DNA of 64,000 bases, taken from Apostichopus japonicus. Lineage: Eukaryota > Echinodermata > Holothuroidea > Aspidochirotida > Stichopodidae. Under the pieces are notes generated by a model. That model was given only the letters and a program-made list of their open reading frames with translations, ran no database searches and was not told the DNA's origin. Location of the stretch: contig NC_092565.1 of assembly GCF_037975245.1 (NCBI RefSeq), forward strand, positions 17,277,999 through 17,341,998, in the 5' to 3' direction. The translations under genes and the position numbers were made by a program. Within the stretch, counting starts at the first letter, position 1; each line of letters starts with the position of its first letter. Of this stretch, positions 1 through 64,000 are shown one piece after another.

Positions 1-2255
1 CCAGTCGTTCGGTGGAAATCCATATATTTGCAGGTCAAGTTGAAGGGTTGTGACGCTTGAAATTCTTTATCACCTCATTACTTCATTAAATAACAAATAC
101 GAAGGCGTGTTTCTTGGTTCTGGAAAATGTGTTCAAGATAAGTTCTCATAGTAAAACATATAACTGACCATATTCTGCTTCCTGTTGTAACTTTTGCTGT
201 TATGGATTTCTGTGTAAGTCTTAACGAAAAACCTGTTGGATACATGAGAATCAGCTATTTTATTTTGTAATTTACAATCAAGATTTAACTTTTGACGGTA
301 TCAAGTTGCACATTAAAGCATTTTATCTTACTGTCTGTGGAAAGCAGTTCAAGGGGGGGGGGGGGGGATTCTAATAGGGAAACTTCTGCATGGTTTTATT
401 GAGGTCTTTACCAAACTCTAAAGAGGATTTTCTTCATGTGGATTATGAGAGTTTCAAGTACATATTGTTTGAAGAAGAGTGACAGTAGTATATCATTCTA
501 ACCAAGCAATACCTCCCTGCTTGAAGGATGCTCTAGAAAGCATGGATTATCTTTAGTTGCATCAGAGCTACAAAGGGAGAGTCATCATTCCAGTTAAATT
601 TCCCCATGCAGGGGGTAGGAAGTGAGGGTGGGCACACAACATCAGAGGGACATTTTCTCATTCCACAACCACCACTCGTTATGCTATAAACCGATACACA
701 CCGGCCATATCACTTAAATATATATGATGTGTTAGTATGTTATCAATACTATTTATTGAGATTGTTTATTGTTAACCTTGCTATAAAAAGATATGGGATG
801 CCATTTTAAAAATAGTATGTACAGACAGTGCCCCCCCCCCCCCCGGCTCCTGGCTCCCTGATCCCATGTATAATCATTTTTCACTCTTTGCCCAGTCTGA
901 TATAGATTCAGAATATTGTGTTTGTGCATGACTATCATCCAATTTCATGTTTTGATTTTTACTATATTAACTTTCTTTAAACAAACTTTTCTCTACAAGA
1001 ATGACATATTTAAAGTGTGAGAAACATGATGAGACAACAAATCTAGCATATTGCATCCTGCTCTGTCCTATTTGCTTTATTCTTTCCCTTGTTTGGCTTT
1101 GTTTTGTTTCCTGTATGTTTTGCAGCTCTTTTGAAGAGAATATTGTCTAATACATCTTTTCTAATTTGAACCACTTTTGTCCAATAAGAAACCTTCATAA
1201 TAAGAAACAACAAACCTTTATCACTGGAATTGCCTGGAATGCCATTTGTCTATACAAATGAAGATTTGCTTCGCGCATGGCCATCACAACGGGCTTAGGG
1301 GGCAGGGGTGGGGGAATGTCCTTCCACCCTGTTGAGAGGGAGAAAACCTTGACTCGACGATTGAGTGACAAAAATAAGGAACGGTTAAAAAGTAAACAAT
1401 AAAGTAGTAATGAAAGTCAATAAATAGGTGTCAAGCCCATACGGAGAGGGTTGGGGCAGTGTTGACATTTTCAAGGTCAGAGAAGTATCTTCCAGCTAAT
1501 TCACGGTTGTTATTAGCAAACAAAAATATTTTGGAACTCATCACAGATAGGTCACAGACTTAAGAAGACCCCTCCCCAGGACACAAATTCGATAACTTAC
1601 CATCCCAACTCCCCCCCCCCCCCCCTTATCCTTGCACTCAAAATTATGTGTATGGGCCTGAGCTTTGTATATAGCGTTGCCGATTTCATTTAGGATGTAA
1701 CTTGAAAACACTCTCGGTAACTTCCCGTCCTATAATGAGCTTTACGCACGGATGAAATTTCATATTGGCTAGGCAACTCTCGTAGACCCATGAAGTACAG
1801 TTACCATACTTGCCAAAACTTACCCACTGTGTGTCAGGGAAATACGGAAAAAATGAAGTTTGGACTCCTAAAGTTCGTAATATTTTACCTCTGCAATTAT
1901 CATATTTTGTTGTAGCTGTTGCATTACCTATCCCGTACCCGCCCTCCGTTGGGGGAGGAAGTTAGGTTTATACTATCTCTCCCTCTGTAAAGATGACTAT
2001 GAACGCAATGTAGTTGCCGAATACAAAATGCAACATATACGGAGGATAACATAGCAGCAATCACAACAAAAACATGATTAACATCTTCTACAGATGGAAG
2101 ACTTGTTTCTTTTTCTTCTTTTTTTCCCGTTCTATTTTTTGTTTTGCAGCAACGCACAACGTCTCATTTATTTCCTGTAACATTTAACTCTGACGTATGC
2201 ATCTGCTCTAATTATTGATATAATGAACTCAATTGCCTTTTGAATATCGAAATGC
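1..2255. other. Non-coding stretch with no supported gene
   Basis: No open frame longer than about 80 codons has recognisable protein character or usable splice sites. The stretch is AT-rich and contains uninterrupted homopolymers: G at 353-367, C at 831-844 and C at 1611-1625. Such runs are frequent through the whole window and are likely sites of assembly or length error. Confidence 0.6.
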
Positions 2256-2450
2256 TTAAATTTTATGCGGGACAAAATATGCTATGAAGTATTTGCGGAC
2301 ATTCTGTACCAGGACATTTCGTCCGGTGGGACTATATTTGCTGTGAGGGTGGGACACAATTTTCAGCAGATAATGTCCGACCGGACTAAATATGCTGGTA
2401 CAAAGTGTCCGCGGAGACACTTTGTACAGGGGGACACTCTGTACTGTCAC
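2256..2450. repeat. Palindromic (foldback-like) segment
   Basis: A perfect inverted repeat with 12-bp arms (2398-2409 and 2416-2427, arm GTACAAAGTGTC) surrounds a 6-base loop. The flanking DNA holds further mutually inverted words: GGACATTCTGTACC near 2291 against GGTACAAAGTGTCC near 2397, and GTCCGGTGGGACTATATTTG near 2320 against ACCGGACTAAATATGC near 2380. It could be a small foldback or MITE-like element, but no clear ends or target duplication were found. Confidence 0.5.
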
Positions 2451-2639
2451 ACAGGCATGTCTATGCTTGAGCGATTGTCAAGGATGTCAATTTTTCACGC
2501 AACTTTTTTTCGAACTCACTTGATTGATGGGCCCCGCTCCATTGCCGGGCCCAGGGCCCGGTGATCACTTAAGACGGCCCTGCTGCAGGTTAATCTTCAG
2601 CCTGAGTAGCCGTCATCAACAACTTACAAGTAATTTACA

Positions 2640-2790
2640 CTTTCCATTTCGCGCCATTGCCATACTGTTGGAATACTAGAGAGGGCTCTTGAAAACGGAA
2701 GTACTACGTCACAGGTCAACTTCTCTGTTGTCGAAACACCTTGTAGATCAGTGTTTGGAACTAACCTCAGCCATCGAGTTTAATTAAGGT
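2640..2790 (+). promoter_or_regulatory. Candidate promoter upstream of the PBDC1 exons
   Basis: The segment holds GCGCCATTGCCAT near 2651, an ETS-type CGGAAGT followed at once by ACTACGTCA, a CRE/ATF-like core (about 2696-2711), and a possible splice donor AAG/GTACATG near 2788. ETS and CRE sites clustered in this way are typical of housekeeping promoters. Linking it to PBDC1 rests only on position and strand, because no exon joining it to the exon at 7132 was found. Confidence 0.25.
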
Positions 2791-3023
2791 ACATGTGACT
2801 TCTAGAACAACGACATCCAGACTCATTTCTACGGGTTTCTTCTTACAAATTCTTATCATAATCTTTAGGAGCTTGTTTTACGTATTAAGAACATTTTTTG
2901 TAAAGTTAAGAAACTCGTCTTGGCGTGTTAGGCCCAGGTTAAGTCAGTTCGTTCAAATTAATAGTCTATTTTGCCAGTCGTGAAACTAGTACTGCTACTA
3001 CTACTAGTACAGTAGGACTAGTC

Positions 3024-3976
3024 GGTTTCAGTTGTTTTCCGCATACGTTACTTTCCGCTGATTACTTTCCGCTGAAAAAATTCTTCTGCGGAAAACACCT
3101 TTTTTTCACCTTCCTGTATACTATATTTTCCGCATATTATAGGATACCAAATTCAGGCAGGATGATTAAAATAACATGAGAAAGTATCAAAGAACGTCGA
3201 TAAAGGGTTAGACTGAGTTCATGTCAGAAAAGTTAAGCTGCTTATAATACAGAGGCAAGCTTGGGGGTGTGTAATTAGGGATTATTAAAGAAGTATGTGG
3301 TGGTCGGCCGATAAAAGGGCGGTACTAATTTAGAATCCGTACCATTCCTAACCCCTAACCCTACTTCCTAACCCTAATTCATTACCCCTAACCCTATTCC
3401 CTACCTCCTAACCCTTCTTCCTAACCCCTAACCCTATTCCCTACTTCCTAACCCTACTTCCTAACCCCTAACCCTACTCCCTACTGTACTTCCTAACCCT
3501 AATTTCTAGCCCCTAGTAAGCCTTCCCATTCATATGGTACAGATTCTTAAGTTAGGCCAAAAGGGCAAAGGGACACCCGCGTTAGGAAGGATTGACTATC
3601 TAATAAAGTATTAAAACTGCGGTCGGCGTAATGATAGTTTAAAAAAAAAGTTGTAAAAGGCGGTATCTTTGATTTTCGCTGGAAATGGCTGTATAAGTAA
3701 GGGCTGTTTTAATAGTCGAACACGCATTTTGCACCACCTTTCTTACAAGTTACATCTAAAATCATGGCCGATTTATCCTGTTACAGTTAAATCCTATCTT
3801 CTCCACCTTCCTAAATCATTCCATGTGCCTAATCAATTCAGTAAGTTATTCTGTCCCTCCAAAAAAAAACGTTACTTTCTGCTGAAAAAAACGTTGTTTT
3901 CCGCTGACAAATTTGTTTGCGGAAAACACCGTTTTGTTTCAGCGGAAAGTAACGTGTGCGGAAAACAACGGTACCC
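3024..3976. mobile_element. 953-bp TIR transposon, non-autonomous, 9-bp target duplication
   Basis: The two ends are near-identical inverted repeats. TTGTTTTCCGCAYACGTTAC begins about 7 bases in from each end, and the similarity runs on through TTTCCGCTGA. The flanks carry an identical 9-bp direct repeat, GGACTAGTC, at 3015-3023 and 3977-3985. No transposase is encoded. A 9-bp duplication with long TIRs would fit a Mutator-like element, but the superfamily is not settled. The interior includes the telomere-like array listed separately. Confidence 0.7.
3346..3515. repeat. Degenerate telomere-like (CCCTAA) tandem array
   Basis: The array consists of repeated CCTAACCCTA words separated by CTTC, TTCC or ATTC spacers, giving a loose 12-20 bp periodicity. 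It resembles the TTAGGG animal telomere repeat but is too degenerate to act as one. It lies wholly inside the 953-bp TIR element, so it probably moves with that element rather than marking an old chromosome end. Confidence 0.6.
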
Positions 3977-4393
3977 GGACTAGTCTAGGTACAGCCTACT
4001 CAGCTGAGTAATGTGTGAATCATTAGGCCTAGGCTAGGAGTCGGACTACTTCATTAGGGCTTATCAGTAGCATGGAGGTCTCATAATTGACGCACTTAAG
4101 GATTTTCATATGTGTAGCTCCTCAAAAATGTAATGATCTCAATATATTGATTGTTCTGTGCATACGTAATACACTACAATTGACTATTGAGCACAGTTTG
4201 ACCACAAAATGTCTACTGTGTCAAGTTCTTTCATACCCCGAAATTAACATTCTTCGATAAGCCAACTGTAAGTATACATCTATTGACTGTGGATGCTGTT
4301 TCCTATGCTCTGGGCCTCTAAGGCCAGACAGGTCAGGTCCCAGAGAGTAGTGGTATCATGTTAAGCCTAGTTAAATGCATTGAAATTGACTAG

Positions 4394-4732
4394 CCCCAAA
4401 CCGCGCTGCCCCTGAAAAAGTTAACTTTCCGTTGCTTGCAAGTGAAGTTTTATTCATTTCGCTACAAAATGCAGACAGTAATGGAACATGATACATTGTT
4501 ATCTTTTATCTAGACCTGAGAGTGAGATATCCATCGCTGCTATGTACACTGTGTTGTGGGTATTCACCGTAGCTGCATGAATTGACTTGTACACTAGTGT
4601 CTAATTACAGACGATAGCAAGCTGTGTGTGTGTTTTCTGGGATCGAAGGTGGTGTCTAACACTTCTGTACACCTCATTTGAAACTAGGTCAGATTACCGG
4701 CATCAGACGTTTCTTTGTGCGCGAGTCTTCAC
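4394..4732 (+). repeat. Dispersed repeat, copy 1 (inverted partner at 39818-40160)
   Basis: About 340 bp align with the reverse complement of 39818-40160. Matching landmarks are GTGAAGACTCGCGCACAAAG at one end, CCCCAAACCGCG at the other, and the shared core GATCGAAGGTGGTGTCTAAC (with small changes). Divergence is moderate. No terminal inverted repeat, coding frame or poly-A tail was recognised, so its class is unknown. Confidence 0.6.
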
Positions 4733-7131
4733 TCCCTGTAGTTTAAGGTTACAAGTTTTGTTAATTTTAGGGAGTAAGACTTCCAGATGCCAAGAACACA
4801 ACTGGGGGTGGGAGGGGAGGGTGTTAAAAGCTTAATAAGAAACGGAATTTGATCAGCACATACAAAGTTTAGGTTGCCTGCTGTATCATTTCTAGTAATT
4901 ATTTGAAGGTGCGTCATTTATGAAACCTTTGCTACACTTCTTTCGAACAGTGGCAGTAGTACCAGTATGATGGAGTGAATCATTACTTTGAATTTGAACT
5001 GTCAGCTTTTACTTACTGTACTGTCAAAAAGAAAGTATTATTGACTGATTAATTTGTATTATGTTGCTTTTTTCATTGTCAATGTGTAATAGTGCATTTT
5101 AGCCAGTGTGTCACATAGTCATGAATGTCTAAAGTTGTAAATAACAGTATGAATTACTCCAGCGGCAGCAGAGTTCTAGCCATGTGTGTATCCTGTTTTG
5201 TACAGGAATTGAAATAGTTGAGATAAGTCTAACTAAGTTTCTATTCTGACAACCAGAAACTTGTGTCCATGGTTTTGTCAGAGTGACATAGATAGTTAAC
5301 TTAGTGATGATAGGATTTCAAGGCTTTTGATTCTACATACAGTTATCTTTCTTTGAACAATGTTTGGACCAGCAGAAAAGAAAATACGGGTGGTAAAAGG
5401 ATGACTGGCAAACTTATTACAGGCATGAGCTTTTTCCGCAAATTCGCAGAATAATGGTGATTTCTTATCTACCTCGGGGACAAAAAGTATTATCATAACA
5501 CTGTAGCATAAGCAAACTGGAGCCTATACCGCAATTTTTGCAAAGTTCTAGGATTTTTTTCTACCCAGGCTCATCCCGGTTATTACGTGTATGTGTTACC
5601 ATGGTAATTGTAACTTTGTTATGTTGCTCCTATACTTACAGATTCAAGAGAGTACAAACTGTATGATGCAGAAAACTACAGTATAACAATGATGTAACTT
5701 GGTTGTTACTTTCTTTCTTCTTTCAATACTTAACAATTCAGATATTCTTTTAGTTATATTCTTCATTAAATTTAGACATAACTAATGACATTCCATTATT
5801 AAATGGCATCTGGTTCAGTTGTTGAACTTATAGGTTTTGTAATCCCATATGGTTTGGACTGTGCCATAATTGCTTTTGAAGCTCTGCCAATGGTCATCAT
5901 GGATGATCATATGAAACTGCCTAAATATTTGATCAAACCTTCCTTAAGTGTTGAACAAGTATCACACAGAATTACAAGGCATCCATGATTGATGCTATGC
6001 ACTTTCTACAGCAATTGCTACCATATTATATTTCTGATGATAATGATACAAAAAAGGATTGTACCAGGTTGTGCAATGGAGTTTGCCAGAAACAGCAAAC
6101 TGGAAGATTTTGATGGCCTATTGAGTTGTAAGATTGCAATCTGCATTGAATTCCCTGTAATGTGGTTCCACTCCTTGGCTAAGCAAAGTACGGTAATCTG
6201 CTGCGTTAGTATGTAAACTGAAATAGCAGCAAACACTGTGAAATGTTTGTCAATATTAAGAAAGTAAAGTGTTACATTAAATATATAGGTGAGGCAAGTA
6301 CAAGATGCAATGACTTGTGTATTAATTAGGAGTAGCCACATGGCCATTCACATACTGTAGATCACTTGTGGTAGGAGTGAGGGTTACTCAGCTAAATATT
6401 TTAAATTGTAATTATATATGATCAGAGACTTTTTCAGAGTGAAACAAAGTATTAAACAGCCCATTGCAAAATACAGAGCTTTATATTATAAGGTAGTAAT
6501 GGTGGTAACCCTTCTATCATTCAATATGTTCTTATCAACTAATTTGCTTAAATATGTATTTACTAACTCTGGAACTCTTTGTCTTCTATGCCTGTGTTAT
6601 TTCTCTTGATAGGCTAGTGTGGAAGGTCTGTGGGCAGTACAGACTATGCATCATTGTGAAACCTACAGTACATGAATGTGAGTGTTTCATAAATTTTATG
6701 TGTTGATGTTTGTTTACTTTAATAAAAAAACTATCGTTCACTGTAGTTTTGAAGGGTAGTGAGGACTGAGGAACATAAAATATTCCTATAAAGCACCAAA
6801 ATAAATAGTGTTACTACTGTTGATGTCTGAGCTATATGTTATGAACCAAATGTTCTACAGTCTTACTGTACTTTGACCAATTTTTGGTAGGGATGTGTAG
6901 AAGGTCATACAATATGTAATTTTCTCCAAACCTCTTTACTTTTAAATTAAAATTTGAATTTAGTACTTGTTGGAGCTCCAAGGATAACTGTTTTTTTTTT
7001 TATGTAGGGAATGGGGGGGGGGGGTGGTGAGATGATGAGGCTACCCATTAAGGTAAGATTTGCTGTAAGCTACTTGCTATCTGCTGTGCATTCAGAAACC
7101 TGTTGATGTTCCATACTCAATTCTCTTGCAG
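4733..7131. other. Non-coding stretch before PBDC1 exon; no gene supported
   Basis: Short open frames occur but none shows protein-like composition or splice signals. I searched for an upstream PBDC1 exon encoding the conserved AWAMKAM-type segment expected just before the exon at 7132 and did not find it. A T10 run and a G11 run lie near 6990-7023. Confidence 0.5.
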
Positions 7132-9033
7132 CTCATATCTTCTGTTGATTCAAGAATCTTGAAACTCAGCGACTGGGATGACCTCATCCTGGAAGATTTC
7201 CGCAAAGACTTCCCAAATTTTGAAATAAGTCTTGTCAAAGAAGACCACTTGAAGAAACCATCTGCTAAAGTGGTAAGGAAGTTGAAAGACTGTACAGTAG
7301 CAGTTTTTGTGATGCACAGCTGATATCCTCATCAATTCTCTCCCTTCTCCAAATCCCTCTCTTTCATCACTGAGTTTGATATGTTGGTGAGCTTTCTTTA
7401 TTGGTACTATATTTCAACTGTTTTTGTCATATATATTTCAACTTCATTCATGGACAGTCATGGATGTGGAATATAAAACATACAAATGTTGTCCTACTTG
7501 TGTAGCATACTGTTGTGGAAGTCTGTCTTTGAAATTGTATTTAAATAATGATTTCAAAGGCCACAGTTTTGTGATGTTCATCTGTGGTTACCTATTATAA
7601 AGGAGCTGCAACAAGAAACTTTTCTCCTATCTAAGTAAAGTATATCAATACGAGAGCCAGTATTTTGATACTGAGGGAGGGGATGGAGAGGAGGGCAGGG
7701 AATGCCATGCTAGGATAAAATCCTAGACCCTCTTTGCTGTTATGTTTATATATGGATGTAGGTTTTTACTGTTCCAGTATAAACTTCATTTTCTGGATTT
7801 GTCAGGGACAGAGGTTGTTGGTTTAGAAAGAAAAAAAAAACATCTGGAAAATCCATGTTCCTGTACAACTGTATAGTGTAAAACTTTGACTTTATAGTAT
7901 TATAACAGAGAGCATTTTACCATGATCTGCACCCTCCCCTTACTCAACAAGTTCACCTATACAATCTCTTAGTTGGTAGCACAGACAGGAAGTCCTCCTA
8001 CATCACACTTCCCAGAAAGATTACTAACAGTTTCTGTTTACAAGCCATAAAGATAATAATATACTTCCCCATCTTCTAAGTCTCGATGGATCACTTACAC
8101 TTTGACTTCCACAGCATAAAACTCTCTACAACAAAAACCCTACACCTGTCTGTGTATATATTATATCTCTACACAGATCTCTACCAAGAAAGTAACCTTC
8201 AATGTGATGTCATTGATTATGTCACAGTGCCAATTTCTCAGTAGCCCTGCCTCTGTTTCTTGGTAGAGTGTGTGTCAACAAGAGGACAGAGTAACTTCCA
8301 GTCCCATCCTCTGTCACCAACAAGTTTCAAGTTAACTCAAAATCCAGTATAAATTACATGAAAGTAAATATTTATAAATAGGATATGACAAACATTTAAG
8401 AGTTATAATGCTTAAAATAGCATGCAATATATGTACAAATAATAAATCAAAAGTTAATAAATTAATTAAAGGAGGTTTTGTGTAACAACACCCTGAATAA
8501 ATAAAGCAGCCCTATAAATGAAAGAATTTTCAAAACGTACAGTTCGAAATTTTGGCGTGATTGTCCTATTTCTCAAATTATAATTAGTCTGTTTAGTATA
8601 TAAGATCAAACTTTCACCAATTGTATTCAGTAGTATATATCTAGCCATATGAAGCTCTAATATACCCGTTTAAATCAACTGTTTGTTCATGTCCTTTTTT
8701 CATGTTCAAGCACCGGTGTGACAGAATCTCTGCAATGTATGTTATTGTGTGAAATACAGTACTACATGTTTCAAACAGACTTCTTTTTATTGTATGTGTC
8801 GTTTTGGTACTGTAACTGTACAAGAGTACTGTAACTTCAACCTTACCAACGTAGTGCTACTATTATTATTATTATTATTATTATGATTAATTATTACATG
8901 TTATCTCTTATTCTTTTTCAGAAATGGCGGACAGTTTGCAATCGTTATAAAGAAGAAATAAAGGACTTCAATCAAGGACTACTCATCAGGTTAGACTGCA
9001 AGAAAGATTACTCAGAAGAGAATACTATTTTAG
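7132..9033 (+). CDS. PBDC1: PBDC1 homologue, two internal exons (partial)
   Basis: Exon a (7132-7272) has the acceptor CTCTTGCAG and the donor GTG/GTAAGG. It encodes 47 residues beginning LISSVDSRILKLSDWDDL. Exon b (8922-9033) has the acceptor TTTTTCAG and the donor TTAG/GTGAGC. It encodes KWRTVCNRYKEEIKDF followed by LLIRLDCKKDYSEENTIL and ends in phase 1. Joined in phase 0, they match the central part of the polysaccharide-biosynthesis-domain protein PBDC1 (CXorf26 family), whose human member reads LISSVD, then KWRPFC, then LLRLDC and EENTI at the same places. The family is conserved in eukaryotes but poorly understood functionally. The expected upstream exon and the following conserved exon (PRIQFFAIEIARN-like) were not found. 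The only downstream candidate is a short tail at 10096-10123. The gene is either extended outside the window or damaged. Confidence 0.8.
8466..8648 (-). repeat. Possible LINE reverse-transcriptase tail remnant
   Basis: The minus-strand frame contains TNYNLRNR, KFRTVRFENSFIYRAALF and nearby text resembling the C-terminal part of non-LTR retrotransposon ORF2, where LRN, then SF-Y-A-LWN motifs occur. It is short and the diagnostic LWN-LP is lost. It lies in the PBDC1 intron, next to an (ATT)n tract near 8861-8884. Confidence 0.35.
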
Positions 9034-11380
9034 GTGAGCCTTGACCCTGGTTGTGCAATACAACAGAAGATATATTAATCTTGTCTGTATCGCATTGATA
9101 AAAATGAAAGAAAATTTCAATTTACATCTTTCCTCTCTTACCCATCTCCTATCAAATTCACTCCAATCTACCCCAGCCGATAAACTGGCAACATTCTGTC
9201 ACTGTTCCCTCCTCCCCATGACCCTTGCCATCTTTCTTACCTATGTTACCTATGTTCAGATTATCTAAACATGATTTTCTAGCAAGGTTTTCCATCTGCT
9301 TGAAAGAATTTTGTTTAACAACCCACATCCATCTCATATGTAAAAGTAATGAAAATGTATTCAGAGAAAGTGAAGAAAAGGAAAAAAAAATTAATCAATA
9401 ATTTCAGGTCAAAAATTGGGCAATGCATTTGAAGCTTTTATATTAAAGGATAAGGAATCTTCCCAGTTTGCCTGTATAATGAACTTCTTTTTAAATTGAT
9501 TAAATGTGAGGTTACACCGTTTATGGGGAATGAGAGCCTTGATAGATCTGGTTCCATTAAGAACAATGTAACAAGCACCTATAATGTGTCTATGTAATGG
9601 GGGCACTGGTAGGCTGGAGTCTTTCTACAATAATTTTCAGAGAACAACCTGTGGTAATCATTCCCCCGTAAATGGTCATTAGAAAATATTCCCGTAACCC
9701 AGGGTCTTCTATTCAACACTTGTATTGAATACTTTGAGTCTTGACATACATATATAGAGGTCATGACCCCTTGTCAGTAGTAAGTGTACACCAGTTTTTC
9801 TGCTTTGCTTTAAGCAAAAACATTACGATTCCAAACTTCAAAAGCTGAAGGCATTGTTTTTTCTAAATAAGAAGACGTTGATAAATTTGATACTTAGTAT
9901 TTCGTTTATGTCCGTAGCTTTTAGTCTGGAGATATAGTATGTGTAAAAGGCCATCTTGTCAAATTTCAATTTTACCAAAATGTCAACTGAACAGAAGAGA
10001 AATAGAAACACAAGAAGATAGAGAATGTTCTGTTATCTTTGTTATTTTCGTTTACCGTGCATTTGTTACAAATTTATAATTGTTTTACATACAGGTCTGC
10101 TGATGGCAAAGCACACCAAATGAACACTGACACATCCTGACATTTGAACCACACCTCTTTGCACCCCTCACCCACTACCATCATTAACCTTCCATCCCAT
10201 ACAAGTAAATGTTTTCCATTAAACAAATGTAAACCAAGATTCAAATCAGACAGAAAGTGTTTACACAGTTGAATGTATGCATAATATTAACCTTCCAGTG
10301 ATAACAGTGGATTAGTTGACCATCAAAGAGGTGATAGGTTACTATAGGTTAAATGAGTCAATCCCTTCCTTCCCCCCCCCCAACAACTGGATGTTCTTCG
10401 CTGCTGATAAGAGTGATGGATAATATATGCTCAAATCTTCAAACATCACAGTATTCACTTCTGGTGTGTAACAGTGTTCAGAAATAGTTCTCCATAATTT
10501 CACTCTAAACTTTCTGAAAAACTTTACATAAATTGCTTTCTTCCTATCACACTGAAGCAAGCTGGTCTTCTGTAAATACACAATGCTTTCATTTAATGGC
10601 CTATGGAGATGGTAGTGTCTTGGTATAACATAGCGTATAGTAATAGAAGTATGGGAAACTACTGATGCAGATTTGATTCACAGAAAGCCAGTTTTTCTTG
10701 GTTAGTTAGATTATTAGTCTGCTCTGTAAAAACGGAGAGATGAATGAAATGACCACACAAAAATTCATGCCTAACCTAAGGAAGGGGTGCCATTAATAGA
10801 CTGCAGGTTGGATAAATATGGGATCAGAACTACACAGTGTAAAGTAACAGAAAAAAAAAATTGAAAACGGAAATATGCATAATGAAATAGCCACAAAGAG
10901 GACAAAATGAATTCTTAAACAATCAAGGATATAAAATCTTTTTTGTTTTATCTTAGAACATATATCTTAAACTGAACCACAGTTATTCAACCATTTCCTT
11001 TAATCTTGCTACTTCAAACTGAGCATAAAATAAATCAAAGTAGATCGTCAAAAATTACTGGATCTTCACCAAAGGCGACTTGAAAATATCCTGCGAGGAA
11101 CAAAATTTGGATCCTCTATTAAACTTGCTATTTAATCAATAACACAGACTTTTTGCAGAAGTAGCTTTTTTAATATTGCTATCTCTTTTTGAATGTAAAA
11201 TAACTAGTTTTCTCTTTCTAGACACATTATAAGTGGACAATTAATATAAATATAGACATAATATTTCAGAATTATAACCAAATTATCATTTGATTGATTC
11301 AGCAGAATTGATCTCTGATATGACAAGACAAAAAACGGAAAGTTAACAACAAATCTTTTTACAACAGGGATGTAATTTTC
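9034..11380. other. Non-coding stretch downstream of PBDC1 exon b
   Basis: No gene is supported. A possible short terminal exon for the + strand gene begins at 10096 after the acceptor TTTTACATACAG. It would add LLMAKHTK and a stop, and it does not match PBDC1. Minus-strand frames at 9409-9764 and 10342-10581 look weakly protein-like but carry no motif I can name. Confidence 0.4.
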
Positions 11381-11407
11381 AAGAGATGGGTAACAATCAC
11401 TTACGTT

Positions 11408-11560
11408 GACAGTTTGGGAATACCGAGTTCCTGCCACTGCAATATCGCTTTTAAAGGATGACTGCAGATCCGATTTAATTTTGATATGTTCTGGAACATT
11501 TATTGTACAAGCCACTGCCATCAGTTCAGGAAGTATCTCTTTAACTTTTTTAATATTTTG
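11408..11560 (-). other. Exon-like minus-strand frame of unknown product
   Basis: The frame reads IPQNIKKVKEILPELMAV, then NVPEHIKIKSDLQSSF, then AVAGTRYSQTVN, and ends at the good donor consensus AAC/GTAAGTG near 11406. Its composition looks coding, but the upstream acceptor is weak (TGTTTAAAG) and no family is recognised. It lies 3' of the CARD-Death gene on the same strand, so it could belong to an alternative 3' exon, to a neighbouring gene, or to an old repeat. Confidence 0.25.
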
Positions 11561-12397
11561 AGGAATGACCCTTTAAACAGGTGAGGTTCATCAATTGAAC
11601 AAGACGCAACCCCAACCATCTAGAAATAACTGTCACGTACAACTTCCTTTCCCCAAAATAGCTAAGAAATTCTTATTCCATTTGGGTTGATATCACATAG
11701 TTAAGTGTTTCTTCACATATAAGGCTCCTCTTCACATATAAGGCTGGAGACTTGATCAAGTCTTTATGACATCATTGACAGCACTTGCTTAAATGGGGGG
11801 TTTTTTGTCTTTGTTTATTACAATGGTTATTTTCTGTAGTGGAGATGAGTATTGCAATTGCTGAATCTGAAATACCTAAAAAAACTACAAATTTTCCCAG
11901 AACAATGGTGTTGAATGTCCACCAAAGGCATTCTGTTGCTAATATGAAGTTGAAAAAAAAACATATTTTGGTTTCAGTTATTAGGATTTATAAAACCATG
12001 GCTTAACATTTATATTTGTCATCAGTTTAACCATAAAGGAGCCTTCCAGGTATTTATCAAAATTTAAAGGTAAATATCTCGAACACCAGAATAGCTAGAG
12101 AAACATTACAAGCCCAATTTTTTTCTTTTTTTTTAATTGACAGAAGTATTGCCTTCTATATACATTGTAAGTGTGCATGTAAGCACAAGCCTATTGATTG
12201 TATCAAACTCTGTGAGTTCACTGTATTGGTTGTAGAAAGAGATGTATTAAATAATCAAAATACGATGTTGGCGAAATGAAAGAGTTTTCTTTGGTCACCA
12301 ATCAGGGTATATTAAATCCCCCTTCAAAAGTTCTAATGCCATGCCATACTCGGTAATGGTGCATTCAATATCTTACAAAAGATATATTCTCATCTTT

Positions 12398-15300
12398 TCA
12401 CCACTGATTTGCTAAGCTATTCCCTGTAAACATGTCTGCAGTTGAAAATCCCATTTTAAATATGAAAGCTGACATTATGGGCAACAAAACCTCACTTGCA
12501 TCCCTAATTCTAAGAGGCTGAGGACCACAATCTGAAGAAGTGGCCTGTTGTGGTTCTGATTCAACTCTGCCAACCACCTCCTGGGTTTCATTTGCATTAT
12601 TATCATTCGTTTCCAGAACTTTTGCAGTGCTATCTGCAGTTGTCTGGGGTATCCCCTTACTTTTATTCCTCTCCATGACCATTTCGTTGGAGCCATCAAT
12701 GTTGGGACCATAATCGGTCCTTTTCCTGGGACCAGCTTCCTGTGATGTTAATGGATGTATTTTGAAATCTCCCTCTTCGTGACTTGGAGTGTTACTAGCA
12801 TGATTATCTAAGTGTCCTACTTGGTTCAGAGTAGTTATATCTCCACCCCTTTTGATGTCCCTTACACTGCAAGAAGGAATATCATCAGGCTCTTCAGATT
12901 TTAATTTGTCTTTTGTTTGCATTTCAGATATTCCTGAAGTTACCTTCTCTTCTTCTCGACATCTAACAAAATGTTCACCTTGTAACCCAACGCCGGGCGT
13001 TTCTACCATTTTATCATCTCTTGAATTTTTGACCAAACTGTAAGCTTTCTCATCGTCTTCCACCAATATTGTTGTGGTCTGCTGTCTGTTGTGATCAGTT
13101 GCCTCACTTTGACTAATATTTTCTGCATGTTTCTTTTTCCCTCTATCTCCTACATCTCTGGTTTGATTTTCAGGGATCCCTGTCATGGATGTGGCCTCCT
13201 TTCTTGGATTCGCTGTTGTAGACTGAGGTTGACTGGCTTCAAGCTTACTAGAATCCGATGAACTAGCCTCAGACATAAGGATATCCTCAGATTTACATAG
13301 AACAACGTCTGTGCTAGCTAGGCTTTTTGGGGAACTACTGCTAATATCGGCCTCCACCTTGATTTTGGAACTTTCACATCCACTGCCTAAGTCATTAGTA
13401 TCTGAGTAACCGTTGCTGCTGTTTCCCAACTGTACACAGTTCTCCTTCTTGGTAGAGACATCACTTCCTTTCTCTGGAGTTGACTTTGGTGTAAGACGAG
13501 GAGGTGATACTTTGTCTGTACATGTTTCCGAGGACCGTATCAGCTCTTTCACAGGCGATGATGGTGGTGTGACACGGCTGACTGGTAAGTTTCCTGATGG
13601 AGGTCTGGGTCTTATATTTTCAGCAGCCTCAGCATTCAGTCTCTTTGGAGTTGCACTTGGTGTACGACCAGGTGATCCATTCTCCGCACCTGTTTCTGAG
13701 GAGCTGGTAGTACTCTTCTGGCCTCGCACAGGCTGTGATTTTGGTGCAACAGGGCTTAACGAACTAACAGACTGTGGTCCTTGTGGAGTATTCTCTGATT
13801 TATCAAATTTTACAGTGCCTGCATCATGTTCAGTGCGGTTTCTGTTAGCTTGCTGCGGTGAGCGACCAATGTTACCTGCCATCCCCAGCTTTGATGCAGC
13901 AGTTGGTTCTTTCTGCTGCACCAGACTTGTGTTGTTCTGCTGTGGTTCTGAACCATATTCGCAGGTACTATGAGGTTTAGCAGTAGAATTGTTGAATGAT
14001 GTTTCCATACCAGGCATATTAACTGATGGATATGATGCTTTTATCTCATAGTTCCCCATTGATCTCTTTTGGTTTTTCTCTTCCTTCCTTGCGTGACCCT
14101 CACCGGTTGTTGCTCTTAGAGGTTCCTTCATCAGATCTCTGCTGGGATCTTTCATTCTGTTGTCAGGTGGTCTATGGGACTGTTGAGGTGGATGGCCCTG
14201 GACAGGCATCGGTTGCTTATTAACTGTCTTCATTCCATCACTGGTAAAATGTGTACCCGGGGATGTCCTTGTTGAATTATTCCACTTCTGCAATGCATCA
14301 CTTTGCTGTGATTCCAAAAATGAAATTAAATCATAAAGTTATTCTACTGGGAGATCATACAATTGACATATCCAGAAGAGAAAGCATTGTGGCAATGATG
14401 GCATTTTGTCAAAATGAAAAGGGGGAACTTAAAACTTCAAATATTTACTGAAGAAAGTTAAGCTACCATCACAACATTATCAACAAAGCACAACATAGAT
14501 TACAGAAGGTACCCCTCCACCTCTAGATGCCAGGAGAAATCTCCCCTCCCCCCACCTGCACAACATTGTAAGTTAAAATGTTTCTTTACATTTAGCTAAC
14601 TACTAAGAAATAGACACATTTCCAAAAAGGCTATCTGATCAAATTTTCTCCGTGCAACAAACTCACTAATATCCTTAGGAGTAAATTTAACCAACTTTTT
14701 TTCCTACAACAAAAATTGACATTGTATCAGTTATTGTTTGAACAGGGCATTTCTCTGTACAACTCAAAACAATACTATAAGTGCTAACTGAATGTAAAGC
14801 TATCAACATTTCACAACACAGATGACGGGATGAACCCTTCTCGAATAGCTAACAGTAAATCACATATTTAGGTGTTATTATTGTATTTTAGTCATATTTT
14901 TTCTATTTATTTTTCTATTATGTTTTATTATTTATATTTTTCTATACAATCTTAACTTTTATATCCTTTTTAACTTTTTCTACTTCTAACAAATTTTTTT
15001 ATCTTTTGCTGTAAAGCGCTTTAGAGCAATTTTTTTTTAATTGAATAAGGCGCTATATAAATCTTGTGTAATAATAATAATAATATTTCTTATCCGGTTT
15101 CTGTGATGTCCTTTCAAGTCAATTTTAATCAACAAAATACAATTTAAATATTCGACAGTAACTCACATCTTTCAGGTCAAGTTCCTGCCTTCGGTGTCCT
15201 TTCAAATTGTTTTCATAGTGATGATGTTTCTCAATGCTCTGAAAGAAATTTTCTTGATCTTGTTGGGATGATAACTGCCGATTTGAGCCAGCACCATCTT

Positions 15301-18300
15301 CTTGTGTAATCTAAACATAAAACATATTTATTTAGCTCAATTGTTCATAATAATTTTCACATCTATAGAGAAGCTCAACGTCGTCAACAATTTCTCAGTA
15401 CCAATTGCTAAGTCGCTATGAAGTTTTGATATCAATAAAACCAAATTCTTAGAAAGTACAGTAAACTCATTACAAATGCACTTATCCAATGTTTGCTGCT
15501 GAGGGTGGGGGGAACCATCAATGAAGGCAGGTTGTGCGGACATAATCTTTTGTGCTTCACAGTTTCACACATTAGCCACTGCTGGTCTGCTCAGATTATT
15601 TGGTTCAGATTGCTCAGATTGATCTGCTCAGATTGATTCAGCCTTGCTGCGAGAATCTTGCAGCTGCTGCTGCATTTATTTTACACATGGCCAACCCTAA
15701 GCTGTCAGGCAACTCTTTAGTATAGTTGACGTTTTACATTTGCCATTAGTATGTACGTGCAACCCTCAATGAAGCCTTCGTAAACTAGCAAGGAAACAAC
15801 TTTCTGTACTTCTCCTAAAGCCAAGTTACCTGACAGAAGAAGTTTAGAAGAGTGGTATTGCAACAACAAATAGAAACGTCTTCAACTGGCAGACTAAAGT
15901 CTCACGGTCAGCCTTGATCTGAAAGTAATCTCTACTTTATAAGCCATTTGACTAATTCGTTAGTAAATCCTCCACTTGCTGAAACCGTAGGTGCAGAAAT
16001 TTGCATGTGCAACTTTACTGCTCTAACAATGATGAGAACTTCCTAGCTATATTAAAACACCATTTGAAAGTCAATCCTATCCTAGACAGTAATATCCTCA
16101 GGACATGACAATGTGCCATTACAGCAAAGGTAACCAGAATGCAAAAATGCATTGTGGCTTTGATGATGTAACATGAGCAGTTTTCTTCATGAATCTAATG
16201 CAAGATATAGTGAGGGTGTACATGTTTACAAGGGTTTCATGATTTGACCTCTAATGACCCCAAACGACCATTGACCTCCACCAAAAACAATAGGCTTCTT
16301 GTACTCAATGTGGTACTTCTACACACCAAATATGAAATCGGTCTGACCTTCCCTTCTTGAGATATCGTGTTTACAAGCTGGGCGTCACAAACGCACTCAC
16401 ACACATACACACAAATGCATACATACATATGCCATCATGAATGCAAAGGTTACGATTATCATCTAAACCAAAAATGTTTATAACCAGAAAGTCAAATGGC
16501 TTTGTGATGTCCGGCCATATTTCATATGAGAATACGTAATGTAACACAGAATACAATATTTGACCCTGGCTAAATTCACATCAGCAAAGTTTCAACTTTG
16601 CCATCTGTTGACCTCTGACCTTCACAGAAATGGTGAGTCTACACACCAAGTATGAATTCATCCATCTCAAACTTTTCTTGAACTAAGAGTGTTATAAAGG
16701 TATAACATACGCACATATCACACATGACATCATCATTGCATAGATTCATTTTGTCGTAGGGGTGGGGGGTGGGGGGTGGGGGGTGGAAATAAATAAGAAA
16801 GTAGTCTTTACTGACAGTACCAGAGCCAGCTATGTGGTAACACAAAACTAGCACATGGCCTTTAAAATGGGTTTTTCAAAATGAGAGAGAAAACATGAAA
16901 TAGTTAAAAGGTTTGGCATTAACCCTCCTCCATCTTACCACCTTAATTTTTGAGACCACGTCAAGCCTTTCAATACTACAAAGTCTCGAAATTAAGTTTC
17001 CAAGGTTGGCTTGGGAAGGGTTTTTCTGATGCCACATTTCAACCATGCGAGCAGAACGATTGTCCAAAGCTTCAAGCTCATTCCTTTCTTCCCAAGTCAT
17101 ACCTGTTGAGAATAAACCAAGGATTAGAGTGTAACAAATATGTTTTGTTGTCATCTTCACCAAACTCAGAACCATATTGTCAATATGTAACAATTGTAAA
17201 ACGAAGGGCAAAATGGTCAATACAACTTCATTTGAAAAAGGCTCCTCCCCCTCCCTCTCTCCATGGATATAAATATTCCATATAATTTACTAAATTATTT
17301 TCTATTACTACACAGGTGCAATTGCTGCTTACACAGTTCAGAAAGCTTGAGTCAAAAATGTAATCCAGTTTGGAATCAATACAGCGAATGGATTCTCTCC
17401 AAGTTTAAGTGAAATCAGGATTGTTCTCAGGATTTTGCCCATTGGTCCCTATTCATTTATTGGGTATGTGAGGGTCTTAATACTATGATTAACTGTGCAC
17501 TCAAAAAAAAAAAGCCTTTTTATTCCAACTTTATAATCCTATGAGGTAGCCTAGAGGCTTATATGTAGGTTAGCAAGATGAATTGAAGCAACTGGTTGCA
17601 TTTCTAACTACATATGGGACATCTTACATCCCCCATGAGGTTGTATCAAGGAGCTAGCACAATGATTCATTAGACATCAAAGAAGCTACTTGTCCAAAGA
17701 TGCTACTGTATTTAACACATATCACTTTTTGCCCTTTAACCGACATTATGAAGCAATTTCTAGAGCTTACATCCATGGGCTAGCTGTGTCACTGGTGTGT
17801 TTTGGGTGACACACATGTAACATGCGTGCAGTGTACAGTACGGGAGGGATGGACGGTGTGCTATGTACCAGGGGAGCTCCCTACAACAGTGTGTGACCTA
17901 GCCTGTGAAACATTTGTACAGCTACCGTCAGAGAGTCCACAAGGTGCTATAAACTGGCAATACTTCTGACAAGTTAATGGTCACAAGTAATTCACCTACA
18001 AGCTTTATATGCTCAGTGAGTCTAACACAAAAGGAACGTCTACCCTGAAAGCATAGCAGACTTTAGAAGTCGGTTACACTTGTGGTGAATAAACACAACA
18101 AATTACATTACAATATACATAGAGATATCAACAACCAAGTCAGGCCCTGGGAACAACCATCTCATCATGCCCATTTATAGTGACTTTCAGTTTACGTTAC
18201 GTATATTATGTATATGAAATATCATTATTCTATATCTCATATCTTGCCTGCCACCCTGTATTGTCCCCAGCTCCCTCATTTCCCCCAAGGCTGCCCCCCC

Positions 18301-21300
18301 CAAACCCCCACTCATCAGGCCTGCTTTCTGAAAGATACCATTACAGAGATGACCTTGCAGTTACAAAATACAAAACAATATACCAAAACAATTAGCTAAG
18401 TTTTCCCAGTTGCGGCTCATACCAACATCTTGATCTAACAATTTGAGGGCGGCTCTCACACCAGCTGGCAAATCTGACACTGGAGTGTCTTCCGAGATCG
18501 ACCTCTGATTAGAGGGTGGTAGTTGGTTCTCTGAGATCCTGTGTGTGGTCTGACCCACAGGTGACCGGACAACAGGAGTAGGAGAGAGTAAGCTACCTGT
18601 GCCAAACAGAGGGCATTAAACACACAAAATTATCACAGAAAGGTACTGAAAATGTAATGACATCCATCAGCAAGAAATAATGAAGATTGTTTACGAGGAA
18701 AATGATATCGTTTGGTATCCTACAGTATGCGACTAAACCGAATGCAGAAGATCCAGGTTTTGCTAAACAATCTCTAGAAACCTCTTAATTGCTGAGCAAT
18801 ATTGAATTGCTCAATTATCCCCTGGAGAGGAGACAAAAATATTGCTCTGTGCCTATTTATTAAGCTTCCTTTTAAATAAACACTATACACTTCCAAGAAA
18901 CATGTGCCTTAGGTACCAAATTCATATGTGGGAACATGTGCTTAAATCTTTGACAACTCAAGGGAGGTATCTGTGCAAAAGTGTGATTATGACACACATT
19001 TGCCAGTTTTCAACCTTTGTGACACATTACTATGTACAGGTTTTACAATATGAAAGGAGTGGAAACCCCAAAATACAGGTTGACAACAGAATCTATGAAA
19101 ACATGTAGCAAGAAATCCAATTTGTGATAATGTGTGAACTAGCAAGAGTTTTCTGTGACACAGAATTCTCCATGTTGTCTATGTATTGAATTATTAATGA
19201 ATTAGATTCTCAGGTACAAATTTCTTTTCATGTGTAAAACCCACTGGTTTCCATATATTCACATGTTTTTAGGAAGACATGGAAAAAAAAGTTTTATCTG
19301 TGGAATTGGGCTCAATAAACACAGGTTTGCCAAGTGTATTCAAGTGTCTTTCATTTCTGTGTTACCTGACAGTGTAATTGTTAGGGTTTGGTGGCTTTCA
19401 ATGTTAATTTGACACTCAAATAATGCAACATTTCCGAGGGAAAAGGGGAAGTGCAATTTCTGTTTTTAAATTTATGGGTAGTTATATTTTTACCTTCTGA
19501 ATAGTAGTTCTAAGACATGGGTTCATCAATATTAATGATTTCTGTAGGTGTGTAACAGATAAACCAATCCCTCTAGTTATTAAAGCATATCGAGAGATAA
19601 CATTCAAACACTAGACTTGTGAGTTGTTTACTCAACTTTGTCCCAGTTTCACAACCAATGGTAGTGCAATATTGTTCTTTACTTGAATATTACTCTTACT
19701 GTACTTCATGATTACAGTAGTACACTGAATGAGAGAATAGAAATCATATAATAACTAGATCAGAGAATATAAATCATATTATTCCTGGGATATAATCCCA
19801 TTCTATCCAAGTTACAGGGGCATCATCTCATCCTATCCAAGTTAAAGGGACATCATCCCATTCTATCTAAGTTAAAGGGACATCATTCCATTCTATCCAA
19901 GTTAAAGGGAGGGACATCATTCCATTCTATCCAAGTTAAAGGGAGGGACATCATCCCATTCTATCCAAGTTACAGGGGCATCAACCCATTCTATCCAAGT
20001 TACAGGGGCATCATCCCATTCTATCCAAGTTAAAGGGACATCATCCCATTCTATCCAAGTTACAGGGGCATCATCCCATTCTATCCAGTTACAGGGACAT
20101 CATCCCATTCTATCCAAGTTAAAGGGACATCATCCCATTCTATCCAAGTTAAAGGGACATCATCCCATTCTATCCAAGTTAAAGGGACATCATCCCATTC
20201 TATCCAAGTTACAGGGGCATCATCCCATTCTATCCAAGTTAAAGGGACATCATCCCATTCTATCCAAGTTAAAGGGACATCATCCCATTCTATCCAAGTT
20301 AAAGGGACATCATCCCATTCTATCCAAGTTAAAGGGACATCATCCCATTCTATCCAAGTTAAAGGGACATCATCCCATTCTATCCAAGTTAAAGGGACAT
20401 CATCCCATTCTATCCAAGTTAAAGGGACATCATCCCATTCTATCCAAGTTAAAGGGACATCATCCCATTCTATCCAAGTTAAAGGGACTTTATCCCACTT
20501 TATCCAAGTTAAAGGGACATCATCCCATTCTATCCAAGTTAAAGGGACTTTATTGTACTTAAAAAACCAACCTTCTTTATCAGACTTCATCATCTCGAGA
20601 ATTTCAACAGGACCTATTTCCTCCAAGGCTTCTATAAGTTGGTCATACCATCCTGTCTTCCCTACTAAGCAGGAGCAAAGCTCTCTGTTGGCGCATACAT
20701 CACCTTCGTTGCGAGCATACTTTCTTATTCTTTGCTGCAAATAGGGAAGCAAAATTAACATGGTAACCATTGTGTTATTCTACAAGCAGAAATCTTCATG
20801 AACAGTTTACTTTGTCTTTGAAATAGCATCGACCACTTTTTAGGTTAATAGATCAGGCCCAAATGTCAGTAGACATGAATTTGCATAAAGTTACGTTTTA
20901 CACAGGATCTTCTTCAGAGGCTTACTGAAACTTTTAAAAACAGACTAAGGATACATCTAAAACACTCAGATGTACAGACAGCTGTTCAAGCAACAGTATG
21001 TGCTTTACCACCTGTAATCTTAGCATTGTTTTGAGCCATTCATACAATGACAATAAAATCGTTTACAGTAAGGGTGAATTAGGGACTTCTTTGGCATATG
21101 CTACAGCTAAATGCTACTGTAAGGCTTATTTTGATAGTTCCAGGTAACGGTAAGCCGGGCCTTACACTAATAACGTTGAACTGAGCATGAACAGGAAAGT
21201 CTTAATAAGTAATCTCCAAAAGAGGATATTTTGATAAGTTCCTCTTTATTAACTCTGAATATAACTTTAACTTGGGATGATTAAAATGCACAGGCCTGGC

Positions 21301-22671
21301 TCCATAATTTATATTTATAATCAGCATTAGGCTTATACAGAGCCCTCTGTTATACTTCTGTAGGCTTCGGGAGATAAACTTAAACTCCCCGATACGTCTT
21401 TAGGAGACACTTAAACCCCTGATTCTAAAATAAAAAATTACGACGCGATTCACAGGGCACACACTCTGCCCTTGAACCTGATTGGTCCAAACTTATGGCT
21501 AACCCCTCGCCCAACTCTCGATTGGTTGAGTGCCAACCCGATATGCAGTTGAGCACATGCAAATGGGCACTCAACCAATTTGAACCAGATTGGCTGTTTT
21601 CCAACCCCACAAACTGAATTATTTAATTCAAAACATCTGTATACGCTTCTAATAGCGTGTGATTCATAGCCTGCCACACCACAGAGCAAACCACCAAAAG
21701 GCGCGCCATGTGTGATGTCATAATAACAATAAGTAAACAATGTGTTAACACAAACTAGAATACGCTTCACACTACTATGAGTTATTATACTATACAAGAA
21801 GTACTGCCAGCGTTTTTACATAATGCTCAAAGTGCCACAGTCAATGCCACCTCAGAAGGATGTTTGATATCACTTTCCATTCATAATTCTTATCATTGGT
21901 CACAGATTTCTTGCAAGAAATTGTTCAAAAATAGGAAGAAACTGACAGGTTTATTCAAAATACTTGCTGATGATCAACCTAAGACTCTTGTAATACTGTG
22001 TGATATATTTATTCTGTAGATTTGACTTTTCAGTCGTTTAAAAGGCCAGGTAGTTATAAATGTTGTCAGCTAAGCACATGAGTGCACATCACTTCAAAGT
22101 ATTGTTTATACTGTGTCATTGTCTAAGAATTGTTTGGACTGTGAAAGCTTCAGCATCCCTTGGGCAGTGTAATTATAATTAATTCCAAGGGGAAAAGATT
22201 GGGCCTGCCAGTCACCCTAGATGAAGTGATCATGGTCGTAAGTAAGAGGAAAAGAGGAGTGAGATAGGCACGTAAAGGCACAGAGCGGTTTTGACGTAAC
22301 TGTGAGGAACGTATCAAAGGTACAAATCAAAGGGATTTGGCTTTTTTATTCAAAGCCATTAAACCAAATATTCCTAGAGGAAGACCAGTTGTCGCAAAAG
22401 TTTGAGTAAATGCTGTACAGTAAGCTACTCACGATAAAATCACTCTCACATACTCTGAAACTCCCAGAGTGTACTTGTAGGCAACATTAGTTTACCAAAC
22501 TATAAATTCAATAATAGAAAAAGCTGCACAGGTAAATACTCGTACCATATCTGCTGGTAAGCTGATACAAGGTAGCCTATCCAAAAGGTCTTCTGGGGAC
22601 ACCTTATTATGGAAATGAGAGTGAATCTCTCTTAACCTTTTTCTTCGTCTCTTATCCAAGATGTTGTCCAT
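12398..22671 (-). CDS. CARD-Death domain adaptor with long disordered tail (905 aa, six exons)
   Basis: The exons, read 5' to 3' on the minus strand, are 22671-22546, 20734-20572, 18596-18384, 17102-16939, 15310-15167 and 14305-12398. Junction phases are 0, 1, 1, 0, 0 and all agree, with GT-AG at every intron. The total is 906 codons including the stop. Residues about 5-93 form a CARD split by intron 1: KRRRKRLREIHSHF, then EDLLDRLPCISLPADM, then QRIRKYARNEG, then TGWYDQLIEALEEIG, resembling the RIG-I/MDA5/MAVS-type CARD. Residues about 139-222 form a Death domain split by intron 3: LPAGVRAALKLLDQ, NWENLANCFGMTWEERNEL, MVEMWHQKNPSQANLGNL. Residues 223-875 are Ser/Thr/Pro/Lys-rich and probably disordered, with a PQQAT TRAF-type (PxQxT) motif at 855-859. 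A short hydrophobic segment, VLLPIMSAFIFKMGF, lies at 876-890. Such proteins assemble signalling complexes by homotypic domain contacts. A MAVS-like role is inference. The start ATG (Kozak GAGATGG) follows an in-frame TAA, but an upstream acceptor at TTAACAG could instead extend the protein. Confidence 0.85.
15005..15090 (+). repeat. SINE/LINE 3' tail with (AAT)n
   Basis: In intron 5 of the CARD-Death gene, the words TGTAAAGCGCTTTAGAGCA and AAGGCGCTATATAAAT are followed by an (AAT)n run. This GCGCT/AGCGC pair ending in an AAT microsatellite is a familiar 3' end of short interspersed or L2/CR1-type elements in aquatic animals. Only the tail is recognisable. Confidence 0.55.
16240..16745. repeat. 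Diverged direct repeat pair, SINE-like
   Basis: Two halves (about 16240-16440 and 16560-16745) share the order CATTGACCTCCACC / TGACCTCTGACCTTCAC, then CTACACACCAAATATGA / CTACACACCAAGTATGA, then TCTTGAGATATCGTG-like text, then a (CACA) tract. The layout suggests a tandemly duplicated interspersed repeat within intron 4 of the CARD-Death gene. No ends were identified. Confidence 0.4.
19790..20560. repeat. 30-bp minisatellite in intron 2 of the CARD-Death gene
   Basis: About 25 units of a 30-bp sequence containing CATCATCCCATTCTATCCAA, followed by GTTAAAGGGA or GTTACAGGGG. The right part, from about 20081, is regular. The left part has variant spacing from extra GGGA or GGGAC insertions. Because 30 is divisible by three and the unit lacks a minus-strand stop, the frame of the CARD exon runs on through the array as a VPLTWIEWDD decapeptide repeat. 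The splice donor at 20571-20570 (GAAG/GTTGGT) lies just before the array, and the phase match to exon 3 supports its use, so the array is read as intronic. Confidence 0.85.
21521..21579. repeat. Perfect 14-bp inverted repeat
   Basis: ATTGGTTGAGTGCC at 21521-21534 is perfectly complementary to GGCACTCAACCAAT at 21566-21579, with a 31-base loop. It lies in intron 1 of the CARD-Death gene. It could be a small MITE remnant or an RNA hairpin. No target duplication is evident. Confidence 0.5.
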
Positions 22672-25435
22672 CTCTTCCTGAACCTGTTAAGGACCTGTAG
22701 GGAGATGCAGTATATTCTAATTAAAGTTAATTCTTTCTGAAGTCAGAATAGGGTACCGTAGGTGTGGAAAAGTGTATGATTTGTGTGCTCCATGCAAATT
22801 TACTTATAATAAAGACAAATTCTGGGTTAGCCATTTGGGGCACCCAAACGTTACAGGGGACCATCATAAACAGTATAAGATTCAATAGTTTCTCCTTATG
22901 TAAAAGGCAATGACTGCAATTTATAACCATTCCTTGACATTCGACAGGTGGGGGTACGGGGGAAACTTGATCAGTAAGACAAAAATGACATGTGTGCGAT
23001 ACTTAACACCAAAGAAAGTGTCTAGGAAACTTTCTTGGTCATATCTTTATGAATGCTTGTAACATTGTAAAAGGGCTTGTAGCCTAAAAAGTAGTAAGAA
23101 GTAAAGTAGTACAGCAGGCCTCAGAATGCAGGGGCTTTTTTGGGTACAAATGCTAGTGGATTCCCATGTTTGCCATGTGCAGAAAAATGGCACTTGCATT
23201 TTGCTGTTAGTAGATCCATATTTGCTTTGTATTAATTCATATAAATTCCCAGTTGGAATTTGATTTTAGCACGTAAATCTTTTTACACACTGGCATTTCT
23301 AGCAAGTGACTAAAATTGATCACGAACCTTTTTTTTTCATAGAATAAAGCTACAATTATCAATGTGACTTCCAAGCCTTGTCAATGAATGTCATTCCATA
23401 CAAAACCAACCTATTTTAATTTTTCTCCTCTTTTTGGCATAGATCTCAGATACATATTGATCTAATGCTGCAAATCTGTGGATAATGAATACAAAAAACA
23501 CTCATCATCATAACTGAGCTTTAGAGACCTACTGTACAGTGTGTACCACATAAGTATATACAGTAAGATGCACTTGAATGTTTACTGTATGCTACCCAAG
23601 TAATATTTAACAAAGGGAGACAGTTGTGATGCAATGACAGGAATCAACTAATGTGAGATATGTACTGTATGACTAAAAACAAATGTGTAGTCAAACATTG
23701 CTGTAAATTTGCAAATCTTTGTGCGATTCATCACTAGCATTAAATGTTTGTATGTAAGCTTACTTATATCAGCTAGACTGTTATTTATTGTGTCCAATAT
23801 ACAGTATATCAGAAGAAATATATATCTCCTTTCTAGTCAGATTTCTAGACCTTTCTTATACTGTATTTGTCACATTTTGCTTTAAATGAAATAAAATAAT
23901 TCAAGGTCATCCCCAATTAAGTGAAGGTCTTGTCTATTGGCACGTTTAAGTGCCAATAACAACCGTTATTGTTACGTTAGCGTACCAATAAACATCGATA
24001 TTCGCACGAACATGCTCGTGCTTATAGACAGTGACTTTGCACACGTAGGCGTACCAATAAGGATTGTTATTCACAGGAATGTGTATGTGGGTATAGGTAG
24101 GCATGTAATGATTAGAAAAGCACTGCCAATAAACATTTATATTCGCACGAACGTGTTCGTACTGAGTAGGAGGGGAAGGTAAACCATGGCCCCAACACCA
24201 GTGTTGGGTGTGCACGGTCGATTTGCCTTCCCTTGCCCCCCCCCTGGCCCCCCTCAAGATTTTGGTCTATGAAAATTTGCTGATTCTCAAAAAATGGTTA
24301 TCTTTTTCAAAATCAATAGCCAAATCTGTAAAATATGAGAGAAATCAGAGATGTGATCAATTCTGGGAAAATTCAGAGAAATAATTAAAGATTTTGTTGG
24401 AATATTTCAGAAGAGATTTGTTGCAAACGGAATATGATGAATTTAATTCATCTACAGTAGTCGCTTGTTTGCTGCTACAACCGTTTTGGAATCCTTTATT
24501 ACAAAAATAGAAAAAGTATCCGCAGATATACTTTGAACATAACCCTGGATCCCCATAGTTATCAAATTCCTGTTCCATTGTCATGCACTGCTGTGTTATT
24601 GTCCATCGATGTCCTGTTCATCCCTCCCGGCAAACACATATCAGGACAGTTTATTGTTTACATCAACCACGAGCGCTGATTGGTCAAGTTATATGAGTGC
24701 GAATAGTCAATGTTATTCGCACGATTACGTTTGTGCGAATAGCCACAAAGTTAAGTGAATTCCAGAATCCAGAAATATATAAATGAGAAGCACAACCATC
24801 TAACATTAGGCCTAGCCAAAGCATTGAATAGTCAGTGCTATATTGTCTAAAATCCAAATAGCAGGCCAGACAGGCTAAAAGTTAGTGATAGGCCTATATA
24901 AATACAGATTTCATTGACTCAATCACTGAATTAATACTGTGTGGTGTGTGCATGTTCACAAACCAATGATTTTATGTTAGGCTTGCTACAACAAAGTGCA
25001 TAGGTTACCTTTTTTCATTATACAGGGCTATCTGCAACTTAGGCTTGGCTTAGTGTAACTTCTGTAAGGGCCTAACATTACCTGTTTCGAGAAATACATA
25101 ACCTGTTACCTTTGTGTGTATTTTGATTCTTTCAAGGTTACTGATGTTCAAAGGATGTACTTGAAAAATCTGTCGAGCTACTGTCGCATTTCCTTAAATT
25201 TACTTCTGATACTGGTAAGGAACTAGGGCCTAACAGCGGCATAACGCTACTTCATTTTGCGTTACACAATTTTCCTATAATTGTCCGCACATTGCACAAT
25301 TACAGTCCGTTTGACACAAGAATCATGCCTACTGTAGGCTAGGCCAAAACTTATTGTAGTTACTTGCCTACCGAAGCGTTATGAATTCAATTATCATATG
25401 TTACGAGAACCAACTAATTAAGACTGGTTTCTATG
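22672..25435. other. Region upstream of the CARD-Death gene, no gene supported
   Basis: The region is 5' of the first recognised exon and may contain its promoter or 5' untranslated exons. Repeated words occur at 23990-24160 and 24695-24750: CCAATAAACAT with ATTCGCACGAACATGCTCG and a diverged second copy about 135 bp later, then GTGCGAATA inverted against TATTCGCAC (24697-24722) and a further GTGCGAATAGCC. Confidence 0.4.
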
Positions 25436-25796
25436 TCTTGCTCTCCTTTCTAATTCGAAACATTGATTTTTGCAAACATGTCTTTACTTAAAAATTCTTT
25501 CAAGGATTACTGCGTTCTGGAGCTTTGGAGCAACCCGGTTCACACAAGGTTTAATGCTACAGCAGGTGTGTCAATGATCACAAACTGACTGTCGGGGAAA
25601 TCCCTAGCCTGACTAAAGGTAGTCTGTATTTGCTTCGCGTGTTACATACTTTTGTGTAATACAAAACCATCTGCCTAGCCAAGCAGGCTACTAGTACTAG
25701 ACCGCAGGAACGGCAAATATGATAGGTGACATATTCTTCCTCCAAATATGACGCGTCGACGAGTTATTGGGGACTCGCAACGTTCCTACTAATGGC
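25436..25796 (+). repeat. Dispersed repeat, uninterrupted copy
   Basis: About 360 bp align, in the same orientation, with 38655-38846 plus 39305-39476. Landmarks are TTGCTCTCCTTTC, GTGTGTCAATGATCA, GAAATCCCTAGCCTGACTAA, CCGCAGGAACGGCAAAT and AAATATGACGCGTC. This copy preserves the continuous sequence and serves as the empty site for the 458-bp insertion in the other copy. Confidence 0.75.
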
Positions 25797-26253
25797 CTGC
25801 AAGGACGTAGGAAGCGGGGGCTGGGGGAGGGGGGCGGGTGGAGCGAAATCCCCACCTGAAACATGGGGGCGGAAGTATGCTTCTGCCCCCCAGTCGTCGA
25901 GGGTAAAAAAAACCTTTCATTTTTGAACTATTTTCTGAAGTTCAGAACGTAGGCTTTCACCATTGTTCAGACTGTTTAGTACTGCGATTATTGGGAATCA
26001 CTATCTCCGCCGGAAATTCGCAGCGTTTGAGCATACCGTCAAAATAAGTCAGGATCGAACCTCGTCCAGACCAATGTGCTGCATGTTTAGGTTGTGCTAG
26101 CTTATACGCCACAGTGTGTACAGAACTCCGTTTGCTTTGTTTATGTACAAATTCAGACATTTGTGACACTAAACAGCATCTGGTGGCCTCTAATTGTTCA
26201 ATTTTTTTAAGACCCTCCCCCAGGACGGAGATCCCAATCCATCATGCATCATC

Positions 26254-27587
26254 AGGGGCGTATCCAGGATTTTCCAATAGGGGGGGCGCCAGGCATGAAT
26301 GATCGCCGTCCTGGGGGATGGGTCTAAGGGGAGGGGTGTACAATTTTTGCTTTCAAAGAAGGGCTGAAATGCAAAATGGTGTCATATGCATGGGCGGCGA
26401 TCCGTACTTCCGAGTGGGGGGGGGGGGGATATGACCTTGTTGACTATCTAAGCGTAGCGCCACCATGAGTTGGCGCGAAGCGTACAAGAAAATTTTGGGA
26501 TTAACAAACCCTCTAGATGGCCGGAAACGGCACTTCCCGAGGTTTCCAAGCGGCATATACCCAACTTTAAAATAGGGATGTCATGTCCGAAATATCTCAT
26601 AATCAGGATCCAAAATACTTTTTTTTTTTTTTAATTTCGGGTGTTATTTTGGGAAAATTGCCCCTGTCAATCTTGTTTCAGGCGCAACGTTAGAATGTTC
26701 GAGAGCTCTGTTATATTATTCGATGAAGAAAATGGCCTCATGCAGGCTATTATAGGCCTATACACATGCAATACACAATTACACATAGTTACATTCCTAG
26801 GTACCGATTGCTAGGGCATCCAGGTGAAACGTGTATTAAGCATTACCCTGGTTACATGAGATTCTCAGCTGTTCGAGGGAACATGTACGTGTGTAGGCCT
26901 ACTATAGGGCCTATATGAATACTATGAGGGTGCATCAATACCGTGGGCGCAATAATACATTTTGTTGTTATAGGGCCAATGAAGCCTACAGTCAACTATT
27001 TTTGCTTTATAAAGACGCTTTATTTGAAAAGATCGCACTGCGTTTATGGTAGGCGAGAAATGAAGCTAAAAAAGAGCCGTACATTAACGAAGATGCATAA
27101 ATGTAGGCATGAAAATATTCTTATCCCTGGCATTTGGTGGGGGGGGGGGGGGGATATGGTGCATTACATCCCCTCCACCCATTTTCATGGGGGGATATAT
27201 CCCCCCTCCACCCAGGATCGCCGCCCATGGCCATATGTGATCCATTTTTCGACCTTAATAATAAGCAACATTTCCAGTAAATATGGATACAAAATGCACA
27301 ATTTAGTATGGCTGGCATGTCATTTAGTGTTTATAGTGATAATACAAACACAATTACCATCTATGTTTCTAAAACTATTATGCCGCCGAACTTCGCCAGA
27401 ACCTTTTTTTGGCAAACAAAAAATAAAGCATACGGGAGGGGGGGGGGGGTTGAGCGATCACCGACATCTCACATAAAGGTCGTCATCAATTTTTTTTTTT
27501 TTTTTTTTTGCTAAACTTTTTTTTTTTTGGTGACGGCCAATAGGGGGGGCGCGCGCCTGTTGCGCCCCCCCCCCTGGATACGCCCCT
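26254..27587. mobile_element. hAT-like element A (1.33 kb) with 8-bp target duplication
   Basis: Termini are AGGGGCGTATCCAGG on the left and CCTGGATACGCCCCT on the right, perfect inverted repeats. They are flanked by the 8-bp direct repeat GCATCATC at 26246-26253 and 27588-27595. Eight-base duplications are characteristic of hAT elements. No transposase is present; the longest frame (26943-27476) has no recognisable domain. A near-identical inverted copy lies at 48004-49355. The element contains the nested element A2. Confidence 0.8.
26389..27229. mobile_element. hAT-like element A2 nested inside element A (841 bp)
   Basis: The ends are CATGGGCGGCGATC and its exact inverse GATCGCCGCCCATG. 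Flanks are GTCATATG (26381-26388) and GCCATATG (27230-27237), an 8-bp duplication with one mismatch. Near the left end it carries the hairpin cassette AGCGTAGCGCCACCAT ... TTGGCGCGAAGCGTAC at 26450-26484. The same family ends are seen at 29811-31051. The copy of element A at 48004-49355 also contains A2, so A2 was inserted before A moved. Confidence 0.7.
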
Positions 27588-28050
27588 GCATCATCCCCCT
27601 CCCCCTCGGACAAAAATACCTTCCTACGCCACTGCTAAGGGCTCAGCGATATTGGTCCTAAAAAATCAGGTGTCGAACCTCAATTAATTGCTCCCGTTGA
27701 TTGACACACTAAACTTTATTTACCTATTTTATTTTATTTAAACTTTAGATAATTGAGGTTGACTCGGTAAGCCAGAGATTATTTACCCCGAGGCCCACAT
27801 GCAGGTATAAAGACAAATAAAAAGATATTGTATTAAGAATCAAACAATAAAATAAAATGAATATTAAGACGGACAGATACACATGTAATAGAAGCAAATG
27901 AAAGAGTATAAAAAGAGCAGGTATAGAAATACAGACAATAAGAAAAGCCGAAGAATAAAACAACAGTCAATAGAAAACATAGAAAACAAAACAATCAAAC
28001 AAAACAAACAAAACCCTGTAGGATAGTAAAATGTGAAAGGAGCATCGGAG

Positions 28051-28570
28051 TTAAATAACATAATAAAACAAATACATAATGTTAAAGTAAATAAAACGTT
28101 TAAAACAACATAAATTAGGAGCTTCTCTGTTATTTATGGGTAAAATGTTCCACAGTTTTGCCCCAAGGTATGAAAATCGTTTTCTATGAAATTCTGTTCT
28201 TCCTCCGCACGTATATAAAGCTGACGTTGACGCAGAACTTAAGCCATGATTATGGATAAAACTTGTAAACGTGAACATATCTTTCATATATGAAGGAGTG
28301 TAACCATTTAGGGATTTATACACCATCAGCATGCAACCTTTTATATTTTACGCGTTGGTCAAATGTTTTCCATCCGAATTTGTCGAATAGGTCAGTAGAT
28401 CTATCATATATGGTGCACCTATAGTATAATCCTAGTAGCACTCTTTTGAGGTTTCTCTTTCTGTCATAGCTACCTTTAATGGGACAGATGCTCAAAAATC
28501 CTGCAAGAAAGGTAACTTTAATCGTGTTCCATTCCGGAGATGTAAGGGTGCTATATTTGTGTGATATCAT
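28051..28570 (-). pseudogene. LINE reverse-transcriptase 3' fragment
   Basis: Minus-strand frames 28570-28316 and 28332-28051 together give the typical C-terminal text of non-LTR retrotransposon ORF2: RSTDLFDKFGWKTFDQR, then YKSLNGYTPSYMKDMF, then TEFHRKRFSYLGAKLWN ILP and CFKRF. A frame change separates the halves. The duplicated copy at 41197-41448 retains only the first part, including LRKSTARIILDA, a well-known motif of these enzymes. The left breakpoint of the segmental duplication falls inside this LINE at about 28352. Confidence 0.75.
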
Positions 28571-29367
28571 AATCTGAAGTGAAATCTTCTACTTCCCGTT
28601 TACATTGCTTTTCATTATTTCAATATGAGCGTCAACAGGTTTTCGAATGAAATCAATGCCGGGTCATACAGAGACACTATTATAATCTGCACTGACATAT
28701 TATATTCTGCACTGACCTGCTCATATACTTATCATGACAATTAACAACTGATCACAGGCAGTAAATAAAATACATAATTATGGCTTATATATAGTTATCT
28801 AGCCGCTCAAGTGACCCGATGATGTCATAGCTGTTCATGCTCAAGGCGGTATAGTCTTGCCGTATACGGTATCCACTATATATTCAAAATTTAATAAGAC
28901 TTTTTATGAGGGTTCTTCATTACTTTAATCACTTGATAGTAAAATCAAATTCGGTTACCATGGCACGAGTTGAATCATTTTCCAACCGAGTACATAATCA
29001 TTTTAGTTTTAAAGAAACACAACAGTTGTAATGTTGGTTTAGCCCAAGTATGACGTCACGGGTGATTTCGCAATGCATTCATCAGATTAGAGTACATAAC
29101 ACTGTAACTTATTTTATACTTTAACAACGAAATTATCTATACGATGCTGGGAATGAGATGGAGGAGGGGATCGAGGGGCGGGATAACGAGCTTCGTTTCT
29201 TAAAAATAAATGTCAGTCTTTATGTAATCCCGCAGGATTTTCGTTTTGTGAATTGTGGAGAGTGACATTATAACAGTATCGTACGGTATTTTTCAGGATA
29301 TTTATGTCGAAAGACAAAACTGTAAACATTGTCGTTGTGCAAAGATCATCGCTCCGTAACGTCACTT

Positions 29368-31463
29368 CAGTGGCGTAGCTAGGATTTTTTGAGTGGGGGG
29401 CCATGGGGGGGCTGTTCTTTCTAGTGGGGGGCCGGAGGTTACTATCTAAGCGGAGCGCCACCATGGTTGGTGCGGAGCGTACAGAGAAAATTTGAGATTT
29501 CAGCACCCCCCAGATCGCAGGAGATGGCACCTGTGAGGCAAAATAGCAACCAAAAAGATGTGCAACTTTGGTGACAGAAATGCAAAAAAAGTTTTTTCTC
29601 TTTCATGCTGACTGGCCTTGCCAACTCAACCAGACTTTTAACTTGAGGGAAGTTGGCATCATTTGCAGGAATTTCAGAATTCCCAATATTTTATATCTCT
29701 ACCAGTAGTGGAAAATCCTGTTTCGACAGTTTCGTGGCCATAAAAAAGTTGTTTTGTGGATTATTCAATGACATATATTCATTTGACTCGAGGCAATATA
29801 TGAATACCTGCAGGGGCGGCGATCTGTTTCAAATATTGGGGGGGGGGACATCTGCTTGGATGCAGGCGAATTACTGTCAAAGCGGAGCGCCACCATTGGT
29901 TGGCGCGCAGCGTACAAGAAAATTTCTGGTTTTGATAGCCCCCCAGATGACCGGAAATGGCACTTCTCGGGCTTGAAAATGACCAACCAGATGTACACTT
30001 TTGCCTGAGAACCAAGTTTTTCCTAATAGTTTTTTTTTTCATTCATAACCTTTTGTCAAGATTGTCACCAGTCACACATCATGTTCGACCTCATTGCATT
30101 TGTAGGTAATTCTACGTAACGCCCCACAATACCCGTCAGCCCCACTTTTCAAGGTTTTAAGCCCATTATTTGTTCAGAATTTGAATAATAAATTCACTTC
30201 AAAACATACCCATAATGTTGCACTAAATTTCATCTATGGACAACCAATATAGAAAACCCCCCTCAACCACTAACAGACCGGTCAAAATTGTACGAGTGTA
30301 GAGGGAAGTATACTATGATGAAGAATGTTGGTCAAGGGATTTTCGAAATTTCAGACACAGTTAAATTATTGGTGTACAAATATTAAAACCTCTTATAACG
30401 GCTACTATAAAACTTCGATAGCATAGAAAATACCAAAAAAATATGCTCGAGGGGGAGGGCGGTCTCCACCCCTTCACCCCCCCCTCCCTTGGCTACGCAC
30501 CTGCGGTTAGAAATCTTGTAGGAAACAGGCCAAATGGAAACCCAGTGAACCCATATCGATGTGGATCCTATGCATGATTGTACGTACTTACACTCATACA
30601 CAAGATGCAAACCAAATTTCATTACGGATGCGGTCCGTCTAGCTATTCATTTCGAGAAAAAAAAGTAAAAACTACTTTCGGTCATATATAGTAACAAATT
30701 GTGACACGGTTAGACAGGCGCTTTGCGAGGAATTTGCCAAGGGAGGGGCAAAGCTTGTACCCAGACTTTCTAAGCGTAGCGCCACCATAAGTTGGCGCGA
30801 AGCGCAAAAGAAAATTTTGGCCGAAAATGCCTCCCAGATCGCTGGAAATGGCACTTCCCAGGCCTTGTAAGTTGCATCTAAGCATTTTCTATTTTGAAAT
30901 TACTAGCGATATCATAAAAAAATACAAAACATATGCTTAAAAAAAAACTATGCCACCAAATATTGGGGGGATATAAGATACTATATCCCCCCACCTTAAA
31001 TATTGGGGGACATGTCCCCCCGTCCCCCCCCCCCCATGATCGCCGCCCATGAATACCTGATACCTCGGCTCAGAACAAACGGAGCCAATCTTTTGATAGA
31101 TTGTTGCGCTGGGTGGAAGCACTGAACATATTTTCAGCAGATATCGCTATCACGCAGCACAACAAGGTTCGTGGTGTATAGTCGCAATCGTCGCATCGAC
31201 CATTGCCATGCCATGCTGTGTGACCATTCTCATGATTACTACAGATATTGTATTATTCTTATTCTGCCAGATGCAGACGAGAAAATTGTGTAACTATTTC
31301 CCAAATTATTGAACAAAAAATATTAGCGAATCGCACTGATGAGTGTTTTTTTTACCCCATTCCCAGTGGGGGGGGGGGGCCAGTGGGGGGCCAGTGGGGG
31401 GGCCAGCCGATTTCAGGGGGCCTCGCCCCCCCAGGCCCCCCCCCCCCCGTAGCTACGCCACTG
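29368..31463. mobile_element. hAT-like element C (2.1 kb), 8-bp target duplication, absent from paralogue
   Basis: Termini CAGTGGCGTAGCTA and TAGCTACGCCACTG are a perfect 14-bp inverted repeat, flanked by the 8-bp direct repeat CGTCACTT (29360-29367 and 31464-31471). The paralogous sequence near 42165-42175 reads straight through (CCGTAACGTCACTTTACG), giving the empty site. No transposase frame is present. Element D is nested inside, and the hairpin cassette occurs at 29448-29482, 29880-29914 and 30773-30808. Long C and G runs near 31370-31450 are probably unreliable. Confidence 0.85.
29811..31051. mobile_element. hAT-like element D nested inside element C (1.24 kb)
   Basis: The ends are CAGGGGCGGCGATC and GATCGCCGCCCATG, inverted with a G/T difference at the third base. 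The 8-bp target duplication AATACCTG is exact (29803-29810 and 31052-31059). The ends match element A2, so D and A2 belong to one family. No transposase is encoded, so movement must have depended on an enzyme supplied elsewhere. Confidence 0.8.
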
Positions 31464-33589
31464 CGTCACTTTAAGTAACAGGTGTTACTTTGTTACTCGC
31501 TGCATTCTATGATGTTTCCGTCCATCTTATGCATACCCAACGCCAATACAATTGAAGCGATGTTGATAAATATTACGATGCTGAGGATGATTGTAAATGA
31601 TCCAGATATATCGAGAAGAGCACCTATGAAAAAGAAAGGAAGAAAGAACCAAAAAAAAAAACAGTTGAAAGTTGAAACAGCTAGTATTAGAATGAAAACT
31701 TTACATAAAATGACATATACCCTGGGTCGGTATAATAGTAAAACCCGTACCAGAAACCTACTCCATCCACAGTCACCCGTTCCTATGCACAACAGTCATA
31801 ATTCATTAAAATGATGAGTTCAAAGCTAGACAAAATAATAGCGATGTTTTAATACACTTACGGTTTCTATATCAACTTGGAACATAACAAAACAGAAAGA
31901 AATGGGGGAAAACGGAAATCAGTTGCTGCGATGGTTGTGATTGATATAGTTATTGCAAATTTGATCGATCACTTCATTCTTTCCTCTTCAGAGGTAACCA
32001 TCTTCGTTTCTTCCGAGACGCTCTGACTGTCCAACCTCTCCCTTCCCCGACCCTCCCACGATACAATCACCCTCAAGTGATACAAATTTTAACAGCTCTT
32101 GCACCAGCTTACCTGAAATTATCCCACCAAGTTGCATCAATGCACCGCTAAAGAAGTAACTTATTGCTACCCCTTGCCTCATGTGTACCTTGCAGACATA
32201 TCTTGGTAGTACACCACTTAGGGCACAGTCCGCGTAAGCCAGTGAAAATCCACAGAAAAGTGACAAAACTGCCAGTGTCCAAAATCTTGGAAGAAAATGT
32301 ATCCTGATAAAGATATAGTGCAAATAGTAGCTGGAATCACTGAACAAGTTATAGAGTTCATTCGATTGCTCCAAAAAACGAACAAGACCACAAGTTTACC
32401 AAAAAGACCACCAATGCCTCCGAATACTGATAGAAGTACCGCGACATCTGATGGTAGGCCCAAGGATTTTCCAAATGGAACTAAGAAAACCGCCCAAACA
32501 ACGAAGGAGTAACTAAGTAATGAATGTATGATAATGTAAAGGGCAAATATCGGATGCCTTGTTGCAGGTTCAATGCTACATAAAATGAGAAGGTTGCCCA
32601 TTCTTGTGTCTTCGGTCTTGTCCTCAGGGCCGGCTGATTCGTCTTTTCGGTTTGTCGACTCAGATGACTCATGGGCGTGGTCATGATTGACGGACTGAAG
32701 ACATGGTCTCTTTGATTTCATTAATACCCCAGATATCATACAATTCCATACTATTGCGCCCATAATCAAGTAAGACCCGGATAGTCCATATTCTTCTCGT
32801 AGTTGTTCGAGCAGGACTGGGATGGCTGTTATCCCTAAGTATTGAAACAGCTCCCTCACAGAGTAGGCCACAGGGAAGGTCTCCTTATCAAAGTGTTCCA
32901 AATATATCATATACAGCGAAAAATATAAAAGTCCTCCCCCGACAGCTGTAAATTAAAACAAATTTTGTTTTTCATAATTCGGAGAATTTTTTGAAGCACT
33001 AGAGAACAGTAAACTACACAAAGGTCGATCCATGATTTCTCGAATAATATGATGGCTGATGGAGGGAGGGATTTAAGGGGCGGGGGGGCATGTAGAACAG
33101 TATATATCGAAATGACTGCAGCATACTGGTGTGATAATCAATCATCGGTGAAGAGTTAGAAACGCTTACGAGTGAAGCGTAGCAATAATTATAATTATAT
33201 GTGCATGTGTTTTTCAAAGTTATATGTTTAAAGCATGGTTCCTTACACCAGGACTTTGATCGGTTGTGATCATGACAAACTTAGTGCATGTCGTATACCA
33301 GATTCTATACACGTTATCGTCATCATGACAGTAACCCAAAATGTTCGATGTTTGGAAACTCCAGTGCAATAGTTAACCTTATAGCTATGTGTTTCTTTAA
33401 TAAAACCCATGCAGGGGCGTATAGCTAGTATTTTGTTCAGGTAAGGAAGGGGAGAGTGGTGTGGTGGAGCTAATGCCTTTCTGTGTGGAAAGCCAAAGCT
33501 GTATCCTAAAACAAAATAATTGTCTGACAGTCTTTGGGAAAGAAAAAAGGTAGTATATCGTGCTACTTCAGCCCCCCCCCCCCCTCCTC

Positions 33590-33690
33590 GGGACTCTACA
33601 CGGGGCCAACTCGGGCGCATTTCGGGATTCCCCGTTCTTCGGCCCAACTCGGGCGCCGTTTCGGGGTCCCCTTTTTTAAAATATTTTCAA
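33590..33690. repeat. Short CCAACTCGGGCGC tandem words
   Basis: Two copies of CCAACTCGGGCGC followed by TTTCGGG (near 33605 and 33643) lie in the long second intron of transporter copy 1. Related words occur near 44166, 44182 and 44207 in copy 2. They are next to a fragment resembling hAT ends (GCAGGGGCGTATAGCTAG near 33412) that has no matching right end, so they probably derive from a decayed element. Confidence 0.4.
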
Positions 33691-34559
33691 TGTTTGTTTT
33701 CAAAGGGGGCACCCGTTTTTCACCACGAGGTTTTCATCGATGTTGTTATCGTTAATAGCAACGAATTTAATTTACTAATTAATTACACATGTACATGTTG
33801 CCCTATGTGAATTTAACTCTTTCCAAAACACTAAGGGCCACATTGGCGATTTAATGTAAATACGTCACACTGGATGGGTACTATAGATAATACTCCTTCT
33901 GCAAAGTACATGTAGCAAGGAAATTAATTAACTAATTAATAACACACATACATGTGGCCTGTTTTTTCGGGAGGTTTGCTTTTGATATGTTTTAGAGTCT
34001 TATCAAATCCCACAACCTTTTTTCCATTTTGGATATTCCAAGACAGTACATTAGTTCCTCATTACATGGTACACAAACTGCAGAATGGAATGTATACACG
34101 TACACGTTTGTAACAGAAGTGATAGTACCAAACAATAAATTTCAGTAACTTAAAAATCTGAACGAATAGGATTTGCAGATCGCGTGATTTAAGTAATCGG
34201 TACAAAAGTTGTTACGCGATAGGCTATTCGCATTGACCGAACCTTAGATATAACGATTTCAAATTTGGTCATACCGAACTATATTTTTCAGTGATTTTCT
34301 ACAGTAGTTCTATGTGTACTGAAGTGCAATACTAGGGGACAACACTGGGATTAACTCATTACTAACAGTAAAGTAAATATCATCACTCTTTAGAAGGAGT
34401 GAAAGTGCTCTCTATAAATAAGAAAGTAAATTCACTCTTTGTTACGAGTGAAAATGTCACTCTAAATTACGTCCCCAATCCCCTTCCAGCTAAGAGTGAA
34501 ATTGGAATAGTTTTTCACTCCAAGGGCATTTAGAGAATTTGACACTGTCTATTAGAGAT

Positions 34560-35060
34560 GTCAGTATAACATTAATTATTGTATTAAATGTTGCCAGTAT
34601 AACATAGTTTAAACAAGGTTCTTGGTTCTTGGTTATTACCATATAATATGCAGCAATTACTATACGGTTTTCAACCCGTCTTTGTATACAGTGTTTGCCA
34701 TGTCAGTCAAGATATTATCATTACCATAATCAATAATTTTTTTCATTCTCTTCGATTTTGTTTTAAATATTGTAATGTTCATGCTGATATATGATAGCTT
34801 ATATTGTATCAGTAATTTATCATTAATCATTGCATTTACCAGTAAAACATACGTCAAACAAGGTTGTTGGTTATTTGTTAATACAGTATAATATGCTGCA
34901 ATTACTATACGTTTTTATAACCCGTCTTTTTATACAGTGTTGCCATGTCAGTTAAGGTATTACAATTTACGGTAATAAATTCTCTTTTCTGTCTTTTCGA
35001 TTTTTTTAAATGTTGTTATTTTTATGCTGGTATATGATAGCTAATTTTGTATACAATTTT
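34560..35060. repeat. About 245-bp tandem duplication
   Basis: Two units share AACAAGGTT-TTGGTT, GCAATTACTATACG, AACCCGTCTTT-TATACAGTGTT and GCCATGTCAGT-AAG in the same order (starting near 34565 and 34810). Copy 2 has three such units between about 45160 and 45970. The units lie in intron 2 of the transporter genes. Confidence 0.6.
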
Positions 35061-37336
35061 TTTTATTTGTGTCTAAAATATGAAATCAGTAAACGTGGTA
35101 CCATATGCATATTATAAACAGTTACCATATTCTGCATAAATGGTTCATGAAAATTAATTTTACCATTAGATGATGCAATGAATACGCCAATGCGCCAAGT
35201 TGAGCCCCGGGAATAATTATGTCACCAGGACTACATTAATTCATGATGTTTAAAGGGCATATCTGAGAACAAAATTCCTTTATCTCAAATTTCCTGGCCC
35301 TCCCTAACTGACCCGAGTCCTGTGGCCGTATAACCCCACTTGACCTCCCTTCTCGTCTGGAAATATACAATTACCCATTTAAATCATGCGTGGCAGCAAT
35401 TTAGTTGCATCAAACACTTCAATGAACCTCTCAATATTTGTTTCATTGGACTATATATCTGCTACAAGTATCACATGTTATATATAGATTCGGTGTAAGT
35501 TTAAAACGTTAATGAGATTTACCATACCATTGTACAACACAAACACATAGGAATAGACTCATATACTGAAGCAGTTCATTAATTAATGAATTAACTAATT
35601 ACGTTTGGGAACTATTCAATATCTTTTCAGTAGGCTTTTTGCTAAAAGGATCACTTGTTATAACAAGTGAGGTTTTGTGTTAAACCCTTTATGACGATAA
35701 ATTCGTGAAGCCATAAAATTGTATAATACATACCGGTATATGTGATTATGCGAAAAATAATGAAATACAATTAATTCTTAAATATTTTTGCATGAGACTA
35801 TTATGCTAAGTGTATCACATGTTATAGTAAGGTTCTGTGCGCAACGTTTTGTGACATATGTTTTTTAGGCCTACAACAGATACCGATACGCAAACTCGTA
35901 CACTGCAGAAGCGCCAAATTACATTAACCATATGCAATATTTGGCTATAGGTCAATAATGTTATTCACAAGGACATTAAATGAGATTCCAGTGAATACGA
36001 AAAGCTGATAAATAGTTTTACCAAGCAATCCATTGAGCACGAATCCAAGACCAAACAGAAAACCACCGGTTATACCCACCCTCCTGTTTTGGAATCCCTT
36101 TAGCAGAGGTGCAGAAATTCCAGCTGCAAAAGAATGATCCCGCATGAATAAGACATCAATATATGCGGGGCAGTCGGTTGAGGGGAGAGGATTGTCAGTG
36201 TTGTGAAAAATGAAAACAACATCTCACTGCCCCTCTACATTTGTCACGCCCTCTCCCCATCTTATTGCGCCGCCTCTGGCTGCATGAAATAAACTACTGC
36301 TATCATACCTTATTTTATAATGGTTTGGTTCGGCCGGTGCGAACTTCCAGGGCCCAGGTAATTGGGGCCCGATGTCAAGGACCGGAAGAAATAACCAGTC
36401 ATCCGCTGCAGCTCGCAGTAAGTTGACCATAGGCGTGTGAAGCGGCCATGATTTATAATTACACATGCAGCCAGTAGGCAAATCACTCACTACAAATAGG
36501 AGCAATTCAAAAGAAATCTATTCCCCAACAAAGACAACCTGCATGAGAGTGCCATACCCGGTCGTCTTGAGGTGCAAAAAAATTCTCAAACAAGCCCAAT
36601 AAACCATGCATGGTTCACATTGGTTAATGTGGATTCTCATTGGGGCTCATTATCATTGTGGCACCGGGCCCTGTTGGTCCTTACTACGTGATACCCTCTG
36701 CAGTATGTAGCAAATAATACTTCAAGAAAGGATTGAAACATATAAAAACAGTTAAGCAAACATGCACAGATCTGGCTAAGTTAGTTTTCTTTGATTACGT
36801 TAACACAGTTTTATTTTTGAGTTATAGGTATAAACCGTTATTTGTCAAAAATGTTTTGATTTGATTCGATAATGTGATAGGAATATTATGTAAGCTTACC
36901 GACGATATATGCAATTGATGCTTGGCAAATAAATACCCATCCAACATAAATATTAGAGGTGTTTTACGCTATCACAAGATCATCAAATAATACCCCGAAA
37001 GCTTTGAACGTCCCGCTTTGAAAGAAAACGACTAAAATTCCCGAAAATAATATGCCAATTGAAACGAACAGTTTTTCAATGTGTTCTTCACCATTTTCGT
37101 CACACAATTAACCAGTCACTGGAAGAACAGTGTGATGGCGTTGTTATATATGCCACTATCTGATAGTGACTTGTTGTGGATGAGAAAATTTTGATGAAGT
37201 AAAACAAAAAAATTAATATAGGTGCAACGCACGAAACTGAAACAAAATGGTTCCTTCATTTGTATCACATTTCTTAGGAAAAACAATTGAAATTCGTTCA
37301 CGAATGTTGATATCATACAGATGTAGATATACTGTC

Positions 37337-37338
37337 TA
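37337..37338. other. Empty insertion site (TA) for the 13.9-kb element
   Basis: Here copy 1 reads ATACTGTCTAGATATT without interruption. In copy 2 the same flanks are split: ATACTGTCTA ends at 49473 and TAGATATT begins at 63353. The site therefore fixes both ends of the inserted element and shows a 2-bp TA duplication. Confidence 0.9.
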
Positions 37339-37883
37339 GATATTTATTATTTAATACGCAATTTCAGCGGATGACAAGAAAAAAGTTGTCAAATGTCAAC
37401 AGTATGGGAATAAACAAAGCCGTTTATTTGCACACTTCATCAATAGCGCCGTCCCTTCTCAAAATATCGAAGAAGGTATATTAACAGCTCTCATGTTGGT
37501 ACTGTCTTATCTCTCCCTGTCCCATTCTGCTCTAACCTGTCCCCTCCCCCAACACCACTCCACTAATTCATGTTAAAGTTTATTATTAAGCATTGTTAGT
37601 CTCATTGTTTTTACAACTTCTGTTGATTGATCATATTCACACTTTAGACAGCTATACTTTCATTCTCTCTTGATTATTATTCACAGTGGGAGAATGTAAT
37701 GATATAGCGGTGTATTTGATTAGTAAAGGTGGGGGGGGGGGGGGTGCCCGGGCTCGCATAGGGCTAGTCAGGTTAGTAATGTAGAACAACAAAAGTTAAT
37801 ACAACAATGCATGCAACATGTTTATAGGATACAGCTCACATAGTTGGTTAAATTAAGCTATATTTGCCCATAATTTTACAGCC

Positions 37884-38654
37884 TCTGACAATGATTTGAT
37901 AAAACCAGAAATACATATCCGTTGGTTTGTTGATGGCTAAGTCCGTCTGCTACAGTGGTTATCATCTGCGACTAATTAGAAGCTCATTTACAAATTATAT
38001 GGTCTGTATTTAACTCTGGCAATATAGCACAAAATAAATTATTTGTTGATTACCGTTGAATGTAAGTTGCTCAATATCATCTGTTCACAACAATTATTTG
38101 TCCGGGAGGATTAGACTATCGTCAGCATACGTTGGGCCCAGCAGTTAGGCTCTTCAAACCGTAGGAGAACTCATCATACAGTGGCAGCCCCCAAACTGAT
38201 TGCATTCACCGTGGCACTTGTTGCAACAGATACTGCTTCCGAGATTCATCAGTAATGCTGCATTTTCAACAAACTGAAGTCTAAATTCTGCTTTCAATGT
38301 CAGACTGTTTCATAGGACTCAGATACGGATGTTAATTACAGCTTCGGGTCTAGGCCTAGAGTCTGATCCTGGTGAAGTCAAGGGCAGGGAATAATTTACT
38401 TATTCTACTGTTGTGTAACATTTTTATATATTGTGATTCCTTTGTAAAAAACTGCCATAGTCCTTCCTTCATGTATCTTATTTGCCCATTTTGTATAGCA
38501 TTAGCTATGCTATGCAAGAATGTAGAAATTATTTCCTGAAAGATCCTTCTTGCAAAAGGTATGAAATTAATTTGGTGCATTTTAGAAATTGTGTGCCATT
38601 GTATTAGAAATCTTATCAAGTATCTATTCCAAAATCCTATTCCCAAAATTATAT
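37884..38654. other. Spacer between duplication copies, no gene supported
   Basis: No coding frame with protein character or splice support is visible. The minus-strand frame at 38356-38646 has no recognisable motif. Confidence 0.5.
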
Positions 38655-39476
38655 GCCTTGCTCTCCTTTCAAATTCGAAACATTGATTTTTTCCAACATG
38701 TCTTTACTTTGAAATTCTTTCAAGCATTACTGCGTTATGGAGCTTTGGTGCAACCTGGTTCACAAAGGTTTTATGTTCCATCACAGGAAGTGTGTCAATG
38801 ATCAGAAACTGCCTTTCGGTGAAATCCCTAGCCTGACTAAAGGTAGCATGTACGCCCATTAAAAGCCCCATTGACTTACACACTAAATCACAAAAGTAAT
38901 GTGGTCTCTCAATCTAGATAGAAGTTTTCACTAGCTAAACGCTACCCGTCACCGGATAGCTGACATATTGGCCTTTCATGGCACCATCAATTTTCTGTAT
39001 CATGACCGTGTAGATTTTTTGCTATCCGAGCCGGAAGTTTTCGTCACTTGTAAACAAACCTCTTCACTCAGTGGTAAACAAATTTCCTACGCTGCTCCTG
39101 GGAGACCTAAAGGGGTCTAAAATTGCCTCAATTGACACAATTTTCTCACCACATGTACTTCCATTCATGCTCTTAAACATGCAAGCTACAAAAAACTAGA
39201 TCATGATTGATAACAGTCACAAAAGATGTTCTCCTGCTGCTTTTTGGCATTTTTTCCCTGAACAATCTAGCGGATTGATATAGACTCTAATAGGAGTATG
39301 CCACCTAAAGGTAGTCTGTATTTACCTCGCGTGTTTCATACTTTTGTCTAATGCAAAACCATCTGGCTAGTCAAGCAGTCTACTTGACCGCAGGAACGGC
39401 AAATGTGGTAGGTGACAAATTCCTCCTCCAAATATGACGCGTCTACGAATTATTGGGGATCTTCAACGTTCCTACT
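38655..39476 (+). repeat. Dispersed repeat, copy interrupted by a 458-bp insertion
   Basis: The halves 38655-38846 and 39305-39476 align directly with 25436-25796. They are separated by the insertion described in the next entry. Divergence between the two copies of the repeat is moderate. Confidence 0.75.
38847..39304. mobile_element. 458-bp insertion with 10-bp target duplication
   Basis: CTAAAGGTAG occurs once in the uninterrupted copy (near 25616) but flanks this segment on both sides (38837-38846 and 39305-39314). The ends show only weak inverted similarity (CATGTACGCCCATTAAA against CATACTCCTATTAGA on the opposite strand). No coding frame is present. A 9-11 bp duplication suggests a Mutator-like non-autonomous element, but this assignment is uncertain. 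Confidence 0.7.
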
Positions 39477-39817
39477 GTAAGATGGTCAGCTCTTACATAA
39501 AGTTTCGTTGTGCACCATAGTTTTACTTGTATATTAGTGCACTGTGCAATGCTCACTGTACAGAGGGTAATGCATTTGTACAGTATAATTGTATGTTGTC
39601 TTGTGACAGCAAAGGGGTGGATTAACACCTCTACACTGCTACCTCTTCTGGGTTGCCAGGCAACTATCTTGTTCTTCCTGGAAAGTAGCCCTAACAGAAA
39701 ATGGGGTCTGTGTGTATATATTTTAGGAACTAAGGAGTTTTGTAAGGGGTTAAGCAGTTTGCCATGAGTATTTGAGCAAGGCAGTTGCAAAAGAAGAGAA
39801 AGATAGTTTTAAAGGGT

Positions 39818-40160
39818 GTGAAGACTCGCGCACAAAGAAACGTCTCATGCCGGTAATCTCACCTAGTTGTGAATGAGGTGTAACAGAAGAGTTAGACACA
39901 ACCATCGATCCCAAAATATGCACACACAGCTTGCTACCGTCGGTAATTAAACGCTAGTGTACAGTCAATACATACAGCTACGGTCAATACCCACAACACA
40001 GTGTACATAGCAGCAGCGATGGACATCTCAGGTCTAGATAAAAATAACAATTGGGGTATCACGTTTCATAACTGTCTGCACTTTGTAGCGACAAGACGAA
40101 AACTTCACTTGCGAGCAACGGAAAGTTATACTTTTCCAGAGCGCGGCACGCGGTTTGGGG
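39818..40160 (-). repeat. Dispersed repeat, copy 2 (inverted partner of 4394-4732)
   Basis: The reverse complement aligns along its full length with 4394-4732, sharing both ends and the internal GATCGATGGTTGTGTCTAAC-type segment. Neither copy has a coding frame or clear terminal repeats. Confidence 0.6.
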
Positions 40161-40424
40161 CCAGTCCTCAATGGTTGGATAGTTTGTTTTAAACCTTAAT
40201 TTACATAGTATAAGTTACAGTAGTCCTTATTATTTTAATCGAAGGAGTATTATTCAACTGACAGTCTTGGACACAATTTGTTATAAAGGATATTATTTTA
40301 CCATAAGGATATTCGGGACACTATTTGTTACTAAGGATATTAATTTGTTATAAAGGATATTTCGGGACACCATTTGTTATAAAGGACATGATTTTACTGC
40401 AAAGCCCTTACCGAAATCCCAGAT

Positions 40425-40890
40425 CTGGCGTTATATCTGGTTTAATCTGGTCATATCAAGCCTTTATCTGGCCATATAAAGCTAGAAATAACTGGATATA
40501 GTCAATCCAGATATGTAGATAAAGTTTTATCTGGCCATATAAAGCCAGATGTAACTGGATATAGAGTCAATCCAGATATGCAGATAAAGTTTTATCTGGC
40601 CATATAAAGCCAGATGTAACTGGATATAGAGTCAATCCAGATATGTAGATAAAGTTTTCTCTGGCCATATAAAACCAGATGTAACTGGATATAATCAATG
40701 CAGATATGTAGATAAAGTTTTATCTGGCCATATAAAGCCATATATAACTGGATATAGAGTCAATCCAGATACACATATAAAGTTTTATCTGGCCATATAA
40801 AGCCAGATCTAACTGGATATAGAGTCAATCCAGATATGCAGATACAGTTTTATCTGGCCATATAATGCCAGATATAACTGGATATACATG
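40425..40890. repeat. 65-bp tandem repeat with internal palindrome
   Basis: About seven units of 65 bp (unit starts near 40462, 40527, 40592, 40657 and onward). Each contains ATCTGGCCATATAAAGCCAG, an imperfect palindrome, then GTAACTGGATATAGAGTCAA and TCCAGATATG-AGATAAAG. Each RNA or single-strand unit could fold. The array sits just left of the second duplication copy. Confidence 0.8.
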
Positions 40891-42195
40891 TTAGACTGTA
40901 TGCTCTTACATATAGTGTATTTTCATAGAGATTAACATTGCCCTATATTGTGGTACTGCACATGCATATATATTTCAATGGTAAAGCACTTACAGTGCAC
41001 ACTAAGTCAAGGGGGGGGGGGGGGGGGTTAACTATAACTAGGCTACTTGTTCTATCTGGGTTGCTACACAGGGTCTTAACTGGAAAAAGGATGGCTCAGA
41101 GGGTAATTAAGTGTGAAGCCTCCTTGTGATGAAAGGACATATGTGTATTGTTACTGAGATGTTACTGAGATTGAGATAGGAAAGAGATAGGATGGTCAAA
41201 TGTGTTCCATCCGAATTTGATTTGTCGAATAGGTCAGTAAATCTTTCGTCATGTCATGCATCTAGTATAATCCTAGCAGTACTCTTTCGAAGTTTTACTA
41301 TTCTGTCATAGCTTACCTTTAATGGGACAGGTGCAAGAAAGCTAACTTTAATCGTGTTCCATTCCGGAGATGTTAGGGTGCAGTATTTGTGTGATATCAT
41401 AATCTGAAGTGAATTCTTTAACTTCCCGTTTACATTGCTTTTCATCATTTCGATATGAGCTTAAACAGGTTTTCGAATGAAATCAATGCCGGGTGATACC
41501 GGGAAACCAGTAGAATCTGCACTGAAATGTTCATATACTTATCATGACAATTAACAACTGATCACAGGCAGTAAATAAAATACATAATTATGCATTACAG
41601 TTATTTAGCCGCTCAAGTGACCCGATGATGTCATAGCTGGTCATGCTGTAGGCGGTATAGTCTTGCCGTAAATACCTATAGGCCTATATTCAAATGAAAA
41701 AAAGATTTTTTTATGAGGGTTCTTCATTACATTAATCACTTGATAGTAAAGTCAAATTCTGTTACCACGAAATGAATTATTTTCCAACCGGGTACATAAT
41801 CATTTCAGTTTTAAAGAAAAACAACAGTTGTAATGTTGGTTTAGCCCATTTATGACATCGCGGATGATTTCGCAATGCATTCATCATATTAGAGTGCATA
41901 AAACTGTAACTTATTTTATACTTTAAAAGCGAAATTATCTATACGATGCTGGGAATGGGATGGAGGAGGGGATCGAGGGGCAGGGGACAATGAGTTCCGT
42001 TTCTTAAGTATGTCATAAATCTCAGTCTTTATGTTAGCCGGCAGGTTTGCTCGTTTTGTGAACTGTGGAGAGTGATATGACGGTATAGTAGGGTACTTTT
42101 CAGGATATTTATGTGGAAAGACAAAATTGTAAACATCGTCGTTGTGCAAATATCATCGCTCCGTAACGTCACTTTACGTAACAAGGGTTACTTTG

Positions 42196-45100
42196 TTACT
42201 CGTTGCATTCAATGATGGTTCCGTCCATCTTATGCATACTCAACGCCAATACAATTGAAGCGATGTTGGTGAATATTATGATGATGAAGATGAGTGTAAA
42301 TGATCCAGATATATCGAGAACAGCACCTATGAAGAACAAAGAAAGAAAAAAACAGAACAGTTAAAAGTAGGAATAACAAGTATTAGAATTAAAACTTTAC
42401 ATACGATGACACATTCCCTGGGTAGGTATAATACCGAAACCTACTTCATCCACAGTCACCCGTTCCTATGCACAACAGTCATAATTCAATAAAATGATGA
42501 GTTCAAAGCTAGACAAACTAATAACGATGTTTTAATACCTATACGGTTTCTACATTAACTTGGGACATAACTCCTCATGCACACCTACAATGAATAAGCA
42601 AACGACCAGAATAGAAAACAGAAAGAAAAGGGAAAAAAAATAATAGATATCATTATTGCAAATTTGATCGTTCGCTTCATTCTTCCTCTTCAGAGGTTAC
42701 CATTATCGTTCCTCCTGGAGGCTCTCACTGGCCCACCTCCCCCTTCCCCGCCACTCCCACGATACAATCACCCTCAAGTCATAAGAATTTGGGCAGCTCT
42801 TGCTGAAATTATCCCACCAAGCTGCATCAATGCACCGCTAAAGAAGTAACTTATTGCTACCCCCTGCCTCATGTGTACCTTGCAGACATATCTTGGTAGT
42901 ACACCACTTAGGGCACAGTCCGCGTAAGCCAGTGAAAATCCACAGAAAAGTGACGAAACTGCAAGTGTCCAAAAATCTTGGAAGAAAATGTATCCTGATA
43001 AAGATACAGTGCAAATAGTAGCTGGAATCACTGAACAAGTTATAGAGTTCATTCGATTGCTCCAAAAAACGAACAAGACCACAATTTTACCAAAGACACC
43101 TCCAATGCCTCCGAATACTGATAGAAGTACCGCAACATCTGATGGTAGGCCCAAGGATTTTCCAAATGGAACTAAGAAAACCGCCCAAACAACGAAGGAG
43201 TAACTAAGTAATGAATGTATGATAATGTAAAGTGCAAATATCGGATGCCTTGTTGCAGGTTCAATGCTACATAAAATGAGAAGGTTGCCCATTCTTGTCT
43301 CGTCGGTCTTGTCCTCAGGGCCGGCTGATTCGTCCTTTCGGTTTGCAGACTCAGATGACTCATGGGCGTGATCATAATCGACGGACTGAGGAGGCGGTCT
43401 CTTTGATTTCATTAATACCCCGGATATCATACAATTCCATACTAGTGCGCCCATAATCAAGTAAGACCCGGATAGTCCGTATAATATTCTTCTCGTAGTT
43501 GCTCGAGCAGGACTGGGATGGCTGTTATCCCTAAGTATTGAAACAGCTCCCTCACAGAGTAGGCCACAGGGAAGGTCTCCTTATCAAAGTGTTCCAAATA
43601 TATCATATACAGCGACAAATATAAAAGTCCTCCCCCGACAGCTGTAAATTAAAACAAATTTTGTTTTTCATAATTCGGAGAAACTTTTGAAGCACTAGAG
43701 AACAGTAAACTACACAAAGGTCGATCCATGATTTATCGAATAATATGATGGCTGATGGAGGGAGTGATTTAAGGGGCGGGGGGGGGGGGCATGTAGAACA
43801 GTATATATCGAAATGACTGCAGCATACTGGTGTGATAATCAATCAACGGTGAAGAGTAAGAAACGCTAACAAGTGAAGCGTAGCAATAACTATAATTATA
43901 TGTGCATGTGTTTTTCAAAGTTATATGTTTGAAGCATGGTTCCTTACACCAGGACTTCGATCGGTTGTGATCATGACAAACTTACTGCATGTAGTATGCC
44001 AGATTCTCTACACGTTATCGTCACCATTACATCAACCCAATAATTTCGATGTTTGGAAACTTCAGTGCAATAGTGAACCTTCTAGCTATGTGTTTCTTTA
44101 ATAAAACCCATGCAGGGCGTAGCTAGACTTTTGTTCAGGTAAGGATCAACTCGGGATGCCAAACGAGGCCAACTCGGGCGCATTTCGGGAGCCACCGTTT
44201 TTCGGCCCAACTCGGGCTCCGTTTCGGGAGACCCCGTTTATTAATTTTTTATTGTTTATATTTTAAAGCGGGCACCCGTTTTTCACACGAGGTCGTCACC
44301 GATGTTTCCTTTCGATGATAGCAAAAAAAAGTTAACTAATTAATTACACATGTACATGTCGCCCTATGTGAATTTAACTCATTCCACAACACTAAGGGCG
44401 ACATTGGCAATTTAATGTAAATACGTCACACTGGACCATTGTCAGGACTTCAGAATGGGTGATATTTATAATACTCCTTCTGCAAAATACATGTAGCAAG
44501 GAATTTAATTAACTAATAAATAACACATATACATGTGGCCTGTTTTTTTTCGGGAGCTTTGCTTTTGATATGTTTAAGAGTCTTATCAAATCCCACAACC
44601 TTTTTTCCATTTTGGATATTCCGAGACAGTACATTAGTTCCTCATTACATGGTACACAGACTGCAGAATAGAATGTATACACGTACACGTTAGTAACAGA
44701 AGTGATAGTACCAAAGTGTAAATTTCAGTAACTTTAAAATCTGAACGAATAGGATTTGCAGAACGCGTGATTAAAGTAATCGGTACAAAAGCTATTACGT
44801 AATAGGCTATTCATATTGACCGAACCTTAGATATAACGACTTCAAATTTGGTCATACCGAACTATATATTTCAGTGATTTTCTACTGTAGTTCTATGTAT
44901 ACTGAAGTGCAATACTATGGGACAACACTGATAATTAAGTCAATATTTACAGTAAAGCAAATATCATCACTCTTTAGAAGGAGTGAAAGTGCACTCTAAA
45001 TAAGAAAGTATATTCACTCTTTGTTAAGAGAGAAAAACTTTCACTCTAAATTACGTCACCAACCCAATCAGCTAAGAGTGAAATTGGTATAGTTTTCACT

Positions 45101-47868
45101 CCAAGGGAATTTAGAGAGTATGACACTAACTATAAGAGACTCCAGTATATCATTAATTATTTTATTTAATGTTGCCGGTAAAACACAGTTTAAACAAGGT
45201 TCTTGGTTCTTGGTTATAACATCACAATATGCAGTAGTTACTATTTATTTTTCAACCCATCTTTGTATACAGTGTTTGCCATGTCAGTTTATACTATGTC
45301 TATGTATATTGAAGTGCAATACTATGGGACAACACTGATAATTAACTCATTATTAACAGTAAAGTAAATATCATCACTCTTTAGAAGGAGTGAAAGTGCA
45401 CTCTAAATAAGAAAGTATATTCACTCTTTGATAAGAGTAAAAAACTTTCACTCTAAATTACGTCACCAACTCCATCAAGCTAAGAGATTTTATTTAATGT
45501 TGCCGGTAAAACACAGTTTAAACAAGGTTATTGGTTCTTGGTTATAACATTATAATATGCAGCAGTTACTATAAGGTTTTTTTAACCCGTCTTTGTATAC
45601 AGTGTTTGCCATGTCAGTCAAGATATTATCATTACCTTAATAAATTCTTTTTTCATTCTCTTCGATTTAAAAAAAATATTGTTATGTTCATGCTGAAAGA
45701 TGATAGCTTATGTTGTATACAGTAATTTTAGCATTAATCATTGCATTTACCAGTAAAACATACTTCCAACAAGGTTCTGAGTGATTGGTTGATACTTTAT
45801 AACATGCAGCAATTACTATACGTTGTTTAACCCGTCTTTGTATACAGCGTTTGCCATGTCAGTCAAGATATTATCATTACCGTAATAAATTCTCTTTTCT
45901 GTATTTTCGATTTTATTTGATATCGTTATATTTTTGCTGGTATATGATAGCTCATTTTGTGTATAATTTTCGTGGCTAATAAAAGAAAATCAGTCAACGT
46001 TATACCATATGCATATTATAAGCAGTTACCATATTCTGCATAACTTTTTTTTACCATTAGATGAGGCAAGGCATACCGAAGGGCTCTACATGCGCCAAGT
46101 TGAGTCCCGGGAATAATTATGTCACCAGGACTACATTAGTTCATGGTGTGTAAAGGGGCATATATGAGAATAAAATTCCTTTATCTCAAATTTCCTGGAC
46201 CTCCTTTACTGACCCTAGTTCTGTGGCCGTATAACCCCACTTGACCTCCCTACTCGTCTGGAAATATTCGACTACACATTTAAATAATGCGTGGCAGCAA
46301 TTTAGTTGCATTAAACACTTCAATGTACCTCTATATATATTGTTTGGTTGGACTATATATATATACGCTACAAGTATCACATGTTAGATTATGTGTAAGT
46401 TTAAAACGTAAATGAGTTTTACCATACGATTGTACAACACAAACACAGAGAAATAAACTCATATACTGAAGCAGTTCATTAATTAATTAATTACGTTGGT
46501 TAACTATTCAATATGTTTTCAGTTGGCTATTTGCTAAAATGATCACTTGTTATAACCAGTGAGGTTTTGTGTTAAACCCTTTATGACGATAAATTCGTGT
46601 AACCATAACATTGCACAACATATACCGATATATGTGATTATGCGTAGAATAATTAAATACAATTAACTCCAACATTTTTGCATTATACTATAATGCTAAA
46701 AGTATCACATGTTATAGTAAGGTTCTGTGCGGAAAGTTTTATGACATGTGATTTGTAGGCCTACAACAGATACCGATACGCAAACTCATGCACTTAAGAA
46801 GCGCCAAATTACATTAACCATATTCAGTATTTTGACTATAGGTCAATAATGTTATTCACACGGACATTACCTGAGATTCCAGTGAAAACGAAAAGCTGAT
46901 AAATAGTTTTACCAAGCAATCCATTGAGCACGAATCCAAGACCAAACAGAAAGCCACCGGTTGTACCCACACTCCTGTTTTGGATTCCCTTGAGTAGAGG
47001 GGCAGAAATTCCAGCTGCAAAAGAATGATCCCGCATGAATAAGACATCAATTGAGGGGAGTGGATTGTCAGTGTTGTGAAAAATCAAAGCCGCACGCATC
47101 CCACTGCCTCTCTTCATTTGTCACCCCCACCCCAGGGCCCATGCAATTGGGGCCGATGTCAAGGACCGAAAGAAGTAACCAGTCATCCGCTGCAGCTCGC
47201 AGTTGACCGAAGCCTGCGAAGCGGCCATGATTTATAATTACATATGCAGCCAGTAGGCAAATAAAATAAGGAGCAAATTCAAAGAAATCTTTTCCTAAGC
47301 AAAGACAACCTGCATGAGAGTGCCATATCCGTTCGTCTTGAGGTGCCAAAATAAAAAGTGCTAAACAATGCACGTTTCACCTTGGTTGCATGTGAATTCT
47401 CCTTCGGGGGCTCATTTCTATTGTGGCACCGGGCCCTGTTGGTCCTTACTACGTCATTAGTTACTACCCTCTGCAGTATGTAGCAAATAATACTTCAAGA
47501 AAGGATTGAAACATATAAAAACAGTTAAGCAAACATGCACAGATCTGGCTAAGTTAGTTTTCCTTGATTACGTTAACACAGTTTTATTTTTGAGTTATAG
47601 GTATAAACCATTATTTGTCAAAAATGTTGTGATTTGATTCGATAATGTGATAGGAAAATTACGTGAGCTTACCGACGATGAATGCAATTGATGCTTGGAA
47701 TGTAAATACCCATCCAACATAAATATTAGAGGTGTTGTACACTATCACAAGATCATCAAACAATACCCCGAAAGCTTTGAACGTTCCGCTCTGAAAGAAA
47801 ACGACTAAAATTCCCGAAAATAATATGTCAATTGAAACGAACAGTTTTTCCAATGTGTTCTTCGCCAT
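42196..47868 (-). pseudogene. SLC16/monocarboxylate-transporter-like gene, copy 2, probably broken
   Basis: Exons are 47868-47673 (MAKNTLEKLFVSIDILF, then FFQSGTFKAFGVLFDD), 47014-46871 (GISAPLLKGIQNRSVGTT then GFLFGLGFVLNGLLG), 43641-42803 and 42326-42196 (AVLDISGSF and a C-terminal HKMDGTIIECNE). Phases of the first junctions agree (1 and 1). Membrane segments are of the 12-helix MCT/SLC16 pattern. Two lesions are present: a 5-bp insertion at 43479-43483 that shifts exon 3 after EQLREEY, and an 11-bp deletion at 42803/42804 that removes the exon 3 splice donor that copy 1 still has. Exons 1, 2 and 4 are intact here, whereas copy 1 is damaged in exons 1 and 2. A functional product would need unusual splicing. 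Element B lies about 135 bp upstream of the ATG. Confidence 0.8.
44895..45490. repeat. About 408-bp tandem duplication specific to copy 2
   Basis: GAAGTGCAATACTATGGGAC recurs at an offset of about 408 bp (near 44902 and 45310), followed both times by the module ATCATCACTCTTTAGAAGGA ... ATTCACTCTTTG ... TTTCACTCTAAATTACGTCA. Copy 1 has the module once (34380-34475). The ACTC/GAGT words are partly inverted, suggesting that the module itself is a decayed short palindromic element. Confidence 0.6.
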
Positions 47869-48003
47869 TTTCGTCACAGAAACCAGTCACCGGAGAAACA
47901 GTGTGATGGCGTTGTTATAGAAGCCACGGTCTGATAGTGACTCGTTGTGGCTGCGAAACTTTCGATGAAGCAAAACAACAAAATTAATAGAAGTGCAGGC
48001 ACG

Positions 48004-49355
48004 CAGGGGCGTATCCAGGGGGGGCGCAACAGGCGCGCGCCCCCCTATTGGCCGTCACCAAAAAAAAAAAAAAGTTTAGCAAAAAAAAAAAAAATTGATG
48101 ACGACCTTGATGTGAGATGTTGGTGATCGCTCAACCCCCCCCCCCCCCTCCCGTATGCTTTATTTTTTGTTTGCCAAAAAAAGGTTCTGGCGAAGTTCGG
48201 CGGCATAATAGTTTTAGAAACATAGATGGTAATTGTGTTGGTATTATCACTATAAACACTAAATGACATGCCAGCCATACTAAATTGTGCATTTTGTGTC
48301 CATGTGTCCATGTGTCACTGGAAATGTTGCTTATTATTAAGGTCGAAAAATGAATCACATATGGCCATGGGCGGCGATCTTGGGTGGAGGGGGGATATAT
48401 CCCCCATGAAAATGGGTGGAGGGGATGTAATGCACCATATCCCCCCCCCCCCCACCAAATGCCAGTGATAAGAATATTTTCATGCCTACATTTATGCATC
48501 TTCGTTAATGTACGGCTCTTTTTTAGCTTCATTTCTCGCCTACCATAAACGCAGTGCGATCTTTTCAAATAAAGTGTCTTTATAAAGCAAAAATAGTTGA
48601 CTGTAGGCTTCATTGGCCCTATAACAACAAAATGTATTATTGCGCCCACGGTATTGATATAGTACATATATGCACCCTCATAGTATTCATATAGGCCCTA
48701 TAGTAGGCCTACACACGTACATGTTCCCTCGAACAGCTGAGAATCTCATGTAACCAGGGTAATGCTGAATACACGTTTCACCTGGATGCCCTAGCAATCG
48801 GTACCTAGGAATGTAACTATGTGTAATTGTGTATTGCATGTGTATAGGCCTATAATAGCCTGTATGAGGCCATTTTCTTCATCGAATAATATAACAGAGC
48901 TCTCGAACATTCTAACGTTGCGCCTGAAACAAGATTGACAGGGGCAATTTTCCCAAAATAACACCCGAAATTAAAAAAAAAAGTATTTTGGATCCTGATT
49001 ATGAGATATTTCGGACATGACATCCCTATTTTAAAGTTGGGTATATGCCGCTTGGAAACCTCGGGAAGTGCCGTTTCCGGCCATCTAGAGGGTTTGTTAA
49101 TCCCAATTTTTTTTTTTACGCTTCGCGCCAACTCATGGTGGCGCTACGCTTAGATAGTCAAAAAGGTCATATCCCCCCCCCCCCCCCACTCGGAAGTACG
49201 GATCGCCGCCCATGCATATGACACCATTTTGCATTTCAGCCCTTCTTTGAAAGCAAAAATTGTACACCCCTCCCCTTAGACCCATCCCCCAGGACGGCGA
49301 TCATTCATGCCTGGCGCCCCCCCCCCCCTATTGGAAAATCCTGGATACGCCCCTG
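48004..49355. mobile_element. hAT-like element B (1.35 kb), inverted copy of element A
   Basis: Ends are CAGGGGCGTATCCAGG and CCTGGATACGCCCCTG. The direct repeat AGGCACG flanks it (47997-48003 and 49356-49362). The paralogue near 37222-37240 lacks it. The sequence is nearly identical to the reverse complement of 26254-27587, including the nested A2 element, whose right-hand hairpin cassette is at about 49120-49155 here. The longest frame (48667-48131, minus) parallels the one in element A and has no known domain. Confidence 0.8.
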
Positions 49356-49473
49356 AGGCACGAAACTGAAAAAAAAAAACAATGGTTCCTTCAATTGTAT
49401 CAAAATTTGTAGAAAAAACAGTGGAAATTCGTGCAAGGATGTTGATATTTTACAGATGTAGATATACTGTCTA

Positions 49474-49860
49474 CACTGTTAAAAATATCTGTCAGTTTAC
49501 AGACTTTTTTAACATAAATTTCCGGTTTTTTCCCATTAACCAAAAATTACTGTATTTTTACAAACAGTTTGTATTGCTACAAAAACAAAATGTAATATAA
49601 CATATATTTTCTGTTTATTTAGAAAACAACTATTTTCTATTTTTTTAACAAAATTTGACTGCAATCATTAATATTTTTACAGAAGTAACTGTAAATTAAA
49701 GTAACAGTTGAAAAATCCTGTTATTTTACAACTTATATCTGTTTTATTGCAATAACATGATCGCACTGTTTTTTTTTTACCATCAATTTGTATTTACTAC
49801 GACAAAAAAATGTTTTTAAACAGAAACTTTTCATTTTTACGGAATAAACAAATATTTAGT
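49474..49860. repeat. Left subterminal region with TTTACAG/CTGTAAA motifs
   Basis: Within about 390 bp of the left end, TTTACAG or CTGTAAA-like words recur in both orientations (for example near 49494, 49677, 49690 and 49730). They match the motif repeated in the right-end array. In plant CACTA elements, short subterminal repeats are transposase or TnpA binding sites; a similar role here is inferred. Confidence 0.55.
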
Positions 49861-50339
49861 ATTTCAATTAGCAACACTATAGGGTCCTTTTATAGACCAA
49901 TTCATCGTATGTTTCTTCAAGCACAATCTGACTGAACAATATATGGGATGCGCTCATCTCGGGTGTGTGGTCCAGGGACCCGCTTCGGGCCCTAGGTTAG
50001 TCAATGTGTTTTCGGGACCTTTGGGCGATGCCCATGCACGGAAGCTCTGGGGTTTAAAAAAATTGTGATCATTATTAACTGTCTTCAATTGGCATTGAAT
50101 GCGCATTAAATAGACGGAAAAAAATCTATTTAATTTGGGCATTTTTATTTCAAATAATTTAAATTTGAGTAAATGCCGATCGATTTCGTGATACAGCGAG
50201 CATGTGGGTGAGACAGATTGATGTTGTTAAGGGTTGCATTGGAGTGAAAAACAACGTACAGCGTGTATGGCACACCTAATGCAGTCCAGTGGTTTCGCAA
50301 TGGCTCGGTGACCTAAGGTCACGGTTTCCACCTGGGTTC

Positions 50340-50575
50340 ACGAGTGTAACATATGCATATTAACGTTTCCCGCCAAAATAACAGTCCACGGCCTGACGTA
50401 TCAGTGCACAAGAAACTTTTTCAGTTATACGTACAATACAACAGCGCGCCGAACTCCGACCACGTACGTACGTACACACTATTACTGCTTGCGTCCAGCA
50501 TGCAGTACACAACACTAGCTGCCTTTTCACTGATGACGCAGGAGAATTTTTCAATATTCGACTGAGGTGGGTGTA
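50340..50575 (+). promoter_or_regulatory. Candidate promoter of the transposase gene, with E2F-type site
   Basis: This is a locally CpG-richer segment. TTTCCCGCCAAAA at 50366 onward is a canonical E2F site. CTGACGTATCAG near 50393 and TGATGACGCAGG near 50532 are CRE/ATF-like. A possible donor (CTGAG/GTGGGTG near 50567) and an acceptor (AATTGGCAG near 51333) would give a spliced 5' untranslated region. An E2F site would tie expression to S phase. Promoter function is inferred. Confidence 0.4.
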
Positions 50576-51383
50576 GTGGAAGTTCATTCAAGTTTTGTTA
50601 GCAAATAAGTTGGTAGAAACATTGACTATTCATCAATAACAAATTCTTAGAAGGCTTATTCTTGCCGTTTCGGAAAATCTGTTAAATGTTTTTGTATAAC
50701 GGATGCGATAACTGAGCTTTATAGTTATAGGCTAGGCCGAATAGCGAAGGGCCTAGCATAACGTTAGGCATCACTGGCTAACGGTGGTCTTAGTCCGGAG
50801 CGATATTGATGAAATAAAATAATAGCCTAGGCCTATAGGCTTGGCCCATATATATATAATTTAAAAACTTAGGTTTTTGCTATTGCCTGTGCGGCTGTAG
50901 CCTGGGCTATTAATATTAATAGGCTACTTTTAACCGAATTGTTGATTAAGTTTAAGCCAACATTACTCATTAGCTTTGAAAACTTATGATACCCAACAAA
51001 GCTTAGGGCCTAACAGTAATGCTACAGTAGTTTTACTGTGTGAGAACCAGTATGAGTTGGACTGAACCTGTCCACACTACCAGTACCACAGTCTCTCAAT
51101 CATTTTGACACAACCATTTGCATTGATTATGCATCTAGACAAAATCATGTGTACAAAAAGAAGCAAGTAGGCAAGATCTTTCCTATATCTTGTACTGTAG
51201 CTGTACTCAGTACATGTTCAACTTCAAACATATAAAAATTGTGTAAATTCACTGTAGCTTTAACAACCGAAGTTAGTGCAAATGAAATTGGTGTGGGTTT
51301 ATAAGTAGGTTATTCAAACTTTTCCAAATTGGCAGGGTTTTCCTACTCGTATTCTCATAGTTCTGTACATCGTGAGACTAAAA

Positions 51384-54104
51384 ATGTTTGTTGGACTTTG
51401 CAACATTTGCAAGGTAACAACACGTTCAGTGAGTGAGTATGTGGCTCATGGACGGCGCCATAGAAATCAAGCCAATTCTCAATTTCAGTGCTGTTTTCAA
51501 GGATGCAAATACATATTTTCAACTTTTACAGCACTGAAAGTTCATATAACAAGGAAGCATCGTAACCAGAGACATGTAGAGCAGTCAAACAGATTTCATT
51601 CTGTTAATGTACCACTGAAGTGTGCTATTGCATACTGTAAGAAAGAATGCTCTGATTTGCATGCATTTTTAAGTCATCTCAAAAGTCACATGAATAATGG
51701 TCAGACAGTTGAATGCCCGTATGTTTCATGCAAGAGAAGGTACCACAAAAAGGCAACATTTTGTGTTCATTTGTCTCGTTGCCACAGAAATTGGTGTGCA
51801 AAACGTGTGAAAAATGCTCACAAAAGTTTCAGATTTGATGCTGTAATTTCAGAAACAGCAAATAATTATGATGTAGAAACTGGCAATGCTAATAAGCCCA
51901 CTACTGCAGAAGAAAGTTTGGATATGGAATTTGGGGAAACTGAACATGACAATGTCATAGAAGTTGAGAGTAATTCTGATCAGTCAATAGGGGAATTTTT
52001 GAAAAGTTTTGCATTATTTCTACTTAAGCTGCAAGGGAAACAATTAGTCCCAGAATCAACCGTACAAATTATTGTAGAGGAACTAAGAAACATACATGAC
52101 ATTTGCCTAGAATCTCTTAAAGTTAGGCTTACAGCAAAATTAAGGGCCGAAAACATTTGTAATGACCGTATTCATTCATTATTAGATGACCTTAACTTGG
52201 GAAATGAGTGGGATGTTGCTTTGGACAGTAAGAAGGGAGAACTGCGCTCAAAACATAGTAGAAAAGAGTACTTTAAGTCACTGAATTTTGTTTCCCCAGA
52301 AGCTGTTCCCCTTGGGAGGGATATTTCAGGAAAAATGCATTACTGTCATTATGTTCCCATCTTGCAGACAATTAAAGTTCTCATTGATAATGACTTGATT
52401 CCAATAAAATCAGACAGGAGAGCCAACAACATGCAGCTACCAGTGTTTACAGATATAACAGATGGGAAAATTTTCAAAGAAAATACACTTTTTGGAAGTG
52501 AGGAAAATGCATTGTCGGTTATTTTATTCCAAGATGCCTTTGAAGTAGTGAATCCACTTGGATCTGCCAAAAAGAAACATAAAATATTGGCTGTGTATTT
52601 CACTCTGGGAAACATTCCTCCTCAGTATAGGTCCCAGGTAGAGTCATTGCAACTTGCACTTCTTTGTAGAGAGGTTGATTTCAAGAAGTATGGACAAGAA
52701 AAAGTATTTAAAAGGCTATTAAGAGACTTGAAATTACTAGAAGAAACTGGTGTACAGGTCAAAGGTGGGCAAATTCGGAAAGGTTCATTGGCATGCATAC
52801 TAGGAGATAATTTAGGCTCACACACTATTGGCGGATTTGTTGAAAGCTTTTCATCTAAACATTATTGTAGGTATTGCTTACTGAGTTCAGCTGAATTTCA
52901 GTCAGGTGAGCCATATGCTCTGGGAAAGTGCAGAAGTCCCACCGAATATGACAGATGTGTAGAACATCTCCAACAGTCTGGTGAAGATAGCTTTGAGGGT
53001 ATTAAATTTAACTCCCTCTTCAATAATTTAAATTACTTCCATGTCTGTAATCCTGGCCTGCCACCTTGCTTGGGCCATGACCTTTTTGAAGGGGTAGTGG
53101 ATTATGATTTGAAACTCTATATCGATTACTGGGTTAATCAGAGACATTGGTTTACGTACCAAGACTTAAACAGAAAGTTAGAACTGTTTAAGTTCACTGG
53201 TAGTGACATCAATAACAAGCCTGCTCAGATAAATTCAAATAAAAGCAGACTTGGTGGAAATGCAGTTGAGAACTGGTGTTTGCTTAAACTTCTCCCAATT
53301 TTGGTGGGCCAGCAAATTTTGGATAAATCTGACAATGTTTGGAAACAATTTCTGCGTTTAAGAGAGATTGTTCAGCTTGTTTGTGCTCCTCAAATATCAT
53401 GGGATGAAATTGTTTATCTGAAGGTGTTAATAGAAGAGTACCATGAGGAAAGAAAACAAATCTTTCCTGATGTGAAGCTTAGACCAAAACATCACTTTCT
53501 TTGTCATTATCCAGAGTTGACAGTTAAGTTTGGCCCTTTAATCAGAGTGTGGACACTGAGGTTTGAAAGCAAACACTCTTACTTCAAACGGTGTGCTAGG
53601 AATTGCCATAACTTTGTTAATGTAACACATACGCTGTCAGAAAGACATCAGCAGCTGCAGGCATATAATAGTGCAGGGAGTATGTTTCCTGAAAAAAATT
53701 TCATTGAAAAAGGTGAGCAACTAAATCCTGAGGTTTTTAGTCCTGAAATTAGGGCTTCCCTGCAGTCAAAAGAGTTACAGGTTGATTCAGCCACAGTGAG
53801 TAACAAATTAAAGGTCTATGGTACTCAGTACAGTGCAGGTTTGTTTGTGGCATGCAAATGTACAGATTCAGTCTTGCAATTTGGCTGTATTCTGTTGACT
53901 CTTTTATGTAACAATGATGCATTTCTTGTTGTTAAACTGCATAATGCTACCCTTCTTGAGGAACTAGGTGTGTACTTGCTGCAACCATCAAATGATATAG
54001 ACTGTCTGAAGGTTTCAGAACTTTGTGACTATTATCCATTGTCAGCTTATCCAGTTCAAGGAAGACTCCTGCTTCCACTGAAGCATAATTGTTTCCACTC
54101 ATGA
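51384..54104 (+). CDS. CACTA-like DDE transposase with four C2H2 zinc fingers (906 aa)
   Basis: The single open frame starts at an ATG with A at -3; an upstream in-frame GTG was not used. Residues 6-135 hold four C2H2 fingers: CNIC..H-RRH, CCFQGC..HITRKH, CAIAYC..HLKSH and CPYVSC..HLSRCH, likely for binding element ends. The core resembles Tnp2/CACTA-type transposases of animals: FQDAFEVVNPLGSAKKKHK (acidic D384), YFTLGNIPPQYRS, LGDNLGSHTIGGF (D475), HYCRYC knuckle (about 493-498), GHDLFEGVVDYDL (D566), LRPKHHFLCHYPEL and RVWTLRFESKHSYFKR (E728). D384 or D475, D566 and E728 are candidate DDE residues; which acidic residues form the triad needs alignment. No frameshift or stop interrupts it. 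AATAAA follows at 54301, about 200 bp after the stop. It would cut and paste the surrounding 13.9-kb element. Confidence 0.85.
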   Translation: MFVGLCNICKVTTRSVSEYVAHGRRHRNQANSQFQCCFQGCKYIFSTFTALKVHITRKHRNQRHVEQSNRFHSVNVPLKCAIAYCKKECSDLHAFLSHLKSHMNNGQTVECPYVSCKRRYHKKATFCVHLSRCHRNWCAKRVKNAHKSFRFDAVISETANNYDVETGNANKPTTAEESLDMEFGETEHDNVIEVESNSDQSIGEFLKSFALFLLKLQGKQLVPESTVQIIVEELRNIHDICLESLKVRLTAKLRAENICNDRIHSLLDDLNLGNEWDVALDSKKGELRSKHSRKEYFKSLNFVSPEAVPLGRDISGKMHYCHYVPILQTIKVLIDNDLIPIKSDRRANNMQLPVFTDITDGKIFKENTLFGSEENALSVILFQDAFEVVNPLGSAKKKHKILAVYFTLGNIPPQYRSQVESLQLALLCREVDFKKYGQEKVFKRLLRDLKLLEETGVQVKGGQIRKGSLACILGDNLGSHTIGGFVESFSSKHYCRYCLLSSAEFQSGEPYALGKCRSPTEYDRCVEHLQQSGEDSFEGIKFNSLFNNLNYFHVCNPGLPPCLGHDLFEGVVDYDLKLYIDYWVNQRHWFTYQDLNRKLELFKFTGSDINNKPAQINSNKSRLGGNAVENWCLLKLLPILVGQQILDKSDNVWKQFLRLREIVQLVCAPQISWDEIVYLKVLIEEYHEERKQIFPDVKLRPKHHFLCHYPELTVKFGPLIRVWTLRFESKHSYFKRCARNCHNFVNVTHTLSERHQQLQAYNSAGSMFPEKNFIEKGEQLNPEVFSPEIRASLQSKELQVDSATVSNKLKVYGTQYSAGLFVACKCTDSVLQFGCILLTLLCNNDAFLVVKLHNATLLEELGVYLLQPSNDIDCLKVSELCDYYPLSAYPVQGRLLLPLKHNCFHS

Positions 54105-54300
54105 CTTTCTCAACAATGATGATGGTACTTGGCCATGTTATGGATGTATGTGCATGCATTTACCTTGCCTCATGTGTTCAATATGTCACATGTTTACACA
54201 GGGTCTAATACCGTACATTCAGCAACTATCGTTTTAAGTTGTGTATGTTTATTGCATGTAAGGCATATATGCAGTTTCCCCAACAATGCTTCAAACATCA

Positions 54301-54306
54301 AATAAA
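54301..54306 (+). terminator. Polyadenylation signal of the transposase gene
   Basis: AATAAA lies 197 bp after the transposase stop codon and before the SAM-domain gene, so the two genes appear to be separate transcripts. Confidence 0.5.
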
Positions 54307-54779
54307 CCTATCAAATATCAATGCTGGTGCTTCTCTGAGAAATTTTAGAGCATTTGGATGATTCACAACAGAAATGTTGCACCTAGCCTCAATTCAACAA
54401 TTTATTCATTTAGTTCTGTTTTCATGTGAGTGAACACTCACTCCTCACTTGGCCTATCATAGTCCACAAATTCAAATTTTGGGACTGCATTTGCTATTTA
54501 ATACATATTTATTCAGGCTTTATAATGTACTGAGTAGTTATCTTTCCTTGAACAAAGATCTACATTCTTGATAGTGCAGGAAAACAAAGTAATCTGAGCT
54601 AAAGTAAAGGAATAGTCAATGCAGTGGTCATTATTTATTGCTTGAGCCATTGTGTAAAAATAGTATAGTAGTATTTGTCAGTTTGAGGTGTCAACTCAAT
54701 AGTGACAGACGTTCACATTAACAAAATCAGTCAGCTATATGTTTCTTGCTGTTGGCAGAGTGGTTTGTGTTGATTCAAA

Positions 54780-57327
54780 ATGGAACTGTCAGATACATCT
54801 TCAGATGATACTGTCCTTCTTGGTCCAATTGAGAGTGCTGTGAGTGATGTCTTTCCACTACTGCCCACCTACAAGATTAAGGAGGTGCTAGAACTGCTCA
54901 TAAGAGCAGGAGTTGAAAGTGTTGCAGATTTAAAGTATGTTACAGAAGAGGATCTCCACAATTTGAAACCAATTCAGCGGAGAAAGCTTTTGAAAGCTTG
55001 GTCTACAAGGGTTGAAGGTACTGTATCGTCCAGACTCCAGTATTTTGTACATTACTTGTAGTAGGCCAATTTAGTGTGCACAGCACAGTACTTGCAGAGT
55101 GAGGAGGCAATATGTGACCTGGAAACTATCGTGTTTACCAAAAGGACAAAACAATTAGTACCAAAAGTCATTACAGTTCTGAAATCAAGAGTTTGTGACT
55201 AGATCATGCTTGAACAGCCTACATGTAATCTTGCAAGTTTATCTGCTTAGTTGAGGTAATCATTCATGGACAGTTGCTTAACAGAAACTTTGCAGTGTAA
55301 ATATGTACAAGACTCTAAACTTGTAATTAATAAACATTCCAGTGCTTTTATGTCCACACATTCTCATCCCTGTTTTCAGATAGACAGTGTTTTCGTTTTG
55401 CCAATGGCATACTGTACACTACTTGTATTCTGTATCGATTTCAATTGCAGTTGTTTAGAGAAATGAGGAAATGCAAGTTTGTTGGCTTGTAGCTAATGCT
55501 TTCATATCATTGTAAGACTGGTTATGTACATATGTGGCAACAAGAGGCTACACTAGTTCTTACATATTTCTTGGAAATTTAATGTTTTTATTCATTGAAA
55601 ACATTTCTGTTAGTTTTAGAGGTAGTCCTCGCCCCATTTCATGAAGAGTTACGCTCAGTCTTAGTTTGATTTATTGCTAACTTATGTTCTACATATCAAA
55701 CTTGACTGAGCATAACTCTTTGTGAAACAAGGCCCTGATGTTCAATTTTTCCTTTTTTTGCCAGATACTACCCCAAGTGAACTAAATCACCAACTGGAGT
55801 TGGGAATGGAAGATTTTCAACTAGTCGGATCAGTTGCTTCTTCAGAGTCATCCAGCTCAAGTCCAGGAACTCCTACCTCACTAAAGAAGCACTGGGTGGA
55901 AACTTTTACAGTCCAGTGGAACAAAATGCCTAAGAACTTAAGTGATTCATTAAAGAAATGTGCAAGGCCATCACCAAGAGACAGAAGGGAAATGATACGA
56001 ATAATATGTGATGACATCATGAAGAAAAATCGCAATCCGGGCCGTAAGAATCTTGCCATTATTTCAAAAACAATTGTTGATTCTTACCCAGCAAGCTTTA
56101 GAGATGACATAGGCGGTGAAGTTATTGGAGATGGCTTTGAATCTGTACTTAAGCAAATGGAAAACAGAATCAACAACCTGAGGCGGACTGAAACATATCT
56201 GCCAGGAACGTCTTCATTGACCAGCACATCAGATGATGAGTCTTCAGAACAGAAGCCTAAGCGAGCAAAAAAACGAGACTCTTATGGTTGTCAGAACTGG
56301 CAACCAAAAGGGTTGCCAGAGAGGGAAGACGAAACATCTCAAAAAAGGAGAACCCTTGAACTAAAGGAAATGTATGAAAATGAAGATAAGTGGGATGAAG
56401 ACATCATTCAGATGAACATGAAACTGTTGTATTTCACTATCCGCACAATGATCAATACAAACAGCATAACCCTCATAGGGATAATAGAAGAATACCCATT
56501 TCTCCTGGAAAGCATTGGTATGATGAGCCACTTTCATGAATTGGTTGGTATTGAACTGATGCCTACTCTTTCTAAATCTTTAGATACCAAAGGTCAGTCT
56601 GTTATGCACTATTTGAGGAAAGTTGCTACCAAAAAGCCAGCTTTAAAAGATGTTTTTGATGCCATAGAAGTTGCCAGAGCAGAAACAAACGATCTTACTC
56701 CTGAGATGCCTGGATTAATCTGGCTACTTACTTGCTACTTTGGGGAGAAAGTAGATACCCTGTTGTACCTATCAAAGGTGAGTATTTTTATAAAGTGAAC
56801 TGATATTTTTTTTTCTATTTCATTTATTTGCAAAGGTTGTCATGCTGGTAAATTACTTGGCAAATATTATAGCAAGATAAGGTTGAAGACTACAGTAAAA
56901 AGTGCAATTTCACCCTGGTAAAGTTGAACTAACCATAGATTAGTTGAAAGCCTAATTTTAAGCAAGGGATGGCAAAGTGGGGATTTTAAGTACAATTTCA
57001 GTGTCACATTGTTATAGTCTCTGTAGTGTTATGTTGATCAGCCTTTCAGGACACCTTACATAGAGTTGCAGATCAGCCCAATGACAACAACCTGACTATG
57101 CCACGGGTGCAGAATATGTTCTTAGATCATGCCAAAAGCAATGTGTGTACTCGAGGTGTAATGCCACATGTGTTCTTTTAAGTGTGTTTATACAGACTTG
57201 GTCAAAATGTGTGCTGTATATGGCACAATAATTAAACATTATTTAGTAATGAGTAGTCATGTAGACTGCCATCATGATGGCTACTGAAGTGAACTTTGAC
57301 CTACACTAAGGTGACAATTAACTGCTA

Positions 57328-57366
<39 letters not shown>

Positions 57367-60031
57367 CTGCCATATAATATCCTAACTAGGGCCCTGTTCC
57401 ATACAGAGTTTTTCTTTGTCTTGAGTGTGATTTAAAGTTAAACACAGACTATGAATCAAATCTAAGATTGTGGGTTACTCTTTGTAGAATGGGGCCCAGA
57501 TCAAATTGTTATCCAATTTCTGCCACCAGACAACTTTGTATAAGTTTCAGGTTTTAAAATACAAGTTGCACATATTTTACTTTCCCAGGAGACAAGCAGT
57601 GATCAGGAGGCTGTTTCTGGCTTGAACTCTCCATCACCCTGTATTGTTGTTTTGGGTAAGCTTCTTGAATGTACATTTTGGGTGTTTCTGTTTACAGAGC
57701 TTTGTTATTTTCATCAACAATATTTAAGCACATCAGATTTAAAGTATCCCTTGGATCCTGCTCAACATTTTGTTTGAATACTACTGATTGTTTTACCAAG
57801 CCTGTCTTTTCCTACCATTGATCCCTTGCTAGGCTCAGACTATAGTAGGAATTCCTGTTTCTTAATTCAAATGCAAAGTCTTCCTTTCCAAATTGTGCAA
57901 TAGAGGTATATACTTATCAAAAGTGTTCTAAATGTGACATGGGAACAAATGTACTAGCTTTCAGTGTGGTAGATGAGATACTGAGAAGCAGTTTGCCAAG
58001 ATTTAGTATAATGTGATATTTAGATGAAAGAGAAGATTCATTTATTGTAGTTACATCTTCTGGCTATGATGGGAAGTGGCTCTAAATATGCCACAAACCA
58101 TTGTCAAAATTTACGGATCAGTCTGGCGGCAGTAATTTAGACTCAGTTTGGTGTAATGGCATAAGCAATCATCCAACTCTTACTTGGAAGCATCAGCTAA
58201 ATCCTTCAAATCTCTCATTCAGGTTGGTTCAGAACGTTAATGTCCAGTAGTAAAGGTAAAAATGCAACAGAAACATTGTTTTGAGATTAAAAGAATGACG
58301 TGTACATATTTATGAATTAGTATAGAGGGTTTGTAGTCAGAATGGGGTAATTGCATTTGGCCTTTCAAGTTATGCATAAGGTTTGCATAGAATCCAAGAT
58401 GCAAGGCAATAGATAGATGACCAATGCTCTTGTTTGGTGTGATACCTATTCTTACAGAGGCAGGGCAGAGAATTTTTTTCTTCCAATGTGGGGGAGGGGT
58501 TGTCCACTGATTTAGGCTTTGCATCATTCAGTGAAAAATCAGTGGGTTCTGCTTGCAATTCACTTTTGATCTTGTCATTGCAGTTTCTAGGTTAAGTGTT
58601 TAATGGACATACCTTTTTTAAGGTCCCTAAAAAAGTTACTACTCTTGAGAATGTTACATGATAATCCTTCAGTAAAAGAGTGGAAACATATTCTTAGTCC
58701 GTAACAGCACTAAAAAAAGTCAATTTCGGAAAATAATGACAAAGTGAAACTTGGATTGACATTTTTATCTTTGTTTGAATATTGATATCACAGGAACCAA
58801 ACTGTTGGCCGGGCGGAAGTATATGATCGCAGTTGACAAGGTAGTTGTCAATCATCTTATTGCTGATTTTCAGAGTGCCCTTGCCTACCTCTTTGCCACA
58901 TACTATGTTTTAAACATTCAGTATCCTGCAGACAGCTGTGTGACATTGGAGTTCATCCAGAGGTAAGTGTTAATGGAATATGAATGAATATTTGTACAGC
59001 AGTGGTTATAGCTGGGATTGGAGTTGTAACTCATGGTAGTGTTTTCCTTGTATAGTGTGTTTTCTACCAACACTTGGGAAAGACTTGAACCAGTGTGAAA
59101 TTCAGTTGAGTAGTTACACAAGTAAGTCATAATTTGTCTGTCTAGAGAGAAGATCATGATCCCAACTTAGAATACCATTGAAGGTACTGTTACATGAAAT
59201 TTGGTCATAGTCTAACTTAACAATTATTTACCTCAGTTTAGATGAACTGCTGCAGTAGGTGTTTAGTGTTAAATAGTAACAGCATCATTAATTTGAAGAT
59301 CGTAGAATATTTATGCAGTGACATTATTTGTAGAGCCCTAGTCCCATCAACATTGGGATTAAACTTGCAACAAAATGCACAGTTGAAAAGGTCGATCCTG
59401 ATCGTTGCTCCAAGAAGATCAGTGTCCTATTTCCTTTCAACTACAATCCACCTGCATTTTGTCGATTTTGAAGTTGATTCTTGTGTTTCATCGGTGGACT
59501 TTGTTTAAAATTTACTGCTTGTAGAATTGTATAGATGGGACCCAGGCTTTAATCCTTCAAACTGTACATTCCAAATTGATTTCATGGACAGTCTTCTTGT
59601 GGAATTGACTGTTATAAACAACAACTGTTCTCAAAAAAAAAGTAATAAAAGAATTGTGAATAAGGAAATATGCTTCAAAATGTTTTGACCACAATCATTA
59701 TGACTTTCATAATTATAAATACAAACTAATATGAAAGCAGTGTGAGTAGCCATTTAATTTATACCTGAAACAGTGAAGTGAATAATTAATGTGCAACAAA
59801 TTTTCAGAAGTATCATGTTTTAAAGACATGGTTTTCTACTGGTCAAGTGTCAAGGTCAACGATGAAAATATTAATTCCCACCAAAAGTAACAAAAATCAA
59901 CTCATTTTTTTTTTGGCAGGTGCTTTGTTGGAATCAACCCACCCACATCAGGAAAAAGTAGGAAATCCTCAGCCATAAATCCCAAAGTGTTGTCTCTTTT
60001 GGGACATATCAAGGATGAGTCAACAAAGTAA
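54780..60031 (+). CDS. SAM-domain protein resembling SAMD3-like proteins (532 aa, five exons)
   Basis: Exons are 54780-55017, 55765-56777, 57589-57655, 58794-58962 and 59920-60031. The junction phases 1, 0, 1, 2 all match, GT-AG is present throughout, and there are 533 codons including the stop. The start ATG has a strong context (CAAAATGGA). Residues about 20-78 form a SAM-like helical domain: YKIKEVLELLIRAGVESV, then LKYVTEEDLHNLKPIQRRKLL. A Ser-rich linker follows (SSESSSSSPGTPTS), then a basic helical region (RPSPRDRREMIRIICDDI), KPKRAKKRDSYG as a possible nuclear signal, and a central helical domain (WDEDIIQMNMKLLYF to EKVDTLLYLSK). The C-terminal block LLAGRKYMIAVDKVVV, FQSALAYLFATYYVLNIQYP, LEFIQRCFVGINPP is typical of multi-copy fish and invertebrate proteins annotated SAMD3-like. 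It lies inside the transposon in the same orientation, 676 bp after the transposase. A role as second transposition factor or regulator is inferred; captured cargo is the alternative. Confidence 0.85.
55629..55737. mobile_element. Short MITE-like palindrome in intron 1 of the SAM-domain gene
   Basis: The two halves are imperfect inverted repeats: CATGAAGAGTTACGCTCAGT and ATCAAACTTGACTGAGCATA/ACTCTTTGTG, flanked by GCCCCATTTCA and its near-inverse GAAACAAGGCCC. It ends about 27 bp before the exon 2 acceptor. A related element lies at 57389-57497. Confidence 0.6.
57310..57365. repeat. (AT)n microsatellite
   Basis: An almost pure TA dinucleotide run of about 40 bp lies in intron 2 of the SAM-domain gene. 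Confidence 0.9.
57389..57497. mobile_element. 109-bp MITE-like element in intron 2 of the SAM-domain gene
   Basis: GGGCCCTGTTCCATACAGAG at the left is inverted relative to ACTCTTTGTAGAATGGGGCC at the right, with few mismatches. It has no coding capacity. It resembles the element at 55629-55737 in its end sequence, so two members of one small family sit in the same gene. Confidence 0.65.
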
Positions 60032-62300
60032 TAAAAACATCAAACAGTGTAGTATGGTGATCAGTGGACTTATTTCGAGTTTAGTTACTACAGGAACCAT
60101 TTAGAAACGTTTGTTTTTTGTTTTTATTCAACTCATTCAAAATCAAGTTAAGATGGTTACTTCTGGCTGGAACCTCAATGTCGCCTTTAGCCACTCTTAG
60201 TGTTTCCTTCATGTATATAGACATTCAGCCAATATGTAAGGAACGTTCAGGTGGATGATGTTTTTATGAACTACGATCAGTACTGAGTACACAGACATGA
60301 AATAATCTGCACACCAATCTCCATATTCTGTGCCTCTAAAGCAGAATGGTTTCAGATGAAATTTTGTTTTAGATAATTAAAGAGAACTGAAATCTATGCA
60401 TTTTCATGGGCTTTGCATCACATTTTCTACCTAAGGTGGACTTGAAGCAAGCAGGAGATGAGACTGTAGAGTTTGTTTATGGAATTCTATTCATTCATGT
60501 TGGCATGTTATTCAGACATATAAAGTATTGATTAATATGAAGTTCTTTTACTAACACTATACTGTTACACCTGCCTGCTAAAAGTTCACTTTTGATAGTA
60601 AATGTGACACCTTCTATGACCTTACATTTCAAATTGCCCAAAGAATTGACTGCAAATTTGTGCCCTCTATCCTCTTCCTAGAGTGCTATTCAATTGAAGA
60701 AAAATTTCATCCAGTGGATTTCCTGATCATAGCATGCATTAAGGCAGTAGCCACGAAAGGAAACTCTCTAATAAGTATAAATGTTTACAAGGACAATGGG
60801 TTCATTTTAATACCAGTGCTCATGCACATTGAACCATTCCTTAAATGGTGAAATGTTTGCCATTTTTCGTTTTCAGTGGTGAGTTTATACTATGTGATAT
60901 TATTTAAACTACTTCATTTAAAAAAAAGTGTGATTACAGTGTGTAGTGCCACAAAACTATACTAGCGTATGCTTGTCTATTACTGTGTGTAGTGTAGGGT
61001 CTATAGGAATTGCACTGCCTATGCATTAAGACCAAGTTTTCCCTTTCTACATCCCCTACCCCAGTGAAATACTCCATCAAATAATTATTAATGTACTTGT
61101 GAGAATATCCATTTCTGGCTGGAATTTATATTTTAGTCTTGGTATTCATAGACATCTGGTTTGGAATTGACAGGGCCTGAAGTTGATATTGGCATGCACC
61201 AATTTTTTCAACATTGAAAAAGAGGTTTACTGTTTCAGTTTTGGACTTTAAGTTACTTCCTTGTTGATTTACTAAGTTCTGTGTTTTTAGTTTCCATTTT
61301 GACATTTGCATTGCAAAAATGATTGCATGTTCATGATATCATGGCTCAGCTTTATATGAAAATGTTTGAAAGTTGTGTAATAATAATTAGAAAGTTTGAA
61401 GCTTATAACGTCAATTAACCCTTAAGCCTACCATGTAATAAGGTTTTGGCTAATGATTGTTTTCCATTTGAAATGCCCACTTTGGGATAGTTTCAGGGTG
61501 TTTGTCGTCCCAAACTGGGGTCTTCCACTTCATGGGTTGAAAAATAATGTTTGAAACTGATTTACAGAAGATGATCATATAGTTGTTCTTGAATAGTTGG
61601 TCATAAGCCACATGCCTTGACCAACTCTATGGAGAATTTTTAATACTGTGAGGAGGCTGACATAATATAGTATATGATTATAAATACATTACAAGGATAT
61701 TATTGTATGAAAAATCTTACTTTAGCTTAATATTCGGTGAAGAGCTTTTTGCAGTATATGCCATTTAGAAAGTTTATAATTGCAGTCAGTTTGTAAAATT
61801 AAGGGTCACATAGTTTGTGGTTTTTTTGGGCAACTTAATTGGCCCTAACCAAAGATAGCAACAAATGAAGTAGCTTTCAATGTATTGCTTTTGGTGTAAG
61901 GTGATCTTACCACAGCTTGAGAACAGTTGCAAAACCTGTATCTCTTATTGTTCCTATACAGACTTTTGTAACTGGTTTGTAATTGCCTTGGCCTGAAGTT
62001 TGTGATATCAGTCACCAGTCTTTTCTCAAATCTTGAAAAGTAGAATTATTGTTTCAGTGTTGAAGTTTAAGTTCTCTACTTGTTGTTTTATAATTGAGTT
62101 TTTGTGTTTCTAGTATCTACTTAAGAAGCTTTTAGTTTTAGTAAAGTGGTGAAAAGTGATAGGTTAAAAGCACCTTTGTATGTGCATGTTTTTGGGGAAG
62201 ACCTCACTCCAAGATGAATGAAGAAGTTGTGTAAATAAAGGGTGAAAATAAACATGAGCATTTCAACGTACTTCTACCGTATATTTTTGGCGTATTCCTT
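60032..62300. other. Non-coding stretch within the 13.9-kb element
   Basis: No further gene is supported between the SAM-domain gene and the right-end array. Two diverged direct repeats occur near 61160-61290 and 61970-62120, sharing GGCCTGAAGTT, TGTTTCAGT and TTTGTGTTT(C)TAGT in order. The many stop codons and lack of splice-flanked frames argue against an additional product. Confidence 0.5.
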
Positions 62301-62579
62301 AAGTATGTACTTTCTTTTTGTAGAAACCTTGCCGTAAACTAAGACAGATAAAACCCATCAATTTATTTTAATTGTCAATATCAAATTTTCACACTTATGT
62401 TTCTTTTTTATGGAATTGATACACCATTAGTAATTCACATAAAAAAATTGTTAAAGGACAGATTTGGTAGACAAACACGTTAAAAGCGTCTGTAAAAAAA
62501 ACATAAATTTGAATTTTATCAGAAGATTTAAGCAAATTGACTGAACGATTAACATCAAAATCCTGTAAAAAAGACAGAA

Positions 62580-63060
62580 TTTAGGAGTAAAACCGTCTGT
62601 AAAAAAACAGACAAAATTGTAATTTTATCAGACGATTTGGTAAATTAACATCGAAAACTTGTAAAAAGACAGAATTTAGAAGTAAAACCGTCTGTAAAAA
62701 AACAGACAAAAATTGTAATTTTATCAGACGATTTGGTAAATTAACATCGAAAACTTGTAAAAAGACAGAATTTAGAAGTAAAACCGTCTGTAAAAAAACA
62801 GACAAAAATTGTAATTTTATCAGACGATTTGGTAAATTAACATCGAAAACTTGTAAAAAGACAGAATTTAAAAGTAAAACCGTCTGTAAAAAAACAGACA
62901 AAAATTGTAATTTTATCAGACGATTTGGTAAATTAACATCGAAAACTTGTAAAAAGACAGAATTTAAAAGTAAAACCGTCTGTAAAAACACAGACAAAAA
63001 TTGTAATTTTATCAGACGATTTGGCAAATTAACATCGAAAACTTGTAAAAAGACAGAATT
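62580..63060. repeat. Right-end 96-bp subterminal array
   Basis: Five units of 95-96 bp (GTCTGT starts at 62595, 62690, 62786, 62882 and 62978). Each holds a hairpin (GTCTGT, A6-7, ACAGAC), then TTTTATCAGACGATTTGG, TTAACATCGAAAACTTGT and AAAAAGACAGAATTTA. A partial unit follows at 63084, and a less regular one precedes at about 62490. Because 96 is divisible by three, the minus strand stays open and gives a spurious 32-residue repeat. The position near the transposon end and the CTGTAAA content fit transposase-binding repeats. Confidence 0.85.
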
Positions 63061-63287
63061 TGGTAGTAAAACACAATTAAACTGTCTGTAAACAAACAGG
63101 AATAAATTGTAATTTTATCAGAAGAATTCAGTTAAATATACATGAGAACAATGCTAAATAAAACAGAATTTTTATGTTATTCTATTTAACAGATTATTCT
63201 TGTGAAAATTTTAACTGGAAAACTATGTAAAAAGAAAACATTATTTTCCAGTTAATTCCTTTTTACAGATTGTCTGTAAAAATAACA

Positions 63288-63324
63288 GGAAACGATTGGA
63301 AACTTTTTTTCCAATCGTTTTCTG
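63288..63324. repeat. Hairpin next to the right end of the 13.9-kb element
   Basis: GAAAACGATTGGAAA-type arms (AACGATTGGAAA and TTTCCAATCGTT, perfect 12 bp) enclose a 7-base loop of C and T. It lies about 30 bp inside the right terminus. Confidence 0.7.
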
Positions 63325-64000
63325 TTAATTTACAGAAATTTTTTTAACAGTGTAGATATTAAACATTTTATTCAGCAATTTCAGCGGATGACAAGAAAAA
63401 AGTTGTCAAATGTCAACAGTATGGGAATAAACAAAGCCGTTTACTTGCACACTTCATCAATAGCGCCGTCCCTTCTCAAAGTATCGCAGAAGGTATATTA
63501 ACAGCTCTATCATGTTGGTGCTGTCTTATCTCTCCCTGTCCCATCCTGCTCTAACCGGTCCCCTCCCCCAACACCACTACACTTCATGTTAACGTTTATT
63601 AGTTAGCGTTGGTAGTCTCATTGTTGTTGCAACTTCCGTTCATTGATCATATTCAAACTTTAGACAGCTATACTTTCATTCTCTCTTGATTATTATTCTC
63701 AGTGGGAGAATATAATGATATGGGGGTGTATTTGAGTAGGAAGGTTGGAAGTGGGTGGGGGGGGGGGTTCTCTGGCTCGCATAGGGCTAGTAAGGTTAGT
63801 AATGTAGAACAAGTAAAGTTAATACAACAATGCATGCAACATGTTTATAGGATATAGCTCACATGGTTGGTTAAATTAAGCCATATTTTTGCCCATAATT
63901 TTATAGCCTGATAGATGTAGCTAGTCAAATTTATATATTAGTGTAAAACCAGACTACTTTTAAATTGTCTGATAGAATTGCATAAGTGACTGTGAGATTT

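Follow-up and report, generated by a model that had tools for sequence, protein, structure and literature searches.

A full-length, probably autonomous CACTA-type transposon with a SAM-like second gene, delimited by a paralogous empty site in the sea cucumber Apostichopus japonicus

Introduction

Plant CACTA elements have repeat-rich ends that are bound by an accessory protein, and RAG/Transib elements have CAC ends and a 5-bp target-site duplication. Full-length CACTA elements are described as containing a transposase and a second ORF between inverted repeats (PMC4158355). In maize, TNPA and TNPD are reported to be both required, with TNPD stabilizing TNPA on the DNA (PMC1636069). A C(2)C plus H(3-4)H pattern is given as common to EnSpm, Mirage, Chapaev, Transib, and RAG1 (PMC12730594). 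At the level of domains, Transposase_21 is assigned to CACTA and DUF1258 to Mirage (PMC3985635).

In animals, the 2-bp duplication of SmTRC1 was demonstrated in 2006 through paralogous empty sites, and the same article describes a 9.2-kb CACTA relative from Aedes with 2-bp direct repeats (PMC1636069). A Hydra CACTA element is described with CCC ends and a 2-bp duplication (PMC4298943), and Chapaev elements are stated to have generally a 3- to 4-bp duplication (PMC4079192). A sequence-only reading of the present locus had held that large, two-gene, autonomous CACTA-like elements with intact coding capacity are rarely so cleanly delimited in animals. This was overstated: relatives of CACTA from Schistosoma, with a 2-bp duplication and borders set by paralogous empty sites, and the 9.2-kb Aedes element had already been published (PMC1636069). 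Among the best-matching open-licence publications, covered by their titles and abstract openings, neither the element reported here nor a SAM partner of any transposase is described; Repbase, which may contain the family, was outside this search.

Here, we analyze the element in the window, that is, the whole 64,000-nucleotide stretch of contig NC_092565.1 of A. japonicus, to which all coordinates refer.

Results

Borders, target site, and terminal repeats

The features that delimit the element are as follows.

49474..63352, plus strand: whole element, 13,879 bp, defined by the junctions and the paralogous empty site
49472..49473, no strand: left target-site duplication TA, from the sequence and the empty-site alignment
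63353..63354, no strand: right target-site duplication TA, from the sequence and the empty-site alignment
49474..49485, plus strand: left terminal inverted repeat, CACTGTTAAAAA
63341..63352, minus strand: right terminal inverted repeat, CACTGTTAAAAA
37337..37338, no strand: paralogous empty site with a single TA, from the sequence and the empty-site alignment
28356..37884, plus strand: unfilled copy of a segmental duplication
41193..63909, plus strand: filled copy of the duplication, with the 13.9-kb element and a 1.35-kb hAT-like element

The left junction lies at exactly 49474, where ...CTGTCTA is followed by CACTGTTAAAAA, and the right junction lies at exactly 63352, between TTTTTAACAGTG and TAGATATT. 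When the flanks without the insert were aligned with the paralogous copy, 600 of 676 aligned positions were identical (89%), and the filled copy had exactly one additional TA at the junction. The junctions and this alignment thus confirm to the single base the 13,879-bp insert that had been read at 49474..63352, as well as the proposed TA duplication and the read-through paralogue, which has one TA at 37337-37338. The exact inverted repeats claimed for the ends were also found: the two ends match at 12 of 12 bases and diverge beyond base 12. The termini are therefore CACTG..CAGTG, flanked by a TA duplication. As a control, 200,000 pairs of positions were drawn at random from the window, and the longest exact inverted match among them was 10. 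With up to one mismatch allowed, the 12-mer is present in the window at the two element ends only. This count by itself is ordinary (mean of 1.15 in shuffled sequences, and at least two in 27 of 100 shuffles), so the weight of the terminal repeats comes from their exact position and orientation at the empty-site borders.

The segmental duplication, another claim of the earlier reading, is real. Its pieces, 28356-37884 against 41193-49473 plus 63347-63909, align at 83-90% identity. The insertion is therefore later than the duplication and affected a single copy, barring a perfect excision from the other.

Several other features were observed in the window. The filled copy contains a 1.35-kb element at 48004-49355, 118 bp to the left of the large insert, which we take to be hAT-like from its ends of the CAGGGGCGTATCCAGG kind. 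It has an apparent 7-8 bp duplication (AGGCACG) and is missing from the paralogue near 37226-37229. Another copy, in inverted orientation and with 95% identity, lies at 26253-27588. Both copies of the segmental duplication have an apparent major-facilitator-type transporter gene on the minus strand (32218-32952 and 42774-43580), although only the first copy's frame gave the Pfam match (MFS_1, E 6.7e-9). An open frame at 16876-17286 on the minus strand matched the death domain (PF00531, E 5.4e-6). A minisatellite at 19787-20548 consists of 25 copies of a 30-bp unit (93% matches) with several frames open, and a short array of CCTAACCC-type units at 3345-3485 is telomere-like in sequence.

Transposase

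The first gene of the element is a single open frame.

51384..54104, plus strand: transposase, 906 aa, one exon, with four C2H2 fingers, a RAG1-like core (D384/D475/E728), and a possible BAH-like C-terminal domain

The frame comprises 906 codons without an internal stop. A search of ~5.8 billion proteins gave 383 relatives, and the named organisms among the best 120 of these include a sea urchin, sea cucumbers, a feather star, a sea spider, a spider, a ribbon worm, and a killifish. An A. japonicus protein is 100% identical across 44% of the transposase, and the same species has related transposases at 65% (P0004) and 41% (P0062) identity. Another A. japonicus record, P0003, is named Interferon-induced protein 44, but its sequence is an incomplete version of this transposase, so the name is a misannotation and could mislead surveys of immune genes.

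We aligned the window protein with 29 relatives picked from the best 120. Asp384, Asp475, Cys495, Cys498, His704, His708, and Glu728 are invariant in all 30 sequences, and His703 is present in 29. The spacing C495-x2-C498 and the histidines H703/H704/H708 fit the C(2)C and H(3-4)H motifs that are shared in the CACTA/Mirage/Chapaev/Transib clade. Ninety residues separate Asp384 from Asp475 in the window protein, the distance from the second aspartate to the glutamate is 249 to 256 residues across the 30 members, and in every one of them the two histidine columns precede the glutamate by exactly 25 and 20 residues. Each position of the four N-terminal C2H2 fingers is retained in 27 to 29 of the 30 rows, and the exceptions are gaps save for one Leu and one Gln. 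The undamaged zinc-finger DDE transposase that had been read here is thus borne out by the open 906-codon frame, the four C2H2 fingers, and the invariant D-D-E.

Nine of the 30 family members matched Transposase_21 (PF02992) in Pfam at E values up to 1, the best being 1.1e-6; the window transposase itself matched neither Transposase_21 nor DUF4218. The DUF4218 similarity of two family members (E 0.13 or worse) was discounted. PF06869 (DUF1258) was absent among the best 25 of the 45 Pfam families obtained for the 30 proteins. A RAG1-type catalytic fold is present in the predicted model of the transposase, which among the solved structures shown is nearest to RAG1 and then to Transib. RAG1 was not found among the best 60 of 135 hits of a profile search of the PDB, which were chiefly zinc-finger proteins. 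The model also has a C-terminal domain that is possibly BAH-like, and Pfam and PDB profile searches of 12 members gave no sequence support for it. No fusion of the transposase with the second gene was seen among the best 120 of its 383 relatives, the longest of which has 963 aa. Searches of viral contigs and genome contigs for transposase relatives gave 25 and 42 pattern matches, respectively, and a search of viral contigs for relatives of the second gene gave four; none was confirmed. These negatives do not count as evidence of absence for either gene because the collections are poor in animal DNA.

Second gene

Downstream of the transposase, five exons were found on the same strand.

54780..55017, plus strand: exon 1, SAM-like domain
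55765..56777, plus strand: exon 2
57589..57655, plus strand: exon 3
58794..58962, plus strand: exon 4
59920..60031, plus strand: exon 5, with the stop codon

The gene starts 675 bp downstream of the transposase and has GT-AG introns, an open frame of 532 aa, and a SAM-like N-terminus. Its product is equal in length to an NCBI protein of A. japonicus (P0122) and differs from it at five residues (99% identity), which upholds the earlier claim of a second intact multi-exon gene. Further relatives in A. japonicus are at 93% (P0123) and 55% (P0124), and relatives occur in several animal phyla; nearly all those with names are animal proteins labeled uncharacterized or hypothetical. When the product was searched as a profile against the PDB, four weak hits were obtained, none below E 0.14, and Foldseek matched its model to nothing in the PDB or among viral proteins at E values up to 0.001.

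A thrips protein (P0141, Frankliniella fusca), recorded as DNA fragmentation factor subunit beta, has 22% identity to the second gene product and a CIDE-N match (E 1.6e-5) in place of the SAM-like domain. Both CIDE-N and SAM are domains that self-associate. This substitution hints that the N-terminus of the second protein may serve assembly.

As to a possible third coding gene, two open frames (177 and 162 aa) lie in the 96-bp array described below. They were rejected; the scattered Pfam names of the forward frame were put down to repeat and low-complexity artefacts. Besides the transposase, exon 2 of the second gene, and these two array frames, the insert has no stop-to-stop frame of at least 100 aa.

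Subterminal repeats

Both ends of the element are rich in a short motif.

49474..49823, no strand: left subterminal region, with many CTGT[AT][AT]-type motifs, which occur in both orientations
62490..63352, no strand: right subterminal region, with many motifs of this same type
62548..63072, no strand: tandem array within the right subterminal region, 96-bp unit, 5.5 copies, 97% matches

The first 450 bp of the element contain six occurrences of the motif CTGTWWA, against a mean of 0.5 and a maximum of 4 in resampled sequences, and the last 930 bp contain 14 (mean 0.8, maximum 4), whereas the 10.9-kb middle has 13 against an expected 10.2. Part of the excess at the right end is carried by the 96-bp tandem unit, and the last 280 bp, outside this array, have seven (mean 0.3, maximum 3). 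The motif is found in both orientations and is akin to the inverted end itself (CTGTTAA). These figures are descriptive because the motif was picked after viewing the sequence and the controls were 300 first-order Markov resamplings.

Discussion

Classification of the element

The locus has exact borders, a TA duplication, two intact genes, conserved catalytic and zinc-binding residues, and repeat-rich ends. We are confident that it is a full-length, young, and probably autonomous CACTA-type (CMC group) DNA transposon of Apostichopus, most likely moving by cut-and-paste; its autonomy is suggested by the intact coding capacity. The transposase and the second ORF of a full-length CACTA element are found at 51384-54104 and in the five-exon gene at 54780-60031. 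The CACTA type that had been assigned to the insert agrees with this layout and with the termini, the TA duplication, the D-D-E with C(2)C and H(3-4)H, the Transposase_21 matches in 9 of 30 relatives, and the repeat-rich ends.

An assembly mis-join or a chimeric scaffold in place of a real insertion is extremely improbable: a mis-join does not produce perfect inverted ends together with the same duplicated TA at each junction and an undisturbed empty paralogue, and the encoded proteins recur in other records. That the locus is an immobile relic or has been domesticated seems improbable as well, given that both coding regions are open, the catalytic residues are retained, neither end is damaged, and databases contain near-identical proteins. 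A more serious alternative, which we consider possible but doubtful, is that the transposase belongs to another CMCT lineage (Mirage, Transib/RAG-like, or an unnamed one) and not to CACTA/EnSpm in the strict sense. The ends are CACTG and not CACTA, the TA duplication contrasts with the 3 bp given for plant CACTA elements (PMC4158355), the animal TRC motif is missing in all 30 members, the window protein has no Transposase_21 match, and the solved structures closest to its predicted fold are RAG1 and, next, Transib. However, the Pfam transposase matches of the relatives are to Transposase_21, the CACTA model, and Transib duplications are of 5 bp. The proximity to RAG1 does not separate the lineages because no solved CACTA transposase is among the structures shown.

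Another alternative is that the second gene is a host gene captured by chance, without a working part in the element. This view, which we regard as rather unlikely, would fit the facts that the two genes were seen together at this locus only, that the named relatives of the second gene are nearly all plain uncharacterized or hypothetical animal proteins, and that it has four introns against none in the transposase coding region. On the other hand, the gene is intact, has the same orientation as the transposase, which it follows at a distance of 675 bp, and lies within the empty-site borders, and A. japonicus holds relatives of this gene (P0123 and P0124) together with related transposases (P0004 and P0062). 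Two ORFs are also described as normal in CACTA elements (PMC4158355).

Proposed mechanism and role of the second gene

Here, we propose how a transposon with these two genes might move. The transposase, with its predicted RAG1-like D-D-E core, would cut at the CACTG ends, and the cut ends would be joined into a TA target, which would duplicate the TA. The four zinc fingers, the SAM-like protein, or both may bind the CTGTWWA-type repeats of the two ends, and the bound ends would then be assembled into a synaptic complex. The part of the SAM-like protein would, by analogy, be that of TnpA in plant En/Spm. SAM domains often self-associate, so this protein appears suited to bridging arrays of sites. 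The possibly BAH-like C-terminal domain of the modeled transposase may touch chromatin. Binding, synapsis, and the movement of the element are what we infer from these features.

In its strongest form, the proposal is that a widespread animal CACTA lineage uses an obligate two-protein recombinase, in which a zinc-finger, BAH-bearing transposase of RAG1 fold acts with a conserved SAM-domain protein that polymerizes on CTGTWWA arrays and synapses the ends. We put this forward tentatively, as a conjecture that is more apt to fail than to hold. If it is true, the pair would correspond in animals to TnpA/TnpD of plants and would parallel RAG1/RAG2 independently. The "uncharacterized" SAM-like proteins that occur patchily in fish, corals, and echinoderms would then be explained as transposon parts.

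With its clean borders and two intact genes, the element can serve as a reference copy for a family of transposases that has 383 database matches and whose members often lack a Pfam transposase name. The model suggests a RAG1-like structure beyond the RAG/Transib line. Both genes are intact, so activity is directly testable in cultured cells. The second gene is a concrete candidate for an accessory protein of animal CACTA elements, that of SmTRC1 having been untraceable across species in the 2006 work (PMC1636069).

Comparison with known systems

With the plant CACTA (En/Spm) elements, the Apostichopus element shares the CAC..GTG inverted ends, a D-D-E transposase with Transposase_21 kinship (seen in its relatives), a second ORF, and repeat-rich ends. 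Its size is within their range, the Rim elements being given as 14.1 kb on average (PMC1636069), and is ordinary by plant CACTA standards. It differs in the 2-bp TA duplication and the CACTG termini, where plants are described with a 3-bp duplication and CACTA (PMC4158355), and also in its four N-terminal C2H2 fingers, in the SAM-like nature of its second protein, and in its one-exon transposase coding region.

The animal TRC elements (SmTRC1 of Schistosoma and its Aedes and Tribolium relatives) are described with the same 2-bp duplication, a Transposase_21-type transposase, and a second protein, and SmTRC1 has a tandem-repeat region, located 3' in that element (PMC1636069). In the same account, however, the TRC ends begin with CCC, SmTRC1 is about 4.5-4.7 kb, TRC has the motif [LVI]-D-x-[LM]-H-x3-L-G, and the SmTRC1 accessory proteins were without detectable relatives (PMC1636069). 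The present element has CACTG ends and 13,879 bp, the TRC motif is missing in all 30 members of its family, and relatives of its second gene are found in several phyla. Chapaev differs in its duplication, which is a 2-bp TA here.

RAG1/RAG2, the RAG-like elements (ProtoRAG), and Transib have in common with the Apostichopus transposase a RAG1-fold catalytic core, as predicted by the model, and RAG1 has an equivalent zinc-binding C-C/H-H spacing. The CAC ends are shared too, but the TA duplication here contrasts with the 5 bp of RAG/Transib. A two-gene layout is described for the RAG-like transposons as well (PMC7204232), but the partner here is SAM-like and not RAG2, and the two genes are parallel rather than convergent. 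The element is a good example of an already known type, and its unusual part is the SAM-like second gene.
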